Shown here: one piece after another, positions 1-64,000 of the stretch
How the letters are laid out: every line of letters begins with the position of its first letter
Numbering within the stretch: the first letter of the stretch is position 1
Assembly (NCBI RefSeq): GCF_000350085.1
Contig: NZ_CAUM01000006.1
Location: 124,001-188,000 of the forward strand
Direction of reading: 5' to 3'
Length of the DNA: 64,000 bases
Source of the DNA: Mesorhizobium metallidurans STM 2683
Lineage (GTDB): Bacteria; Pseudomonadota; Alphaproteobacteria; Rhizobiales; Rhizobiaceae
Translations under genes and position numbers: made by a program
Notes under the pieces: model-generated
Seen by the model: the letters and a program-made list of their open reading frames with translations, nothing else
Told to the model about the DNA's origin: nothing
Databases searched by the model: none

Positions 1-678
1 CAGCTTGTAGGCGCCGGAGCCGGCATAGCCGGTCTTCAGCCAGGCATTGCCGAAATCATTGTCCCATTTGTAGTCGGCGCTCGGCGTCACCGCGGCGACA
101 TGCTCCTTGACCAGCTTGGCGTCAACGACCGAGGCGACCGTCGCCGACAGGCAGTTCAAGACGAAGCTCGGCGCATAGGCCTTGTCGACGGTGAACTGGA
201 ACGTCGTGTCATCGACGGCCTTGGCCTTCTCGGTGACGTTGCCGCCATCGATGCCGAACTGGCCGATGATGAAGGCCGGGCTCTTGTCGAGCTTGATGGC
301 GCGCTCGAACGAATAGGCGACGTCCGCCGCCGTGATCGGATTGCCGGAGGCGAATTTCAGGCCGGGCTTGAGCTTGAAGGTGTAGGTCAGGCCGTCGTCG
401 GAGACGGTCCAGCTTTCGGCGAGATCACCCTTGACCTTGGAGGTATCGCTCAGGTCGAGGCGGACAAGAAGATCGTAGGTGTTGCCGGTGACCTCGGCGG
501 TCGACAGCTCGAACGCCTCGCCCGGATCCATGGAGATGATGTCGTCGATCGCGAAGCCTTCTACCAGCGTATCGGCGGGCGTCACGGCAAGGGCGGGCGC
601 GCCGGCCAGAAGCAGCGCGGACATGGCCGCGCCGGCGAGCAAGGTGCGCGAGCGAAGAGCAAACTTTTCCATCATCAT
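1..678 (-). CDS. ABC transporter substrate-binding protein, family 5 (partial)
   Basis: N-terminal 226 residues of a periplasmic solute-binding protein of the peptide/nickel family (SBP_bac_5); the rest lies beyond the window edge. The start has three consecutive ATG codons (678, 675, 672). A Sec signal peptide follows: a basic n-region, then a hydrophobic stretch ending near ALA around residue 31. The mature part shows family features: a SMDPGEAFE-like opening, an LAESWTVSDDG segment, then LKPGLKFASGNPITAADV, which matches the conserved 'v.fhdG.pltAeDV' block. It should bind an oligopeptide or similar solute for an ABC importer whose permeases would lie to the left. Substrate unknown. Confidence 0.85.
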   Translation of the reverse strand, partial: MMMEKFALRSRTLLAGAAMSALLLAGAPALAVTPADTLVEGFAIDDIISMDPGEAFELSTAEVTGNTYDLLVRLDLSDTSKVKGDLAESWTVSDDGLTYTFKLKPGLKFASGNPITAADVAYSFERAIKLDKSPAFIIGQFGIDGGNVTEKAKAVDDTTFQFTVDKAYAPSFVLNCLSATVASVVDAKLVKEHVAAVTPSADYKWDNDFGNAWLKTGYAGSGAYKL

Positions 679-929
679 GGCGATTGTTCCCTGTTTTGTT
701 GACCTGAGTTCCCGGCTCAGGGTTGAAGCGTTCTTGTGCCGGCCGAACGATGGCCCCAGACCTGTTATCGTGGCAATTTTTGTCCAGTTGGTCCACACCA
801 TATCCGGCGACCGCAAGCCCGGCAACGAGCATTTTGCAGCCCGGCCACTGCGGCCAAAGCTGCTGCGGCGAGCGACCGGGAATGACCATCAACGGTCGTT
901 AGAGGACAGGAAATGCGCTGTTTTTCCAG

Positions 930-2207
930 CTACTTAATCGTCGCGACCAGATCGGCATCGGGAAAACAGGTGGCGACGCGGCCGGTCTTGGCCTGCCATT
1001 TGCCGATCGACCGGCGCGTCTTGAACCCGGGCAGGCCGTCAGCGCTGCCGACATCGTAGCCCTCGGCTTCCAGCGCCCGCTGCAGGGCGGCGATATCAGA
1101 CCTGTGCAGACCGCCAACCGCACCCCAGCTGCCGGAAAAATTGCTGTCGCCACGAGCGATGCGGTCGGCGCCGTGGCCGATGAACAGGGCGTAGAGGTCG
1201 CTGGTGTTATATTGCTTCAGCACGTAGAAATTCAGCGTCACGATGAAGGCCGGACCGCTGCGGCCGGCCGGCATCAAAAGAAATCCTTCCTTCTTCAACT
1301 CGTTCGCTGGAAATGCCTTGCCGCCGACGCGTTTGATGCCCATCGCGGCCCAGGCGGAAATCTTCTTGCCCTGGTCGGGTCCTTCGAGCGAGCAGGAGAC
1401 GCTCTCGGGCGCCGTCACCTCGAAGCCCCAGCCACGGCCCTTCACCCAGCCGTATTGGACGAGATAGTTGGCGATCGAGGCCAGCGTGTCCGGTACCGAA
1501 TTCCAGATGTCGGCGCGGCCGTCGCCGTCGAAATCGACGGCATGTTTCAAGAAAGAGGTCGGCATGAATTGCGGCTGGCCGAGCGCGCCCGCCCAGGACG
1601 ATTTCATCGCGCCGACCGGCGCCAGCCCGCGCTCGACGATTTCGAGTGCGGCCAGGAGCTCGGTGCGGAAGAAGTCCTTCCTGGTCGCCATGAACGCCTT
1701 GGTGCCGAGCACTTCGAAGGCGTCGTAAGGCATCTTCGCCGCGCCAAAACCGGTCTCGCGACCCCAGATCGCCAGCAGCACCTCACCCGGCACGCCGTAA
1801 CGCTTCTCGATCGCGGCAAGCGTCCTGGCATTGGCCGCCTCGCGCGTTCGCCCGCCTGATGTGACGGCGCGAACCGTCTTTTCGGCGAAATAAGCGGCGG
1901 GCGAACCGAACTCCGCCTGATGCTGCTTCTGCGGCGTCGTCGCCTTCTTTCCCGGCATCACCAGGTCGGGCAGCTTGAGGTTCGGTTTGACGCCATCGAA
2001 GGCGGCATCGAAGGTTTTCTTGGAGATGCCCTTCGCCTTGGCTTCGGGCCCGAGGTCGTTTTGCAGCCAGGCGCGGAACTGGTCGTCGATTGGTGCTGCG
2101 GAGGCCGGGGTGGAGATGAAAAGGCTGGCTAGCGCGGCCAGAAGAAATGCAAAGACGAGGTTGCGAAGGTCGCGTTCTGTCGCGCCCCCCTCTGTCCTGC
2201 CGGACAT
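930..2207 (-). CDS. Lytic murein transglycosylase, MltB type
   Basis: Periplasmic enzyme that cleaves the MurNAc-GlcNAc bond of peptidoglycan with formation of 1,6-anhydro ends. About 425 residues: signal peptide (hydrophobic core about 17-30, cleavage after ASA near 38), an SLT_2 domain with the catalytic Glu in IWGRETGFG (about residue 151) and the GALGQPQFMPTSF block, then a C-terminal peptidoglycan-binding domain with ALQRALEAEGYDVG. The start is unusual. The first ATG that places the signal peptide at the N-terminus lies inside a dispersed palindromic repeat, so residues 1-9 and the Shine-Dalgarno-like AGGGGGGAG come from the repeat. Upstream ATGs at 2357/2363 would translate the whole repeat and bury the signal peptide. 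It follows recR on the same strand. Confidence 0.85.
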   Translation of the reverse strand: MSGRTEGGATERDLRNLVFAFLLAALASLFISTPASAAPIDDQFRAWLQNDLGPEAKAKGISKKTFDAAFDGVKPNLKLPDLVMPGKKATTPQKQHQAEFGSPAAYFAEKTVRAVTSGGRTREAANARTLAAIEKRYGVPGEVLLAIWGRETGFGAAKMPYDAFEVLGTKAFMATRKDFFRTELLAALEIVERGLAPVGAMKSSWAGALGQPQFMPTSFLKHAVDFDGDGRADIWNSVPDTLASIANYLVQYGWVKGRGWGFEVTAPESVSCSLEGPDQGKKISAWAAMGIKRVGGKAFPANELKKEGFLLMPAGRSGPAFIVTLNFYVLKQYNTSDLYALFIGHGADRIARGDSNFSGSWGAVGGLHRSDIAALQRALEAEGYDVGSADGLPGFKTRRSIGKWQAKTGRVATCFPDADLVATIK

Positions 2208-2342
2208 CTCCCCCCTGAGGGGGGAGATTTGCAGCTTCGTGGGCGTCGATCTTCTTTCAACGTTGGCGATTGGCGAAAGCAGTGATGATAGCCAATCTCC
2301 CACCTTGAGGGGGAGATGTCCGGCAGGACAGAGGGGGGCGCG
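2181..2342. repeat. Dispersed palindromic repeat, copy 1 (type A)
   Basis: About 160 bp bounded by inverted arms: CGCGCCCCCCTCTGTCCTGC at the left and its complement at the right. Inside each arm a CATCTCCCCC block faces a GGGGAGATG block. The middle carries a more variable core with ATTGGCGAA. Near-identical copies occur at 24022 and 59887, and a diverged relative at 15389. No coding capacity for a transposase, so a non-autonomous MITE/REP-like element is likely. This copy overlaps the start of the transglycosylase gene. Confidence 0.85.
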
Positions 2343-2382
2343 AAGGAATGCCGTCATTTCCATATGAGGCTCCCCCACCCCC

Positions 2383-2988
2383 TCAAAACGCCGTCCGCGA
2401 GCGCAGTGCCGCGGCCAGCGTGCCTTCGTCGAGATAGTCGAGCTCGCCGCCGACCGGCACGCCATGCGCCAGCCGTGTCACCTTGACCTCGAAGCCGGAG
2501 AGCTGATCGGTAAGGTAATGCGCGGTGGTCTGGCCCTCGACCGTGGCGTTGACGGCGAGAATGACCTCCTTCACATCGCCACCGGCGACGCGGTCGACCA
2601 GCGAGCGGATGTTGAGCTGCTCGGGGCCGATGCCGTCGAGCGGCGACAGCGTGCCGCCAAGCACGTGGTAGCGCACATTCATGGCGGCTGCCCGCTCCAG
2701 CGCCCACAGGTCGGAGACGTCCTCGACGACGATCAGCGTGCCGGCATCGCGGCGCGGATCGGTGCAGATCATGCACGGGTCCGACGTATCGACATTGCCG
2801 CAGGTCGAGCAGATGCGCACCTTGTCGACGGCCTCGCTCATGGCGGCGGCGAGCGGCGACAGCAACTGCTCCTTCTTCTTGATGAGATGAAGTGCAGCGC
2901 GCCTGGCCGAACGGGGACCGAGCCCCGGCACCTTGGCCAGGAGCTGGATCAGGCGTTCGATCTCGGGACCGGCGATTCGCTTCGACAT
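2383..2988 (-). CDS. recR: Recombination mediator protein RecR
   Basis: 201 residues, normal length for RecR. It acts with RecF/RecO in loading RecA at gaps. Visible features: N-terminal helix-hairpin-helix region ([17 protein letters not shown]), a four-cysteine zinc finger ([16 protein letters not shown]), then a Toprim domain starting [14 protein letters not shown] and a C-terminal Walker-like segment with [20 protein letters not shown]. It is in the classic dnaX-ybaB-recR order, here interrupted by two extra genes (4198-4611 and 3092-4066). Confidence 0.97.
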
Positions 2989-3091
2989 CGCATCGGTTTA
3001 GGATTTTTCCGCGCGCTTTGGAACTACAACCACGTGCCCCAACCAACGGCAAGGACACTGCTGCCAAGGCGACCGCAAGAACCCTTGGCCG

Positions 3092-4066
3092 TCAGTTCTC
3101 CTCCAGCGGCCGGGTCTGGCCGACGATCATCGCACCGATGGCATCGGTGTTCTCGGGCGTTGATTCAAACGCCATTGTCGACTCGGCCGGCGCCGCCTGG
3201 GATGCGGTGACAGGTTGTGCTGCGGCAGTACCGCCGAAACGTGCCGCGTCCGGTTCCTGCATCGGCTCTTGCATTGCCACAATGGTCTCATTCTCGGGCG
3301 TCCCATTCCCGCGGACGGCCTTCGCAGAAGTTGCCTTTGCGGGCTTTGCCGGCAACGGCGCGGCTGCCGTCACGTAGGTTGCCTGGTCAGGGGTCGCCTG
3401 GTCCGGAGTTGTTGTGGCGGACGTTGCCTTGGCCGCCCTTACCGGCGCGGCGGAGGCGACAAGCGTCACCGGAGCGGCGGGCGCCGACGTCCGCGGCGCA
3501 GCCTGGGCCACGGCGACCATCGGCTCGTCGGGCAGCGGCTTCCAGTTCCGTCCGCGCTTTTCGTAGAAGGCGTTGCCGCCGGCAACCATGGTGTAGTGCA
3601 TATTCTTGTAAGGGAAGCGCAGGCCGGCGGTGTGGAAGAACATCGTGTTCTTCAGCTTGGCCTTGCGTTCGCCCTTGAGGACGGCCTGGGCCGCTTCCTC
3701 GACATCGGGCATCGCCTTCGAATTCATCGGCCGCGTCATCACGCCCGGCGCGAACTGCCCGCGCTGGCCGACCACCTGGCAGATGGTGTTGCCGTACTTG
3801 CCGGAGCGCAGCCGGTTCATGACCACCGTACCGACGGCGATCATGCCGTCGCGGCTCGACCGGTTGGATTCGAAGAACATCGCGCGCTCCAGGCACTCCT
3901 TGTCCTTCGGCGTGGAATTGTAGGCCCGGGTATTGAGGAAGCCCGGCGTGATCGCATCGGTTAGGCTGGACATGCCATGCGAGGTGGTCTGGCTGCATCC
4001 GGCCAGGAACAGCGGTGAGGTGACGACGCCGAGCAACAACGGCATCTTCCATGGGGTAGAGATCAA
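3092..4066 (-). CDS. Cell wall hydrolase lipoprotein, SleB (Hydrolase_2) family
   Basis: Probable lipoprotein with a peptidoglycan hydrolase domain. The signal peptide ends in lipobox LAGC, giving Cys about residue 24 in this start. The Hydrolase_2 domain follows: ECLERAMFFESNRSSRDGM contains the catalytic Glu, then VGTVVMNRLRSGKYGNTIC, and later FHTAGLRFPY. The C-terminal third is Ala/Thr/Pro-rich and low in complexity, probably a spacer in the envelope. Start choice: TTG at 4066 has GAGGGG at good distance and gives a Lys in the n-region. ATG 4045 and ATG 4123 are alternatives. It is co-oriented with recR and dnaX. Confidence 0.85.
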   Translation of the reverse strand: MISTPWKMPLLLGVVTSPLFLAGCSQTTSHGMSSLTDAITPGFLNTRAYNSTPKDKECLERAMFFESNRSSRDGMIAVGTVVMNRLRSGKYGNTICQVVGQRGQFAPGVMTRPMNSKAMPDVEEAAQAVLKGERKAKLKNTMFFHTAGLRFPYKNMHYTMVAGGNAFYEKRGRNWKPLPDEPMVAVAQAAPRTSAPAAPVTLVASAAPVRAAKATSATTTPDQATPDQATYVTAAAPLPAKPAKATSAKAVRGNGTPENETIVAMQEPMQEPDAARFGGTAAAQPVTASQAAPAESTMAFESTPENTDAIGAMIVGQTRPLEEN

Positions 4067-4197
4067 AAGTGTCCCCTCGTTTCTGCTGCCCAGCCCGCCC
4101 TGGTTGCGGCAAGAATGAAACACTTTCCGGCAAAAAGATGGCTAAAGCGTTATTAAGTGGAAGGTGGCAGAATAGACACACTCGATAAGGATCAGGT

Positions 4198-4611
4198 TCA
4201 ACTGGCTGACGGCACGAACCGTTGCCCGGGTTCGGCCTCTTCGAACGCCTCCGAAAACAGCCCGCGTTGCAGGAACAGCAGCCGCGCATCCCTTGCTCTC
4301 GGCGCAATCTGACGCGGCCAGCCACTCTCGACGAACTCGGCCTTGGTGAAGTCAGGGGTTGCCGCGCAGGCAGCTTCGAGAAAATCGGCAATTTCCAGCA
4401 CGACCGCGCGTTCGTCCCTCGAAAGAGCCGACGTGCCGGCTTCGATCGACGGGCGGTGGACGAAATCCTCGAAGAGATTGAAATAACCGCTGATTCCGAC
4501 CAGATCCACGCCGTTATCGCAATCGGCCAGGATTTCCAGGATATCATAGATCCTATTTCGGACGCGCTGCTCTATCAGCCTGGCCGAAGGGTCTTCGGGC
4601 GCTGTTGGCAT
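4198..4611 (-). CDS. Conserved hypothetical protein
   Basis: 137-residue protein, family not recognised. It is predicted soluble, has no signal peptide, and is rich in Glu/Asp in the first two thirds (RNRIYDILEILADCDNG, ADFLEAACAATPDF). It lies 15 bp downstream of ybaB on the same strand with ordinary high-G+C codon use, so it is probably translated in the dnaX-ybaB operon. Nothing in the sequence gives a function. Confidence 0.7.
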   Translation of the reverse strand: MPTAPEDPSARLIEQRVRNRIYDILEILADCDNGVDLVGISGYFNLFEDFVHRPSIEAGTSALSRDERAVVLEIADFLEAACAATPDFTKAEFVESGWPRQIAPRARDARLLFLQRGLFSEAFEEAEPGQRFVPSAS

Positions 4612-4626
4612 GGCCGGATCCCGATC

Positions 4627-4950
4627 CTAAAAAGGCAGCTTCATTCCGGGCGGTATCGGCAATCCCTCCGTCAGCGCCTTGGTCTTCTCCTGCATGACCT
4701 GCTCGACCTTGTTCTTGGCGTCATTGTGAGCGGCGAGCAGCAGATCCTCCAGGATCTCGACCTCATCCTCCTTGAACAGCGACGGGTCGATCTTCAGCGA
4801 CTTCATCTCGAACTTGCCGGTCAGCGTCACGCTGACCAGGCCGCCGCCGGCCTGGCCGGTGGCCTCCAGCGTGGCGATCTCATCCTGCATGGCCTGGAAC
4901 TTGGCCTGCATTTCCTTCGCCTTGCCCATCAGGCCGAGAAGATCTTTCAT
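4627..4950 (-). CDS. ybaB: YbaB/EbfC family nucleoid-associated protein
   Basis: 107 residues, typical for the family. It is a small dimeric DNA-binding protein usually encoded between dnaX and recR. The sequence has the family opening [19 protein letters not shown] (coiled helix), a central [20 protein letters not shown] strand region, and the C-terminal helix [23 protein letters not shown] at 4950 is the only start that keeps the N-terminal helix, and it sits 31 bp after the dnaX stop. Confidence 0.95.
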
Positions 4951-4981
4951 GGTCCGATCCTTTGCAGGTTCACACTGGTTG

Positions 4982-6838
4982 TCAGGTTTCGTCGTCGTCC
5001 GCCGCCGGCTCGACCGGCATTTCGGCCTCGGCCGCATCGGCTTCCGGCGCGTCGGGAATACGCACGTCGATGATCTTGGCGCCGGGAAAACGCGCGAGGA
5101 TGGCGGCAACGGTCGGGTCGCTCCTGGCATCGAGAAAGGCATTTTCGCGCTTGGTCGATTCCATCTCGGCCAGCGTCTGGCCGCCTTCTTCCTTCGACAG
5201 CGACACGAGCCAGTTGCGGCCGGTCCAGGCGCGCAGCTTGGCTGTCAGATCGTTGAGCAGCATCTTCGGCGCGTCGGCGGTCAGGCTGACGTCTATGCGG
5301 CCGGGCTCGATGCGCACCAGGCGCACGCAGCGCTTCACCAGCACCTTGAAGGCCATGTCGCGATTGGCGTCGGCAAGGGCGACGATGTCGGCCAGCGATT
5401 TCACCGGCACCGGCGGGGTCTCGGCGACCGGCTCCGGCGGAGCAACAAAGGCAACCGGTATCGGTTCGGGCTCGACCAGCCGCATCGTCTGCGCGCCGCC
5501 ATTGGCGGCCGGCATCCGCGCCTGCGCCACGGTGCCGGCGGCGCCGCCATTACCAGGACTTGGTGGACTAGAATTTGCAGGGCCAGAATTCACCGGGCCA
5601 GAGCTTGCCGGCGTCCCGTTCGAACGCGGCGCGCCGTTCAGGCCCGTGCCTTCCAGCGACTTCAGCGCCTCGTCCAGTGTCGGCAGGTCGGCGGCATGCG
5701 CCAGCCGGATCAGCACCATTTCGGCGGCGCTGACCGGCCGGTTGGAAGACTGCACCTCGGGAATGCCTTTCAACAGCATCTGCCAGGTCCGCGACAGCAC
5801 CCTGACCGACAGCGCCCTGGCGAAGTCGGCGCCGCGCCGGCGCTCGTCGTCGGACAGCGAGGCGTCGTCAAGGGCCGTCGGCACGAAACGCAAGCGGGTG
5901 ACGAGGTGATTGAATTCGGCAAGATCGGTCAGCACCGCGGCCGGATCGGCGCCGATGTCATATTGGGCTCGGAACTCGGCAAGGGCGGCGGCCATGTCAC
6001 CCTTCATCACATGTTCGAACAGGTCGACGATGCGGGCGCGGTCGGCCAGCCCCAGCATGGCGCGCACGGCCTCCGCAGTGACCTTGCTGGCGCCGTGGGC
6101 GATCGCCTGGTCCAGGATCGACTGCGCGTCGCGCATCGACCCCTCGGCGGCCCGCGCAATCATCGCCAGCGCCTGATCCTCGGCATCAATGCCTTCGAGG
6201 CCGGCAATGCGACCAAGATCAGTCTTGATTACCGCCGGGTCGATGCGCCTGAGATCGAAGCGCTGGCAGCGCGACAGCACGGTGATCGGCACTTTGCGGA
6301 TTTCAGTGGTGGCGAAGATGAATTTGACGTGCGGCGGCGGCTCTTCCAGCGTCTTCAAGAGGCCGTTGAAGGCCTGGGTGGAGAGCATGTGCACTTCATC
6401 GATGATGTAGACCTTGTAGCGGGCCGAGACCGGCGCATAGCGCACGCGCTCGATGATGTCCCTGATGTCGTCGATGCCGGTGTGGGAGGCGGCGTCCATT
6501 TCGATGACGTCGACATGGCGGCCTTCCATGATCGCCTGGCAATGTTCACCGGGCACGGAAAGGTTGACCGAAGGCTGGTCGATGGTGGCGGTCTTGTAGT
6601 TCAGCGCCCGCGCCAGGATGCGCGCCGTCGTCGTCTTGCCGACACCACGCACCCCGGTCAGCATCCAGGCCTGGGCGATGCGGCCGGTGGCAAAGGCGTT
6701 GGTCAAGGTGCGGACCATCGGCTCCTGGCCGATCAGTTCGGAGAAATTCGAAGGGCGGTATTTGCGCGCCAGAACACGATAGGCGACGGCCCCGCCTTGA
6801 ATCGCTCGGTCGGTTCCCGAATTTCCGGCTTCGCTCAT
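4982..6838 (-). CDS. dnaX: DNA polymerase III subunit gamma/tau
   Basis: Clamp-loader ATPase, about 618 residues from ATG 6838. A longer ATG start at 6958 would overlap the SRP RNA gene and is rejected. Features in order: [18 protein letters not shown], Walker [10 protein letters not shown], the zinc-module region reduced to a single visible Cys ([10 protein letters not shown]) as in other rhizobial sequences, Walker B IIDEVHML, sensor 1 IFATTE, the SRC arginine-finger motif, then domain III, and a Pro/Ala/Gly-rich linker leading to the tau-type C-terminal domain. Followed by ybaB and recR. Confidence 0.97.
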
Positions 6839-6941
6839 TCGCCCGTAAAGCTCCAAGGCCACGTCTGGGGCGGCCGATTCCTGCCCATAGTTTCGCCCGC
6901 AGGGCTTGGCGCCGTCAATGTCGCGGGAGAAAGGCGAAGAG

Positions 6942-7041
6942 GCGGGAGGCTGGAACAATGACCCGTTCCGGGCTCGTTAGGGCTGCTTCCTTCCGGACCT
7001 GACCCGGTTGGCGAGTGGATCGTCCACCACCAACCTCCCGC
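6942..7041 (-). ncRNA. ffs: Signal recognition particle 4.5S RNA
   Basis: The minus strand carries the universal SRP domain IV core GGTCAGGTCCGGAAGGAAGC followed by AGCC. The two ends pair: GCGGGAGGTTGG at the 5' end with CCAGCCTCCCGC at the 3' end, a 12-bp terminal helix with one G.U pair. Size about 100 nt, the short bacterial form. It lies immediately upstream of dnaX on the same strand, its usual place in Rhizobiales. Confidence 0.95.
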
Positions 7042-7195
7042 TTTCCATATCGGCAATTCGGCGATGAAATGCAAGGGGCACGAGAATCGCCGCGCAACTG
7101 GCCAATGATTCGCTTGCAGGCCTCTTGCGGGCCCTTGGCAGCCGCTCTAGCGTTCATCAGTTTGATAAGAACACTACAAGGTGAGGGAAACGCCA

Positions 7196-7615
7196 ATGCT
7201 GCCGGGCCTCAAGGCCGGATTCACGCTGGATGCCCGCCTGGAGGCAGACAGCGAGCAGCTTATGTGGCTTGGGCTATGCGAGTTGCGGGTGATGAACGAT
7301 CGGCGCTGGCCGTGGCTGCTGTTGGTGCCGCAGCGGCCGGGCGCGGAGGAAATCCACGATATGACGCCGCTCGACCAGGCGATGCTGACCTTCGAGACCA
7401 ATATGGTGGCGCAGGCGCTGAAGCGCGTGACCGGCTGCACCAAGATCAACACGGGCGCGCTCGGCAACATCGTGCGCCAATTGCATGTCCATGTCATCGC
7501 CCGCTCGGAAGGCGACCCCGGCTGGCCGGGCCCGGTATGGGGGCACGGCATGCGCGAACCCTACCAGCGCTCGGACCTGCGCCGGTTTGCCGAAACGATC
7601 AAGGCAGCGTTATAA
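7196..7615 (+). CDS. HIT family protein
   Basis: 139-residue histidine-triad protein, a nucleotide hydrolase/transferase-like fold. The active-site region is QLHVHVIAR. The third position of the usual HxHxHxx triad is occupied by Ala, followed by the GDPGWPGPVWG segment typical of this alphaproteobacterial subgroup. The upstream half has WLLLVPQRPGAEEIHDM and NIVRQ, as in HIT proteins. Start ATG 7196 has GAGGGAAA upstream; an in-frame GTG at 7181 is possible. First of three co-directed genes with nudC. Cellular substrate unknown. Confidence 0.88.
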   Translation: MLPGLKAGFTLDARLEADSEQLMWLGLCELRVMNDRRWPWLLLVPQRPGAEEIHDMTPLDQAMLTFETNMVAQALKRVTGCTKINTGALGNIVRQLHVHVIARSEGDPGWPGPVWGHGMREPYQRSDLRRFAETIKAAL

Positions 7616-7656
7616 GCCTCTCCAGTGTCCACCCTTGAGTTTTGCCCGAGTCTCCC

Positions 7657-8598
7657 ATGAGCTTCCGCCTGTTTGACGCGCCCTTGCGCGAGCCGAGCCA
7701 ATTCGTCGGCTTCGCCGGCAACACGATTGACCGGCAATCCGAAAACCGCGCCGACGATTCCGTCGAAAAGGCGCTCGCCGACCCGTCGACAAGGCTTTTG
7801 CTGATGCATGGCGGGCGGCTTTATCTGAAGCCCGCAAGCGACGGCTTCGACCCCTGGTTCGGCGCCGAGGAGAGCCTGCCACTCCAGGCGTCGCTCGATC
7901 GTGGCGTCCTGCTCGGCTTTTCCGAAAGCGGCCCGGTGCTTGCCGTGCCTACAGGCGTCGAGCCCGAGCAGCTTCCCGAAACCATCAAGGCCATCGACTA
8001 CCGCTCGGTCTACATGCAGGGCCTGATCGACGAAGCGGCGGCCGGCGCACTGGCGCAAGGGGCAGCGCTGCTCGCCTGGCATGCGAGCCATCGCTTCTGC
8101 AGCAAATGCGGTACCGAGTCCGAGATGCGGGCCGGCGGCTACAAGCGGCTCTGCCCGGCCTGCGGCACCGAGCATTTTCCGCGCACCGATCCGGTGGCGA
8201 TCATGCTGACGGCGACGCCCGAAAAATGCCTGCTCGGCCGCGGTCGGCATTTCGCACCGGGCATGTATTCCGCACTTGCCGGCTTCATCGAGCCGGGCGA
8301 GACGATCGAGGCGGCGGTGCGCCGCGAAACGCTGGAGGAGGCCGGCATCCGGCTTGGCCGTGTGGTCTACCATGCCAGCCAGCCCTGGCCGTTTCCCTAT
8401 TCGCTGATGATCGGCTGCTTCGGCGAGCCGCTCAACGACAACATCCAGGCCGACCTCAACGAGTTGGAAGACTGCCGCTGGTTTTATCGTGACGAGGTGC
8501 GTTCGATGCTCGCCAAGGGGCACCCGGGCAATCTGTTCACGCCGCCGAAGGGGGCGATTGCCTATAACCTCATCCGCGCCTGGGCAGACAGCGCGTAA
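7657..8598 (+). CDS. nudC: NAD(+) / NADH diphosphatase, Nudix family
   Basis: Hydrolyses NADH (and NAD-capped RNA in characterised homologues) to NMNH and AMP. 313 residues. It shows an N-terminal NUDIX-like domain, a four-Cys zinc ribbon (CSKCG...CPACG), the FPRTDPVAIML lead-in, a full Nudix box GFIEPGETIEAAVRRETLEE plus AGI, and the diagnostic SQPWPFPYSLM motif that separates NudC from other Nudix enzymes. ATG 7657 is preferred over a TTG at 7642. It lies 41 bp after the HIT gene. Confidence 0.95.
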   Translation: MSFRLFDAPLREPSQFVGFAGNTIDRQSENRADDSVEKALADPSTRLLLMHGGRLYLKPASDGFDPWFGAEESLPLQASLDRGVLLGFSESGPVLAVPTGVEPEQLPETIKAIDYRSVYMQGLIDEAAAGALAQGAALLAWHASHRFCSKCGTESEMRAGGYKRLCPACGTEHFPRTDPVAIMLTATPEKCLLGRGRHFAPGMYSALAGFIEPGETIEAAVRRETLEEAGIRLGRVVYHASQPWPFPYSLMIGCFGEPLNDNIQADLNELEDCRWFYRDEVRSMLAKGHPGNLFTPPKGAIAYNLIRAWADSA

Positions 8599-8620
8599 GG
8601 AACATTGCAGGGAGAAAGAA

Positions 8621-8920
8621 ATGATCCGTCACACCGTCGTGTTCGCGCTAAAGCACAAGCCGCACTCGCTCGAGGAAAAACGCTTCCTTGCCGACGCCAA
8701 AAGAATCCTCACTGCGATAAAGGGCGTGACGCATTTCGAGCAATTGCGGCAGGTCAGCCCCAAGAACGACTATCGCTTCGGCTTCTCGATGGAGTTCGCC
8801 GACCAGCGGGCCTATACCGGCTACAACGACCATCCCGACCATGTCGCCTTCGTTCGCGACCGCTGGATTCCGGAGGTCGAAGCCTTCATGGAGATCGACT
8901 ACGTGCCGCTGGGCCTCTAA
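8621..8920 (+). CDS. Dabb family protein (stress-responsive alpha-beta barrel)
   Basis: 99 residues, one dimeric alpha-beta barrel domain. MIRHTVVFALK at the start and the central FSMEFADQRAYTGYNDHPDHVAFV are characteristic of the Dabb fold. GGAGAAAG lies just before the ATG. It is 22 bp downstream of nudC and probably in the same operon. Biochemical role unknown. Confidence 0.88.
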   Translation: MIRHTVVFALKHKPHSLEEKRFLADAKRILTAIKGVTHFEQLRQVSPKNDYRFGFSMEFADQRAYTGYNDHPDHVAFVRDRWIPEVEAFMEIDYVPLGL

Positions 8921-8972
8921 TTTTCCCTTGCCGCGCCCAGCGGATGGGCCGGGCGCATGCCGGCTACACACC

Positions 8973-9836
8973 TCAATCCGCCACCTTCCATTGCTCGCGC
9001 GATTCGCTGGCGGGATAGACACCCAGGATCCGCATTTCGCGCGAGAAGAAGCGTAGCTCGTCGAGCGCCAGCTTCACCAGCGGATCGTCGGGATGGCCCT
9101 CAATGTCGGCATAGAACAGCGTCGCCGTGAACGCGCCGAGCTGATAACTTTCCAGCTTGGTCATGTTGATGCCGTTGGTGGCGAAGCCGCCCATCGCCTT
9201 GTAGAGCGCGGCCGGCACGTTGCGGACGCGGAAGATGAACGTGGTCATCATCCTGGTGTCGGCCGAGGGGCGTTCGGCCCATTGCCTGGTCCTGGTCAGC
9301 ACGACGAAGCGGGTGACGTTGCTGTCGGTGTCCTCGACATTCTCCTCGATGATGTCGAGCCCATAGAGTGTTGCGGCCAAAGCCGGCGCAAGCGCCGCCA
9401 TGGTGCGGTCCTTCACCTCGGCGACCTGCTTGGCGGCGCCCGCCGTGTCGCCGGCGACGATCGCCTTCCAGCCGTTCTTGCGGATGTATTTGCGGCATTG
9501 GCCGAGCGCATGGATATGGCTGTGCACGGTTTTGATCTCGTCGCGCCTGACGCCGGGCAGAACCATGAGCTGGAAGTGGATCGGCAGGAAATATTCGCCG
9601 ACAATGTGCAGCTTCGATTCCGGCAAAAGGTGATGGATGTCGGCGACGCGGCCGGCAATGGTGTTCTCGATCGGGATCATGGCAAGGTCGGCCTTGCCGG
9701 TCTCGACCGCGTTGAACGCATCCTCGAAGGTCGGGCACGGCAACGGCTCCATGTCAGGGAACATGTTGCGGCTGGCGGTGTCGGAATTGGCGCCCGGCTC
9801 GCCCTGGAAGGATATTCTGTTGGTCTTTTCAGGCAT
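8973..9836 (-). CDS. pheA: Prephenate dehydratase
   Basis: Converts prephenate to phenylpyruvate in phenylalanine synthesis. 287 residues: PDT domain from ISFQGEPGANSD, with PTFEDAFNAVETGKADLAMIP and the catalytic-site segment DSNVTRF (Thr-Arg-Phe), then an ACT regulatory domain beginning TTFIFRVRNVPAALYKAMG and including INMTKLESY, the Phe-binding ES(R/Y) region. A monofunctional enzyme with no chorismate mutase domain. It lies 24 bp after kdsB and is probably cotranscribed with it. Confidence 0.95.
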   Translation of the reverse strand: MPEKTNRISFQGEPGANSDTASRNMFPDMEPLPCPTFEDAFNAVETGKADLAMIPIENTIAGRVADIHHLLPESKLHIVGEYFLPIHFQLMVLPGVRRDEIKTVHSHIHALGQCRKYIRKNGWKAIVAGDTAGAAKQVAEVKDRTMAALAPALAATLYGLDIIEENVEDTDSNVTRFVVLTRTRQWAERPSADTRMMTTFIFRVRNVPAALYKAMGGFATNGINMTKLESYQLGAFTATLFYADIEGHPDDPLVKLALDELRFFSREMRILGVYPASESREQWKVAD

Positions 9837-9860
9837 GCCAAATGTCTCGGTTGAAATGTC

Positions 9861-10589
9861 TCAGGTTGAAAGGATGGTTCTGGCGCGTTCAAGGTCGTCC
9901 GGCGTGTCGACGCCGAGCGGCAGCGACCGCACGATCTCGGCGTCGATGCGCATGCCGGCCTCTAGCGCCCGCAATTGCTCGAGCTTCTCGCGCCGTTCCA
10001 GCGGCGACGGCTTCAGCGCGACGAAGCGCTCAAGTGCCGAGCGGCGGTAGGCATAGAGGCCGATGTGATGATAGAGCGGCCCCTCGCCCCAGGGCGCGGT
10101 GGCGCGGGTGAAATAGAGCGCCCGCAGCCGCGTCCTGGACAGCGGCGAGCCGACGATCTTGACGACGTGGGGGTTGGTCTTTTCCTCGTCGCGGACGATC
10201 TCGACGCCGAGCGTGGCGATGTCCACCGTCGGATCATCGAACGGCTTCAACGCGGCATTGATGGTGTCGGGGTCGATCGTCGGCAGGTCGCCCTGCACAT
10301 TGACGATTGTTTCGACCTTGCGCCCGGGGTCGAGCGCGGTCAGCGCCTCGAAGATGCGGTCGGAGCCCGATTCGTGGTCCGGCCGCGTCATGACAGCTTC
10401 GAAACCGTGCAGGCGCACCGCTTCCGCCACGCTTTGCGTATCGGTGGCGACCACCACCCGGCCAAGCCGGGCATCGGCGGCGCGGCGGGCGACGTGGACG
10501 ATCATGGGAGCGCCGGCGATGTCGGCCAGCGGCTTGCCCGGCAGGCGGGTCGAGGCCATGCGGGCCGGGATGAGGATCAGCGTGGACAT
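9861..10589 (-). CDS. kdsB: 3-deoxy-manno-octulosonate cytidylyltransferase
   Basis: Activates Kdo to CMP-Kdo for lipopolysaccharide core synthesis. 242 residues. Nucleotide-binding opening [31 protein letters not shown], the [11 protein letters not shown] motif, NVQGDLPTI and a conserved [10 protein letters not shown] segment. ATG 10589 fits the family start; an upstream in-frame ATG at 10631 would add a non-conserved tail. Transcribed toward pheA and divergent from the cytochrome gene. Confidence 0.95.
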
Positions 10590-10781
10590 GACGACGGCAA
10601 GCGTTCGAAAAGAGGATGGGAAAAGTGGCAAAAGGTCTCACTGGAAGCGCCCTTATAGGTGTTGCAACGCCGGAGCAAAAGACCTAGTTTCCGCCCGATT
10701 TGACCGGCTCCGAGGGCTGGGTCACGATACCGACGGACGGAGTGGACGGATCGGTCCGCCGGAAAAGGGAGCCTGGGGCGT

Positions 10782-11468
10782 ATGGACTCTTTCGAAATCA
10801 ACAAGCTGATCGGCGGGCTGCTCGGAACCATCTTCGTGGTCTTCTCGGTCGCCATTGTGTCCGATTCGCTGTTCGCCTCGCCCGCGCCGGAAAAGCCCGG
10901 CTTCATCATCGAGGCCACCGAGCCGGCCGAAGGCGGCCCGGCCGCTCCCGCGGCTGGGGCCAAGCCGATCGCCGACCGCCTGGCCACCGCCAATGCCGAG
11001 GCGGGTGCGGCCGTGTTCAAGAAGTGCCAGGCCTGCCATTCCGGCGAAAAGGACGGCCCGAACAAGGTCGGCCCCGATCTCTGGGACGTCGTCGATCGTC
11101 CGGTGGCCTCTCACGAGGGCTTCGCCTATTCGGCCGGCATGAAGGAATATTCCAAGGGCGGCACGGAGAAGTGGACCTACGAGAATCTCGACCGCTTCAT
11201 CACCTCGCCCAAGAAGGACGTAAAAGGCACGGCGATGGGTTTTGCCGGTCTGCCGAAGGAAGAGGACCGCGCCAACGTCATCGCCTATCTGCGCACGCTG
11301 TCGGACAATCCGAAGCCGCTGCCGACGCCTGGCGCTTCGGCGGATGCGGCCAAGCCCGCTGAGGGCGCCGCGCCTGCCAAGCCCGCCGAGGGTGCAGCGC
11401 CGGCCAAGCCGGCAGAACCTGCCGCGCCGGCACCCACCGCCCCTGCGGCGGCGGCGCCGGCTCAATGA
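10782..11468 (+). CDS. Membrane-anchored c-type cytochrome (CycM / c552-like)
   Basis: 228 residues. An N-terminal signal anchor (about 9-31) tethers a periplasmic class I cytochrome c domain. Haem is attached at CQACH (Cys82, Cys85, His86) and the likely axial Met is in GTAMGF (Met152). Rhizobial CycM-type proteins carry electrons from the bc1 complex to terminal oxidases. The last 45 residues are Ala/Pro-rich with near-exact repeats of the unit KPAEGAAPA, possibly a flexible tail. A strong terminator follows directly. Confidence 0.92.
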
Positions 11469-11494
11469 CAGAATTGTAATGGGCATATCCATAG

Positions 11495-11522
11495 AAAAGC
11501 CGGGTCCTGCCCGGCTTTTTTG
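11495..11522 (+). terminator. Rho-independent terminator after the cytochrome gene
   Basis: AAAAGCCGGG, a five-base loop, CCCGGCTTTT and a T run. The ten-pair stem with flanking A/T tracts could work in both directions, but the longer T run is on the plus strand. Confidence 0.9.
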
Positions 11523-11620
11523 TTAGGAAAACCGCATGTGCGGCGACAAAGCCGGCCCGCGGCGGTTTTCATGGGCGTCAAATGATCTAGATTGCCTGAG
11601 GATCGCGAAGAGGAGAACGC

Positions 11621-13498
11621 ATGACGGTTGGCCGAACGCTTCTGAGGTCGTTGCTGGCAGCGGTCCTTCTGACCGCCGGATTGCAGGCAACGCATGCGGG
11701 TGAATGGCGCACCACCTCGTCGCTGATCGGCAAGTCCAAATATGGCGACAATTTCCAGCGCTACGACTACGTCAATCCGGACGCGCCGAAGGGCGGCACG
11801 CTGAATTCGGTGGTGCTTGGCACCTATGACAGCTTCAATCCCTACATCGTCCAGGGATCGCCAGCCGCCGGCCTCCTTCCGTTCGGTGGCGGCCTACTCT
11901 ACGACACGCTGATGGAGCAGGCGACGGACGAGGGTAGCACCAGCCATCCGCTGATCGCCGACGCCTATAAATATCCGACCGACTATTCTTCCGCGACCTA
12001 CCGGCTCGACCCGCGTGCGAAATGGCATGACGGCCAGCCGATCACCGTCGACGACGTGATCTGGTCGTTCCAGGTGCTGAAGGCCAACAGCCCGCAATAC
12101 AGCCGCTATTTCGAGAACGTCACCGACGCGGTCGCGATCTCCGACCGCGAGGTCGAATTCCGTTTCAACCAGAAAGGCAACCGCGAATTGCCGCAGATCC
12201 TCGGCGATCTCGTCGTGCTGCCGAAGCACTGGTGGGAAGGGACCGACGCCAGCGGCAAAAAGCGTGACGTCACCAGGCCGACGCTGGAAATTCCGCTCGG
12301 CTCCGCCGCCTATAAGATCGCGAGCTTCAAGCCTGGGTCGGAAATCGTTTGGCAGCGCGTGCCCAATTATTGGGGCGCCAAGCTGCCCGTGAAGATCGGC
12401 CGCGAAAATTTCGACACCCAGCGCTTCACCTACATCCTTGACGACAACGCGGCATGGCAGGCCTTCACCAAGGGTGGACTTGACGACGTCAAGCCGGAAA
12501 ACAGTTCAAAGCGCTGGAAGACATTTTATGATTTCCCGGCGATCAAGGCCGGCGACGTGATCAAGAAGGAATTCAAGACGACCTCGCCTGAACCAATGCA
12601 GGCTTTCATGCTCAACCAAAGGCGGCCGCTTTTCCAGGATCGCCTCGTGCGTGCCGCACTAACTTACCCCTTCGACTTCGAGACCATGAACCGCACGCTG
12701 TTCTACGGTTTCAACACCCGAACCAGCAGCTATTTCCAGGGCACGGAACTGGCCTCGAGCGGACTGCCACAAGGCAAGGAGCTCGAAATCCTGGAAGAGT
12801 ATCGAGACAAGCTGCCGCCCGAACTTTTCACCCAGGAATTCAAGCTTCCGGTCTATGATTCGCCGCAGGCGGAGCGGAAATATCTAAAGCAGGCGGTCGA
12901 CCTCTTTGCCCAGGCAGGCTGGGTGATCAAGGGCGGCAAGATGGTCAACGCAAAGACCGGCGAACCGTTCAAATTCGAAATCCTGGGCTGGAACGACACA
13001 GACCAGGTCATCTCCAGCCCTTATATCGCCAATCTGCGCAAGATCGGCGTCGATGCCACATTGCGGCTCATCGATCAGACCCAGTACATCAACCGCGTCA
13101 ACAATTTCGACTATGACGCCATCATAGGGCAGCTTGGCCAATCGGATTCGCCGGGCAACGAGCAGCGCGACTTCTGGAGCTCGAAGGCCGCCGACACGCC
13201 CGGTTCACGCAACTATTCCGGCATCAAGAACCCAGTGGTCGACGCGCTCGTCGATCGCATCATCTTCGCCACAGACCGCGAAGATCTCGTCGCCGCCACC
13301 CACGCACTCGATCGGGTGCTGCTGTGGAACTACTATGTCGTGCCGCAATATTACCGGGCCGTGGTGTGGCTCGCCTATTGGAACAAGTTCGGCATTCCAG
13401 AAAAACAGCCCACCTATAGCGGTGTTGACCAGAACTCCTGGTGGATCGATCCTGACAAGGAAAAGGCGCTGGCGGCCAAATACAAGGGCGGCAATTGA
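11621..13498 (+). CDS. Extracellular solute-binding protein, YejA-like (first copy)
   Basis: 625 residues, family 5 binding protein of the YejABEF (microcin C / oligopeptide) importer type. Sec signal peptide with a hydrophobic core about residues 8-22 and a THA cleavage site near 27. The mature part has YDYVNPDAPKGGTLN, a YejA hallmark, and WHDGQPITVDDVIWSFQ. AGAGGAG precedes the ATG. It starts the importer operon after the cytochrome terminator and overlaps the next binding protein by one base (TGATG). The two copies share the domain plan but are clearly diverged, so they may have different ligand ranges. Confidence 0.9.
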   Translation: MTVGRTLLRSLLAAVLLTAGLQATHAGEWRTTSSLIGKSKYGDNFQRYDYVNPDAPKGGTLNSVVLGTYDSFNPYIVQGSPAAGLLPFGGGLLYDTLMEQATDEGSTSHPLIADAYKYPTDYSSATYRLDPRAKWHDGQPITVDDVIWSFQVLKANSPQYSRYFENVTDAVAISDREVEFRFNQKGNRELPQILGDLVVLPKHWWEGTDASGKKRDVTRPTLEIPLGSAAYKIASFKPGSEIVWQRVPNYWGAKLPVKIGRENFDTQRFTYILDDNAAWQAFTKGGLDDVKPENSSKRWKTFYDFPAIKAGDVIKKEFKTTSPEPMQAFMLNQRRPLFQDRLVRAALTYPFDFETMNRTLFYGFNTRTSSYFQGTELASSGLPQGKELEILEEYRDKLPPELFTQEFKLPVYDSPQAERKYLKQAVDLFAQAGWVIKGGKMVNAKTGEPFKFEILGWNDTDQVISSPYIANLRKIGVDATLRLIDQTQYINRVNNFDYDAIIGQLGQSDSPGNEQRDFWSSKAADTPGSRNYSGIKNPVVDALVDRIIFATDREDLVAATHALDRVLLWNYYVVPQYYRAVVWLAYWNKFGIPEKQPTYSGVDQNSWWIDPDKEKALAAKYKGGN

Positions 13499-15366
13499 TG
13501 GCGGTTCTTCCCCGCCGCGACTTTCTCGCCCTTGGCACAGCGGCTGCCGCCGCAGCGCTGCTGCCCGGCCGGGCCTTCGCCACCATCCCGACCGGCGTAA
13601 AACTGCACGGCCTGTCGGCTTTCGGCGATCTCAGATATGCTGCGGATTTCAAGCATTTCGACTATGTCAATCCGGACGCCCCCAAGGGCGGGCAGATGAA
13701 TTTCGCACCGCCCAACTCCACCTTGAATCAGAGTTTCCTGACCTTCAACACGTTGAATTCACTGGTGTTGAAGGGCGATTCACCGCCGCGCACCGAACTC
13801 TGTTTCGATTCGCTGATGGCGAGCGCACTTGACGAGCCTGACGCGGTCTATGGCCTGCTTGCCGAGTCCGTTACCTTGTCGCAGGACCGCAACGGCTTCC
13901 GCTTCAGCTTGCGGCCGCAAGCGCGCTTCAACGACGGCTCGCCGCTGACTGCCGAAGACGTTGTCTTCGCGTTGAAGCTCTACAAGGATAAGGGCCATCC
14001 GAACCTTTCCAAGGCGTTGCGGCACATGACGGAGGCGGTCGCGGTCGATCCCGTCACCGTCAACCTGACCTTCAACGGTGAACAGTCCGCGCAGAATATT
14101 CTGTCGGTCGTTGCAATGCCGATTGTGTCCAAGGCCTTTTATACGACCAACGAGTTCGACGCCTCGACGATGAAACCGCCGCTCGGGTCAGGGCCTTACA
14201 AAATCGGGCGGGTGGCAGCCGGACAGACTGTCGAATATGAACGCGTCGCCGACTATTGGGGCAGTGATCTCGCCGTAAACCGCGGCCTTTACAATTTCGA
14301 CCGCATCCGTATCGACTTTTATCTTGATCGCCAGGCAGCGTTTGAAGCCTTCAAGAAAGGCGACACGCATTTTCGCGAGGAAGCTACCGCGCGTGTATGG
14401 GCGACCGGCTACGACTTTCCAGCGCTGAAGGACGGCAAGGTCGTCAAACGGGAGTTTCCCGGCGAGAAATCGCCGTCGATGCAGGCCGTCGCGCTGAACC
14501 AGCGCCGTCCGCAATTCCGCGATGTGCGCGTGCGGCGGGCGATCGCCAATTGCTTCGATTTCGAATGGATCCAGCGGGTTCTGTTTTTCGACTCCTACGA
14601 GCGCTCGCATTCGAATTTCGAACGGTCGGACTACAAGGCGGAAGGACTGCCCTCGCCCGGGGAACTGGCCCTGCTCGAGCCGTTTCGAGCCGAACTGCCG
14701 CCAGAGACGTTCGGCGAAGCGGTGATGCAACCTGTCTCCGACGGTTCGGGCCACGACCGCAAGCTGCTGGGCGCCGCTTCGAAACTGCTTGCCGAGGCCG
14801 GCTGGAAGCGAGCGGGCAATTTCGTGGTCAATGAAAAGGGCGAGCGACTGCGGGTGGAAATGCTGGCCGAGGAGGATGGGCTCGTTCGCATTTTCACGCC
14901 ATGGGCCGAGAATATGAAGGCGATCGGGATCGACGCTTCGATCCGGCAGGTCGATTCGACGCAATATGAAAAGCGGCAGAGCGATTTCGACTTCGGTTTC
15001 AACATGCTCGCGTGGTCGATAGGGGCGACGCCCACCGCCGACGGCCTGGAGATACTCTATGATTCTCGAATGGCGAAAACGCCCGGGCAGCGCAACTATC
15101 CCGGTACGGAAAGCCCCGCCATCGATGCGCTGATCGTAGCAGCCGGCAAGGCCGGCAGCCGGATCGAACTCGTCACGGCGCTCAGGGCGCTCGACCGGGT
15201 CTTGCGCGCGCGGCTGGACTGGATTCCAACTTACTATCTCGCGAATCACCGCGTCGCCTATTGGGACATGTTCGACTTTCCCGAGCAGAAACCCGATTAC
15301 GGCTTTCCGGTCGAAACGCTATGGTGGTTCGACAAGGGCAAGGCGGCAAAAATTGGCAAAGGGTGA
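13498..15366 (+). CDS. Extracellular solute-binding protein, YejA-like (second copy, Tat-exported)
   Basis: 622 residues, second YejA-type binding protein in tandem. Its signal peptide has a twin-arginine motif (RRDFLALG) followed by an Ala-rich h-region, so it is likely exported by Tat, while its neighbour uses Sec. FDYVNPDAPKGGQMNF and FNDGSPLTAEDVVFALK match the family. ATG 13498 shares its first base with the upstream TGA stop, which couples translation. The permease gene follows after a 320-bp gap filled by a palindromic repeat. Confidence 0.9.
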   Translation: MAVLPRRDFLALGTAAAAAALLPGRAFATIPTGVKLHGLSAFGDLRYAADFKHFDYVNPDAPKGGQMNFAPPNSTLNQSFLTFNTLNSLVLKGDSPPRTELCFDSLMASALDEPDAVYGLLAESVTLSQDRNGFRFSLRPQARFNDGSPLTAEDVVFALKLYKDKGHPNLSKALRHMTEAVAVDPVTVNLTFNGEQSAQNILSVVAMPIVSKAFYTTNEFDASTMKPPLGSGPYKIGRVAAGQTVEYERVADYWGSDLAVNRGLYNFDRIRIDFYLDRQAAFEAFKKGDTHFREEATARVWATGYDFPALKDGKVVKREFPGEKSPSMQAVALNQRRPQFRDVRVRRAIANCFDFEWIQRVLFFDSYERSHSNFERSDYKAEGLPSPGELALLEPFRAELPPETFGEAVMQPVSDGSGHDRKLLGAASKLLAEAGWKRAGNFVVNEKGERLRVEMLAEEDGLVRIFTPWAENMKAIGIDASIRQVDSTQYEKRQSDFDFGFNMLAWSIGATPTADGLEILYDSRMAKTPGQRNYPGTESPAIDALIVAAGKAGSRIELVTALRALDRVLRARLDWIPTYYLANHRVAYWDMFDFPEQKPDYGFPVETLWWFDKGKAAKIGKG

Positions 15367-15388
15367 ATTTCTTGCTGGCGTCGGCGCT

Positions 15389-15603
15389 GCCCCTCACCTG
15401 CCTGCCGGCATCCTCTCCCCGTATAGTGACGGGGAGAGGGGCGCTTTCATCGACGGTTTCGCCAATCACAAGCGTTTTAGTAAAAGCGCCGAGACTACGG
15501 TCAGCCCCTTTCTCCCCGTCACTATGCGGAGAGAAATGTCCGGTCCACCCTCAGCAGCTGCAGCGCAGCTGCTGCGGAGGACGGGCAGGACAATGAGGGG
15601 CGG
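15389..15603. repeat. Palindromic repeat region, diverged relative of the type A repeat
   Basis: Fills most of the gap between the second YejA gene and yejB. The outer arms are GCCCCTCACCTGCCTGCCGG and, inverted, GGGCAGGACAATGAGGGGC. Nested inside are two inverted copies of CTCTCCCCGTATAGTGACGG-like sequence, the left one forming its own hairpin with GGGGAGAGG. About 45 bp containing GCAGCTGCAGCGCAGCTGC interrupt the right arm. No gene is seen here. Several hairpins could attenuate transcription between the binding-protein and permease genes. Confidence 0.75.
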
Positions 15604-15687
15604 CGCTGGCGTCGATAATTGGTCTGAAGCGATTGCCTTGGGGGGCCGTCCAGACACAGTGCTCCTCCTCAAGGAGGACAACATCTG

Positions 15688-16782
15688 ATGGGCGCCTATA
15701 TACTGCGCCGCATCCTGTTGATGGTTCCGACCCTGTTCGGCATCATGGCGATATCTTTCGCCGTCATCCAGTTTGCTCCGGGCGGACCGGTGGAGCAGGT
15801 CATTGCCAGGCTGACCAACCAGGGCGGCAGCGACCGCCTCGGCAGCGGCGGCGGGGACACAGGCGGCAGCAATTTCGATGTCGCCGGCGACGTCGGCTCG
15901 AAATATCGCGGCGCGCAAGGGCTTGATCCGGAATTCATCGCCAAGCTGGAAAAGCAGTTCGGCTTCGACAAGCCACCGCTCGAACGCTTCGGCATGATGC
16001 TGTGGAACTATATCCGGTTCGATTTCGGCGACAGCTATTTCCGCGACATTTCGGTGCTCGACCTGATCCTCGAAAAGATGCCGGTGTCGATCTCGATCGG
16101 GCTGTGGATCACGCTTTTGTCCTATCTGATCTCGATCCCGCTCGGCATCCGCAAGGCGATCAAGGACGGCTCGGCGTTCGATGTCTGGACCAGCGGCGTC
16201 GTCATCGTCGGCTATGCCATTCCCGGCTTCCTGTTTGCCATCCTGTTGATGGTGCTGTTCGCTGGCGGATCGTTCTACGACTGGTTCCCGCTGCGCGGCA
16301 TCGTCTCGGACAATTGGGACCAATTGTCGTGGCCGGACAAGATCCTCGACTATTTCTGGCACATGACCCTGCCGCTGACGGCGCTGGTGCTGTCGGCCTT
16401 CGCCACGACAACGCTGCTCACCAAGAACTCGTTCCTCGAGGAGATCCGCAAGCAATATGTGGTGACCGCCCGCGCCAAGGGCCTGTCGGAACGCCAGGTG
16501 CTCTATGGCCATGTCTTCCGCAACGCCATGCTGATCGTCATCGCCGGCTTTCCCGGCGCCTTCATCTCGGCCTTCTTCACCGGTTCGCTGCTGATCGAGA
16601 ATATCTTTTCGCTGGATGGGCTCGGCCTGCTCGGCTTCAACTCGGTGCTGCAGCGCGACTATCCGGTGGTCTTCGCCAATCTCTACATCACCTCGCTCAT
16701 CGGGCTGTTCATCGGGCTCTTGTCCGACCTGATGTACACCTGGGTCGACCCGCGCATCGACTTCGAGCGGAGAGACATCTGA
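15688..16782 (+). CDS. yejB: Microcin C / peptide ABC transporter permease YejB
   Basis: 364 residues, inner-membrane permease. [19 protein letters not shown] is the family's first transmembrane segment. It has a Gly/Ser-rich periplasmic insert (about 45-75) and the permease EAA-loop region [19 protein letters not shown]. Overlaps yejE by one base (TGATG). Confidence 0.95.
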
Positions 16783-17921
16783 TGGCGGAAGCTGCCGCCG
16801 AAACGACGCCGGACCGGATCGCCCGGCCCCGGATGTCGCCGCTCAACCAGCGCCGCTGGCAGAATTTCAAGGCCAACCGGCGCGGCTTCTGGTCGTTGTG
16901 GATTTTCCTCGTGCTGTTCGTGCTGTCGCTGTTTTCCGAATTGATCGCCAACGACAAGCCGATCGTCGCCTCCTACAAGGGCGAAATCCTGTTCCCGGTT
17001 CTGGTCGCCTATCCCGAGGAGAAGTTTGGCGGCTTCTATGCGGTCACCGATTATCGCGATCCGGTCATCCAGGACGAGATCAAGGCCAATGGCTGGATGA
17101 TCTGGCCGCCGGTCCGCTACTCCTACCAGACCGTCAACAACGCCATTCCCGAGGCGGCGCCCACCAAGCCGTCCTGGCTCTATAACAAGAAGACCCTTTG
17201 CAACCAGTATCCGCAAGGCGCGGCCGATCCCAATTGCATCGTCGGCAACTGGAACTGGCTGGGCACCGACGACCAGGCCCGCGACGTGCTGGCGCGCGTC
17301 ATCTACGGCTTCAGGGTCTCGGTGTTGTTCGGCTTGATCCTTACCGCCGGCTCGGCGCTGATCGGGGTGACGGCGGGTGCATTGCAAGGCTATTTCGGCG
17401 GCTGGACCGACCTTCTGTTCCAGCGCTTCATCGAGATCTGGTCGGCGATCCCGGTTCTCTATCTCCTGCTGATCATCGCCGCCATCCTGCCGCCCGGCTT
17501 CTTCATCCTGCTCGGGCTGATGCTGCTGTTCTCGTGGGTGGCTTTGGTCGGCGTGGTGCGGGCCGAATTCCTGCGCGCCCGCAATTTCGAATATGTCAAC
17601 GCGGCGCGCGCGCTCGGCGTGCCCAACCGCACCATCATGTTCCGGCATCTCTTGCCCAATGCCATGGTGGCGACGCTGACCTTCCTGCCGTTCCTGCTCA
17701 GTGGCTCGATCTCTATGCTGACCTCGCTCGATTACCTTGGCTTCGGCCTGCCGCCCGGCTCCGCCTCGCTCGGCGAACTCCTGAAGCAGGCCCAGCGCAA
17801 CCTCAACGCGCCATGGCTCGGCATTTCGGGGTTCGTCGTCATCTCGCTGATGCTATCGCTGCTGGTCTTCGTCGGCGAGGCGACCCGCGACGCGTTCGAT
17901 CCGCGCAAGACGTTCCGATGA
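16782..17921 (+). CDS. yejE: Microcin C / peptide ABC transporter permease YejE
   Basis: 379 residues, second inner-membrane permease. N-terminal SPLNQRRWQNFKANRRGFWS precedes the first membrane segment. A long periplasmic loop with GNWNWLGTDDQARDVLARV is typical of YejE, and the EAA loop NAARALGVPNRTIMFRH follows. Translationally coupled to yejB. The operon is then interrupted by about 950 bp carrying a toxin-antitoxin-like pair before yejF. Confidence 0.95.
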   Translation: MAEAAAETTPDRIARPRMSPLNQRRWQNFKANRRGFWSLWIFLVLFVLSLFSELIANDKPIVASYKGEILFPVLVAYPEEKFGGFYAVTDYRDPVIQDEIKANGWMIWPPVRYSYQTVNNAIPEAAPTKPSWLYNKKTLCNQYPQGAADPNCIVGNWNWLGTDDQARDVLARVIYGFRVSVLFGLILTAGSALIGVTAGALQGYFGGWTDLLFQRFIEIWSAIPVLYLLLIIAAILPPGFFILLGLMLLFSWVALVGVVRAEFLRARNFEYVNAARALGVPNRTIMFRHLLPNAMVATLTFLPFLLSGSISMLTSLDYLGFGLPPGSASLGELLKQAQRNLNAPWLGISGFVVISLMLSLLVFVGEATRDAFDPRKTFR

Positions 17922-18142
17922 GAGCGATGCAGGCCGGCATTCGGCGTGTTATATTCCGGGAATGGCAATCCGAACAAAGGCGGACCTACCCATCAAGAAT
18001 TGGCGGCTATGACCGGTGAAACACCAGTGGCAGCCGTCGCTCGATCGCCGGAGAGCAAGTTGGCCGAAATCGAGCGAAGCCAGGACGATGTGTTGGCGTT
18101 CGTTCAGTCCGTCAATCCGCAATTTTGTGGAAGGAAAGGGTC

Positions 18143-18376
18143 GTGAATAAGATCATCCTTGAACATTACCCGGCATCGAAGCTCCCGGATGAACTGCGAA
18201 AAGGTATAGCTCTGGGCGCCTCGGTCAAAGTGACCGTGGAAGAAGAGGCCAACAGGCCCCTCGGCCGCGAACAATTGCTTGAACTCATGCGGAATGCTCA
18301 GGCCAACGCGCCGGGAACAAGCCTCGATGAGGCCGTCGCGCGTGTTCGTGCCCTCCGCGATGAGTGGGAGGATTGA
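18143..18376 (+). CDS. Putative antitoxin of a PIN-toxin module
   Basis: 77 residues starting at GTG 18143 behind AAGGAAAGG. Opening NKIILEHYPASKLPDELRKG, then VKVTVEEEANRPLGREQLLELM; acidic helical C-terminus. Size, position and the TGATG overlap with the PIN-domain gene fit a VapB-type antitoxin, but the DNA-binding fold is not recognised with certainty. About 220 bp upstream after yejE has an in-frame possible small protein (17946-18146, low confidence) and a TATATT that could be part of a separate promoter. Confidence 0.65.
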   Translation: MNKIILEHYPASKLPDELRKGIALGASVKVTVEEEANRPLGREQLLELMRNAQANAPGTSLDEAVARVRALRDEWED

Positions 18377-18876
18377 TGGCTGCAGTCCGGCTTTACGTCG
18401 ACACCAATATTTTCATCTACGCCTTTGAGAACAATGACGCGCTTGCAAAAAAACTACTTCAGGTCATTTCACTGAACGGGGGCAGAAAGCAACCTTTCCT
18501 GGCGACAAGCGAGATCGTTCTCGCAGAGTTGATGGTTGACCCCTTGAAAAAGAACAATGAACGGCTGATCGAACTCTACGACAATATTTCGATCGGCAAT
18601 GCCTTTATCTCAATTGAGACTGTAACCCGCGAGATTCTCTGGCACGCAGCTCAACTGCGTTCGGAATTCCTTTCATTAAGATTGCCAGACGCGATCCATC
18701 TTTCCACAGCGATGCACTTCGGCTGCACACAATTTCTGACTGCGGATACGAGATTGAAGGAGACCTATTCTATCGTACCAAATCGTCTCGTTCGCCTTCA
18801 AATGGCAGCCGAAATTTCGATCATGCGACCGGAAATTTATGCCTTGGATAGAGTCATCGCGGAACTTGAGCCATGA
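18376..18876 (+). CDS. PIN-domain ribonuclease toxin, VapC-like
   Basis: 166 residues with the acidic PIN constellation: Asp in RLYVDTNIFIYAFE, Glu in SEIVLAELMVDP, Asp in RLPDAIHLSTAM and Asp in FLTADTRLKE. VapC toxins cleave specific RNAs; the target here is unknown. The start shares a base with the antitoxin stop, and the stop overlaps the start of yejF (ATGA), so toxin and importer ATPase are translationally coupled. Codon use is less G+C-rich than the yej genes, suggesting acquisition. Confidence 0.85.
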   Translation: MAAVRLYVDTNIFIYAFENNDALAKKLLQVISLNGGRKQPFLATSEIVLAELMVDPLKKNNERLIELYDNISIGNAFISIETVTREILWHAAQLRSEFLSLRLPDAIHLSTAMHFGCTQFLTADTRLKETYSIVPNRLVRLQMAAEISIMRPEIYALDRVIAELEP

Positions 18877-20501
18877 CCGCTCCTCTCCTCTCGGTCCGGG
18901 ATCTGAGCGTCGCCTTCGCGCAAGAAGGGCGCCAGTCGATCGCCGTCGACCACATCTCCTTCGACATCGCCAAGGGCGAGACGGTGGCGCTGGTCGGCGA
19001 ATCCGGCTCCGGCAAGTCGGTCTCGGCGCTGTCGGTGCTGAAGCTCTTGCCCTATCCGACCGCCAGCCATCCGTCGGGGCAGATCCTGTTCCAGGGCGCC
19101 GACCTGCTCGCCACCAACGAGAAGGAACTGCGCCGCGTACGCGGCAACAACATCACCATGATCTTCCAGGAGCCGATGACCTCGCTCAATCCGCTGCATA
19201 CGATCGAGCAGCAGATCGTCGAGGTGCTGAAGCTGCATCAGGGGCTGGGCGACCGCCAGGCCAAGGCGCGTACGCTGGAACTGTTGAACGAGGTCGGCAT
19301 CCGCGAGCCGGAAAAACGGCTCGACGCCTATCCGCACCAGCTTTCCGGCGGCCAGCGCCAGCGTGTCATGATCGCCATGGCGCTGGCCAACGAGCCTGAG
19401 CTTCTGATCGCCGACGAGCCGACGACGGCGCTCGACGTGACCGTGCAGGCGCAGATCCTCGAACTGCTTGCGGGCCTGAAGAGCCGCAAGAACATGTCGA
19501 TGCTGTTCATCACCCACGATCTCGGCATCGTCAGGAAGATCGCCGACCGGGTCTGCGTGATGACCAAGGGCAAGATCGTCGAGACCGGTCCGACCAAGGA
19601 CATTTTCGCCAATCCGCAGCACGCCTACACCCGGCATCTGCTTGCCGCCGAACCGAAGGGCAAGCCGCCGGCCGCCAACGATGCCGCCAAGCCTGTGATG
19701 ACGGGCAAGGACATAAAAGTCTGGTTTCCGATCAAAAAGGGCTTTTTCCGGCGCACGGTCGACAATGTGAAGGCGGTCGACGGCATCGACGTCACCGTGC
19801 GCGCCGGGCAGACGCTCGGCGTCGTCGGCGAATCCGGTTCGGGCAAGACGACGCTCGGCCTGGCGCTGGCCAGGATGATCTCCTCGACCGGGAGCATCCG
19901 GTTCAACGGCCGCGACATAAACAAGCTGACCTTCAACGACATGCGGCCGCTCAGGCGCGAACTGCAGATCGTCTTCCAGGATCCCTTCGGCTCGCTCAGT
20001 CCGCGCATGTCGATTTCAGAGATCATCGAGGAAGGGCTGAAGATCCACGAGCCGAAACTGTCGCCCGATCAGCGCGACAAACGCATCGTTGGTGTGCTGA
20101 AGGAGGTCGGCCTCGATCCCGCCACGCGCAACCGCTATCCGCACGAATTCTCCGGCGGCCAGCGGCAGCGCGTCGCCATTGCGCGCGCCATGGTGCTCAA
20201 CCCGCGTTTCGTCATGCTGGACGAACCGACCTCGGCGCTCGACATGAGCGTGCAGGCGCAGGTCGTCGACCTCCTGCGCAGCCTGCAGGCGAAGCACGAC
20301 CTCGCCTATCTGTTCATCAGCCACGATTTGAAAGTCATCCGCGCGCTTGCCAACGACGTCATCGTCATGCGCAATGGCAGGATCGTCGAGGCCGGTCCTT
20401 CCGAGCAGATTTTTGGAAACCCGCAAACCGACTATACTCGGGCGCTGATCTCTGCCGCCTTCAAGATCGAGACGGCGCCGGTCGGCATCGTCAGCGAGTA
20501 G
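18873..20501 (+). CDS. yejF: Microcin C / peptide ABC transporter ATP-binding protein YejF
   Basis: 542 residues, two fused ABC ATPase domains. First: Walker A GESGSGKS, signature LSGGQRQRV, Walker B LLIADEPTTALD, H-loop ITHD. Second: GESGSGKTT, FSGGQRQRV, VMLDEPTSALD, ISHD. Energises the YejBE channel. It starts inside the toxin gene's stop (ATGA overlap), so its expression depends on ribosomes that have read the toxin or on reinitiation. Confidence 0.95.
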   Translation: MTAPLLSVRDLSVAFAQEGRQSIAVDHISFDIAKGETVALVGESGSGKSVSALSVLKLLPYPTASHPSGQILFQGADLLATNEKELRRVRGNNITMIFQEPMTSLNPLHTIEQQIVEVLKLHQGLGDRQAKARTLELLNEVGIREPEKRLDAYPHQLSGGQRQRVMIAMALANEPELLIADEPTTALDVTVQAQILELLAGLKSRKNMSMLFITHDLGIVRKIADRVCVMTKGKIVETGPTKDIFANPQHAYTRHLLAAEPKGKPPAANDAAKPVMTGKDIKVWFPIKKGFFRRTVDNVKAVDGIDVTVRAGQTLGVVGESGSGKTTLGLALARMISSTGSIRFNGRDINKLTFNDMRPLRRELQIVFQDPFGSLSPRMSISEIIEEGLKIHEPKLSPDQRDKRIVGVLKEVGLDPATRNRYPHEFSGGQRQRVAIARAMVLNPRFVMLDEPTSALDMSVQAQVVDLLRSLQAKHDLAYLFISHDLKVIRALANDVIVMRNGRIVEAGPSEQIFGNPQTDYTRALISAAFKIETAPVGIVSE

Positions 20502-20541
20502 GCTGCAAAAAGCTCGGACAATAGGGAAGAATACTCCGCAA

Positions 20542-21483
20542 ATGGAAAAAGGCCGTATCCTGCTTGCCCTTACCGGTATCCATCCACGGCGCTGGCAAGA
20601 GCTGCTGTCGGCGGAGCGCGAAGTCGTGCTTGAGCCGGAGGGCGCCAGCGACCCCTCGATCACCTATGCGGTGGTGTGGAAGCAGCGGCCGAACCTTCTG
20701 TCGTCGCTGCCCAATCTGCGCGCCATTTTTTCCATCGGCGCCGGCGTCGATCACATCTTCGCCGATCCCACCCTGCCCGATGTGCCGATCGTGAAAATCG
20801 TTGCCGACAATCTTACCCAGCACATGACCGAATATGTCGTCTGGCGGGTGCTCGACCACCACCGCCAGGGCATGCTCTACCGCGCGCAGCAACCCAAGAA
20901 GATCTGGCACGAGCCGCCGCAGCGGCTGGCCGGCGACATCTCCGTCGGTATCATGGGGCTCGGCAATCTCGGCCGCGCGGCGGCGTCGGCGCTGCTGTCG
21001 CTCGGCTTTGCGGTCAATGGCTGGTCGCGGAGCGACCGGCCGATGGAAGGTGTCTCGACCTATTCGGGCGAGGCCGGATTGATTCCCTTCCTCAATGCCA
21101 CCGACATTCTGGTGGTGCTGTTGCCGCTCACCCGGCAGACGCAAGGCATCATCAACCATGGTGTGCTGAAGGAGCTGCGCAAGCGCAACGGCCTCGGCGG
21201 CTCGGTGCTGATCAATGCCGGGCGCGGCCGGCTGCAGAAGGACGCCGACATACTGCGCGCGCTGGAGGACGGCACGCTGAAGGAAGCGAGCCTCGACGTG
21301 TTCGAGGTCGAGCCGCTGCCCAAGACCAGCCCGCTGTGGAGCCACCCCAAGGTGTTCGTCACGCCGCATGCGGCGGCGACCTCCGATCCCGTGCACCTGG
21401 TGCCGATCATGCTGCGGCAGATGGCGGCGTTCGAGCGCGGCGAGACGCTCGACAATCTGGTGGATCGCGACGCGGGATATTAG
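20542..21483 (+). CDS. D-isomer 2-hydroxyacid dehydrogenase (glyoxylate/hydroxypyruvate reductase A-like)
   Basis: 313 residues. NAD(P)-binding motif GIMGLGNLGRAAASAL, catalytic Arg in INAGRGRLQ, Glu in LDVFEVEPLP and the His in VTPHAAATS, as in GhrA-type reductases. The N-terminal substrate domain contains NLRAIFSIGAGVDHI. Probable reaction: reduction of glyoxylate or hydroxypyruvate with NADPH. It is co-directed with yejF, 40 bp downstream, and overlaps the convergent lipoprotein gene by 4 bp. Confidence 0.88.
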   Translation: MEKGRILLALTGIHPRRWQELLSAEREVVLEPEGASDPSITYAVVWKQRPNLLSSLPNLRAIFSIGAGVDHIFADPTLPDVPIVKIVADNLTQHMTEYVVWRVLDHHRQGMLYRAQQPKKIWHEPPQRLAGDISVGIMGLGNLGRAAASALLSLGFAVNGWSRSDRPMEGVSTYSGEAGLIPFLNATDILVVLLPLTRQTQGIINHGVLKELRKRNGLGGSVLINAGRGRLQKDADILRALEDGTLKEASLDVFEVEPLPKTSPLWSHPKVFVTPHAAATSDPVHLVPIMLRQMAAFERGETLDNLVDRDAGY

Positions 21484-21839
21484 CTCGGCAGGGCGAACTT
21501 ATTCTGCTTGGCCGGCTTGCCGCAGTCGCGGCGGGTGATCGACCGGTTCATGGCGTCGATCCGGCCGCTGGCCTGTTCGGCATCGCGCCGTGCCTTGGAA
21601 CGGACATCGGGCGTGAACGGGCCGAAGCCTGTACCCGAATTGGAGAAGGCGGGCTTGGCGTCCCGCGGCAGGCGATATTGCTGCGCCAAGGCATTTCTTT
21701 GCGCCAGCAACTGGTCGCAAGGCACGCTGTCGAACTGCAGCGAGGACTCGACGTTCTCATCCTGCCGTTCGGCCAGCGAAGAGCCGGCGCAGCCGGCCAT
21801 TGCCAGGCAAGATGCCAAGACCACCAAGTTCCAGCGCAT
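21480..21839 (-). CDS. Small putative lipoprotein
   Basis: 119 residues. The signal peptide MRWNLVVLASCLAMAGC ends in a lipobox Cys at 17. The mature part is hydrophilic, with two further Cys (VPCDQLL and RRDCGKP) that could form a disulfide. No family recognised. ATG 21839 is preferred because it puts the lipobox in place; a longer start would give a non-signal N-terminus. Confidence 0.7.
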   Translation of the reverse strand: MRWNLVVLASCLAMAGCAGSSLAERQDENVESSLQFDSVPCDQLLAQRNALAQQYRLPRDAKPAFSNSGTGFGPFTPDVRSKARRDAEQASGRIDAMNRSITRRDCGKPAKQNKFALPS

Positions 21840-21937
21840 GGGCGTGCTCCCTGTCAATGTTCCATCTTTCGGGCATGGGAATCGGACTTTTTCGCAGCCA
21901 ATGCAACGATGGTGTGGCCTGTATACGAAAATCCCGT

Positions 21938-22864
21938 TCACACATTGCCCGGTGAAGTGCGCAAGGCCGCGACCACGGCCAGCCCCTCGACCGGTTGGCG
22001 GCGATCCTGCCGGATGACGGTTGTTTGCGCCGACAGGATCGAAAAGCCGTTGGCCGCGAGCACGTGGCGCACATAGATTTCCGAATGCGCATAGCGCCGC
22101 GACGGCTGCAGCGCGAAGTCGGCGGCGCCTGCGAGCGTCTCGACCGAGAACGCGAACAGACCATTATCGGCAAGCATCTCGGCAACCGTCCCGACGATGC
22201 CTTCGAGCGCGCCGATATAGATGAACACGTCGGCCGCCACCACCAGATCGGCTCTTTCGCCGGCATGGGAAAAGGTCTGCAGGTCCGCCTTGGCGAGATG
22301 ATCGTAGACGCCTTTGGCCCGCGCCTTGCCCAGCATCCTGGCCGAGATGTCGTAACCCTCGAGGCGATCGGCGATCGGCCGCAGCCTCTGGCCCATCAGG
22401 CCGGTGCCGCAGCCGAGGTCGATCGCCAGCCGGAAGCGGCCCGGCCTTGCCGACCGAATGGCCCGATCGAGAAACTCGGGCAGGAGGTAACCGAGCTTGT
22501 CGACCAGCGCCTCGTCGAAGGTACCGGCATAGTGGTCGAACAGCGTTTCGACGAAGGCGCTGGGCGGTGCCGGGGTGGCTGGCGCCCTGCCGATCAGTTG
22601 CAGCTTAAGCCCCGCACCAAGCCGATCCGCCGGCTCCAGCTTGAGCGTCATCGTCCAGGCCTGCGCCGCCTGATCGAAAGCGCCCGCGGCCTCCTGTATC
22701 TCGCCGAGGCGGAACCAGCCCATCGCCCATTGCGGCGCCAGTTCCAGCGCGCCGAGCAGCAGCTCGGCGGCTGCCGGATGATCGCCGGATGCGTGAAGCA
22801 TTTCGGCATAGTCGGCACGACGATCGGTGTTGAGGTCGCCGGAAGAGGTCTGGAGTGATTTCAT
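21938..22864 (-). CDS. SAM-dependent methyltransferase with N-terminal TPR-like region
   Basis: 308 residues. The first 80 or so residues form helical repeat (TPR-like) segments (YAEMLHASGDHPAAAELLLGALELAP). The rest is a class I methyltransferase: motif I LAIDLGCGTGLMG, LEGYDISARMLGKA, then LVVAADVFIYIG. A TPR plus methyltransferase arrangement is widespread in alphaproteobacteria; the substrate is unknown. Transcribed away from the exonuclease gene. Confidence 0.82.
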   Translation of the reverse strand: MKSLQTSSGDLNTDRRADYAEMLHASGDHPAAAELLLGALELAPQWAMGWFRLGEIQEAAGAFDQAAQAWTMTLKLEPADRLGAGLKLQLIGRAPATPAPPSAFVETLFDHYAGTFDEALVDKLGYLLPEFLDRAIRSARPGRFRLAIDLGCGTGLMGQRLRPIADRLEGYDISARMLGKARAKGVYDHLAKADLQTFSHAGERADLVVAADVFIYIGALEGIVGTVAEMLADNGLFAFSVETLAGAADFALQPSRRYAHSEIYVRHVLAANGFSILSAQTTVIRQDRRQPVEGLAVVAALRTSPGNV

Positions 22865-22969
22865 CGACGGTTGTTCCGCCGGCAAATGAGGCCGGCACGG
22901 GTGTATGCTGGAGTCAGCAGTCTCTTGCAACAGGCTTCCCGCGGCGGAATTAGCAACTATCTTGGAAAA

Positions 22970-23980
22970 ATGCGCGCCAGCGACCTGCTTCATCCCCGGC
23001 CCGAGGGCCTCTATTGCCCGCCCGGCGATTTCTTCATCGATCCGGTGCGGCCGGTCAACCGGGCGCTGATCACGCACGGCCATTCCGACCATGCTCGTTC
23101 CGGCCACCGCGCCGTGCTCGCCACAAGGCAGACGCTCGACATTATGGGGCTGCGTTATGGCGAGGGGTTCGCCGGGACGACGCAAGCGGCGGCCCTTGGC
23201 GAGACAATCGCGCTGAACGGGGTCACGGTCACCTTTCATCCAGCCGGCCATGTGCTCGGCTCGGCGCAAATCGCCGTCGAGCATCAGGGCAGGCGCATCG
23301 TCGCCTCCGGCGACTACAAGCGCCAGAAGGACGCCACCTGCGAGTCGTTCGAACCGGTCAAATGCGATGTCTTCATCACCGAGGCGACCTTCGGCCTGCC
23401 GGTGTTCCGTCATCCACCCGACAGTGAAGAGATTGCCCGGCTGCTGAAATCGGCGGCGCAGTTTCCCGAACGATCGCATCTGGTCGGCGCCTATGCGCTC
23501 GGCAAGGCGCAGCGGGTGATGCGGCTGCTGCGCGATGCCGGCTTCGACAGGCCGATCTACATTCATGGCGCGCTGGCCAAGCTCAGCGACTATTACCAGA
23601 ACCAGGGCATCGACCTCGGCAGGCTGGAGCCGGCAACCGTCGAAAGCGGCGGCAAGGACGATTTCACCGGAGCCATCGTCATCGGTCCGCCATCGGCCTT
23701 CGCCGACCGCTGGGCGCGGCGCTTTCCCGATCCGATCTCATGCTTCGCGTCCGGCTGGATGCGCATCCGCCAGCGCGCCAAGCAAGGCGGCGTCGAGCTG
23801 CCGCTGATCATTTCCGACCATTCCGACTGGGACGAGCTGACCGCCACGATCAAGGAGACCGGCGCCGAGGAGATCTGGGTTACGCATGGGCGAGAGGAAG
23901 CGCTGGTGCGCTGGTGCGAGCTCGAAGGCATCGCGGCGCGGCCGCTGCATCTGGTGGGATATGAGGACGAGGGCGATTGA
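22970..23980 (+). CDS. Ligase-associated DNA exonuclease (metallo-beta-lactamase fold)
   Basis: About 336 residues. Metal site HGHSDHA and further conserved PAGHVLGSAQ, SGDYKRQ, and a beta-CASP-like C-terminal part with LIISDHSDWDEL. This family is encoded next to ATP-dependent DNA ligases and helicases in a bacterial end-processing system. The matching ligase gene follows, separated here by a palindromic repeat. ATG 22970 places the conserved ASDLLHPRPEGLYCPPGDF at the N-terminus. Confidence 0.9.
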   Translation: MRASDLLHPRPEGLYCPPGDFFIDPVRPVNRALITHGHSDHARSGHRAVLATRQTLDIMGLRYGEGFAGTTQAAALGETIALNGVTVTFHPAGHVLGSAQIAVEHQGRRIVASGDYKRQKDATCESFEPVKCDVFITEATFGLPVFRHPPDSEEIARLLKSAAQFPERSHLVGAYALGKAQRVMRLLRDAGFDRPIYIHGALAKLSDYYQNQGIDLGRLEPATVESGGKDDFTGAIVIGPPSAFADRWARRFPDPISCFASGWMRIRQRAKQGGVELPLIISDHSDWDELTATIKETGAEEIWVTHGREEALVRWCELEGIAARPLHLVGYEDEGD

Positions 23981-24021
23981 TGGCAATTGTTGACCCATCA
24001 ATCGCCAGTGCCGCGATCCTT

Positions 24022-24183
24022 CACACCCCCCTCTGGCCTGCCGGCCATCTCCCCCGCAAGGGGGGAGATTGGCAGCTTCGGCGCCGCGCTCATTCCCCCA
24101 ACACTGGAGATTGGCGAAACCAGTGGCGACATCCGATCTCCCCCCTTGCGGGGGAGATGTCCGGCAGGACAGAGGGGGGTGTG
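24022..24183. repeat. Dispersed palindromic repeat, copy 2 (type A)
   Basis: Same element as at 2181: outer arms CACACCCCCCTCTGG / AGAGGGGGGTGTG, inner GATCTCCCCCCTTGCGGGGG blocks and the ATTGGCGAAACCAGTGGCG core. It lies between the exonuclease and ligase genes, which are usually adjacent, so the insertion separates the two cistrons by 244 bp. Confidence 0.9.
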
Positions 24184-24224
24184 ACGGAACGCAATCTCTC
24201 CCGATTGACCCGGCGCGCCCCCTC

Positions 24225-25823
24225 ATGAACCGCTTTGCCGAACTGCTCGACCGCCTGGTGCTGACGCCGTCGCGCAATGGCAAGCTGACGCTTCTGACCG
24301 ATTATTTCCGCAGCGTCGAGGATCCGGATCGCGGGCTGGCGTTGGCCGCGATCACCGGCGACCTTTCGATCGCCGCGGTCAAGCCGGCCATGCTGCGAAC
24401 GCTGGTCATCGAGCGCATGGACCCGGTGCTGTTCGGCTATTCCTACGACTATGTCGGCGATCTCGCCGAAACCGTGTCGCTGGTCTGGCCGCAACCGCCT
24501 GGGGATCCCCCGGACCATTCGCCGACGCTCGCCGAGGTCGTGGCGAAGCTGCAGGCGGCCAGCCGTTCCGACGGACCGAAGGTGCTGGCGAGGCTGCTGG
24601 ACAGCGCCAGCATCTCGGCGCGTTTCGCCATCATCAAGCTGGTGACCGGCGGCCTGCGCATCGGCGTCTCGGCGCGGCTGGCCAAGCAGGCGCTGGCCGA
24701 CCTCGGCCAAGTCGACGTCGCCGAGATCGAGGAGCTCTGGCACGGGCTGACGCCACCCTATGCCGGGCTCTTTGCCTGGCTGGAAGGCAAGGCGGAAAGA
24801 CCCGAGAAGACGGCGCTGGCGCTGTTCCGGCCGGTGATGCTGTCCAATGCGGTCGGCGACGGCGACCTCGAAAAGCTCGATCCGGCCGACTATGCGGCCG
24901 AGTGGAAATGGGACGGCATCCGCGTTCAGGCGGTTTGCGAAGGCGGTGTCCGCCGGCTCTATTCGCGCACTGGCGACGATGTTTCCGGCGCCTTCCCCGA
25001 CCTTGCCGAAGCCATGGATTTTTCAGCCGCGCTGGATGGCGAGCTGCTGGTCGGCGATCCCCAGGCGACCGGGACGTTTTCGGACCTGCAGCAGCGGCTG
25101 AACCGCAAGAGCGTGACGCCGAAGATACAGCAGCGATATCCGGCCTTCATGCGCTGCTACGATGCGCTGCAGATCGGCGACGAGGATCTGCGCGCGCTGT
25201 CGTTTCGCGAGCGGCGCGGCCGGCTGGAAAGCTTTATCGGGACGCTCGACCCCAGCCGTTTCGATCTGTCGCCGCTGGTCGAATTCCCGGACTGGACGGC
25301 ACTCGAGGAATTGCGCCGGGCGCCGCCGCACCCGATCATCGAAGGCGTCATGCTGAAACGCTGGGATTCGCCCTATCTCACTGGGCGGCCGAAAGGTCCG
25401 TGGTTCAAATGGAAGCGTGATCCGCATACGGTCGACGCCGTGCTGATGTATGCCCAGCGCGGCCATGGCAAGCGTTCGAGCTTTTACTCCGACTACACGT
25501 TCGGCGTCTGGTCCGGACCGGAGGGCGCGGAAGAGCTGGTGCCGGTCGGCAAGGCCTATTTCGGCTTCACCGACGAGGAACTGAAGCAGATCGACAAATA
25601 TGTCAGGGACAACACGATCGAGCGTTTTGGCCCGGTCCGCTCGGTGCGGGCCGATCGCAGAGAAGGCCTGGTGCTGGAGGTGGCGTTCGAAGGGCTCAAC
25701 CGCTCGACGCGGCACAAATCGGGCGTCGCCATGCGCTTTCCGCGCATTTCGCGGCTGCGTTGGGACAAGCCGGCAGCCGAGGCCGACCGCATCGAGACGC
25801 TGCAGGCGCTACTCGATAGTTAG
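24225..25823 (+). CDS. ATP-dependent DNA ligase
   Basis: 532 residues, the 'cisATL' type found with the ligase-associated exonuclease. N-terminal DNA-binding domain, then the nucleotidyltransferase motif I EWKWDGIRVQ with the adenylated Lys, DGELLVG (motif III), EGVMLKRWDSPY (motif IV) and PWFKWKRDPHTVDAVLMY (motif V), and an OB-fold tail. It would reseal nicks after processing. ATG 24225 lies 42 bp beyond the repeat. Confidence 0.93.
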   Translation: MNRFAELLDRLVLTPSRNGKLTLLTDYFRSVEDPDRGLALAAITGDLSIAAVKPAMLRTLVIERMDPVLFGYSYDYVGDLAETVSLVWPQPPGDPPDHSPTLAEVVAKLQAASRSDGPKVLARLLDSASISARFAIIKLVTGGLRIGVSARLAKQALADLGQVDVAEIEELWHGLTPPYAGLFAWLEGKAERPEKTALALFRPVMLSNAVGDGDLEKLDPADYAAEWKWDGIRVQAVCEGGVRRLYSRTGDDVSGAFPDLAEAMDFSAALDGELLVGDPQATGTFSDLQQRLNRKSVTPKIQQRYPAFMRCYDALQIGDEDLRALSFRERRGRLESFIGTLDPSRFDLSPLVEFPDWTALEELRRAPPHPIIEGVMLKRWDSPYLTGRPKGPWFKWKRDPHTVDAVLMYAQRGHGKRSSFYSDYTFGVWSGPEGAEELVPVGKAYFGFTDEELKQIDKYVRDNTIERFGPVRSVRADRREGLVLEVAFEGLNRSTRHKSGVAMRFPRISRLRWDKPAAEADRIETLQALLDS

Positions 25824-25833
25824 ACTTTTGTTT

Positions 25834-25882
25834 GAGCATCGGATTTTCCCAAAACCGGTTTCCACTTTTGGGTCCGATGCTC
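25834..25882. repeat. Short intergenic palindrome (type C)
   Basis: GAGCATCGGA ... TCCGATGCTC arms with an inner CCAAAA/TTTTGG pair around CCGGTTTCCAC. It exactly fills the gap between the ligase stop and the convergent stop at 25883, and may act as a terminator for both. Sequences of this shape are common between rhizobial genes, from memory. Confidence 0.8.
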
Positions 25883-27277
25883 CTACGGCAATATCGAGAC
25901 GCGGATCTCGTAGATGTCGACCGACTTGCCCTGCTTGTCGAAGTCGGAATTGATGGCGATGGTGCCGGCGGCACCCGGTCGCTTGTCGGGAAACCGCACG
26001 TCGAACAGATATTCATTGCGCTCCCGGCCGACCGCATAGCGCTTGCGGCCGCAGTCGCCGAGTTCGCCGAAATTGCAGTCGACGGAAATCTGCGTCTCCT
26101 TACCTTCCTCGGAACGCGCGAGGATGTCGAACGTCGCATGCTTGCCGGCGAGCTTCTCCAGCACGCCTTGTCCGACATCGAAGCTGATGGCCGAACCGGA
26201 GGCGCCCGAACGGATGCGCAGGAAGGAACCGCTCTCGTCCTGCATGGCTTCAGCCTTGGCATCCGAGGGTGCACTGACGAGCGTGGGGTCGCCTGGCGAA
26301 AACACGTTGATCCAGTCGCGCGCCTGATCCGCCTCGCCGGGCTTTTGCGGCGAGGCCGTATCTGCCGGCGGCGCAAAATCGTCGTCGTCCACCGTCGGCG
26401 GCTCCTGTGGCGGCGCCGTATCGAGCTCAGCCGGCGTCTTGAAGACGCCGGTCTGCGCGGCGAAATACAGACCGATGCCGGCGGCCGCGAGCAGCGTCAC
26501 GCCAAGGAAGATAGCCGTCAGCGGCAAGCGGCGCCCTCTTATCCGCCTCTCGTCGCGGTCGGGCGTCACCTCGGCGTCATCGGCTCCGGTCGATGCAGGG
26601 GCCGACATGTCGACCTCCGGCACGCCGGGAAAAACCGCTTCGGGCATGATATCGGGGACGACCGGCAGCACGCGCGACCTGGGTTCGTCGGATGGAGGAG
26701 GTTCTACCGGCCCGTCGACAACGATGTCGGGCGACGGCGCGGGCTCGGCAGCTTCAGCCTCTGCCGGAAGCTCCACCGCCGGCGCTGCCGCAACGTTGTC
26801 CTCCGGCGCTGCTGCCGCGGCGTTATCTGCCGGCACCACCTCAGCGTTGTCCTCCGGCGCGCCAATGTCGGGAATCGCCGGCAGGAATTCGGTTTCGATT
26901 TCAGCGATCTTGGCCTGCACCGCCTTGCGGCGCTTGATGGCGACTTCCACCGTTACGTTCGGATTGGCCTGAAGAGCACGGTCAAGTGCTGCGAAGGCCG
27001 ACCGATAGACCCGCTCGCGAAACGCCCGATCCTCGGCATTGCCTTTTTCGAAAGCATTCCGGATCGCTTTTTCGATCGCGTCCAAGCCGGATCCCTCTGC
27101 ACGTTCGCTCACATTGTCATGATCGTTAGCCGCAGGCGACCAATCAATCAACGGGCGAGCGGCCGCATTCTGCCTTGCCGACGCCTCCAAAGCCCATTTC
27201 GGCGGCTTTTCGGTAAAGAAATCAACATTTTTCGCCAGTTTTCCGCCTCGACGGCAAACAACCTGCTGGTGTGGCAT
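25883..27277 (-). CDS. Large putative membrane protein, function unknown
   Basis: About 464 residues from ATG 27277 (start uncertain: several in-frame ATGs between 27277 and 27415). Order: a basic/acidic N-terminal segment with a helical KAIRNAFEKGNAEDRAFRERV region, a long Pro/Ala/Glu/Asp-rich stretch, one transmembrane segment (LTAIFLGVTLLAAAGIGLYF), a second low-complexity stretch, and a C-terminal globular domain with ISVDCNFGELGDCGRKRYAVG and IAINSDFDKQGKSVDIYEI. The C-terminal domain is probably periplasmic. No known family recognised. Directly left of the tRNA-Thr gene. Confidence 0.8.
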   Translation of the reverse strand: MPHQQVVCRRGGKLAKNVDFFTEKPPKWALEASARQNAAARPLIDWSPAANDHDNVSERAEGSGLDAIEKAIRNAFEKGNAEDRAFRERVYRSAFAALDRALQANPNVTVEVAIKRRKAVQAKIAEIETEFLPAIPDIGAPEDNAEVVPADNAAAAAPEDNVAAAPAVELPAEAEAAEPAPSPDIVVDGPVEPPPSDEPRSRVLPVVPDIMPEAVFPGVPEVDMSAPASTGADDAEVTPDRDERRIRGRRLPLTAIFLGVTLLAAAGIGLYFAAQTGVFKTPAELDTAPPQEPPTVDDDDFAPPADTASPQKPGEADQARDWINVFSPGDPTLVSAPSDAKAEAMQDESGSFLRIRSGASGSAISFDVGQGVLEKLAGKHATFDILARSEEGKETQISVDCNFGELGDCGRKRYAVGRERNEYLFDVRFPDKRPGAAGTIAINSDFDKQGKSVDIYEIRVSILP

Positions 27278-27438
27278 CGCGCGAACAATGGCGGAGCGGC
27301 GGCGTGGGCTTCGTTTGGGCAGCGCATGGGATCGGCACGAATTGCCAAGTCCCATCTTGATTTCGCGGCGGCCCATCTTGAATTCACGGCCGGTTGCGTC
27401 TATCACCCAGCGCATCTTGGAGGCCTCGGGCTTCCCGG

Positions 27439-27514
27439 GCCGCTTTAGCTCAGTTGGTAGAGCACATCATTCGTAATGATGGGGTCAGGTGTTCAAGTCA
27501 CCTAAGCGGCACCA
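27439..27514 (+). tRNA. tRNA-Thr (anticodon CGU), target of the island
   Basis: 76 bases including CCA. Acceptor GCCGCTT pairs with AAGCGGC. D-arm GCTCAGTTGGTAGAGC, anticodon stem-loop CATCA TTCGTAA TGATG giving CGU, T-arm AGGTGTTCAAGTCACCT. The 3' half is duplicated at 46964-47011, so the gene is reconstituted at attL. Confidence 0.96.
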
Positions 27515-27515
27515 A
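27468..27515 (+). repeat. attL: 48-bp direct repeat in the tRNA-Thr 3' half
   Basis: From the anticodon stem through CCA plus one base, identical to 46964-47011 except position 27495 (A here, G in attR). The repeat marks the crossover region of the integrated island. Confidence 0.95.
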
Positions 27516-27695
27516 CTATCTCTTTGCTTTTCCTATTATCTTTGCCCTGACACCAGCGGGAAAGGCGAGGTTACAAGGGAACATAAGGGAACCAAAACCC
27601 CGGATTGAGCGCCTAAACTCCCGGAATACTCCCGGAATTGTCCTGATTTGGTGCGAGGCTTTTCCCACTCGTTTCGCACGGGTTGGGCTACCTCT

Positions 27696-28271
27696 ATGAC
27701 GAAGGAGAGCGTGGATGCCCTTCGGCAGTTGATCGCAGATAAGATCGCTACGGCACCTTATGAGTTAGACGGCTTCATGTGGTGTGCCATGCCTCAATCA
27801 GACATTTGCGCCAAGCTGACCATTTCCGTCAGCACCCTCTGTCGCATGATCAGCAAGCCCCCGATTATTCGAGAGCGTGCACAAGGCTTTACGCTTCTTA
27901 GGGAGGGAATACCGGGGCCGAAGACGAAGAGGCAGGTCCAGAGGCACCTCGCTAACATCTGGCGAAAAATCACTGGGATACCGATCATTGGAGGTAAGCC
28001 CTTCGGCCACCTCGCTGGAATGGTGGATGCATGGGGCTTGGACAAAGCCCCAGCTGTTCTCACGCTTGTGTTGATGAACTGGTCCAAGTTCATGGCCGGG
28101 GTGCATATAGAAATCGAGATGCTGGGAGACGACGGCTACAAGAGGTTCTACGAATACCCGTCTACGTCCGTGATCCTTCGTTTCAACAAGGTCGGGATCG
28201 AGATGTATCTGAGCGATCAGCAGGAGAACTATGGACTGAATGCGGACTGCGGAGGGTTGTGGTTCAGCTGA
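27696..28271 (+). CDS. Hypothetical protein with possible HTH
   Basis: 191 residues from ATG 27696 behind GGTTGGGC; weak ribosome site. A segment MPQSDICAKLTISVSTLCRMISKPPI reads like a helix-turn-helix (two helices around a turn with STLCRMI). The rest is mixed helical and sheet. No family recognised. First gene inside attL, so possibly regulatory or accessory to the island. Confidence 0.6.
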   Translation: MTKESVDALRQLIADKIATAPYELDGFMWCAMPQSDICAKLTISVSTLCRMISKPPIIRERAQGFTLLREGIPGPKTKRQVQRHLANIWRKITGIPIIGGKPFGHLAGMVDAWGLDKAPAVLTLVLMNWSKFMAGVHIEIEMLGDDGYKRFYEYPSTSVILRFNKVGIEMYLSDQQENYGLNADCGGLWFS

Positions 28272-28373
28272 TGACCGAATGCATTATGTCCTCCAATTCA
28301 TAAATTGAACCCACTAACCATGGGACAGAACGAATATCACCATCTACACAGGGGTCAGAATGCATTCGGTCAT
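28271..28373. repeat. 15-bp perfect inverted repeat downstream of the first island gene
   Basis: ATGACCGAATGCATT (28271-28285) and AATGCATTCGGTCAT (28359-28373), separated by 73 bp. The left arm overlaps the stop codon of the preceding gene. It could be a transcription end structure or the ends of a lost small insertion. Confidence 0.7.
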
Positions 28374-28786
28374 AGTAATAGTCGGGGTCCCCCATTCGCG
28401 AGGCTCAGGGGAACTTGCACCCGCAAAAAAATTGGAACATAAGTCGGGAAGAAGGGAGATCGCTTACGCTCTCTCCCGAAGACTTCCTCACCCCATAGCC
28501 CTAGGTTTCACCCGAGGTCGATGCCGGGCCAGTCTGCTCCGATAGTAGCCCCTGTCCGGAGCCGCGAGTGAATGGCGTACCTCTCAAACTAGATTGCGAC
28601 ACTTGTTCCGCTTTTTACGAGAGGCCGAAAACACAAAATGAAATCAATTTCACGTTGTGACAGAGGGTGACACCCCCGCCTTGCCAAGCGGGTCCTTCGT
28701 TAGCGCGCTCGGCATGATCCGACAGAGGCGGCGGCCAAGGAAGAGAGCACGTTCCTCCACCTGCTTAGCCCTCTGACCGCCCCGCC
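28374..28786. other. Intergenic stretch without a recognised gene
   Basis: About 410 bp. It contains the near-palindrome at 28638-28653 and G+C-rich sequence with CCCTGTCCGGAGCC. No open frame here looks protein-like on either strand. Confidence 0.5.
28638..28653. promoter_or_regulatory. Near-palindromic site, copy 1
   Basis: ATGAAATCAATTTCAC: a GTGAAAT-CA-ATTTCAC dyad with one outer mismatch. Exact copies occur at 32034 and 44461, all within the island and outside genes. Possible operator. Confidence 0.5.
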
Positions 28787-29050
28787 TCACTCCATGTCAG
28801 GCACGTCCCCACCCACAAAGAGTGTCGTCGGTTCGCCGTACTCGCCTAGCGCTGGGTTAGCCTCACGCGACCACGCAATGACACCCGCATGTTTCCCCGC
28901 CAAGCCCTTTGCGGTCCTTATTGCCCGGTCTTCCGTCTGCTGCTCGGCTGGCCCAAAGACAGGCTGAAGGTCGCCGGTCTCGTCGCGATCAAAGGCGGTG
29001 ACGACGATAAGCTTGGGGGCTTTCTGCTGCGGCAGGAGGTTATCCGACAT
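28787..29050 (-). CDS. Small hypothetical protein
   Basis: 87 residues, soluble. MSDNLLPQQKAPKLIVVTAFDRDETGDLQPVFGP, then GLAGKHAGVIAWSREANPALGEYGEPTTLFVGGDVPDME. Last gene of a four-gene minus-strand operon. It overlaps the upstream gene by 11 bp. Family not recognised; the compact gene packing resembles phage accessory genes. Confidence 0.65.
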   Translation of the reverse strand: MSDNLLPQQKAPKLIVVTAFDRDETGDLQPVFGPAEQQTEDRAIRTAKGLAGKHAGVIAWSREANPALGEYGEPTTLFVGGDVPDME

Positions 29051-29360
29051 GCCGGTTGTCTTTCCGCTGGACTAAGAGCTGGTTGAAGTTGAGCGGTGTA
29101 GGGGGAAGAACCTCGGTCATCTCGTATAGAGGTATCATTGAAGCCTCTGGCTCTGGTGCTTTCTGCTTTTCTTTCAGCTCCGCAATTTCGTCGTCACGCC
29201 TCGCAATGCGGCTCTCCAGATTGGCAACACGCTCAGTCAGCAAGTAGCGACCGACCACGAAGCCACCGCCTCCGAACAGCGCGGCGAACGTCGCAAAGGA
29301 AGCCGGGTTTGCCAGCACCAGCGCGGAGTTGGTTTCTAGGAAAGCAATAAGGTCCTGCAT
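29040..29360 (-). CDS. Small membrane protein with coiled coil
   Basis: 106 residues. N-terminal hydrophobic region (about 15-42, ALVLANPASFATFAALFGGG then GFVVGRYLL), then a charged coiled-coil segment (RVANLESRIARRDDEIAELK) and a Pro-rich tail. The layout is compatible with a spanin- or holin-associated phage protein but nothing specific supports that. Overlaps the downstream gene. Confidence 0.65.
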   Translation of the reverse strand: MQDLIAFLETNSALVLANPASFATFAALFGGGGFVVGRYLLTERVANLESRIARRDDEIAELKEKQKAPEPEASMIPLYEMTEVLPPTPLNFNQLLVQRKDNRHVG

Positions 29361-29361
29361 G

Positions 29362-29571
29362 TCATCCCAAGACTGGCGGCGTATCGTCGTAGCCGATGGA
29401 AACTATCCCCGGATGCCGGTGGGCAATGGCGAGGATTTGGGTCTCAAGCTCACAGTTGTAGGCCATGAGCGCCTTCACGGTCTCAAGGGGACTGTCGTAG
29501 CGAGCAATGAGCTTCTCCGCTTCAGAGTGCAGCTCCGCTTTGGCTTCGGCGTCGAGGTGCATGATGCCCAT
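29362..29571 (-). CDS. Small hypothetical protein
   Basis: 69 residues from ATG 29571, chosen because AGGAGG lies 7 bases upstream; ATG 29577 is only 1-2 bases from it. Helical: HLDAEAKAELHSEAEKLIARY, then LMAYNCELETQILAIAHRHPG. Stops one base before the next gene starts. Unknown function. Confidence 0.65.
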   Translation of the reverse strand: MGIMHLDAEAKAELHSEAEKLIARYDSPLETVKALMAYNCELETQILAIAHRHPGIVSIGYDDTPPVLG

Positions 29572-29582
29572 TGCCATTCCTC

Positions 29583-29762
29583 CTATCGCGTTACGCGGTG
29601 CGGTGCCGAGGACGCATCGATTTGTTCCTGAAGGCGGCCATTGAGGACGATCATTTCCTTGAGCGCCTTCATTGTATCCCCCTTGTGGAGGGCAACGAAC
29701 TTATCGGCCACCGCTTGAAGAGCGGCCTCTTGGCGGCTGTCGAGTGTCACGATGTGGTCCAT
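29583..29762 (-). CDS. Very small hypothetical protein
   Basis: 59 residues from ATG 29762 to TAG 29583. Composition is protein-like: MDHIVTLDSRQEAALQAVAD, then KFVALHKGDTMKALKEMIVL and NGRLQEQIDASS. Its first and last parts resemble the next gene in design (helix, then an N-x-x-L-E/Q-x-Q-I segment), so the two may be diverged duplicates. First gene of the four-gene operon. Confidence 0.6.
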   Translation of the reverse strand: MDHIVTLDSRQEAALQAVADKFVALHKGDTMKALKEMIVLNGRLQEQIDASSAPHRVTR

Positions 29763-29859
29763 GGCGATTACTCCAAACGCTGCATGGGCACAGTGAACAA
29801 AAACGGAACAAAGTTGTCAAGGGCGAATTGACTGAGGGAGGAATGAGTTCCTATTTTGG

Positions 29860-30183
29860 ATGATGCCCGATATTGGCGGAAGACGTAAGCGCGGCAGCGA
29901 ATGGAGGCTCAGCAATGCCCATGAGACCGGGCAGCTCGTGCTGGTCCGCTGCGGACTGTGTAGTGTCAAGCGCTGGTATCAGCCGGGCGATCTGAGGGAA
30001 ATCTTCGGGGACATCGAGGCCGAACTGGTGGGGCACAAAATGAGCTGCGAACGGTGCGGCAAGAACGATTGCATACACGCCGAAACACAGAACCCTTCGG
30101 CACGAGAGAGGCAGGGCATCCGGGTGAGGCGACTTGTCGAGATACGGATGGTTCGGCGGGTGATCTGGAAGGACGAACATTGA
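29860..30183 (+). CDS. Small Cys-rich (zinc-ribbon-like) protein
   Basis: 107 residues. Two Cys pairs, VRCGLC and CERCGKNDC, could bind one zinc. The sequence between them contains KRWYQPGDLREIFGDIEAELVGHKMS, and the C-terminus is strongly basic. Possibly a nucleic-acid-binding protein; no family recognised. It is transcribed away from the small-gene operon. Confidence 0.65.
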   Translation: MMPDIGGRRKRGSEWRLSNAHETGQLVLVRCGLCSVKRWYQPGDLREIFGDIEAELVGHKMSCERCGKNDCIHAETQNPSARERQGIRVRRLVEIRMVRRVIWKDEH

Positions 30184-30256
30184 AGGATTTGATTACCCCC
30201 TCTTTCGGCCACGAAGCCAAACTGTTACTTTAGAGGGTGCAGGAGCAACTATAGCG

Positions 30257-30958
30257 GTGGCTGAAAAAACTAAAACTCAAACGGAAAGATCGCCAACTCT
30301 GATAGAGGTGGTGAAAGTATCTCCGCAAATATTACTTTGGCTAGTGGTACTGATAGGATTGTGGGTGTTTCATCCAGTGATTGGTCAGCTTATAGGACGT
30401 GCAACTAAGGTCGGAATAGGCCCGATATCAATTGAGGCGGTCCAGCAAAAGCTGAAAAATTTAACGATTTCTCCAAATCTAAGTGCCCTGATGACAAAAG
30501 AGCAGGTTGCTCATGTGACCAAGCGCTTTAACGAGGCCACCGACGGTTCTCCAAATGTCAATATTCTTTGGGTGGATGACACTCCGATAAACAACCGGAC
30601 CGTTATAGGCATTTTCGAAGCAATGGGATTTCACGTCTATGTCGCCCGATCCTATGCCGAAGGCATTGCGCGGTTCGACGAGCGCCCCTTCAACGTTGTC
30701 ATATCGGACTACAACGAAGAGAGGGACCCGGATCAAATCGAGGCAAAGAAGACAGGTAGGGCGGACTGGGGAGTTGGAGCCTTGATCGCAGAGCATGTTG
30801 GCAAAAGCTGTGGGGCTAGGACGATCATTTTCAGCGCGGGATGGGACCCCGGCCAAAGCACGCCGCCTTACGCTGTCGTTGAGACCAACAATCGATATGT
30901 GTTGTTGGACGCGACGGCCAACCTCATCGAGAAGCCAATAGAACCGGACTGCTTGTAA
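30257..30958 (+). CDS. Membrane-tethered response-regulator receiver protein
   Basis: 233 residues from GTG 30257. One transmembrane segment (about 24-47, ILLWLVVLIGLWVFHPVIG), a linker, then a receiver domain from about 100: acidic pair Asp107/Asp108 in ILWVDD, phospho-acceptor Asp151 in VVISDYNE, Ser193 in IIFSAG and Lys226 in EKPIEP. No output domain and no histidine kinase gene nearby. The gene is A+T-rich compared with its flanks. It may sense or titrate phosphate at the membrane. Confidence 0.75.
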   Translation: MAEKTKTQTERSPTLIEVVKVSPQILLWLVVLIGLWVFHPVIGQLIGRATKVGIGPISIEAVQQKLKNLTISPNLSALMTKEQVAHVTKRFNEATDGSPNVNILWVDDTPINNRTVIGIFEAMGFHVYVARSYAEGIARFDERPFNVVISDYNEERDPDQIEAKKTGRADWGVGALIAEHVGKSCGARTIIFSAGWDPGQSTPPYAVVETNNRYVLLDATANLIEKPIEPDCL

Positions 30959-30995
30959 CTGCCGTGATCCGCGTCGGTGAAGAATTCAGCGATAT

Positions 30996-31712
30996 CTAGA
31001 ACAACGATCCTTGGGCCGGCGCTGTCGGTACTTGTTGCGGAAACTTGATTTGCGTGGCGGGCTTCTCGACAATCACCAAGGCGTCGTCTGGTGCTGTACG
31101 TTGTAGGCGCTTCGCCTCAGACCAAGGCGCGGTCAGCCACGTCTCAGTCTCCTCTTGCGTCCTCAGGATCACTGGCATTGCCTTCTCGTGGATAGGCTTG
31201 ATGAGGGCGTTGGGAGCGGTTGTCAGGAAGCCATAGACCTCGTGATCGCCGGGACCGTCCTTCACCTTGCGCACCCCATGCCAAGGGGTCCATAGACCTG
31301 CAAAGAAGAAAAGCGGGCGGTCCTCGTTCAACGCGAACCAGTAGTTGCGCTGAACGCCTGTCTCGGGGTCCTTCTCCTTCTCCACAGGGCTGGGTTCCGC
31401 GAAGCTGGTTACTGGCACCACGCAGCGATGCTCGACGCCAAGATACTGCTGCCAGTGTGCATAGTTCGGGTGACGTATGTTCGTCCTGCCATAGTCGGCC
31501 TTGCCCTTAACCTGATCGGGTTCGGTCGGCATTCCCCAAAGCAGATTGGCAAGCTCTCGCTCCCCGTCCAACGCATTTCGAACTACCGGACCGGGAGGCC
31601 GGTTGGGATAGATGTCTATGGACGGCTCTAGGTTCCCCAATATGTCCCGCAAGGCGCGGGTCCACTGGCGAATGGCTTCTTGAGACGTGGTGATGTTGTA
31701 GAGGTTGCACAT
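30996..31712 (-). CDS. SOS response-associated peptidase (SRAP / YedK-HMCES family)
   Basis: 238 residues; start ATG 31712 puts the catalytic Cys at position 2 (MCNLYN). SRAP proteins form a DNA-protein crosslink with abasic sites in single-stranded DNA through this Cys. Other family features: LLWGMPTEP, NIRHP, TSFAEPS (active-site Glu region), PIHEKAMPVIL (His). Often found on mobile elements. An upstream in-frame start at 31775 would hide the Cys and is rejected. Confidence 0.9.
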   Translation of the reverse strand: MCNLYNITTSQEAIRQWTRALRDILGNLEPSIDIYPNRPPGPVVRNALDGERELANLLWGMPTEPDQVKGKADYGRTNIRHPNYAHWQQYLGVEHRCVVPVTSFAEPSPVEKEKDPETGVQRNYWFALNEDRPLFFFAGLWTPWHGVRKVKDGPGDHEVYGFLTTAPNALIKPIHEKAMPVILRTQEETETWLTAPWSEAKRLQRTAPDDALVIVEKPATQIKFPQQVPTAPAQGSLF

Positions 31713-32444
31713 GAGGTGAAGCTTGCCCCGGATAGCTGGAAAATTCCAGATGGTCGGGGATATACGGCAATCCAAACCGTGGGAGTTGGGATCGTGAACG
31801 ACGCGGGGATGTAGCCGGAGACATTGTGATGGCCCGATAGTGGTTCGGGAGACATGTCCGCGAAAGCGCGTTTGACCTCACGGCAGAAAGCAGCAACCTC
31901 AATCAGGGGAAGGTAATCCAGGTCGTCGGAAGAAACCGAACCGCTCGTGTCCCCGCGTGCACAATCCGGGCAGGGACGTTAGGGACATCCCGCAGACAAC
32001 AACCGCCGTTCCAAAGGCGATGTTCCGCGTGGTGTGAAATCAATTTCACATGGTGATCCGATCTGCCGCATCGTCATCTGGCTCGCGAAGAGTGCAGCGT
32101 TCGAAGACCATCTAACTTAGGACGCCGAGCGCTGCCGAGCCGATCCCGACCGGCGCGACTGATTTGCCCGAACTGCCGAGGGCGTCAATGTCGAGCGCTT
32201 TTCCATTATCCACGCTCGGCACGATTTGCCCTAGCAGAATGTCTATGCATTTCCTGCACAGCAGCTTTCGCCGGGATTGACCGGGATCGATACGAAGCGA
32301 GCGGCAAGGCACTCTCTGGCGATGGTTAACCATCAGACGGCGAAGCCGAGAGAAAGCTGAATAACAGTTCGCATGCTCTGCCCTTGCTCCCCACGCTTTC
32401 GTGCGGGGCCAAAGTTCTGGCCTCCCGAACGTGGGAGTTCCGCC
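31713..32444. other. Intergenic stretch with a palindromic site
   Basis: About 730 bp without a convincing gene. It contains the perfect dyad at 32033-32050. A minus-strand reading frame at 32112-32330 with CRKCIDILL is possible, but no homology or ribosome site supports it. The last 15 bases give the GTGGGAG ribosome site of the next gene. Confidence 0.45.
32033..32050. promoter_or_regulatory. Perfect palindromic site, copy 2
   Basis: TGTGAAATCAATTTCACA, two 8-base arms around CA. The most complete of three copies in the island. Between the divergently placed SRAP gene and the RarA-C-like gene. Confidence 0.55.
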
Positions 32445-33521
32445 ATGCATTTCGATCTGTTCAACGCCGCCGACCCGACCTTCAAAGCGCTCGCTTCTGA
32501 TCACAATACCCCGGCAGTCAAACCGCTCCGAATATCGCCATGGCTGGCGATGTCGGCGATGCAGAAGGCTATCAGACGCGGCGATATCGCACTCGCCACA
32601 CGGGCAGCCGCTACGCTGCTCAAGTCCGACCCGGCGCGGTTGTGGAAGCGGCTGGCCGGGATCGTCTTTGAAGACATCGGTCTCGCGTCGGTGGGGACGA
32701 TCCGCCTCGTCATGACCGCAACGGCGGGCAAGGCTTTCCGCCGCGAGTTTGGCGGGGAATGGGCGGTGGCGTCGTTGCTGATTTCCCGCATGTGCACCGC
32801 CCCAAAATGTAGGGCGACCGATGATCTCCTACTTGCCGTATCGTACCATCATGAGCTTGAAGCCTTACGCGACGATCTAGCGGGCCAAAGCATTGCGGAG
32901 CATCTTTCCCGCGTCGAAGGTCGCGCCGCGCTTCTGGGTGCCTCTCTGGCGGCGCTACACGTCAGCGGCGCGCGATGGACGAGACAGGTCGAAGGCCAGA
33001 CCGCAGACCCTAAGTCTCTGTTCGCCGCAATGAGGTCAGCCGGTGTCGAGCAGGAGATAGTGAACCTCTCCGAGCAGGGTTGGAAGCGGACGCGGGAGGC
33101 ATTGCCCATCCTGCTGCCCCTCGTCAGTCTCGCCCGTCCTACCGGGATGCTTCCCGTCACCGATGACGAGTTTCCAAAGGTCGTGATCGGGCGCAGCGGG
33201 CTGCCAACCTATTGCCTTGATGCGTTCTCGTGGGAAGGCAAGGCTGCGCTGTCTCTCTTCCTGAAACGCGATACCGAAACCGGACGCTGGCTCCGCAAAT
33301 ACGTGTCCGCTCAGCGCCGACTTCCTGTTTTGGCGGGCGGTCTGTTCCGGGTCGAGGGCGGCCTTGTTCGCCAGCGTGTCGAGTGGCCTTGCGCAATGAC
33401 GCTGCGCTGGCTGGCGGACAGTGGCTATCACGGCATCAAGCTAACCGACCCCGCCGCCTTCCTCGATATGGTTCGCGGTGATCTTCCCAAGCTGAACGAG
33501 GTTCGTCATGACGTTCGTTGA
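32445..33521 (+). CDS. Hypothetical protein with similarity to the RarA/MgsA C-terminal region
   Basis: 358 residues. Residues about 35-80 (AMQKAIRRGDIALATRAAAT, then LWKRLAGIVFEDIGLAS) resemble the helical tetramerisation/clamp-loader C-domain of RarA (MgsA/WRNIP1), which reads 'RRIVRFASEDIGLA' in that family. There is no Walker A or B, so no ATPase domain. The second half is unique. It overlaps the recombinase gene by 14 bp, suggesting the two proteins work together. Similarity was judged by eye. Confidence 0.6.
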   Translation: MHFDLFNAADPTFKALASDHNTPAVKPLRISPWLAMSAMQKAIRRGDIALATRAAATLLKSDPARLWKRLAGIVFEDIGLASVGTIRLVMTATAGKAFRREFGGEWAVASLLISRMCTAPKCRATDDLLLAVSYHHELEALRDDLAGQSIAEHLSRVEGRAALLGASLAALHVSGARWTRQVEGQTADPKSLFAAMRSAGVEQEIVNLSEQGWKRTREALPILLPLVSLARPTGMLPVTDDEFPKVVIGRSGLPTYCLDAFSWEGKAALSLFLKRDTETGRWLRKYVSAQRRLPVLAGGLFRVEGGLVRQRVEWPCAMTLRWLADSGYHGIKLTDPAAFLDMVRGDLPKLNEVRHDVR

Positions 33522-34476
33522 GCACCACACCGACACCGGGAGCTTGGTTCCTGTCCACGCAAACCGCGAAGCGCTGCCGGGCATCATTTCGGTAAACGTG
33601 CAGCGGCTTCTTTCCAACTCCCTCGCCGATAACAGTAAGCGCGCATACGCTATGGACATCGCCCATTTCGAGGCCACCGGCAGAAGGCTCCCGGCAACCC
33701 CGGCGACCATTGCAGAGTATCTGGCCGAGGGCGCGGCGACCTATGCCGTGGCGACCCTCCAGCGGCGTCTGGCTTCGATCAGCAAGGCCCATCGCGCCAT
33801 CGGCGCGGACGATCCCACCAAGAGCGAGCTTGTCTGTGCGGCCCTCCGTGGTGTGCGCCGAACTCTCGGCGTTAAGCAGCGGCAGGCAAAGGCACTACTC
33901 CGCAATGACCTCTTTGCCGTGCTTGACCGGCTCGGAGACCGGACGAAGGATGTCAGGGACCGCGCTCTGCTGTTGCTGGGTTGGGCGTGTGCAATGAGAC
34001 GCAGCGAGTTGGTGGCGCTGGACGTGAGTGACGTTGAGTTCACGAGCCAAGGCATGCTGGTCACGGTGAGAAGGTCGAAGACGGATCAAGAGGGAGCCGG
34101 ACGCGAAATCGCAGTCCCGTTCGGTCGAACCCGGCACTGTCCAATCGCGGCTCTGAAACGCTGGCTTGAGATCGCGGCGATCACGGCAGGCCCGATCTTT
34201 CGCGGCATGGACAAGCACGGACACATCCTCCCCGAGCGGCTTTCGGGTGAAGCCGTCACAGATGTGGTCAAGCTGCGGGTCAGTGAGGCTGGATACGATC
34301 CGAGCGGGTTCTCGGCTCATTCCATGCGCAGCGGGTTCGCGACCTCGGCTGCTATGGCAGGAGCTACGAGCTACCGGATACGGTTGGTTACAGGGCATCG
34401 CAGCGAAGCTGGCCTAGCGCCCTATCTGCGCACTGTTGATTTATTCGATGACAGCGCGGCGGCTAGGGTACTATAG
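33508..34476 (+). CDS. Site-specific tyrosine recombinase (second in the island)
   Basis: 322 residues. N-terminal SAM-like core-binding domain (NSKRAYAMDIAHFEATG), then a catalytic domain with Arg164/165 (CAMRRSEL), Lys191 (RRSKTDQ), His271-x-x-Arg274 (SAHSMRSGFAT), His297 (TGHRSE) and Tyr306 (LAPYLR). Complete active site. It is far from the att sites and distinct from the end-proximal integrase, so it may act on another site, on resolution of dimers, or on a nested element. Overlaps the upstream gene. Confidence 0.88.
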   Translation: MTFVEHHTDTGSLVPVHANREALPGIISVNVQRLLSNSLADNSKRAYAMDIAHFEATGRRLPATPATIAEYLAEGAATYAVATLQRRLASISKAHRAIGADDPTKSELVCAALRGVRRTLGVKQRQAKALLRNDLFAVLDRLGDRTKDVRDRALLLLGWACAMRRSELVALDVSDVEFTSQGMLVTVRRSKTDQEGAGREIAVPFGRTRHCPIAALKRWLEIAAITAGPIFRGMDKHGHILPERLSGEAVTDVVKLRVSEAGYDPSGFSAHSMRSGFATSAAMAGATSYRIRLVTGHRSEAGLAPYLRTVDLFDDSAAARVL

Positions 34477-34511
34477 ACCAACAGTAACATCTATTTGGAA
34501 CAGCAGAGTGT

Positions 34512-35861
34512 ATGGCTTACGACGGCGGAAAAACTTACAAAGACGTCGCGGCAGCTCTAGGCGAGTTGCCAAATTTCTACCCGAACGCCACGTCGATTGC
34601 CGAGTTTCGCCCAAATTCGCTGACGATCCACTTTCACTATCTAAACCGTGAGAGTTATGCGGAGGTCGGATCGGGGAAGACCAATTCTGCCGATAGACCA
34701 AAAGTAGAAGTCGTCGCTCACGAACTGGCACACTGGTCAGATCAGGTCAGCTCGCTCTGGGGGCAACGATACCTCACGGGACTTTTCGATGCTTATCATG
34801 CGATGCGTGCAGGTAGGGAAGAGCTATTTAAAGATGTTGTGACGTTGTACGACGAGCAGCGACGCATTCTATTTCCTCGCTACTATCGAGTTGTGGCCGA
34901 CGCACCACGCCTACATAGCCACAAGATGCCTTGGCGTATCGATTTCTCTGCTGGTCAGGAGTTCGATGCCTATGGGGCAATTGATGAGACCCGTCCCATC
35001 TATTTTGTCGCCTTTTCGGACAATGAGAACGGAACTCGCGTGGCGCGCCAGCCAATCACAGTGGGCTCGCTACTTGAAACAACAGCCACGTGGGCTGAGT
35101 TACTGACGGGCTTTGGCATCATTAGCAGTTTGGGCCACGACGAACAGGTCGTTGAACGTGCCTTATGGATGAAGGAGCGACTTACTGCGCTGTATCAACC
35201 CGATTTGACAGTATATACCGCTCCAGTCCACATGCTCGCCAAATTTACTGGCGTGAGCGATCTGCTTTGGTCGTACGAGCGGGGCGCTGTTCTAGCGAAC
35301 ATAGCCCTCAATATGACTAAAGTGCATTTCGACAGTCTGCGACACCCGGATGAGTTTGCGCCGTTTGGGTCTCGTCGCCGCGCCTTCGCGATAGCCCAAA
35401 ACAGGGGTTATGCCTTTGCCGTTCTAGCAAGACACGCCTCGAAAGTCGATACTGAGAAGGGCGCGCTGACATGGGCATCAGAGGTGTTGAGCCGGGCAGG
35501 GCTGCCAGAATGGCCGGCAATGCTGCACGCCTCTTACACCGGGCTTGAGTTGCTTGGTCGCGGTCTTCCAGTGAGGACACCGCTGGATGAGGTCCGCGAC
35601 TACCTCCTCGAAATCGGACGTAAGAGGTTTCTTGGTCGTAGCGATGCGCTTCACGACGGCGGCCTGTTCGACCCCCTCAAGATGGGCCTTGAGCCTCATC
35701 CTCCCATGTTCGATAGCAATGGACAGCTCTTCCATCTCGGCAAGCAGGGACTTGACCCCAAACGTTTCGATCCAGAAGCGATGCACCTTGCCGAGCTGCG
35801 CTTCAGCGACTTCACCTCAAATCTGCTGCAAGGTTGTCGAGGCGTGAGGGTAGCAAGCTGA
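34512..35861 (+). CDS. Hypothetical protein with HExxH zincin motif
   Basis: 449 residues, soluble. VEVVAHELAHWSDQVSS contains HELAH at 70-74, the zinc-metallopeptidase consensus, followed by a mostly helical protein. The third ligand could not be placed. It is the first gene of a plus-strand run leading into two DNA methyltransferases, so it may be an accessory of that locus. Family not recognised. A+T content is higher than the chromosomal flanks. Confidence 0.65.
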   Translation: MAYDGGKTYKDVAAALGELPNFYPNATSIAEFRPNSLTIHFHYLNRESYAEVGSGKTNSADRPKVEVVAHELAHWSDQVSSLWGQRYLTGLFDAYHAMRAGREELFKDVVTLYDEQRRILFPRYYRVVADAPRLHSHKMPWRIDFSAGQEFDAYGAIDETRPIYFVAFSDNENGTRVARQPITVGSLLETTATWAELLTGFGIISSLGHDEQVVERALWMKERLTALYQPDLTVYTAPVHMLAKFTGVSDLLWSYERGAVLANIALNMTKVHFDSLRHPDEFAPFGSRRRAFAIAQNRGYAFAVLARHASKVDTEKGALTWASEVLSRAGLPEWPAMLHASYTGLELLGRGLPVRTPLDEVRDYLLEIGRKRFLGRSDALHDGGLFDPLKMGLEPHPPMFDSNGQLFHLGKQGLDPKRFDPEAMHLAELRFSDFTSNLLQGCRGVRVAS

Positions 35862-35915
35862 CCCGCCATCCGGGATAACAACAAATAACTAGAGCCTCGA
35901 ACGGCAAGCGAAATC

Positions 35916-36122
35916 GTGGAGGACTGGCGGATTTTGGACGCCTCCAGCGTTGCTGACGCCAACTCGGAGGCGAGTAGTTGGTGGATGCCTGAGAAAATGT
36001 CCCAGCGTCGGCGGCTAGATCCGCTCATTTTGCAATACCTGGGGTTAACGGATAAATCGGCTCCACTTAGTGGTGCCAAGCGGCTACGCTGGTCAACCAA
36101 GCCGCAGGTCAATTTAGCATGA
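35916..36122 (+). CDS. Possible small protein coupled to the methyltransferase
   Basis: 68 residues from GTG 35916. It ends with an ATGA overlap on the following methyltransferase start, the usual sign of coupling. The sequence (ILDASSVADANSEASSWW, later LILQYLGLTDKSAPLSG) is not clearly protein-like and has no good ribosome site. May be chance. Confidence 0.35.
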   Translation: MEDWRILDASSVADANSEASSWWMPEKMSQRRRLDPLILQYLGLTDKSAPLSGAKRLRWSTKPQVNLA

Positions 36123-37258
36123 ACTTTCAAAGCACTGCAGATGTCATTCGGCGCGAGGCGACAGACAAATTCGCTGGTGTAGATTGGAGCTTCGCAGGGC
36201 GGGTCGCTGGAGACGACCTGGAGAGCATCCACCCATATCCGGCCAAATTCATTCCTGAAATACCTGGGACCATCTTGGATCGGCTCCCTGTCGAAAAGGG
36301 TCTGGCTGTCCTTGATCCGTTTGTTGGCAGCGGCACGACGCTTGTGGAGTGTCAGCGCCGAGGTGTGCGCTCGATCGGTATCGATCTTAATCCGATAGCT
36401 TGCCTAATAAGCCGGGTGAAAACTCGGCCAGTTCCGGCCAACTTAGGTGACGCATTGCAAGACGTGATACGCCGAGCTGACAAAGATAAAGCCGTAGCCA
36501 TTCCGAGTATCCCCAACTTGCTTCATTGGTTTTCCGAACCCGTGGCAGGGGCGCTCGCTCAGCTTGTTCACTCGATTTCCGACAGTCCAAAGCAATACTC
36601 GGATGTGCTAAAACTCGCGCTTTCGAGCGTTCTCGTTCGCGTCTCCAACCAGGAGAGCGATACCCGTTATGCCGCCGTGTCAAAGAATGTGTCGCCGGAC
36701 GCCGTCTATGAGGCTTTCAGGTCGGCCTGTCAGAAGCTCAACAACGCCCTCATCAACCGAGACTACGAGTTGCCCCAGTCAACGGTGCTTGAGCGCGATA
36801 CGTTGGCCGTGGAGCCGTCTGACATGTCAGAAAAAATTGGGGCCGTAATCACGTCGCCACCTTACCCCAATGCCTATGAGTATTGGCTGTATCACAAATA
36901 CAGGATGTGGTGGCTTGGGTACGACCCGCTTTGGGTGAAGGACCGCGAAATCGGAGCGAGGGCCCATTTCTTTAAGGTAAAGCGGCACACAGCAAGTCAT
37001 TTCGTGGAGCAGATGCAGCGAACATTTTCGCTGATTGACCGCGTCTTATCACCAAATGGGTATGCCTGCTTTGTGGTAGGTCGATCAAAAATCCACGGCG
37101 AGATAGTAGACAACGCGCAGATCGTCGAGAACGCGGCGAGATCCTTTGGCTTTAAAACGGAATATAGAACCGAGAGAATTATTGCCCGGAATAGGAAATC
37201 TTTCAATTTGTCTCACGCCAATATAAAAACTGAAACGATCATCATTCTGAGCCGATAA
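36119..37258 (+). CDS. DNA amino-methyltransferase 1 (SPPY type)
   Basis: 379 residues. HPYPAKFIPEIPG leads to SAM motif I LDPFVGSGTTLVECQRRG, then IDLNP. Catalytic motif IV SPPYPNAYEYW lies near residue 246, and SPPY favours N4-methylcytosine. C-terminal NGYACFVVGRSK and NIKTETIIILSR close the fold. Order motif I before IV. The next gene encodes a second, different SPPY enzyme and starts directly after this stop, so the pair probably methylates the two strands of an asymmetric site. Confidence 0.9.
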   Translation: MNFQSTADVIRREATDKFAGVDWSFAGRVAGDDLESIHPYPAKFIPEIPGTILDRLPVEKGLAVLDPFVGSGTTLVECQRRGVRSIGIDLNPIACLISRVKTRPVPANLGDALQDVIRRADKDKAVAIPSIPNLLHWFSEPVAGALAQLVHSISDSPKQYSDVLKLALSSVLVRVSNQESDTRYAAVSKNVSPDAVYEAFRSACQKLNNALINRDYELPQSTVLERDTLAVEPSDMSEKIGAVITSPPYPNAYEYWLYHKYRMWWLGYDPLWVKDREIGARAHFFKVKRHTASHFVEQMQRTFSLIDRVLSPNGYACFVVGRSKIHGEIVDNAQIVENAARSFGFKTEYRTERIIARNRKSFNLSHANIKTETIIILSR

Positions 37259-38731
37259 ATGAACCTTCTCTATCACAAATACAAATACTACCCTTATGAA
37301 CGCGAGCTTGCACTTCGCGAGGTCACCGCCCTCATAGGCGATAAGCTCGTGACTGAGATTGAAGATGGATTTGTCGTACCCGCCGACACTGACATCAGCA
37401 GGTTAGTGTACTTTTCGAAGGCCGCCAGTGGTTCGTCGACGACGGAAACGATCCAAGCCCGGCTTGAGCGTGCAGCGAAGACAGGGACAAACCGACAAGC
37501 TACCCGCTATTCTGTTCACGGGCTTCACGAGTACAAGGGAAAATTCAATCCGCAAGTTGCAAAGGCAATCCTGAACATCTTTGGGATCACACCCGGAGCT
37601 AATGTGCTCGACCCCTTTTGCGGAAGTGGCACCAGTTTGGTTGAATGCACGCAAATTGGTGCGGTGGGGACGGGTATCGACATCAACCCGCTGGCAGTTT
37701 TCATCGCGAACGCAAAACTGAGAGCTTTGGCGACACCGGCAAGCGTGTTGCACGGTGTGTTCGACAAAATCGAACGTAGACTATGGGATGCAACGCCCTT
37801 CTCTGACAAAACTTCACCCGAGCGAGACGACTACCTAGCGTCCTGGTTTTTACCGGAGCAATTGTCAAAGATTGAGCGTGTGCGAGGGCTGATCGAGCTT
37901 GAGGGCGGAGATTGTCGTGCCGTACTGCTGACGATTGCGAGCAATTTGCTCAGAGATTATTCGATGCAGGACCCTGGCGATCTGCGCATCAGACGGCGAA
38001 CGTCCCCGATGCCGGATGAGGATTTTCGGACAGCTTTCATGCGCGCATGTCGGGCGTTTTCCGAGAAATTGGCCGAGGCACAGAAGGTTGTCGGTGTAAT
38101 TCCTTCGTCCAGCGCGGCTCTTCTCGGCAGCTCTGTCAGCGGCCTAGAAGTGGGCCGCACTGCGCAGTTTGACGCTGCGATAACCAGCCCGCCTTATGCT
38201 ATGGCGCTTCCATACATCGACACCCAACGCTTGTCGCTTGTTTGGCTAGGCCTACTACCGGCAAGCCGTATTCTCGGCCTGGAGAGTGAGCTGGTCGGGA
38301 GCCGGGAGCTGAGGGGGAATGCCCGAAAAACCCTTGTAGCGGCTATGCACGACAATACTGCGAGCATTCCCGTTGAGCAGCACGCCTTATGCACTTCCTT
38401 GCAAGAAAAGCTCACCGCCTCGGACGGCTTCCGACGCAAAGCGGTTCCCATACTTTTGTACCGCTATTTTTGCGATATGCTCCATGCTTTCCGCAACATC
38501 CAAACCATGATGAAGCGCAATGCACCGTTTGCGCTGATTGTTGGGCACAATCACACAAACCTGGGCGGTGCCAGACAGGACATTGATACGCCCCATCACC
38601 TTTCATCTATTGCACTGATGGCTGGATGGAGATTGGAAGAGCAGCTCCCGCTACAAACATACCGTCGCTACGGCTATCACAGCAGCAACGCTGTAGGAGC
38701 AGAAACGCTAATCATTCTTAGGAATTCCTAG
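37259..38731 (+). CDS. DNA amino-methyltransferase 2 (SPPY type)
   Basis: 490 residues. An extra N-terminal segment (about 1-75) precedes the HGLHEYKGKFNPQVAKAILN block, motif I LDPFCGSGTSLVECTQIG with IDINP, and motif IV SPPYAMALPYIDTQRLS near residue 312. Ends with NAVGAETLIILRNS. Starts immediately after the stop of methyltransferase 1. It shares the fold plan with that gene but differs in length and target-recognition parts. The convergent PLD nuclease gene ends 2 bp downstream. Confidence 0.9.
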   Translation: MNLLYHKYKYYPYERELALREVTALIGDKLVTEIEDGFVVPADTDISRLVYFSKAASGSSTTETIQARLERAAKTGTNRQATRYSVHGLHEYKGKFNPQVAKAILNIFGITPGANVLDPFCGSGTSLVECTQIGAVGTGIDINPLAVFIANAKLRALATPASVLHGVFDKIERRLWDATPFSDKTSPERDDYLASWFLPEQLSKIERVRGLIELEGGDCRAVLLTIASNLLRDYSMQDPGDLRIRRRTSPMPDEDFRTAFMRACRAFSEKLAEAQKVVGVIPSSSAALLGSSVSGLEVGRTAQFDAAITSPPYAMALPYIDTQRLSLVWLGLLPASRILGLESELVGSRELRGNARKTLVAAMHDNTASIPVEQHALCTSLQEKLTASDGFRRKAVPILLYRYFCDMLHAFRNIQTMMKRNAPFALIVGHNHTNLGGARQDIDTPHHLSSIALMAGWRLEEQLPLQTYRRYGYHSSNAVGAETLIILRNS

Positions 38732-38733
38732 GA

Positions 38734-40173
38734 TTACCAGCGTGGCGAAACGCCCGCCGGGAGCCAGCATGCACCATTTCCAACGTGACCAATAAGCTGG
38801 TTCGCCGACGTAGCCGCACGGATTATCATTTCCGCCTGAGTGTAAAGCGACGAGCTTTTCTGGATGGCGGTTAAGCGGAATGATGGATCAGCGTGCGTGG
38901 GCCACTCCAATAGTGCCAGATCATCATCTACAGGTATTGAAAACCCAGCCGAATTGACCTGCGGGAGTAGGTTTGTGATCGGCGGCTTTGGCACGATCAT
39001 TCGGACGTCCTTATTTCCAGGATCACTATGTTCATATCCATAGGCCATGACGTTTGTTGTGGCTGGGGCCGCGACAATGTTTGCATTCCCGGAGACGTAG
39101 CGAACATGCATTCCGAACTCTGCTCTCGGGCGACTTGGGGTCCGTGCAGAACTCCCGTACCGCCCAAACCTCAAGGTATGAAGAGTGGTCACCGGAAGGG
39201 AGATGTTTGCCGTTCCGGGCGCTCCACGCCAATGACGGCCACTGTCCCTATTCCAGCGGAAAATTATCCCCCCTATGCCGATCGGCAGTTGATGCCCGGT
39301 CAGTGCGTTTGCGCCTGAGGTCGGTGATGTGGTGGTGGGCGCGAACAGCAAATAGGTGGGGTAAGGCGGGCTCTGAGTGACAACGGGAAGTGTAGCCTGG
39401 GTCGCGGTGACCGCCAGCGTTGCGGCAATTGGAGCAACCGTAGCGGTGGTCGGCAACGGTGGGAACGTAAGCAAAGGGTTGAGGCGGGGGCGTGAGCTTC
39501 CTGTTCCTCCGCCGCTGGAAGGAGCTCGTGGCGGCCTGGGAACAGGTAAAAGACTTAGGATGCCAGCCTGAGTGAGCCGGAACACATCCGCTCGATCAGC
39601 AACAATCTCTAAACCCGCACGCCCAACGCCAAACCAGTTGTCTATGCTAAGAGCAATTTCATTGAGGGTGGCCGCATCATCTCCCTCGGCAGTGTCTAAG
39701 AGCACGCCCGCCTCAACGTGCAGTCCAGAAACGCCGGAAGCAGTCAAGTTTGCCGATCCCACATATGCGCCTTGGCTGCCGTCTGCTCGTCTGACGTGGT
39801 AAACCTTCGGGTGAAAGTACGCGCCGGCATAGTAAATCACCCCCAGCCGACCGTTGGCTCGAGGAAGGCCGATCAAATCCGCGAACTGGGCAACGTGGCC
39901 CTCGACAGTTTCCCCATCGTTTGACCCAATCAGCGCGGTGACTGGTGCGTTTGCCGCCCTTAATCTTTCGAGCGGGGTTGCCAAAACCCGAAGCCCTTCA
40001 ACGCCGAAGAAGCCTGACTGCAATCGAAACTCTGTGACATCGTGCGTCAGTTCCGTTTGCAACCAGTTGCCCAAAGCAGACGTCGCAATCCTTGCACCGC
40101 TGTCAATGTATCGTACCAAGTAGTACCCCCAACGAGCCCCTGTCTGTCTTCGCCAATCAATAGCAGCCGTCAT
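38734..40173 (-). CDS. PLD-superfamily nuclease, restriction endonuclease-like (NgoFVII/BfiI type)
   Basis: About 479 residues from ATG 40173; TTG 40179 also possible. N-terminal phospholipase-D-like nuclease domain with a single HxK motif (AYFHPKVYHVRR, His about 121, Lys 123) and the paired YVGSANLTASG. One motif per chain means a dimeric active site, as in BfiI-like metal-independent restriction enzymes. Residues about 210-300 are a Pro/Thr/Ala/Ser-rich linker with several TATQATLP-like repeats; the C-terminal half may bind DNA. Convergent with the two methyltransferases and probably their restriction partner. Confidence 0.8.
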   Translation of the reverse strand: MTAAIDWRRQTGARWGYYLVRYIDSGARIATSALGNWLQTELTHDVTEFRLQSGFFGVEGLRVLATPLERLRAANAPVTALIGSNDGETVEGHVAQFADLIGLPRANGRLGVIYYAGAYFHPKVYHVRRADGSQGAYVGSANLTASGVSGLHVEAGVLLDTAEGDDAATLNEIALSIDNWFGVGRAGLEIVADRADVFRLTQAGILSLLPVPRPPRAPSSGGGTGSSRPRLNPLLTFPPLPTTATVAPIAATLAVTATQATLPVVTQSPPYPTYLLFAPTTTSPTSGANALTGHQLPIGIGGIIFRWNRDSGRHWRGAPGTANISLPVTTLHTLRFGRYGSSARTPSRPRAEFGMHVRYVSGNANIVAAPATTNVMAYGYEHSDPGNKDVRMIVPKPPITNLLPQVNSAGFSIPVDDDLALLEWPTHADPSFRLTAIQKSSSLYTQAEMIIRAATSANQLIGHVGNGACWLPAGVSPRW

Positions 40174-40479
40174 GCGCAACGGCCATGCCAGAGACAGAGT
40201 TTTGTTGAGTTCTCGGGCGCATCCACCAACGGGCCGAATGTGGCGAACACCAAGTTGAGCAATAGCATCGAGAGCACGACGCTGGCGGATTTTTAAAGTC
40301 GATAGTGAAGTCCCATTCTCGGGCGTGGCATAAAATCCAGGAAATTTGGAAAATCTTGTCCCTGATCACCCGATTGTTTTGGATAGAGTGATGCAGCTCC
40401 TCAATTTTTACCATTGCGTTTAATTGAGGCTCATTATTCACCCGGTAGGCTGGGCCACCGGAAACGAGGATTTTCTCGC
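40174..40479. other. Upstream region of the nuclease gene; possible decayed frame
   Basis: About 300 bp. On the minus strand the nuclease frame stays open with protein-like sequence upstream of its first usable start (for example QRRALDAIAQLGVRHIRPV), but has no ATG, GTG or TTG before a TGA. A second minus frame opens at 40441 with MVKIEELHHSIQNNRVIRDK. A frameshift or a lost start may have shortened the gene. No other feature is seen. Confidence 0.4.
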
Positions 40480-40983
40480 ATGCTAACAGTTCCGCTGGAT
40501 GCCAGCCCCGTTAACGTTGGGGTGGCTGCACCAAAACGTTATACGACCAAGCAGATGGGCGATGCCTGCGAAATGATCGTAGCCGCCGAACTGACGCTTG
40601 CAGGCATCCCCGCCCTGAAAGTGCCCGACAATTGGCCCGGTTACGATGTCATCGCACAGCCATTGGACGCGGAGCCACAGCGCATATCGGTCAAATCCCG
40701 TACATACAAAACGGGGCCAGCCTACGTGGGCTACAATGACTATGACGTTTTCGACTGGCTTGCTGTTGTTCTTCTGTTTGTCGATGGCCGCAACAGCAGA
40801 CACGTTTATCTGATACCAAGATCGGTAACAGACAAGTTGGCGAGGCGAGACCAGCCCACCAGCAAAACAGCATCGGAGCGGTATTTTCGCGTCGATCAGA
40901 TTGATCGTCTGTTCTGCCATTATCGCGCGAACTTCAACCTAAACCCGCTGGGAAATACGAGCATGACAGAACCAGCAAGTTAG
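40480..40983 (+). CDS. PD-(D/E)XK nuclease-like protein
   Basis: 167 residues. GDACEMIVAAELTLAGIPAL supplies the helix and Glu that precede the active site, then PGYDVIA (Asp) and RISVKSRTY (V-K-x, the ExK-type pair with Val in place of Glu/Asp). This resembles small endonuclease-like proteins of the group I intron / DUF4365 type. It may act as a nuclease in the adjacent restriction locus or be independent. ATG 40480 was chosen over an upstream start. Confidence 0.7.
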   Translation: MLTVPLDASPVNVGVAAPKRYTTKQMGDACEMIVAAELTLAGIPALKVPDNWPGYDVIAQPLDAEPQRISVKSRTYKTGPAYVGYNDYDVFDWLAVVLLFVDGRNSRHVYLIPRSVTDKLARRDQPTSKTASERYFRVDQIDRLFCHYRANFNLNPLGNTSMTEPAS

Positions 40984-41127
40984 TTGACGAGCGCGCCTGC
41001 TCCTCGGAAATGCCGGGGAACTGGAGTTGTTCCGACGACCACGCCATGGCTGCCGAGCATACGCGGGGGTTTCTCAGAACGTGGTGCGTTGCTAGGGTGG
41101 TATTGTCGATCAAGCCGGTGCGTTGCC

Positions 41128-41406
41128 ATGCTCAAACCACTGCTAAATCCTGATATCGCGGACGTGGCACCAACGTCTTCATTTCTCACCGGATATGACG
41201 AAGAACGGCTGATCATATACATCCGCTTGCTGGACGCCGCGGCAGAAGAAGCGGACTGGGGCGAAGTCGCCAAGATTGTCCTGCACATCGATCCAGAAAA
41301 GGACCCTGAGCGGGCACACAGGGCTTGGGAGACGCATCTCGCCCGCGCACGTTGGATGACAACCCACGGCTATAAGTATCTCCTAGCGGGCGGCGCGCCC
41401 CACTGA
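41128..41406 (+). CDS. DUF2285-like DNA-binding domain protein
   Basis: 92 residues from ATG 41128. LLDAAAEEADWGEVAKIVLHID, then PERAHRAWETHLARARWMTTHGYKYLL, the helical DUF2285-type segment seen in small regulators on Mesorhizobium islands. There it is often fused to or adjacent to transcriptional regulators of element transfer; here it stands alone. Function here not proven. Confidence 0.65.
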   Translation: MLKPLLNPDIADVAPTSSFLTGYDEERLIIYIRLLDAAAEEADWGEVAKIVLHIDPEKDPERAHRAWETHLARARWMTTHGYKYLLAGGAPH

Positions 41407-41511
41407 AGGTTGCGATATCCGGTTCACGACGAAATAGGCTGCGAAAAGAGTTAGCGGCGCTACTCCGCCCTAGGGCCGGACTGGTCCAATGCCGCTCCAC
41501 GACCGTCCCGC

Positions 41512-41847
41512 TTATCGCGGGAGTTTCAGAGCCACTTCGAGCAAATCCCCTACCCACCGCAACTCCTTCTCAGAAAGCCCCGCCAGGCGAAGGGAAATCT
41601 CCTGAAACTTGCCACGATTGAAACTGCCGGAAGGAAGTAGGGTGCTAAATAGCTCTGCCTCATCCACCTCCAAAGCGAGAGCGATTTTTTCAATCATCGG
41701 GAAGCTTGCACCAGATGCGGCGGTCTCGATTTTCCGGACCGTATCAATGCTGATGCTGGCTCTCTCTGCCAACTGCTCCTGCGTCAGGTCCATGCGCTTG
41801 CGATGCGCGGCTACCAGCCGACCGAACCGTCTTTGCAAATCGCCCAT
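41512..41847 (-). CDS. XRE-family transcriptional regulator
   Basis: 111 residues from ATG 41847. Helix-turn-helix RMDLTQEQLAERASISIDTVRKIE, then an acidic stretch and a C-terminal helical dimerisation tail ending in KELRWVGDLLEVALKLPR. Divergent from the membrane-protein gene at 42063, so it may control that gene or the island cargo. Typical size for Cro/CI-like regulators of mobile elements. Confidence 0.88.
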   Translation of the reverse strand: MGDLQRRFGRLVAAHRKRMDLTQEQLAERASISIDTVRKIETAASGASFPMIEKIALALEVDEAELFSTLLPSGSFNRGKFQEISLRLAGLSEKELRWVGDLLEVALKLPR

Positions 41848-42062
41848 GCGGTCTCTCCACCCCGCAAAGCAGTAGGGCGGTGGCACTGGAAGCATCAGTG
41901 ACGGATTATCGGTATTGCAACAAAACATGTAACCACAATGCAACTTATTGCATTTACGGTACTACTAGCGGCACCACTGGTAGTGCTGCGCACGCGGTCG
42001 TATCCGCACGAGGTCCCGAGTTCATTTGGTCCTTGCTGCCTGTGCGAAGTGAGAGGTGCCTC

Positions 42063-42800
42063 ATGGGACACAGCGTTATTGATGCCATAGGCAATGACCC
42101 TCTGGCTCAACTCGTCGCCATGCGTGCAAAGGGCGAGATTGATGACCGCGAGTTCAATCTGGCAAGGAAATATCTCCAAGAAGAGCTTTCCCGAACATCA
42201 CAGCCTCTAGCAGTAGGGGCTGGTAGCGCGGGTCAATCGCAGCGAAATGGTGGGGGCGTTTGGAAATGGTCGTGGCAAGTTTATGCGGTCTTGTTAGCAT
42301 TCGCTCTTTTGGCGTTCCTACTGCCGACTTCCGGCGATCAACTCTCCAGTGGGCGGCCAGACTGCGCCGAATTTGCTTCATCGATAGCACAAAAGACGGG
42401 CGCGAACGTCGGTTCAAAATCGTCGCTCGGTGATATCGCAATCCACCATCCTGCCACGGCGGAAATTCACCTGTACTGCACCGACGGAGTTGGGCCAGCC
42501 CCCGTTCTCGGCAAAGGGTCTATCGACGCTATTTCAATCTTCACTCGGGACGATCAGCCTTCGGAAGCCTATCTCGACTTCGTTGCAGAAGCGGGGACCG
42601 TGCTTACCGGGTACGCCCAGTTTTACGTCCGCAGTGAAGTGGAAGAATGCCTACGCGCTGCATCTGCCACAAAGCGGGGCATCAAGTACCGGAACTTCGG
42701 AGAGTTCGGCATGATGTGTGACGGCGGACCCAAATGGAACAGAGCATACGAAGTTGAGATGGAAGGTCCCTTCCCGCAATCCGCGTTGGATTTGGATTAA
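42063..42800 (+). CDS. Membrane protein with SHOCT-like N-terminal domain
   Basis: 245 residues. SHOCT-like short domain (DPLAQLVAMRAKGEIDDREF, then NLARKYL), a Gly-rich spacer, one transmembrane segment (VYAVLLAFALLAFLLPT about 73-89), and an external domain with several Cys (PDCAEF, LYCTDG, EECLRA, MMCDGG). Divergent from the XRE gene. No function known. Confidence 0.7.
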   Translation: MGHSVIDAIGNDPLAQLVAMRAKGEIDDREFNLARKYLQEELSRTSQPLAVGAGSAGQSQRNGGGVWKWSWQVYAVLLAFALLAFLLPTSGDQLSSGRPDCAEFASSIAQKTGANVGSKSSLGDIAIHHPATAEIHLYCTDGVGPAPVLGKGSIDAISIFTRDDQPSEAYLDFVAEAGTVLTGYAQFYVRSEVEECLRAASATKRGIKYRNFGEFGMMCDGGPKWNRAYEVEMEGPFPQSALDLD

Positions 42801-42856
42801 GCGTCACGTTGGATGCCTGCAGAGCGAGTACCTCCCGTCAGCGAAAGAACAAGACC

Positions 42857-43177
42857 ATGATTGTCAAATCAGCAGTAGTTATCTTGTGGGCGTCTGTGAT
42901 GTTAGTTTCGACCGCTGGTGGCCCTGTGTTCGCGGACAGCGCTGGTAAGCGAGCGGCTCAATCAAAGCTGGGGGTGTCCTATCGCCATTGCCTAATCGAG
43001 GCCGCACAACATGCCTACTACAATCGCCGGGCATCGATAGCGTTGTCGCTGGAGGCCGCTGACGCAGTGTGCATGCCGAACCTAAGAAGGTTCACCGCTG
43101 CATACCCGGGACCTATCTCACAGCAGTTGCGGCGGGCATACCTCGAAGCGATCTATGCTGCGCTCGTAAAGGGCTAA
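42857..43177 (+). CDS. Small secreted protein
   Basis: 106 residues with a Sec signal peptide (SAVVILWASVMLVSTAGG, cleavage after VFA about residue 26). Mature part about 80 residues, helical, with two Cys (HCLIEAA and AVCMPN). In tandem with the preceding membrane-protein gene, 56 bp apart. Unknown function. Confidence 0.65.
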   Translation: MIVKSAVVILWASVMLVSTAGGPVFADSAGKRAAQSKLGVSYRHCLIEAAQHAYYNRRASIALSLEAADAVCMPNLRRFTAAYPGPISQQLRRAYLEAIYAALVKG

Positions 43178-43282
43178 CGCCTCCGATGCCTTTGTGCGGT
43201 GCCCTGAAAGCCAATCAGCCCAAGGACACCTTCCGCCGCCTAGTCGATCATTCTCTGCACTTCTATAAGAGCAGCGGCCACC

Positions 43283-44347
43283 TCAAAGACCCGCGCCCTG
43301 AATGCGAGCGATGCCTTCATTCCCCGTTTCCATGAGAGTTCTAAGCGTCCGACCTTTGACGCTTGGTTCATCTAGCGCCAGGTGCATCGCTGGTCCTAAC
43401 ATCGCACCGAACGCGTGCCGCTCGCCCGAAAAGCTTCTGCTGACCACGCCACGGACCACTACACCCTCAGCGCCGAAGACAGGCGCGCCACTCATCTTGC
43501 CGGGAATTTTGGCTTTGAAATCGAAGCAAGGGCCAGGTGTCGGCACTTCCCTGTCGAGATGATTTCTCGGAAAAATCCGCATCACTTCCCCAATTGAAAC
43601 ATAGAGGTCCATCCTGAACTCCTTGATGGACATGCCCTTGCTGCCATACTCCAAGGGAATATCTTCCATTTCGGCATACCCCAAGGAGTATGCTGCTTCA
43701 GCCGGCACGAAGGCGTTTAGCGAAAGGCCAAGGGGCTGGTGCGCAGCGCCGCCGGGCATCTCGGGGATTTTGCAGATTGCAATGTCGGTCAGGAATTCGA
43801 ACCTGTCGCTCTCGTGTAGAAGAGGCGTTTCCTTCCAGCTTCCCCAGAGCCAGAACTTTTCGAAGGGAAAAAAGCGAAACCCGCGAAAACCGTATCCCGG
43901 ACCAAGTGGAATGATGACGCCAAAATTTAGTTGATCAGCAAACGCCAGTTGGTTGCCTCGGCGCACCGCGCCATATCCGCTGTCATACGGGTCCATGAGC
44001 ACATGAGCGGCAGTGATCACGTAGCCTGAACAACTGATCACGGAAGCCGTTCCGACACAACGAATTGAGGTCTCTCCCTCCTTCCATGCCACAACCGGCA
44101 GGATGCTCTGCTTCAAAAGGAAGTCGGTCGGACCGAACGTAGCCATCAGTTCGGTGATGTTCATACTCGGTCTGGAGGTCATCAACTCAAGTTCGCTTTC
44201 GAACGCAAAGTAATCTGCACCGAAACCTGCTTGCGGCTTGAGATCAATTCCCTTCAGATTAGTGATAGCCCATCGACCATCCGACGTGCGGGACCACAAT
44301 GACTTCAATATGGATATCGGCGGTGTGATTGAATTGTCGGCGTCCAT
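43283..44347 (-). CDS. Trypsin-like serine protease without export signal
   Basis: 354 residues. Catalytic triad by motif: His115 (GYVITAAHVL), Asp188 (FLTDIAICKI) and Ser286 (GKMSGAPVFG). No signal peptide or membrane segment, so predicted cytoplasmic. Cytoplasmic trypsin-like proteases are known as effectors in some anti-phage systems. No partner sensor gene is adjacent, but the protein has about 80 residues before the protease domain that might sense something. Confidence 0.8.
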   Translation of the reverse strand: MDADNSITPPISILKSLWSRTSDGRWAITNLKGIDLKPQAGFGADYFAFESELELMTSRPSMNITELMATFGPTDFLLKQSILPVVAWKEGETSIRCVGTASVISCSGYVITAAHVLMDPYDSGYGAVRRGNQLAFADQLNFGVIIPLGPGYGFRGFRFFPFEKFWLWGSWKETPLLHESDRFEFLTDIAICKIPEMPGGAAHQPLGLSLNAFVPAEAAYSLGYAEMEDIPLEYGSKGMSIKEFRMDLYVSIGEVMRIFPRNHLDREVPTPGPCFDFKAKIPGKMSGAPVFGAEGVVVRGVVSRSFSGERHAFGAMLGPAMHLALDEPSVKGRTLRTLMETGNEGIARIQGAGL

Positions 44348-44460
44348 CAGTCGAGATGATACATGATTTCAAGACGAAGAATGCCGCATATGCACGAACA
44401 TCTGGACGGGCGCAGTGCTAACCCGACGACCAGCAAAATCAGCAGACTGTTCCGTCGTTT

Positions 44461-44476
44461 GTGAAATCAATTTCAC
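44461..44476. promoter_or_regulatory. Perfect palindromic site, copy 3
   Basis: GTGAAATCAATTTCAC, exact core as at 32034. It lies between the serine protease (upstream side) and the RHH gene (downstream side) with no gene over it. Confidence 0.55.
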
Positions 44477-44505
44477 TTCCAAATACGCAACAGTTGCGTA
44501 TTTGA

Positions 44506-44853
44506 TCAGCCGACTTTGCGCTTGCTCGGCTTAGAGGATTTTCCGTCTGGCAAACCAATACGATTGAGGATCGTCGCTACCTGATCTTCGAGACGTTCCA
44601 CGCTGGCAGACAATTCCCATAACCTGTCATCCTGATCGGAGCTTAGGTCTCCCACGTCGCGGATGCCCCGTTCGTTGCCGCCAAGCCGCGCCTCGATCCC
44701 GGCAATGCTCATTTCCAGCCGGTGCATGATTTCGGCAGTCAAGGATCGATTGTTCAGGCGGGCCGCTTCGTTCAGCCTATCGCGGAGGTCTGACCCTTCA
44801 GGGAAGCGTATCTGCATCTGATGTCCAGCCTGCTTCCGTCGCTCGTTCACCAT
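44506..44853 (-). CDS. Arc-like ribbon-helix-helix DNA-binding protein
   Basis: 115 residues from ATG 44853. The beta strand HQMQIRFPEGSDLRDRLN, followed by two helices (EAARLNNRSLTAEIMHRLEM), is a ribbon-helix-helix domain. The C-terminal half is a coiled coil (VERLEDQVATILNRIGL) ending in a basic tail. Likely binds the AGGTAT array just upstream and represses itself and the divergent DUF3102 gene. The start at 44853 has AGGGGCC upstream; 44901 would overlap the operator. Confidence 0.85.
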   Translation of the reverse strand: MVNERRKQAGHQMQIRFPEGSDLRDRLNEAARLNNRSLTAEIMHRLEMSIAGIEARLGGNERGIRDVGDLSSDQDDRLWELSASVERLEDQVATILNRIGLPDGKSSKPSKRKVG

Positions 44854-44863
44854 TTCGGCCCCT

Positions 44864-44923
44864 ATACCTCCAAGGTATGTAGTAGGTATTGCAAAGTGCA
44901 CCTTTTAGGTATAACATAGGTAT
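44864..44923. promoter_or_regulatory. Operator array for the RHH protein in the divergent promoter region
   Basis: Four AGGTAT units at 44873, 44884, 44907 and 44918, spaced 11, 23 and 11 bp. The first also pairs with an inverted ATACCT at 44864 across 3 bp. Pairs one helical turn apart suit dimers of ribbon-helix-helix proteins. TTGCAA and TATAAC 15 bp apart inside the array could form a promoter for the rightward genes. Confidence 0.75.
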
Positions 44924-44970
44924 ATCTACAACGCAAGACGCGCTGGCCCTGACGAGTAAGGAATAATGAC

Positions 44971-45612
44971 ATGTTGAAGTTGAAGTCCACGAACCCCAAA
45001 GCCATCCTGCCAAGTGTGACGCACATCCCCTCCCCCGAGACGCTGGAGGAAGCGACCAACCGCATTCACGCCAACGTCAAGGCGATTGAGGCCAGCGCTG
45101 CCGTGATCAGGAAACGGGCAATCGAGATCGGGCGCGATCTTGCGACGGTAAAGAAGCATAAGCACGGCGAATTCGGCAACTACCTCAAAGCCGAGTTCCA
45201 AATGTCCGTTCGCACCGCTCAGAACTACATGGGCGTTGCCGAGTTCGTGGAAGTCAATCCTGATACCATAGACGTCGACCTGCCGCTAAGCGCCCTGTAT
45301 GCTCTGGCGCATGCGAGCGTTCACCCGGACTTCTTGGAAGACGTAAAGGCCGCGATCAAGAACGGCACCATCCCCAAGACGGGGGCCGGGGTCAAGAAGG
45401 CCATCGCCGCACAGCATGCGGCTGACAATGTAGTGGCGATGATGCCCGCCGATCAGGCAGGCCAGAAAGTGCACAACTCAGCCGTTCACGACGCCGTGGC
45501 GCTGTTGAGGGATCACCTGCCAAAGGCAACCCTCGCCAAGTTCGCCAAGCATTGCGCAACGGCGGGATGGCACGAACTAGCCGGGGCTTTGAAGGGGACG
45601 ATGCATGGTTGA
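44971..45612 (+). CDS. DUF3102-like protein
   Basis: 213 residues. The block IRKRAIEIGRDLATVKKHKH, then GEFGNYLKAEFQMSVRTAQNY, is the DUF3102 pattern, a helical domain often on plasmids and phages and possibly DNA-associated. Divergent from the RHH gene and overlapping the excisionase gene by 8 bp, so part of the integration operon. Confidence 0.8.
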   Translation: MLKLKSTNPKAILPSVTHIPSPETLEEATNRIHANVKAIEASAAVIRKRAIEIGRDLATVKKHKHGEFGNYLKAEFQMSVRTAQNYMGVAEFVEVNPDTIDVDLPLSALYALAHASVHPDFLEDVKAAIKNGTIPKTGAGVKKAIAAQHAADNVVAMMPADQAGQKVHNSAVHDAVALLRDHLPKATLAKFAKHCATAGWHELAGALKGTMHG

Positions 45613-45916
45613 ACCCCTCCACACCCCCGAAGAAACAGCAAAGATACTCGGCATATCCATCAAGACCCTGCGTGAGCATATCGAGCTAGGTCGCATCCGT
45701 TCCATCATCGTCGGCACTGGCAAGAAGCGAAAGCGTCGAAGGTTTACCGACAAAAACATTCAGTCGTTTATCGAAGGTCAGAAGTTGCGTGAGGCTCCCC
45801 CGTGTCAGTCTATAAAAGCTCCAAAAGCCCATACTACGCCTATGACTTCCAACTCGACGGTCGTCGCTTTTTCGGTTCTACAAAAGCCCGGAACAAGAAA
45901 GACGCTGAAACAGTAG
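45605..45916 (+). CDS. Excisionase-like helix-turn-helix protein
   Basis: 103 residues. MerR/excisionase-type winged helix: LHTPEETAKILGISIKTLRE, then HIELGRIRSIIVGTGKKRKR. Its C-terminus overlaps the integrase start by 115 bp in another frame; the last 40 residues are low in complexity and may not matter. Binding near attR to bend DNA and direct excision is the likely role. Confidence 0.8.
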   Translation: MVEPLHTPEETAKILGISIKTLREHIELGRIRSIIVGTGKKRKRRRFTDKNIQSFIEGQKLREAPPCQSIKAPKAHTTPMTSNSTVVAFSVLQKPGTRKTLKQ

Positions 45917-46932
45917 AGCGCCAAATCAAGGCGAAGGCCAAGGATGACATCGAACGCGAGAAGCGTACCGGCAATGGACCCATGACACTCGACCTGGCGG
46001 CGGGGCGCTACTGGAATGAAGTCGGGCAACATCACCGGGGCAGCAGCCACAAGAACACGTGGCACTATCTTGAACTGCTCACTCAGTTCTTCGGCAAGCA
46101 CAAGCGGCTTGAAGAAATCACCGACGCCGACGTGTCCGCTCTTATCGCGTGGCGGCGTAGGCACACCCTCCACGGGAAGACGGAAGACAAGGACGGCAAC
46201 CCCGTCGCTACGGTGTCGAACTCGACCGTAAACCGCTCCACGGTTGTGGTGCTGAAAGCGATCTTCACCCGAGCCAAACGCACATGGAAGTACCCCCTGC
46301 CTCTCGAACCGAACTGGCGGGACCATTGGTTGGCGATGCCGGAAGAACGAGTGCGGGAACTGGACGACAAGGAAGCTGAAGCCTTGGACGCCTCAGTCCG
46401 CGACGACTATGCCCTCTGGTTTGAGTTCGCCCGTGTGACCGGCCTACGCCGGAACGAAACCCTGATCAGGTGGAAGAACGTGACGCTCAAACAGATCGTC
46501 ACCACGGGAAAGCGCGGCAAGAAGGTGACGGCACAAATCACCCCCACCGTTCGCGCGATCCTTGACCAGTGCATGGGGCACCACGATCAGTTCGTCTTCA
46601 CCTACATCTGTCAGCGCCCCGTCGAAGGACGGGTAAAGGGTGATCGATACCCGATCACGTCCGAAGGGGCGAAGTCGCAATGGCGACGGCTGAAGAAGCG
46701 GGCGAAGGTGGAGGATTTCCGGTTCCATGACATTCGTCATGACGTGGCGACCAAGCTGTTGAGGAAGACGGGAAACATGCGCTTGGTGCAGAAGGCGCTC
46801 AACCATTCCAACATCGCGACTACGGCCCGTTATGCCCATGTTCTGGAGGATGAAGTCGCGGAGGCGATGGAGCAGCTTGCCCAGTCCCGGAAAAAACCCC
46901 GGAAAAGAAGGCGGAGGCGGCTTAGATGTTGA
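45802..46932 (+). CDS. Site-specific integrase (tyrosine recombinase) of the island
   Basis: 376 residues from GTG 45802. N-terminal arm-binding domain (YKSSKSPYYAYDFQLDGRRF), SAM-like core region, and catalytic domain with Arg216 (TGLRRNE), His309/Arg312 (RFHDIRHD), His335 (LNHSNI) and Tyr344 (TARYAHV). The gene ends 31 bp before attR and points toward it. It probably catalyses the tRNA-Thr att crossover. Very basic C-terminus (about 20 Lys/Arg residues). Confidence 0.95.
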   Translation: MSVYKSSKSPYYAYDFQLDGRRFFGSTKARNKKDAETVERQIKAKAKDDIEREKRTGNGPMTLDLAAGRYWNEVGQHHRGSSHKNTWHYLELLTQFFGKHKRLEEITDADVSALIAWRRRHTLHGKTEDKDGNPVATVSNSTVNRSTVVVLKAIFTRAKRTWKYPLPLEPNWRDHWLAMPEERVRELDDKEAEALDASVRDDYALWFEFARVTGLRRNETLIRWKNVTLKQIVTTGKRGKKVTAQITPTVRAILDQCMGHHDQFVFTYICQRPVEGRVKGDRYPITSEGAKSQWRRLKKRAKVEDFRFHDIRHDVATKLLRKTGNMRLVQKALNHSNIATTARYAHVLEDEVAEAMEQLAQSRKKPRKRRRRRLRC

Positions 46933-46963
46933 AAATACGGGAGAAATCGGTGCGCGTATACGC

Positions 46964-47011
46964 CATTCGTAATGATGGGGTCAGGTGTTCGAGTCACCTA
47001 AGCGGCACCAA
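46964..47011 (+). repeat. attR: 48-bp direct repeat of the tRNA-Thr 3' half
   Basis: Duplicate of 27468-27515 with one difference (G46991 versus A27495). It keeps the T-loop GTTCGAGTC of the original chromosomal gene, while attL carries GTTCAAGTC from the island. Confidence 0.95.
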
Positions 47012-47683
47012 ATTTTCTCAGTAAAACCAAGGGTCTAGATCCAACCATCCGGTCGGTCGAGTTGGAGACATCGCTTTGCGCCAAGCCTTTGTCTCCACGT
47101 TGTCTCCAGAAAAATGCGGGCTGCCGGATACGGATGGCGAACTGCGGCGACGTTCCTGGCCTCGACGCTCCGCCAATCGCGATGCGGCGTGGGCGAAGCG
47201 GCCGCTGGAGTACATACTGGCCGAAGACGACGGCGGCGCTCGTCAGTCCCGTTTGCCGCAGCGGATAGAATCCGCGGTCATGACGGATTTGTCGGCTCGA
47301 GTCCGACCGCCAGCACCATCCCCTTCAGACTACGAATCTGGGGGTCAGAGTTCGAATCTCTTCGGGTGTGCCAGTTTCGTCAATAAAAACAGTGAGTTAT
47401 GGCGTTTGCGAGAGTGCCGATCAGATGCTGGCAATTTCCGCGTAAGCAGCAGGCCACGTTTCGACGGCATCTGGATGGTGTCAGCCGAAGCGACTTTGTC
47501 TGTAAGACTTCCAAATACTACCCAAATTAAACATCCCGTAGATGCAAATCGCGCGACCGCTGCCACAAAGGCAGCGGTCGAAATTGTCGGGTGCTAGCGG
47601 TGTGGGCACGCCCAGTGCAAGATCCAGGAGGCAATCTTCGCTTCGGATTGCGCCTCAGCGGCCGCCAATGGCGGTAACCGCTG
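47012..47683. other. Region right of attR, decayed sequence
   Basis: About 670 bp without a convincing gene. Besides the tRNA-Arg fragment it has a stretch (47,180-47,320) with weak resemblance to a class II tRNA arm, and a hairpin-like CGACCGCTGCC / GGCAGCGGTCG near 47,555-47,580. It looks like degraded older mobile-element sequence. Confidence 0.5.
47325..47373 (+). pseudogene. 3' fragment of tRNA-Arg (ACG)
   Basis: TCAGACTACGAATCTG gives an anticodon arm with ACG, followed by a T-arm around GTTCGAATC and an end in TCGGGTGTGCCA. It matches the 3' half of rhizobial tRNA-Arg(ACG) in form, but no 5' half is present and the T-stem has a mismatch. A duplicated 3' half is what an integrated element leaves at attR. 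Confidence 0.65.
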
Positions 47684-48562
47684 TCAGATCATGTTCGACA
47701 TGCCGAGCGCAGTAAGCAGGTTGTTTTGAATAGGAGCGACGGCCTGATTCAGTTCCTCCACCCCGAAGTCCATGCCCTCTGGCATGACGACGGTGCGCAA
47801 CGGGCGCCGTTCCGTAGCCTCGACTAGCCGTGCGATGGCGTCAGCCACCAACTGAGGGCGGGGTGGATTCGCAGGATCATGTCCCTGGTCGGAGTTGTTT
47901 TTGATTTGGCCTGGGACCAACGCAACTGCGCCATATGTCGCCAAGACCTGCTCGTCGGAGGGCGCTAGGCTGGATGGAAGCAGATTGCTCGGAAATGGCC
48001 CCGGTTCCACGATCACTGAGTCTACCCCGAAGCTGGACAGTTCATATCGATACGCCTCGGCAAGCGCTTCAAGAGCGAATTTGCTTGCGGAATAGACCCC
48101 AAAGAACGGAAAGATGACCCGCCCCATCAACGACGTGACGTGAATGAGAACGCCGCTACCAGCTGCACGCATATGGGGTAGGACGGCGCGATCGGCCCTT
48201 ACGGCCCCAAAAAAATTCACCGCAAATTGCTCCTCGATGTCTGCCACCGTATAGGCTTCGGTCACGCCGACGAACATCGTGCCTGCGTTGTTGATGAGCG
48301 CATCGATCCTGCCGTGTTGCCTAACCACCCGATCAATCGCAGAGTTGACTGACGCGTCGTCCGTCACATCCATCTCAATGACATGCAACTCATGCCCTTC
48401 GGTTTTTGCAGCGTCGATTAGCTCGCTGCCGATTTGGCTGTTTTTACCTCCGATGTCGCGCATGGTCGCGACCACCACGTGACCGCGCCTGGCAAGCTCC
48501 AAGGCGGTGAGCCTTCCAAAACCGCTGCTCGCGCCGGTAACAACTACAACCTTGCTGCTCAT
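47684..48562 (-). CDS. Short-chain dehydrogenase/reductase (SDR) family oxidoreductase
   Basis: 292 residues. Cofactor motif TGASSGFG, MDVTDD, NNAG, catalytic Ser in VTSLMG and YSASK (Tyr-x-x-x-Lys). Classical SDR; substrate unknown. Divergent from the TetR gene with a shared 130-bp promoter region, so probably under its control. Common arrangement for detoxification or quinone/ketone reductases. Confidence 0.9.
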   Translation of the reverse strand: MSSKVVVVTGASSGFGRLTALELARRGHVVVATMRDIGGKNSQIGSELIDAAKTEGHELHVIEMDVTDDASVNSAIDRVVRQHGRIDALINNAGTMFVGVTEAYTVADIEEQFAVNFFGAVRADRAVLPHMRAAGSGVLIHVTSLMGRVIFPFFGVYSASKFALEALAEAYRYELSSFGVDSVIVEPGPFPSNLLPSSLAPSDEQVLATYGAVALVPGQIKNNSDQGHDPANPPRPQLVADAIARLVEATERRPLRTVVMPEGMDFGVEELNQAVAPIQNNLLTALGMSNMI

Positions 48563-48607
48563 TTTCTCGATCCTCTCGCTTGCCCACCTAACGGGACAAG
48601 GGGGGTA

Positions 48608-48657
48608 TATACAGACCTGTATGTCCCTTGCAAAGGGAAAATAGACAGACTATTCTG
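48608..48657. promoter_or_regulatory. Two inverted-repeat operators between the SDR and TetR genes
   Basis: ATACAGACCTGTAT (48608-48621) and ACAGACTATTCTGT (48644-48657) share the half-site ACAGA/TCTGT form. They are 36 bp apart centre to centre and cover the space between the divergent starts. Good candidates for TetR dimer sites. Confidence 0.65.
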
Positions 48658-48690
48658 TTTCTGGCACCGAACGCGCACTGGCAGGCGAGA

Positions 48691-49317
48691 ATGAAAACTA
48701 TGGATGCAAGTGAGTACGGCGACCTTGAATCGCTGTCGCTAGACGCCCTGGCTCCACGGGAGCGAATACTGAAAATAGCGTCTGAACTATTTTACAGAAA
48801 CAGCGTACATACGGTGGGAATCGATCGCATCATCGCCGAGAGCGGCGTTGCAAAGATGACGTTCTATAAGCACTTCCCGTCGAAGGCCAATCTTGTAGCC
48901 ACTTATCTGCGCCATAAAAGCGCGCTGTGGTTCGACATGCTGGCGACAGCAACCGAACAAGCCGGACCCGTGCCGCTGGATCGAGTGCTAGCCGTTTTCG
49001 ACGCACTGAACGAGTCCTTTCGTGCGCCTACTTTCCGCGGCTGTCCTTTCGTTCGAGGACTGGCCGAGTTCGGCCCGGACGCGGAAACGCCAGAGGTGCA
49101 GGCAACGCTCGCGGCGTATTTTCAAGACTTGCATGACTTTGTCGTATCGCTCATCCACCCCTTGAAGTTGAAAAATCAGGGGAGCGTGGTTGTCCAGATC
49201 CTGGCGCTCATCCAGGGCTCGCTCGTGAACGCACAAGCGATGAGGGGGGGCGTTGAAACTCTGGCAACGCGCGACGCCGCCAAGATGTTGATCGAGGCTG
49301 CGGTTGAGCGCGGCTAA
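48691..49317 (+). CDS. TetR family transcriptional regulator
   Basis: 208 residues from ATG 48691. HTH ERILKIASELFYRNSVHTVG, then IDRIIAESGVAKMTFYKHFPSK, the TetR signature. C-terminal ligand domain with FRGCPFVRGLAEFG. Divergent from the SDR gene and close to the two inverted repeats. Likely represses the SDR until a ligand binds. Confidence 0.92.
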   Translation: MKTMDASEYGDLESLSLDALAPRERILKIASELFYRNSVHTVGIDRIIAESGVAKMTFYKHFPSKANLVATYLRHKSALWFDMLATATEQAGPVPLDRVLAVFDALNESFRAPTFRGCPFVRGLAEFGPDAETPEVQATLAAYFQDLHDFVVSLIHPLKLKNQGSVVVQILALIQGSLVNAQAMRGGVETLATRDAAKMLIEAAVERG

Positions 49318-49476
49318 TCGAAAGAAAATTCGCGTCTGCTCGGCCTGATGATCAAACTCCAGGCACCAAATGTGGTCACAAGATTTTTTTGCAACAGAGC
49401 CAACTTAAGTCGATCCCATCCGACCTCTCTGTTTCTTGTTGTCCTCGAACTAATGTCACGCCCCAATGGAGATACA

Positions 49477-49875
49477 ATGACAGAAACTTTGATGCACAAA
49501 GGCAGTTGTCTCTGTGGCACAGTGAAATACGAAGTTCGCGGTAAGCTTGGTGCGGCGATCTATTGTCACTGTTCGCGTTGCCGCAAGGCAACGGCTACGG
49601 CCTTCGCGACCAATGCGGCCGTCGCGGCCAGTGATTTCGTCATCGAGGGCGAGTCGGCACTGAAGACATTCGATTCTTCGCCAGGCGTACATCGCATCTT
49701 CTGTTCCAACTGTGGTTCGCCGGTCATCAGTAGCCGCGATGCAATGCCGGATGTAGTGCGCTTGCGGCTGGGCACGCTCGATACGCCGCTGCTGGCGCCG
49801 CCGACCGCGCATTATTTCGTCACGTCGAAGGCGGTGTGGTACGAGATACATGACGACTTGCCACAGTTCGCGTAA
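49477..49875 (+). CDS. GFA / CENP-V family protein
   Basis: 132 residues. Zinc-binding Cys pattern GSCLCGTVKYEV, YCHCSRCRKA, FCSNCGSPV, as in glutathione-dependent formaldehyde-activating (GFA) proteins. The fold binds zinc; the catalytic role of the family is disputed. ATG 49477 with GGAG upstream is preferred over earlier in-frame ATGs. Confidence 0.88.
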   Translation: MTETLMHKGSCLCGTVKYEVRGKLGAAIYCHCSRCRKATATAFATNAAVAASDFVIEGESALKTFDSSPGVHRIFCSNCGSPVISSRDAMPDVVRLRLGTLDTPLLAPPTAHYFVTSKAVWYEIHDDLPQFA

Positions 49876-50211
49876 CCCTCGGTTCCTCGCCCATTAACAG
49901 GATTGGACGAACCCGCCGGTGCGGGATTAGTGTGGCCCGTTCTAGAGGACGGCCCTGTCTTAGGGGATCTGGTGTAGAGCCTTATAGCCGGAACGCCCCG
50001 GGTGGCCGAGATGACGTGCTTTTATGTGCCCGGCGTTTCCAGTAGCCGCAGTCGACCACACATGGTTTGAAAGCGACAGTTTTCACACCGGCCAACCACG
50101 GCGGCCCTTACCGAACCAGGTAAGCAGAAGGCTCACAAATGTCAGCCTGATTCCGGTCGTCTAAGCCATACCAAGGGGTCGCCCGCTGAACGCGTGCGGC
50201 CCATATCTTCA
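49876..50211. other. Intergenic stretch, nothing recognised
   Basis: About 335 bp of G+C-rich sequence without a plausible gene, tRNA or strong hairpin. It may be the remains of an old gene or insertion. Confidence 0.4.
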
Positions 50212-50943
50212 TCAGGCAGAGAAAGACCGATTGGTTGCGACTGCGCCAGCTCGGGTGAACTCTGCACCCGGCTTGGAGAACGATGCCATGATAGCGTCGC
50301 GGTTCGATGGTGCGCGTTTCTTGTCAGCGGCAGTAAGCGCGGCCTTGAGCTCGTCGGCGGTCAACTCAGTGCAATAGGCAGGAGTGCCCGGCTGCAGTCG
50401 CCAGGACTCCTCAAGAGTACCCGCATCCACCGTATCGAAGCCAGTGACGCTGATGAGATCGGAGACAAGTGCTTTGGCCGCGGCGTCGTCACCGGAAATC
50501 GGGATCGCAATGCGATCTGGAGCACCGGCCTCCAAACCGGCCTCGGCTAATGTTTGCGTTAGCAGGGCGTTCCAAGCCTTAACTAGGGGGCGCCCCACCT
50601 GTTCGCTGGCCCAAACGGTCTCCGGTTTGCCGCCCTCCACTTCGGGGATTTTGCTGTCTCGGGCGGGATAGTAATTGGAGGTGTCTACCACGATTGCACC
50701 AGCAGGGGCGCCGGCAAGAACCGTGGCCAGGTCTGGGTTCTTGGCGAAGGGTACTGAGAGGATGACCACATCGGCATCCACTGCCGCCTCTCCCTCAACG
50801 GCCTGGATGCCGGTGCCAGCAACTGTGTCGGCAAGACTTTCGGGGCCACGCGAGTTGGCCAGTTTCACCTGGTGGCCAGCGGCGTCGAGCTTTTTTGCGA
50901 GCAGCGAGCCGATGTTGCCCGCCCCAATGATTCCGATTTTCAT
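50212..50943 (-). CDS. NADPH-dependent F420 reductase-like / NAD(P)-binding oxidoreductase
   Basis: 243 residues from ATG 50943. Rossmann opening MKIGIIGAGNIGSLLAKKLD, DTSNYYPARD and a C-terminal ligand region. F420-reductase-like (NPD) folds are frequent in bacteria without F420, where they act as NADP-dependent oxidoreductases. The MarR gene is just upstream on the same strand (17 bp) and may regulate it. Confidence 0.85.
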   Translation of the reverse strand: MKIGIIGAGNIGSLLAKKLDAAGHQVKLANSRGPESLADTVAGTGIQAVEGEAAVDADVVILSVPFAKNPDLATVLAGAPAGAIVVDTSNYYPARDSKIPEVEGGKPETVWASEQVGRPLVKAWNALLTQTLAEAGLEAGAPDRIAIPISGDDAAAKALVSDLISVTGFDTVDAGTLEESWRLQPGTPAYCTELTADELKAALTAADKKRAPSNRDAIMASFSKPGAEFTRAGAVATNRSFSA

Positions 50944-50960
50944 TCTACATCCTTTGGTTT

Positions 50961-51401
50961 TCAAATTTTGGCAGGGTGAGCGAAGTCATGAAGAGTGTCT
51001 CGCAGCGCAATGATCTCGTCCTCGGACATTTGACAGGCACTCTTGATCTTGCCGGAGATACTCCAAACCTCGTCCTTGATGCTGTGAGCGGCAGGTGTGA
51101 GATCGACAAGGACCCGGCGTTCGTCCTCAGGATCGCGCATCCTGGTCACCATCCCGCAGGTATCGAGCCGCTTGAGCAATGGCGTGATCGTGCCGGTGTC
51201 CATCCCCAAAGCGTTTCCAAGATCACCTACGGACCGAGGCGCGGACGTATAGAGCTCCAGCATCACAAGGTACTGGGGAAAGGTCAGGTCCAGCGGATCG
51301 AGGAACGGCTTGTGCATGCGTGCCATCCGACCCGCCGCCCCGTAGAGGGCGAACGAGATTTGCATTCGAACCTGATGTGACGCGCTTTTTTGAGGTCCCA
51401 T
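50961..51401 (-). CDS. MarR family regulator, OhrR-like without the sensor Cys
   Basis: 146 residues. Sequence follows OhrR closely: FALYGAAGRMARMHKPFLDP, LDLTFPQYLVMLELY, MDTGTITPLLKRLD and the wing PEDERRVLVDLT. The reactive N-terminal Cys of OhrR (LCFxLYA) is replaced by Ser16 (ISFALYG). Two other Cys exist (DTCGM and SACQM). So it may sense something other than organic peroxide or use another Cys. It is cotranscribed with the oxidoreductase gene. Confidence 0.9.
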   Translation of the reverse strand: MGPQKSASHQVRMQISFALYGAAGRMARMHKPFLDPLDLTFPQYLVMLELYTSAPRSVGDLGNALGMDTGTITPLLKRLDTCGMVTRMRDPEDERRVLVDLTPAAHSIKDEVWSISGKIKSACQMSEDEIIALRDTLHDFAHPAKI

Positions 51402-51444
51402 ACCGTACCTAAAGAGACAAATCAGAGTTCACTGGCGAACTAGT

Positions 51445-51460
51445 ATCTAGCGCACTAGAT
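51445..51460. promoter_or_regulatory. Palindromic operator upstream of the MarR gene
   Basis: ATCTAG-CGCA-CTAGAT, a perfect 6-base dyad about 45 bp upstream of the MarR start, with a further overlapping CTAGTATCTAG. Likely MarR autoregulatory site. Confidence 0.65.
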
Positions 51461-51752
51461 AATGATCCTCTTGGAGAATTGCAACCTCCCAGGTTCGGAC
51501 GCTGCAATGGCAGTTCGAGGGGCGCTGCATTCGACTTGGGGTGGCGCGGAAGGATTGATATCAGTTTATCACTGCGACCGAAGAAAAGCTTGCCGCAACA
51601 GGATTTGGCGATACGGCGACAAGCGCAGTACAGGCCAGCGACAACTCTTGAGCACTGCCATAGGTGAGCGGTCCATGGCCACGATGAGGTGGCCGACCAC
51701 CGTACCCTCAGCCTCCCCGACGACGACGCCGGCCAGCCCAAATGCTGTTTCG
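51461..51752. other. Junction region beside the truncated insertion sequence
   Basis: About 290 bp between the MarR promoter and the truncated transposase. It holds a minus-strand fragment with VVVGEAEGTVVGHLIVAMDR, possibly a remnant of another gene joined to the insertion sequence at about 51752. No intact gene. Confidence 0.4.
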
Positions 51753-52676
51753 TCAAGAGTTATGGGTGTAGCAGTCGGCCGGGCAGGCCATGGCGAGCGC
51801 CTCGTGGGGCCGCTCCTCATTGTATTCGCTGATGAAGCTGTCGAACTTGGCCTGCTGCTGCAGAATGTTCATGCCCGGCGGGCGTGTCGTCTCCTGCTTG
51901 AGCGTCAGATGCATACGCTCATGACGGCCGTTCTGCTGCGGATGGCCAGGCCTGATGCGTTCGATCTCGATGCCGAGCCTCAGCCACCACACTGACAGCT
52001 TCGACAGGTTATAGAGGCCATTGGGCGAAGCGAAGGGAAGCCCGTTGTCGCTTCTGACAGCGGCCGGCATGCCCCGTTCCTTGAACAGACGGACAAAGGC
52101 TTCGATGACGGGCGCTTCCTTGGTCGATTCAAGGGCTTCGCACAGAAGCAGGTGGCGCGAGACCTGATCCGTCACCGTCAGCGGGTAACAGTATTGACCG
52201 TTGCCGAGCCTGAACTCGCCCTTGAAGTCGGCGCACCACAGATCGTTGGGCGCCATCGCCTGCGACAGTGTCGTGCCTTCGGCTGTGAAGCGCCGCCTCT
52301 GGCGGGCGCGCTTCACAAGCCCGTGGCGATCGAGGATCGCATGCACCGTGCTCCTGGCGGGTATCCGCACGTCGCCGGCCAGCCGCCTGACCAGCAACTC
52401 CCTGACCTTGCGCGCCCCCCAATGCGGCTTGTCGCGCTTGCAATCGATGATCAGCCGCTCGACTTGGACGGGCAACTGGTTGGCATAGCGCACCGGGCGG
52501 CGCGAGCGATCGCTCAGCGCCTCAAGCCCGTCCTCCTTATAGCGGTTGAAGATCTTGTAGCCGGCCTTGCGCGAAATGCCGAACTCCCGGCACACATCGC
52601 TCATGCCTTCCCCGTCGAGAAGACGAGCCACAAAGCGAAGACGTTCCTCCATCACCGAACACTCCTTCCACGGCAT
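51753..52676 (-). pseudogene. IS481 family transposase, 3' truncated
   Basis: 307 residues remain. HTH region RFVARLLDGEGMSDVCREFG, then SRKAGYKIFNRY, then the DDE core: Asp in DLWCADFKGEF, Asp in AVRSDNGLPFAS and Glu in NGRHERMHLTLKQ. Full-length relatives continue beyond the ALAMACPADCYT point by about 80-90 residues; here it stops after PADCYTHNS, so the 3' end is lost. The 5' end of the element probably lies near 52725. Confidence 0.85.
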
Positions 52677-52724
52677 CAACACCTCCAGCCAAAAGCCAAA
52701 AGTGTTACCATGTGAAGTGCACCC

Positions 52725-53100
52725 CTCGGGTGAGACAGAGATCAGTAACAGTTCTCCGTTTCTGAGATTGCCGCAGGGTCTTCCCGCCGCAATCGCATTA
52801 AGGCCTGTTTACAATGAGGATTCCCAAAGCGGCAGCCCGGTCGCCAAACCGGTGTGGCTGCGCTGGCGGCCACCTCCTTTCTGGACCTCGCCACAACGCT
52901 GATGCGCGCGATCAACCCACATCACTGTGATTGTCCACAAGGGCATCCCTCGAACGGACGAAGACAGGCCCGGATTTAAGCGTAGTTTCCCACGCTCGCT
53001 TCCCAAGTAGCATTGCGGATCGGAAGCTCTGTACGAAGTTCAAGCATTTATATCCAACGGAACGGTCAACCTTGGGCGGGGGGCAATCCGGAGGCAGAGG
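52725..53100. other. Intergenic stretch, nothing recognised
   Basis: About 375 bp right of the insertion sequence end (probable terminus TGCACTTCACATGG read on the minus strand). No gene with support on either strand. It is likely upstream sequence of the methyltransferase gene that follows. Confidence 0.4.
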
Positions 53101-53892
53101 ATGTTCATTGCTGCAACGGCGCCGATTGTCCAATTGGCAACAAAGCTTAATAGAAAGACCCAGCAAGCAGCGCATATTTTGAGAGCCGAGGGGTTTGGTC
53201 GGTTCATCCAATTGTCAGCCTGGTCGTTGAGCGAACCGCTTAGGTCGCTATGGCTCCGTCGCCGTGTTGGGACCGATGCAAGGCAGGCATCGTCCAAGCT
53301 CAAGGCAGAGGGAAAGCGCGGATTGTTTATCGACTGTGGTTCAAACATCGGCCAGGGATATAAATACTTTTCTCGGTACTACACTCCCGACCGCTACGAC
53401 TACGTTCTGGTCGAACCCAACAAGAATTGCCTGCCGCATCTTGATGCCTTGCGTTCAGAAAATGCGACGATGGAGATCGTCGTCAAGGCGGCAAGCGTGA
53501 AAGATGGCTATACTGAACTGTTTGGTCCCCCTCCGGAGCGGTCGGGTCCCACCCATCTGGGTTGCTCGATCGTCTTTGACCACAACGAAAGCTTGTATCA
53601 ATCGCTACGATTTACCCCGGACCTCGTCGAAACGTTTTCGCTGTCACAGATGATCCGAGCGAAGCGTGAACTGTACGACGTGGTCGTTCTCAAACTCGAT
53701 GTCGAAGGGGCGGAGTACGAGATCCTCGACGACATGATCCGGTCCGGAAGCCATCGCGATCTCTATGCCGCATATGTGGAATTCCACTCTCTCAAAATGC
53801 GGACTCCTGAGAGACGAAAGAAACGCCTCGCAGAATTCCAAGTCATGGATGCATTCCTCAAGGCGGGCACGCGCTTCCGCGAATGGATATAG
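53101..53892 (+). CDS. FkbM family methyltransferase
   Basis: 263 residues. SAM motif I LFIDCGSNIGQGYKYFSRY, LVEPNKNCLPHLDAL, and the FkbM-type VVLKLDVEGAEYEILDDMI. These enzymes often O-methylate sugars or polyketides. It stands alone between an insertion-sequence remnant and the convergent ior genes. Lower G+C in its first part than in the right-hand neighbours. Confidence 0.88.
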   Translation: MFIAATAPIVQLATKLNRKTQQAAHILRAEGFGRFIQLSAWSLSEPLRSLWLRRRVGTDARQASSKLKAEGKRGLFIDCGSNIGQGYKYFSRYYTPDRYDYVLVEPNKNCLPHLDALRSENATMEIVVKAASVKDGYTELFGPPPERSGPTHLGCSIVFDHNESLYQSLRFTPDLVETFSLSQMIRAKRELYDVVVLKLDVEGAEYEILDDMIRSGSHRDLYAAYVEFHSLKMRTPERRKKRLAEFQVMDAFLKAGTRFREWI

Positions 53893-53910
53893 CGTCTTTG
53901 ATTAGAAGGA

Positions 53911-53949
53911 CGAGCAAGCCAGTCATCTTTGAGATGACTGGCTTGCTCG
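53911..53949. terminator. Perfect 18-bp hairpin between convergent genes
   Basis: CGAGCAAGCCAGTCATCT and its exact complement around a TTG loop. It lies between the FkbM gene and the end of iorB, so it may end transcription from both sides, but no T run follows on either strand. An unusually perfect palindrome. Confidence 0.6.
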
Positions 53950-53980
53950 ATATTCCTGAGTGGTTCGGACCCGGAGCGCT

Positions 53981-55585
53981 TCAATTTTCCAGATGCGAGC
54001 CCAACGACGCCACGGTCTTCAGCGCGCCATCGAGCATGTCGCCCTTCTCGTCCTTGAGCGCTGCTTCGCGCAGGCGCCTGATCCAGTCGGCCGCATCAGT
54101 GCGGCCCTTGACAAGGTCGAGCGCCGACAGCACGCGGCCGAACTTGGATTGCGCGCGGGCATGGGTGTCGCTGTAGCCCTTGATCAGCCGGCGGCAGTTG
54201 AGTATCTCGACGGCCAGCGCGTAATCTTGCCGGACATGGCCAAGCGCCAGATCATACCAGCGCTCGATATGGGCGGTCTCGATCTTGTGGCGCAGCAGCC
54301 GGCGGCGCCAGCGGCGCAGGCCGCCAATGACCCAGAGCGCGGCGAAACCGGCAAAGCTGTCGGTGCGGATGTGGCGACCGCGATTGATGCGGCGGTCGAG
54401 AAAGGCCGCGAGCTTCGGCCGGCTCTCGATGTAGCTGCCCAACCCCGCCGGCAGCGTGCCGCAGAACTCCTCGATGCGCGGATGGAAATATTCGGTCACC
54501 TGCAGGACCGTCCCGTCCTTGACGCCGACCTCGCGGCGCACCCGCTTGTCGCGGGTCGAGCGGGTCTTGAGATCGGCGACGCGGATCATGTCGTCGTAGC
54601 ACATGGCATTGGCCAGATGCTTTGCCGCAGCGATCGACAGCGCGTAGGCATGGTCGGCCCCGTAGCCATCGGCATTGTCCAGAGCGGCGGCCCGGTCGAG
54701 CCGGTCGAGATATTCGCGGCCATAGGCGATGTCCTGATAGTCGACGACTTTTTTCAGGCCGAGCATGGCCATGTCGCGAACAGAAGCCGGCAAATCATCG
54801 ATGCGGGCAGCCAGCTGCTGCCAGCCCAGCAAGAGACTTTGCGGGCCGCTCACTTGTCCAATGACACCCGGACCGGTTTCAGAAACGGCCGGCTTCTCAA
54901 GCTTGTCGCCAGATGGGTCAGCCCCGGCAATGCCACGCGCGCGGTCATAGGCGGCACCGAAGGCGGCAAGGCTGGCCTTTACACCCCGGCCGCCGGCACT
55001 GACCGCCTGCTCGTAGCTCTCGCGCGTGAAGGGCAGCGCGTCGGAGCCAGCGAGCGCGCCGAGCAGGCTGGCCGAGATCATCGAGCCATTGTCGGCGGCG
55101 ATCTTCTCCATGTCGAAGGCGATGAAGCGCCTGGACGCCGCTTCGGCAGTTGCATGGACTTTTGAGGACGAGGCGCGACCGTCGCCGGGTTCGATCTTTT
55201 CCGACACGGCGGCGATGCGGTGCGAGGAAGCGATCAGCGTGGTGCGCTCGGGCGTGACAAATCCCCTGATGATGGCGCGGCCAGCCTCCATCAGCTCGGC
55301 GGCGACCAATATGTCGACGTCGCCCTGCGACGGCGACAGCGCAAAGACCGGCAGCCGGCCGGTGTCGCGGCACATCTCAACATAGTAGATGGTGGCGCCG
55401 GTGCGCTGGGCGACGCCGGCGACCGAGGTTGACTGCGCGACATAACCGTTGCGCTCGGCGACGTCGGTGATCCAGTCGGCCAGCACGCCGCCGCCCTGGC
55501 CGCCGACCGCCAGCACGGCAAGCTTGATGACGGGCTCGTCCGAAGCGCCGGCCCCAGGGCGAGATGATGGGACAGCGTCAAGCAT
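53981..55585 (-). CDS. iorB: Indolepyruvate ferredoxin oxidoreductase subunit beta
   Basis: 534 residues. N-terminal pyruvate-ferredoxin gamma-type domain (KLAVLAVGGQGGGVLADWI, IYYVEMCRDTG), then a long C-terminal extension of unknown role. With iorA it oxidatively decarboxylates aryl pyruvates (indolepyruvate, phenylpyruvate) to aryl-acetyl-CoA using ferredoxin. It overlaps iorA by 8 bp. Confidence 0.9.
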   Translation of the reverse strand: MLDAVPSSRPGAGASDEPVIKLAVLAVGGQGGGVLADWITDVAERNGYVAQSTSVAGVAQRTGATIYYVEMCRDTGRLPVFALSPSQGDVDILVAAELMEAGRAIIRGFVTPERTTLIASSHRIAAVSEKIEPGDGRASSSKVHATAEAASRRFIAFDMEKIAADNGSMISASLLGALAGSDALPFTRESYEQAVSAGGRGVKASLAAFGAAYDRARGIAGADPSGDKLEKPAVSETGPGVIGQVSGPQSLLLGWQQLAARIDDLPASVRDMAMLGLKKVVDYQDIAYGREYLDRLDRAAALDNADGYGADHAYALSIAAAKHLANAMCYDDMIRVADLKTRSTRDKRVRREVGVKDGTVLQVTEYFHPRIEEFCGTLPAGLGSYIESRPKLAAFLDRRINRGRHIRTDSFAGFAALWVIGGLRRWRRRLLRHKIETAHIERWYDLALGHVRQDYALAVEILNCRRLIKGYSDTHARAQSKFGRVLSALDLVKGRTDAADWIRRLREAALKDEKGDMLDGALKTVASLGSHLEN

Positions 55586-57731
55586 CGGCGAAGGTCAGGC
55601 GCCGGCTTTCGCGGCGCCGCTGCAGGATGCCGATCGTCGAACGGCGAGCGCTTTCGAGAAAGCGGTCCCAGCGGCTCGGATTGTGGACCACATCGGCGCG
55701 GTAGAAGGACGGGCAGAGCACCGCGGCATCCGCTACCTCGCCGCAATTGCCGCAGCCGACGCAATTCTGGTCGATATGCGCCACCGGATCGTCGCGCAGC
55801 GGATCGTCGAGCGACTTCACCGACAGCGACGGGCAGCCGGAAAGCCGCATGCAGGCATGGTCGCCGGTGCAGATGTCCTCGTCGACGCCGAATTTCGGCT
55901 TCACTATCCGCTCGCCGCCCTTGATCGCCTTGTCGACCAGCGGCTTTTCACGGCGCTGGCGGTTGAGCATACATTCGGACGAGGCGACGATGACTTTTGG
56001 CCCCTTCTCGTCCGTCGTCAGCGCCTCGCGCAGCGTGGCCTGCATCTTGCCGACATCGTAGGTGCGGTCGATGTGACGCAGCCATTTGACGCCCATGCCT
56101 TTCACCGCTTCGGTGATCGGATGCTTGGTCGATTTGGTCTTGTTACCCGCACGGGATGAAAGAATATCCTGTCCCCCCGTCGCCGCTGAGTAAAAATTGT
56201 CGACGATGACGATGACGCCGTCGTTCTTGTTGAACACGGCATTGCCGATCGACGAGGTCAGGCCGTTGTGCCAGAAGCCGCCATCGCCGACGAAGGAGAT
56301 CGAGCGGCGTTTGGCATCGGGCGAATTGAACGCCGAGGCGGAAGCCGGCCCCAGCCCATAGCCCATGGTGGTGGCGCCGAGCTCGAAAGGCGGCATGATC
56401 GAGAACAGATGGCAGCCGATGTCTGAGGCGATGTGGTGCTTGCCGAGTTCCTGTTCGACCAGCTTGGTGGCGGCGAAGATCGGCCGCTCCGGACAGCCGA
56501 TGCAGAAGCCGGGCGGACGGCCGGGAACGACGTTGATCAGGTCGGCGGTATCGACGCCCTCGCCTGATTTGTTCGGCGCCCGCACCTCGCCCGGCAGCAA
56601 ATGCGGGGCTTCAGCGCGCAGGAACGAGCCAATGCCATCGAGCATGACCTGGCCGGTGTATTCGCCGGCCATCGGCAGATGCTCCTTGCCGACGAGCTTT
56701 GTGCCACGTCCGGCCTTGTGCAGCATCGCGGCAAAGGCCTGCTCGATATAGTTGGGCTGGCCTTCCTCGACGACGAGCACGGCATCCTTACCCTCGCAGA
56801 AGGACAGGAACTCGTCGTCGACCAGGGGATAGACGGCGTTGAGCACATAGAGCGGCACGTCGGTCACACCATAGGTGTCGGCGAGGCCGAGACGCTGCAG
56901 CGCACGGATGACCGCATTGTACATGCCGCCCTGCATGACGATGCCGACCGAGCCATGATCCGAGCCGAAGAACTCATTGATCTTGCGGCTCTTGATGAAA
57001 TCCACCGCCGCCGGCCAGCGCTTCTGCACCTTTTCCTTCTCGTGCAGGAAGGAGGCTGGCGGCAGCACGATGCGGCCGGTGTCGCGGCGCGGCGCTTCCA
57101 GCGCATCGGCCACCGACATTGGCGGCCGCTTGTTGTCCTTGGCGATGAAATGGCCGTGGACATGGCAGCAGCGGATGCGGACCTGCAGCATGACCGGCGT
57201 GTTGGAGGCTTCCGACAGCTCAAAACCGTCCTCCACCGCCTTGACGATCGACGGCAAATTAGGGCGCGGATCGAGTAGCCAGACCTGGCTCTTCATGGCA
57301 AACGCATGGCTGCGCTCCTGCATGATGGAGGAGCCCTCGCCATAATCCTCTCCAACGATGATCAGCGCGCCGCCGGTGACACCGCCGGAGGCAAGGTTGG
57401 CGAGCGCATCGGAGGCGACATTGGTGCCGACCGTCGACTTGAAGGTGGCCGCACCCCGGATCGGGTAGTGCACCGAGGCGGCCAACATGGCGGTGGCGGT
57501 TGCTTCCGAGGCGCTGGCCTCGAAATGCACGCCGAGTTCGCCCAGAATGTCCTGCGCGTCGGCCAGCACGTCCATCAGGTGACTGATCGGCGCACCCTGG
57601 TAGCCGCCGACATAGCCGACGCCGCATTGCAGCAGCGCCTTGGTGATGGCGAGGATACCTTCGCCGGCGAACTCCTCGCCGGCGCCGAGCCGGAGTTTTT
57701 CGACTTCCTTGGCAAAAGACCGTTCGGCCAT
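55578..57731 (-). CDS. iorA: Indolepyruvate ferredoxin oxidoreductase subunit alpha
   Basis: 717 residues. N-terminal pyrimidine-binding domain (YVGGYQGAPISHLMDVLADA), mid part, then TPP-binding domain with GDGGFWHNGLTSSIGNAVFN and NKNDGVIVIVDN, and a C-terminal ferredoxin-like region with two Cys sets (ICTGDHACMRLSGCPS and NCVGCGNCGEVADAAVLCP). Aryl pyruvate oxidoreductase of aromatic amino-acid catabolism. The MarR gene lies upstream in the same direction. Confidence 0.94.
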   Translation of the reverse strand: MAERSFAKEVEKLRLGAGEEFAGEGILAITKALLQCGVGYVGGYQGAPISHLMDVLADAQDILGELGVHFEASASEATATAMLAASVHYPIRGAATFKSTVGTNVASDALANLASGGVTGGALIIVGEDYGEGSSIMQERSHAFAMKSQVWLLDPRPNLPSIVKAVEDGFELSEASNTPVMLQVRIRCCHVHGHFIAKDNKRPPMSVADALEAPRRDTGRIVLPPASFLHEKEKVQKRWPAAVDFIKSRKINEFFGSDHGSVGIVMQGGMYNAVIRALQRLGLADTYGVTDVPLYVLNAVYPLVDDEFLSFCEGKDAVLVVEEGQPNYIEQAFAAMLHKAGRGTKLVGKEHLPMAGEYTGQVMLDGIGSFLRAEAPHLLPGEVRAPNKSGEGVDTADLINVVPGRPPGFCIGCPERPIFAATKLVEQELGKHHIASDIGCHLFSIMPPFELGATTMGYGLGPASASAFNSPDAKRRSISFVGDGGFWHNGLTSSIGNAVFNKNDGVIVIVDNFYSAATGGQDILSSRAGNKTKSTKHPITEAVKGMGVKWLRHIDRTYDVGKMQATLREALTTDEKGPKVIVASSECMLNRQRREKPLVDKAIKGGERIVKPKFGVDEDICTGDHACMRLSGCPSLSVKSLDDPLRDDPVAHIDQNCVGCGNCGEVADAAVLCPSFYRADVVHNPSRWDRFLESARRSTIGILQRRRESRRLTFADA

Positions 57732-57778
57732 GGTGGCCTCCTTCCGTTGCCGCCCGGCAGGGCGGCGCGTACATCAAC

Positions 57779-58261
57779 TCAAATCTCGTGCTTGCGAATG
57801 TTCTTCAGCATCTTCAGCAGCGTAGCGATCAGTGCTGCATATTCGGCATCGTCAATGCCGTCGAACATCGCCTCGAATGCATCATGCATGGCCGGCCAGG
57901 CACGGGTGAACTCGGCGCGGCCATCGTCGGTCAGGAATACATGGCGAATGCGGCTGTCGGTGACGCCCTGCTCGCGCCGCACCAGGCCCTGCCCTTCCAG
58001 CGTATCGAGCGTGCGGCTCAGGGTCGACTGCTCGATCACCGTATAGACCGAGAGGTCGTTGATGGTGACGCCGTCGGTCACCGACAGCACCGCCAGCGTG
58101 CGGACCTGCGGGATGGTCAGGCCCTGCTTGCGGAAATCGTCGCGCAAGGTGGCGTTGTAGCGGCCCATGATGCGATTCATCAGATAGGGCGCGAATTGCT
58201 GCAGGCCGATCTGGCCGAGGGTCGAGATGCGCTGGCGTTTTTCGGCTACCTTCTGTTCCAT
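57779..58261 (-). CDS. MarR family transcriptional regulator
   Basis: 160 residues. Winged helix with LTIPQVRTLAVLSVTDG, YTVIEQSTLSRTLDTLEGQG and the wing TDSRIRHVFLTDDG. Probable regulator of the ior/FAD cluster. It overlaps the FAD oxidoreductase stop by one base, so the two are coupled. Confidence 0.92.
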   Translation of the reverse strand: MEQKVAEKRQRISTLGQIGLQQFAPYLMNRIMGRYNATLRDDFRKQGLTIPQVRTLAVLSVTDGVTINDLSVYTVIEQSTLSRTLDTLEGQGLVRREQGVTDSRIRHVFLTDDGRAEFTRAWPAMHDAFEAMFDGIDDAEYAALIATLLKMLKNIRKHEI

Positions 58262-59832
58262 CACAGCCTCCCCGCAAGCAGAAAGCCGGAACCACCGCCC
58301 AGCCCGGCGCCGGGATGAGTCGAGGCGCCGATATGGTAGAGGCCCTTGATGCCGGTGTCGTGATTGCGGCTTGCCTTGAACGGTCGCCACAGGAACGACT
58401 GGTCGATGGTCGAGGAGCCGCCATAGGGATCGCCGCCGACCAGGTTGATATTCATGGCTTCCAGATCGGCCGGCGAATAGGGGCGGCGCGTAATCACGCT
58501 GTCCTTGAAGCCGTCGATGTGGCTGGCTAGGATTGCTTCGACGCGATCGGCATAGGCCTCGCGCAGCTTCTCGGACCAGCGGCCGTCGGCCGGTGTCTCG
58601 AGTTTGCCGGCGGCATCGCCCTTGATGTGGCGCGGCGCCTCGGGCAATTGCAGCCACAGGATCGCCTTGCCATCGGGACAGCGCGACGGGTCGAGCGCGT
58701 GCGGTTGGCCGACGCAGATGGTCGGCACCTCCGGCAGCAGGCCGCGCACCGCCTCGTTGCAAGCCTTGGAGACGCCGTCCAGACCCGGTGTCAAATGCAG
58801 CAGCGCCACCTTGTCGAGTCCCTCGCCGTGCCAGGCAGGCGGCTTTTTCAGTGCATAATGGATCTGGAAATTGCCCTTGCCGTAGCGGTATTTCTGGGTC
58901 GCCTCGACGGCAGCCTCCGGCGCGTCCTTGCCTAACAGCCGGCCGTAAAGCTGCGTCGGCGCGACCGAGCAGATGACGCTCTTGCTCGCCGTGATCGTCT
59001 CGCCCGATACCAGCCGCACGCCGCTGGCGCGACCATCGCTCTGAACGATTGAGGCGACGTCGGCGCCGGTGCGAATTTCGCCGCCCCTTTCCCCGATCAA
59101 GGCTTCGAATGCGGCAAGCAGGTTCTTCGCCCCACCCTTGACGATCGGCGCGCCGGCGACCTCCAGCGCAAACGCGATGACCTTGGCGATCTGGCCGGAG
59201 AAGGCGTCTTCCGGACCGAGGCCGGCATGCAGCACCCAGGGCGCCCACAGCGCGCGGATGGTTTCAGACTGATAGGTGCTTTCCAGCCAGCCGCGCGCCG
59301 GCACCAGCGCTTCGCCGAGGAAAGCGGCAAGGCCGCGCGGTTTGCGCCGCCAGGCCTCGCCTGCCATAAGCTTCGTCGTCGGGTAGGACCACAGGCTGCC
59401 GCCGAGCAGGCCGAACAGCAGGCCGGCATTGCGCTCGATGTCGCCGACATCGCTGCCGTGGCGATCGCCGTCGCCGGAAGCTATGGCATTGAGCGCCGCG
59501 ATGTTGGCAGCGCGGTCAGTTCGCAGCACGGCATGGCTGCCATCGGGGCGCAGCACGCCTGTAGGCGTGGCGGTGTGGCAGAATTCCAGCCCGTGCCGCG
59601 CCAGATCCTTGCCTAGTGCGGCAAAGGCCGGCGAGGTGATGAACAGCACGAAGGTCGTCGCCATCACATCATGGATAAAGCCGGGCGCGGTGATCTCCTC
59701 GGTGCGCATGCAGCCGCCGATGCGGTCGTTGCGCTCAAGCACCAGCACCTTCGCGCCCTTGCCGCCAAGCATCGCCGCGCAGACCAGCGCATTGATGCCG
59801 CTGCCGACGATGATGTGATCGGGCGCGTTCAT
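58261..59832 (-). CDS. NAD(P)/FAD-dependent oxidoreductase (phytoene desaturase-like), first copy
   Basis: 523 residues. FAD motif IIVGSGINALVCAAMLGGKG, ERNDRIGGCMRTEE, and C-terminal IGASTHPGAGLGGGSGFLLA, the pattern of phytoene-desaturase/amine-oxidase folds. Similar in plan to the gene at 61053. Likely oxidises a compound of the same pathway as iorAB; substrate unknown. A type A repeat lies upstream at 59887. Confidence 0.88.
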   Translation of the reverse strand: MNAPDHIIVGSGINALVCAAMLGGKGAKVLVLERNDRIGGCMRTEEITAPGFIHDVMATTFVLFITSPAFAALGKDLARHGLEFCHTATPTGVLRPDGSHAVLRTDRAANIAALNAIASGDGDRHGSDVGDIERNAGLLFGLLGGSLWSYPTTKLMAGEAWRRKPRGLAAFLGEALVPARGWLESTYQSETIRALWAPWVLHAGLGPEDAFSGQIAKVIAFALEVAGAPIVKGGAKNLLAAFEALIGERGGEIRTGADVASIVQSDGRASGVRLVSGETITASKSVICSVAPTQLYGRLLGKDAPEAAVEATQKYRYGKGNFQIHYALKKPPAWHGEGLDKVALLHLTPGLDGVSKACNEAVRGLLPEVPTICVGQPHALDPSRCPDGKAILWLQLPEAPRHIKGDAAGKLETPADGRWSEKLREAYADRVEAILASHIDGFKDSVITRRPYSPADLEAMNINLVGGDPYGGSSTIDQSFLWRPFKASRNHDTGIKGLYHIGASTHPGAGLGGGSGFLLAGRL

Positions 59833-59886
59833 CGCTGCTTGCTCGCTGGGAGTTGAGATTCAATCGCGCAGGTTGGCGTTCCTTCG

Positions 59887-60044
59887 CGCCCCCCTCTGTC
59901 CTGCCGGACATCTCCCCCTCTAGTGGGGAGATTAGCGGCTTCGGCGCTCCGCTCATTCCTGCAACGTTGAAAATTGGCGAAGGCAGTGGCGACGGCCAAT
60001 CTCCCCCCTTGAGGGGGAGATGTCCGGTAGGACAGAGGGGGGCG
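59887..60044. repeat. Dispersed palindromic repeat, copy 3 (type A)
   Basis: Same element as at 2181 and 24022, with arms CGCCCCCCTCTGTCCTGCCG and inverted TCCGGTAGGACAGAGGGGGG, and the ATTGGCGAAGGCAGTGGCGA core. It lies between the cyclase and FAD oxidoreductase genes, about 55 bp before the latter's start. Confidence 0.9.
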
Positions 60045-60139
60045 TCGTAGAGCGCCAGCGTTGTAACGCTGCCGCTCCCGATCCGTCCCTACAGCGTTAC
60101 CTGCGAGCATGATCTTCTCCCGAAGACCGCCACCTCGTC

Positions 60140-60931
60140 CTATTGCCTCGGCACCAGCGCCAGCGCGCGGATCGGACTGCCGGTGCCGTGCTCGATCTTG
60201 AGCGGTGCTGCGATCAGGATCGCGCCCTTTGGCGGCAGCCGGTCGAGATTGCAGAGGCTGGCGAGGCCGTAGCGGTTGGCCTTGTGCATCAGGGTGTGCG
60301 CCGGGAATGGCGGCTCCATGCCGCCGGCCTTGCCGGCATCGGTGCCGATGGTCTCGCTGCCCCAGCCCTTGATGTCCTTGCCGATCAGGAACTGGATGGC
60401 TTCGGCCGTCGGTCCGGGCGTATGCGGGCCGGTCTCGTTGGCATTGAGGAATTCGGCCTCCGAGCCGTTGCGCTTGTACCAGTCGGTGCGCATCACCACC
60501 CACTCGCCGGCATTGATCGCGCCATGCTTGGCTTCCCAAGCCTTGATGTGATCGACGGTGAGCAGGAAATCGTAGTCGGCGGCGGCTTCCTTCGAGCAGT
60601 CGATGACGTTGACCGGACCGACGAAGTTCTGCGCCGGAATGGTGTCGGTGGCGCCGTCCGGGTAGTCCTTGCCGGTGATCCAGTGCTGCGGCGCGTCGAA
60701 ATGCGTGCCCGAATGCTCGCCGAGCTTCAGCCAGTTCCAGGCCCACCACGGGCCGTTCTTGTCATAGCGGGAGATCGAATGGATCTCGACCTTCGGCGTG
60801 TCGACGGCAAGCTCCGGCGGCAGCTTGATCAGCGGCGTGTCCGGCCCGAGCGGCGCCGACAGGTCGACCACCTGGATGGCGCCTGAAAGAAGCTGGCCGG
60901 CGACTTCGCCGAGGAGTTTTTGCGTTTCCAT
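60140..60931 (-). CDS. Cyclase family protein (metal-dependent hydrolase)
   Basis: 263 residues. Metal-binding motif HSGTHFDAPQHW, earlier VVDLSAPLGPDTPLI, and a C-terminal GAILIAAPLKIEHGTGSPIRA. This fold includes kynurenine formamidases and isatin hydrolases, which open ring or amide bonds. The nearby indolepyruvate enzymes suggest an aromatic substrate, but this is inference. Divergent from the second FAD oxidoreductase. Confidence 0.85.
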   Translation of the reverse strand: METQKLLGEVAGQLLSGAIQVVDLSAPLGPDTPLIKLPPELAVDTPKVEIHSISRYDKNGPWWAWNWLKLGEHSGTHFDAPQHWITGKDYPDGATDTIPAQNFVGPVNVIDCSKEAAADYDFLLTVDHIKAWEAKHGAINAGEWVVMRTDWYKRNGSEAEFLNANETGPHTPGPTAEAIQFLIGKDIKGWGSETIGTDAGKAGGMEPPFPAHTLMHKANRYGLASLCNLDRLPPKGAILIAAPLKIEHGTGSPIRALALVPRQ

Positions 60932-61052
60932 GGTCTCTGTTCCCTCTTGGTGGATAGCTCTGAAGGCTCGTTGCGGCCCTTAATATCCTACTAGACGAAA
61001 ACATATGCATCTGCAATTATCTTTAAGCATAAAGGAAATGGGCTGGGTGGGC

Positions 61053-62627
61053 GTGAGCGAGTTTGACGCCATATTCGTCGGGGCGGGCCACAACAGTCTG
61101 GCATGCGCCGCGCATCTGGCGCTCAAGGGTTGGAAAACCGGAGTTTTCGAGCGCAGCGAAACGATAGGCGGCGCCGTCCAGACCCGCGAATTCACACTGC
61201 CCGGCTTCCGGCACGATTTCGGCGCGATGAATCTCAGCCTGTTCGCCGGCTCGGCCTTCCATCGGAAATATGCAAATGAATTGAAAAGCCACGGGCTGGA
61301 ATTCTCAGCCGTTGCCGATTGCTTCGCCAGCGCCTTCCCGGACGGTCGCTGGTTCGGCGTCAGCAACGACCTGGAAAAGACCGCCTCGCGCATCGCCGCC
61401 TTCTCGCAAGCCGACGCCGCCACCTGGCGCCGGCTGGTCGCGGCCTTCCCCGGAGAGGCCGAGCATCTGTTCAGGGTGCTGGGCTCACCGATGAGCGCCC
61501 GCGCTGTTGCCGGCACCGCGTGGAACCTGTGGCGCAAGAAAGGCATGTCCGGCGCGCTCGATACCGGGCGGTTGTTGCTGTCTTCAACCCGCGCGTGGCT
61601 GGAGGAAAATTTCGAGTCCGCGCATGTCAGGACGACGCTCGCCGCCTGGGGCATGCATCTCGACTTCGCCCCGGATATCGCCGGCGGCGCGGTGTTCCCC
61701 TATTTGGAATCGATGGCCAACCAGTGCTTCGGCATGGTGCTCGGCAAGGGCGGCGCCGACACCATCATCCGTGCCCTGTCCGGCATGGTCACATCAGCCG
61801 GCGGCAAGATCGCCACCGGCGCCGAGGTGGCCGAGATCACCGTTGCCGCCGGCAAGGCCACCGGCGTGCGGCTCGCGTCCGGCGACTTCCATATCGCCAG
61901 CAAGGCGGTCATCGCCGGTGTTGCGCCAAGGGCGCTGCCCGGCAAGCTTCTGCCCAATGGTTCCGGTGATGCCGGCTTCGACGCGGCAATGAAAAAATTC
62001 CGCCACGCGCCGGGCACCATGATGATCCATCTGGCATTGGACGATTTGCCGGACTGGCGCGCCGGCGCCGAGCTTCGTCAATTCGCCTATGTGCATCTGT
62101 CGCCGTCGCTCGACGCCATGTCGCGCACCTATCAGCAGGCGATCGCCGGCATGCTGCCGGACGAGCCGGTGCTGGTCGTCGGCCAGCCGACCGCGATCGA
62201 TCCTTCTCGCGCACCTGAAGGCAAGCATGTGCTGTGGGTGCAGGTGCGCATGCTGCCGGCCGAAATATCCGGCGATGCGGCAGGCCAGATCGCCCCGGGA
62301 CGGTGGGATCTGGTCAAGGAGCAATATGCCGAGCGCGTGCTCGGCATCATCGAGAGCTACGCGCCCGGCCTGCGACAGAAGATCCTCGGCCGCGCCGTGT
62401 TTTCGCCACTCGACCTCGAACGCGAGAATCCCAACCTCGTCGGCGGCGACCAGGTCTGCGGCAGCCACCATCTGGCGCAGAATTTTCTGTTTCGCCCGGC
62501 ACGCGGATACGCCGGCTGGAACACGCCGGTCGGCAATCTGCATCTCACTGGTGCAGCGACATGGCCGGGCGCCGGCGCCGGTGCGGCCTCGGGCTACATG
62601 CTCGCGCAACAGCTTGGCGGGAGGTAG
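61053..62627 (+). CDS. NAD(P)/FAD-dependent oxidoreductase (phytoene desaturase-like), second copy
   Basis: 524 residues from GTG 61053, chosen because it matches the usual MSEFDAIFVGAG start. ATG 61038 (AAAGGAA directly upstream) and 61005 are alternatives. FAD motif AIFVGAGHNSLACAAHLALK, ERSETIGGAVQT, and C-terminal TGAATWPGAGAGAASGYMLA. Paralogue-like partner of the gene at 58261. Followed by a Tat-exported binding protein. Confidence 0.88.
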   Translation: MSEFDAIFVGAGHNSLACAAHLALKGWKTGVFERSETIGGAVQTREFTLPGFRHDFGAMNLSLFAGSAFHRKYANELKSHGLEFSAVADCFASAFPDGRWFGVSNDLEKTASRIAAFSQADAATWRRLVAAFPGEAEHLFRVLGSPMSARAVAGTAWNLWRKKGMSGALDTGRLLLSSTRAWLEENFESAHVRTTLAAWGMHLDFAPDIAGGAVFPYLESMANQCFGMVLGKGGADTIIRALSGMVTSAGGKIATGAEVAEITVAAGKATGVRLASGDFHIASKAVIAGVAPRALPGKLLPNGSGDAGFDAAMKKFRHAPGTMMIHLALDDLPDWRAGAELRQFAYVHLSPSLDAMSRTYQQAIAGMLPDEPVLVVGQPTAIDPSRAPEGKHVLWVQVRMLPAEISGDAAGQIAPGRWDLVKEQYAERVLGIIESYAPGLRQKILGRAVFSPLDLERENPNLVGGDQVCGSHHLAQNFLFRPARGYAGWNTPVGNLHLTGAATWPGAGAGAASGYMLAQQLGGR

Positions 62628-62757
62628 AAACAGGATTCTTCCGGGTGAAGGAAACTCTGGTGTGAAGGAGGGCGAGGCGCGGCCGCCCAAGGAGCCTGAA
62701 CCCACTGATTAGTCACAGACGCCGCGCAAAGAAAATACAACCAACAGGGGAACGACC

Positions 62758-64000
62758 ATGACTATCAACAGACGCGAATTGCTCGGATACAGTGCCGCAG
62801 CACTTGGCGCGGCCGCCATCGGCTTGCCGCAGATCGCCAAGGCTGCTGGCGAACTGACCATCGCCTACAATGTCAACCTGCCGTCCTGGGACCCGACCAC
62901 GGGGCCATCGGCGGTCAATCCGACCATCCAGGGGCTCTACCAGTCGGTGTTCGACCAGTTCATCCCGCAGAAGCCGGACCTGTCCTTCGCGCCCGGCCTG
63001 CTCACCGAATGGGGCTGGAACGACGACCGCACCAAGATCATGATGACGGTGCGCGAGGGCGTGACCTGGCATGACGGCTCGCCGTTCACGGCCGAGGACG
63101 TGGTCTGGTCGCTGCAGCGGGCGGGCGACGAAAAGACCGGCAACCCGATCCAGTTCGTCTGGAAAAACGTCAACAACTTCAAGATCGACGGCAACAAAAT
63201 CACCGGCGACGTGGTGCAATTCGACCCGGTGTATTTCAAGTGGATGTCGTTCCTGACCGGCTACATCATGCCGAAGGCCTATTACGAGAAGGTCGGGGCC
63301 GAGGGTTTCGAGAAGGCGCCGATCGGCACCGGCCCCTATATGGTCGACAAGTTCGAGCGCAACGCCTTCCTGCGCCTCAAGGCTAATCCGAACTATTGGG
63401 GCGGCAAGCCGGCCTTCGAGAATCTGACGATCAAGTTCGTCACCGACGCGGCGAGCCGTGTCGCCGAAATCGAGTCGGGTTCCTCGCAGGTGACGATCGA
63501 AATCCCCTATGAGGAGTATGACCGGCTGATCGCCAAGGACGGGCTTGCCGGCTCGTGCAAGAACGTCTCCGACATCGGCATGATCTTCTTCAACGACATC
63601 GAGGTGATGCTGGACAAGAACGTTCGCCAGGCCGCGGTGATGGCGGTCGACAAGAAGCTTTTGGTCGACCGCCTGCTGCGCGGCTACGGCCAGCCGATCG
63701 ATACGCTGGAAACACCGGAATACGCCGCCTACGATCCATCGATCAAGGTCGAGCACAATCCGGAAAAAGCCAAGGAATTGCTGGCCGCATCCGGCTATTC
63801 GACGGAAAAGCCGGTCAAGTTCACGATACAGACGACCAAGGGCTTCAAGCCCAAGGACTACGAGATGATCCAGGCGATCGTCGGCATGTGGCGCAAGGTC
63901 GGCATCGAGGCGACGATCGAGGTCTACGAGATCGCCAAGCACTACGAGCTGCGCGCCGCAGACAAGCTGGCGCCGGCAGCCTTCTACAATTGGGGCAATG
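62758..64000 (+). CDS. ABC transporter substrate-binding protein, family 5 (partial, Tat-exported)
   Basis: First 414 residues; the gene runs beyond the window. Signal peptide with RRELLGYSAAALG, a Tat-like motif. Family 5 features: VREGVTWHDGSPFTAEDVVWSLQ, APIGTGPYMVDKFER, KANPNYWGGKPAFENLTIKF. AGGGGAACGACC precedes ATG 62758. It probably delivers a solute to importer genes to the right and may feed the neighbouring catabolic enzymes. Confidence 0.9.
   Translation, partial: MTINRRELLGYSAAALGAAAIGLPQIAKAAGELTIAYNVNLPSWDPTTGPSAVNPTIQGLYQSVFDQFIPQKPDLSFAPGLLTEWGWNDDRTKIMMTVREGVTWHDGSPFTAEDVVWSLQRAGDEKTGNPIQFVWKNVNNFKIDGNKITGDVVQFDPVYFKWMSFLTGYIMPKAYYEKVGAEGFEKAPIGTGPYMVDKFERNAFLRLKANPNYWGGKPAFENLTIKFVTDAASRVAEIESGSSQVTIEIPYEEYDRLIAKDGLAGSCKNVSDIGMIFFNDIEVMLDKNVRQAAVMAVDKKLLVDRLLRGYGQPIDTLETPEYAAYDPSIKVEHNPEKAKELLAASGYSTEKPVKFTIQTTKGFKPKDYEMIQAIVGMWRKVGIEATIEVYEIAKHYELRAADKLAPAAFYNWGN

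What the first reader, a model, noticed from the sequence alone, without database searches (positions are those of the whole stretch)
34512..40983. Candidate new restriction-type defence locus: HExxH protein, two SPPY methyltransferases, PLD nuclease, PD-(D/E)XK-like protein
Seen: a plus-strand run of a 449-residue HExxH protein and two clearly different SPPY DNA methyltransferases that abut directly. A PLD-superfamily nuclease ends 2 bp from the second methyltransferase on the other strand, and a small PD-(D/E)XK-like gene follows. Known, from memory: BfiI-type systems pair a dimeric PLD nuclease with two amino-methyltransferases for an asymmetric site. Inference: this is a restriction-modification system of that kind. 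The HExxH protein and the second nuclease fold would be new accessories, and the long low-complexity linker in the nuclease is unusual.
Basis: partly seen in the sequence, partly recalled or inferred. Interest (0 to 1): 0.72.

Follow-up and report, generated by a model that had tools for sequence, protein, structure and literature searches.

The report
BfiI-type restriction system, replaced nuclease

Summary
MT1 (36119-37258), MT2 (37259-38731) and the convergent PLD nuclease (38734 to about 40119) form a Type IIS restriction-modification system of BfiI type. A genome scan with MT2 gave 80 loci in bacteria and archaea: 79 carry MT1 beside or fused to MT2 (one a fragment), and 71 a PLD nuclease within 220 bp of MT2. 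Three nuclease lineages occur: BfiI itself (39 loci; profile matches PDB 2C1L with 601 bits), the window's lineage (11) and a third (21). The window's lineage has no PDB sequence match to BfiI, yet its model has BfiI's architecture: PLD domain with one HxK...GSxN site, disordered linker, B3-like DNA-binding domain (Z 11.3 to BfiI-C). The MT2 tree places the window among BfiI-paired MT2s and rejects one origin of window-type pairing (p about 1e-4): nucleases were exchanged on one methyltransferase chassis. The HExxH gene and the small PD-(D/E)XK-like gene were found in none of the 80 loci; they are probably island passengers. Predicted target ACTGGG, as for BfiI; untested. Verdict: new variant of a known kind.

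The parts
36119..37258 (+). MT1: SPPY amino-methyltransferase (379 aa), probably m4C, one strand of the asymmetric site (inferred)
   Evidence: PADLOC MTase_II PDLC03364 residues 12-378, E 7e-127; Pfam N6_N4_Mtase; relatives beside MT2
37259..38731 (+). MT2: second SPPY amino-methyltransferase (490 aa), other strand (inferred); ATG directly after the MT1 stop
   Evidence: PADLOC MTase_II PDLC03377 residues 3-489, E 3e-144; tree and AU test
38734..40119 (-). Restriction nuclease, about 461 aa from TTG 40119: PLD domain (HPK...GSAN, E156), linker, C-terminal B3-like DNA-binding domain; convergent with MT2. Residue numbers in this report count from TTG 40179.
   Evidence: Pfam RE_NgoFVII; alignment A3; AF2 model and fold searches: 2c1l Foldseek E 4.1e-12; 3zi5 Z 11.3, rmsd 3.1, 151 aligned, model 297-481
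34512..35861 (+). HExxH protein: neighbour, probably not part of the R-M system
   Evidence: found in 0 of 80 MT2 loci; relatives lie beside other genes
40414..40983 (+). Small PD-(D/E)XK-like ORF (start uncertain): neighbour, probably not part of the R-M system
   Evidence: weak PDDEXK_5; relatives 70-73% identical over about three quarters of the query on three Mesorhizobium plasmid records; no MT or PLD match in the stretches read
27468..27515 (.). left att repeat at the 3' end of tRNA-Thr(CGT)
   Evidence: 48-nt direct repeat, 98%; tRNA 27439-27514
46964..47011 (.). right att repeat of the 19.5 kb island that holds the system
45802..46932 (+). tyrosine integrase next to the right att
   Evidence: Pfam Phage_integrase E 4.5e-25

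Best explanation
A complete Type IIS restriction-modification system of BfiI type on a tRNA-Thr genomic island. MT1 and MT2 each methylate one strand of one short asymmetric site, probably as N4-methylcytosine. The convergent nuclease is a PLD-B3 fusion: its B3 domain reads the same site when unmethylated, two PLD domains dimerise to form one metal-independent active site (His123, Lys125, Asn144, Glu156), and it cuts a few bases downstream, one strand after the other through a phospho-histidine intermediate. The nuclease is not BfiI itself but a distant PLD-B3 lineage that has taken BfiI's place beside a BfiI-type MT pair. Shown here by computation: gene content, conservation of the triad, homology, conserved active-site residues, modelled domain architecture, repeated re-pairing of nucleases. 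Inferred: dimerisation, cleavage chemistry, m4C product, restriction of phage, and the site (ACTGGG by transfer from BfiI, about 0.4).
For: 80 loci found with an MT2 alignment (the best 80 of 121): MT1 as a separate gene beside MT2 in 76 (one, L083, a 114-aa fragment) and fused to it in 3 (L102, L111, L112); a PLD nuclease within 220 bp of MT2 in 71 (4 of them cut short); of the 9 without, 3 end at or near a contig end. 39 of the 71 are BfiI-type, whose profile matches PDB 2c1l over residues 1-356 of 358 with 601 bits. Window-type nuclease: H123, K125, G141-S142-A143-N144 and E156 invariant in 12 of 12; profile-profile to the third lineage E 3e-31 over 374 columns, to BfiI E 5e-10 over the PLD domain; model best matches BfiI (Foldseek E 4.1e-12; VIA Z 18.9 but rmsd 16.7 over 310, so the domains are better judged apart: B3 domain 3zi5 Z 11.3, rmsd 3.1, 151 aligned). 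Window MT2 sits in a supported clade (98/96) with two BfiI-paired MT2s, L030 and L036; the AU test rejects one clade of window-type-paired MT2s, p 9.8e-5. Sliding identity of the window MTs to three BfiI-paired loci shows no local collapse beyond that among BfiI-paired loci, by inspection. PMC4267653 (passages): BfiI has two independent methylases on opposite strands.
Against: No experiment and no methylome. The C-terminal half of the window lineage has no significant profile similarity to BfiI's (hhalign E 0.074, probability 0.8%), so the B3 assignment rests on a model with mean pLDDT 76 and pTM 0.50. 6 of 80 MT2 loci have room but no recognised nuclease. Of six plasmid neighbourhoods read for MT1 matches, the three more remote ones (L033-L035) lack the triad. 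Starting from the nuclease the link is weaker: of 3 viral-contig relatives one has the MT pair, one has no MT match in the stretch held, and one sits beside what looks by eye like a D12-type MTase.
Confidence: 0.86

Rival explanations
1. The five genes form one new defence system in which the HExxH protease-like protein and the PD-(D/E)XK-like protein are effectors or regulators of the R-M core.
For: Adjacency in the window; some HExxH relatives lie near defence-like or prophage genes, one with a gene annotated as a PLD-domain restriction endonuclease about 8 kb away.
Against: Neither gene found in 80 triad-search loci; 8 HExxH loci and 3 small-gene loci show no MT1, MT2 or PLD match at E 1e-3, two of the HExxH loci being only about 4 kb long; 257 bp separate HExxH from MT1.
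Confidence: 0.04
2. ATP-dependent system of NgoAVII/CglI type (PLD-B3 R protein plus DEAD-Z1 helicase N protein).
For: R.NgoAVII has the same domain order (PMC4267653) and also matches the model (4rct Foldseek E 1.3e-6).
Against: No ORF of helicase size in 28-47 kb, the longest being MT2 with 490 aa; apart from HExxH, MT1, MT2 and PLD the ORFs over 300 aa are one without a clear Pfam match, two integrases, one with a below-cut-off SHOCT match and a trypsin-like protein. Two amino-MTs in place of one MT; the MT pair is that of BfiI homologues.
Confidence: 0.04
3. The MTs act with a different or lost nuclease; the PLD gene is a chance or decayed neighbour (orphan or epigenetic MT pair).
For: The PLD is on the other strand and from a lineage other than BfiI; 6 of 80 MT2 loci have room but no recognised nuclease.
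Against: Window-type nuclease convergent and beside MT2 in 11 of 11 loci of that class, third lineage convergent in 18 of 21; intact frame and active site.
Confidence: 0.05

Closest known systems
BfiI / BmrI Type IIS R-M system (ACTGGG 5/4)
   Same: Same MT-pair family, by neighbourhood with BfiI homologues; PLD + B3 domain order; single HxK...N...E active site
   Different: Nuclease about 100 residues longer with a disordered linker, convergent where BfiI-type genes are collinear in 36 of 39 loci, no PDB sequence match to BfiI and no significant profile similarity in the B3 half; target site unknown
NgoAVII and CglI (PLD-B3 R protein with helicase N protein)
   Same: PLD + B3 nuclease fold
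   Different: They have one MT and an ATPase partner (PMC4267653); no ORF of that size in this island
NgoFVII family (Pfam RE_NgoFVII, PLD)
   Same: PLD domain passes the Pfam cut-off
   Different: NgoFVII reads quasi-symmetric GCSGC (PMC4081073); here two MTs point to an asymmetric site
DISARM DrmC (PLD protein)
   Same: weak PLD motif match (E 8e-4)
   Different: The match covers 29 residues around the motif; no ORF of the size of the DISARM helicase in 28-47 kb

Membership tests
BfiI-type Type IIS R-M system | two separate amino-MTs, one for each strand | tested here: met
   two different SPPY MTs, full-length Type II MTase matches; which strand each marks is not testable here
BfiI-type Type IIS R-M system | MT pair of the family that accompanies BfiI homologues | tested here: met
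   39 of 80 loci pair these MTs with BfiI-type nucleases; window MT2 in a clade with two BfiI-paired MT2s
BfiI-type Type IIS R-M system | nuclease with N-terminal PLD domain, single HxK site | tested here: met
BfiI-type Type IIS R-M system | C-terminal B3-like DNA-binding domain | tested here: met
   on a predicted model: residues 297-481 against 3zi5 Z 11.3, rmsd 3.1, 151 aligned; by sequence profile not significant
BfiI-type Type IIS R-M system | nuclease related to BfiI over its length by sequence | tested here: not met
   no BfiI hit in the PDB with profile A3; hhalign aligns the PLD domain only. So it works like BfiI and has its kind of MT pair, but the nuclease is not counted as a BfiI orthologue
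BfiI-type Type IIS R-M system | recognises ACTGGG, cuts 5/4 downstream without metal | not testable with these tools
   needs biochemistry or methylome
NgoAVII/CglI type | DEAD-Z1 helicase N protein | tested here: not met
   no ORF over 490 aa in 28-47 kb; no helicase among the ORFs over 300 aa
DISARM | core helicase and DUF1998 protein with MT | tested here: not met
   no ORF over 490 aa in 28-47 kb; PADLOC scan of the five proteins gave only a weak local DrmC hit for the PLD; the other island ORFs were not scanned against PADLOC. The core genes of DISARM are recalled

The most novel reading that the evidence does not exclude
One MT-pair chassis has repeatedly exchanged three PLD-B3 nucleases whose recognition halves are partly or wholly unrecognisable to each other by sequence, so strongly diverged (or convergent) B3 domains read the same asymmetric site (ACTGGG); cleavage and recognition halves also shuffle (window-type PLD half on a third-lineage C half in L104, L105 and L217). 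This would be a natural modular platform for Type IIS enzymes.
Probability: 0.35. Interest if true: 0.6.

Novelty: new variant of a known kind. Interest (0 to 1): 0.42.

Why it matters
BfiI is the best-studied metal-independent PLD restriction enzyme (PMC4081073, passages). The survey here finds BfiI-type MT pairs in many phyla including archaea, often with a different PLD-B3 nuclease; the PADLOC scan labelled the window's MTs but gave its nuclease only weak matches, best DrmC. If the exchanged nucleases read the same site, their B3 domains are a natural experiment on how one DNA sequence can be read by strongly diverged domains, and a source of metal-independent Type IIS enzymes with separable cutting and reading halves.

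Tried and rejected
HExxH protein: no Pfam match over cut-off, none in PADLOC or PHROGs; NCBIfam gave three far-below-cut-off hits. An AF2 model from 5 sequences (pLDDT 74.6) gave no Foldseek match at E 1e-3 and a best VIA Z of 5.6, to receptor helices, which I take as noise; a zincin fold is neither shown nor excluded. It is rare: 2 of 199 relatives, 1 of 397 in an order sample and 2 of 398 in a phylum sample, the window's own genome counted each time; no match in the phage records; 4 plasmid records and 2 viral contigs.

Empty site of the island: a 600-base junction probe matched all 101 genomes, mostly on the tRNA-Thr side; in the listed rows (the list was cut) the right-hand flank matched in full only in the own genome and elsewhere in short pieces, so no empty site was shown.

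ACTGGG counts: 7 in the island, 6 in the flanks, observed/expected 0.87 in the window; uninformative. Whole-genome motif statistics were not possible.

Shared motifs in the C halves: D[STCA][AGS]R in 31 of 39 BfiI-type (one of them, GSDAGRGT, does not resemble the others), 10 of 13 window-type and 1 of 23 third-lineage halves; D[FVLI]R[LMI] in 38 of 39, 11 of 13 (2 at another place) and 15 of 23. The profile alignment does not place them together (E 0.074), so this is a lead only.

Scans not followed up: viral contigs with the MT2 alignment kept 80 loci, of which only L116 is a strong match (E 2e-62); none was analysed for a nuclease. The window's PLD alone found no viral contig and no plasmid; a relative's nuclease found no plasmid either. 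A sample of 385 genomes of the class gave one full-length window-type nuclease, the window itself, and 7 partial matches; of these, four loci were checked for MT1 and MT2 without a match, in stretches of about 3 kb.

Papers: no hit for CCCAGT with m4C and motif; ACTGGG with methyltransferase and SMRT gave the review and one unrelated paper. Of PMC4081073, PMC4267653 and PMC10388346 I saw passages only; the other listed papers only as search listings. The primary BfiI papers (Sapranauskas 2000, Grazulis 2005, Golovenko 2014) were not read; the link SPPY to m4C is recalled.

Promoter-like sites in 34300-41000: 2 against 4.0 in shuffles; terminator-like: 7 against 6.8; nothing to build on.
Full report
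Observation. MT1 and MT2 abut: the MT1 stop TAA is followed directly by the MT2 ATG, and 2 bp lie between the MT2 stop and the PLD stop on the other strand. Both MTs carry TSPPY and match two different PADLOC Type II MTase families over nearly their whole length. The PLD protein passes Pfam RE_NgoFVII. Conservation with 11 relatives begins at the equivalent of MRYIDSG, and 6 of the 11 ORFs begin within 2 residues of it, which places the likely start at TTG 40119. The small gene's PD-(D/E)XK match is below cut-off.

Where it lies. A 48-nt repeat (98%) of the tRNA-Thr(CGT) 3' end at 27468-27515 and 46964-47011, with an integrase at 45802-46932 next to the right copy, bounds a 19.5 kb island of lower GC. 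The low GC goes on beyond the right copy to about 54 kb. The window's nuclease has no close relative in 197 other related genomes (two weak partial hits, E 5e-4 and 7e-4) and MT2 only distant ones (best E 8e-21 at 27%): acquired cargo. An empty site could not be shown.

Co-occurrence. Six plasmid neighbourhoods of MT1 matches were read: the three with the nearest or fullest MT pairs hold MT1-MT2-PLD (L030-L032), the three more remote ones do not (L033-L035). The genome scan with a four-sequence MT2 alignment returned the best 80 of 121 loci, many of them metagenome-assembled. By phmmer at E 1e-3 on ORFs of 90 aa or more, MT1 is a separate gene beside MT2 in 76 (L083 a fragment), is fused to it in 3 (L102, L111, L112) and is missing in 1 (L110, a short contig whose upstream ORF looks by eye like a D12 MTase). 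A PLD nuclease lies within 220 bp of MT2 in 71, cut short in 4 (L047, L074, L081, L103); of the 9 others, 3 end at or near a contig end (L080, L096, L110) and 6 have room (L083, L088, L095, L097, L102, L115). The HExxH protein and the small protein were found in 0 of 80; 15 loci hold under 3 kb before MT2 and 18 under 3 kb after it. The loci were chosen by MT2, so this measures nuclease given MT2. Starting from the nuclease, 3 viral-contig relatives gave one MT pair (L217), one without an MT match in the stretch held (L216) and one beside a D12-like MTase (L218), and a sample of 385 genomes of the class gave one full-length match, the window itself, and 7 partial ones.

Three nucleases on one chassis. 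Among the 80 loci: BfiI-type 39 (36 collinear, 3 convergent); window-type 11 (all convergent); third lineage 21 (18 convergent, 3 collinear). The BfiI-type profile matches PDB 2c1l over residues 1-356 of 358 with 601 bits, so this MT pair belongs to BfiI-type systems. The third lineage still finds BfiI (E 1.5e-16) and its C-terminal domain 3zi5 (E 4.4e-6). The window lineage does not, but aligns to the third lineage over 374 columns (E 3e-31) and to BfiI over the PLD domain (E 5e-10).

Structure. The AF2 model of the window's nuclease (12 sequences, pLDDT 76, pTM 0.50) has a confident PLD domain, a low-confidence linker and a C-terminal domain. Foldseek ranks BfiI first (E 4.1e-12). VIA gives 2c1l Z 18.9 (rmsd 16.7 over 310, the domains being placed differently), SauUSI 7clg Z 19.1 (rmsd 4.6 over 180, PLD part), BfiI's DNA-bound C-terminal domain 3zi5 Z 11.3 (rmsd 3.1, 151 aligned, model 297-481) and the LlaJI.R1 N-terminal domain 6c5d Z 10.3 (rmsd 2.6, 126 aligned). 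H123, K125, N144 and E156 are invariant in 12 of 12, matching H105, K107, N125 and E136, invariant in the BfiI-type alignment of 23; the K107A change makes BfiI inactive (PMC10388346, passage).

Exchange. In the MT2 tree of 79 rows (left out: L075, L102, L111 and L112 for ORFs over 620 aa, truncated L096, and the three remote plasmid loci L033-L035) window-type pairing needs 7 changes, 6 forced by well-supported branches (shuffled mean 11.4); it is thus clustered but not of one origin. The window MT2 groups with BfiI-paired L030 and L036 (98/96). Forcing the 12 window-type-paired MT2s together costs 354 log units, p 9.8e-5. Window MT1 and MT2 are 60-61% and 57-59% identical to those two loci's MTs, and their identity profile has much the same shape as that between BfiI-paired systems. 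Inference: the site was kept while the nuclease changed, so the window's enzyme should read BfiI's site ACTGGG. Against this, the C halves of the two nucleases are not alignable by profile (E 0.074), a clade of 16 MT2s is paired only with the third lineage or with none found, and sites can drift at 55-60% identity. Domain shuffling is seen too: L217 (in no profile), L104 and L105 (members of the third-lineage profile) have a window-type PLD half and a third-lineage C half.

Mechanism. By family knowledge (PMC4081073 and PMC4267653, passages): a PLD homodimer with one active site cuts the strands in turn through a covalent phospho-histidine, B3 domains bind the asymmetric site, and two methylases each protect one strand. 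SPPY suggests N4-methylcytosine (recalled). No ORF in 28-47 kb is of the size of the helicase partner of NgoAVII/CglI.

The passengers. HExxH relatives (23-33% identical) lie beside a NACHT gene on a Rhizobium plasmid, beside a NERD-domain gene on a Sphingomonas plasmid that also holds, about 8 kb away, a gene annotated as a PLD-domain restriction endonuclease, on two cyanobacterial plasmids, among prophage-like genes by eye (L197) and near an integrase-like ORF by eye (L198). HExxH and the downstream E189 and E196 are invariant among 7 sequences, so a zinc hydrolase-like role is plausible; no fold match was found. The small gene has 70-73% identical relatives over about three quarters of the query on three Mesorhizobium plasmid records, and a remote one in Sinorhizobium; three of the four were read and held no MT or PLD match.

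Verdict. A real, probably functional BfiI-type system with a diverged nuclease: new variant of a known kind. The review states that several BfiI isoschizomers and over 40 putative PLD restriction enzymes were found by REBASE BLAST by 2014, which limits the novelty; the repeated nuclease exchange on one MT pair is the part that I did not see described in the passages read or in the listings.

Noticed in passing
window 34512-35861; L197 7995-9275; L198 4407-5768; L203 1300-2649: HExxH protein family (about 450 aa) without a Pfam, PADLOC or PHROG match and without a fold match; rare and scattered, in islands, plasmids and prophage-like contigs, sometimes near defence-like genes.
   Followed up: partly
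L104 4068-5342, L105 9275-10498, L217 5983-7239: Nucleases with a window-type PLD half and a third-lineage C-terminal half: apparent domain shuffling.
   Followed up: partly
L218 6004-8178: Window-type PLD half with an unrecognised C half, convergent with an ORF that looks by eye like a D12 adenine methyltransferase: possibly a different R-M system using the same cleavage domain.
   Followed up: no
L102 6807-9596, L111 6576-9536, L112 2-2737: MT1 and MT2 fused in one reading frame.
   Followed up: no
window 28639-28660, 32035-32056, 44462-44483: Three copies of a near-palindromic TGAAATCAATTTCA element in the island (77-100% alike), possibly an operator.
   Followed up: no
window 47012-54000: Low-GC DNA continues beyond the right att; in the listed rows its first 350 bases matched other genomes only in short pieces, suggesting a second mobile element in tandem.
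   Followed up: no
window 43283-44347 and L002 398-1237: A trypsin-like gene lies in the window's island and, by eye, next to the HExxH relative in L002.
   Followed up: no
window 30257-31775: A protein with a below-cut-off response-regulator match and an N-terminal hydrophobic stretch (30257-30958 +) and an SRAP (SOS-associated peptidase) gene (30996-31775 -) in the same island.
   Followed up: no
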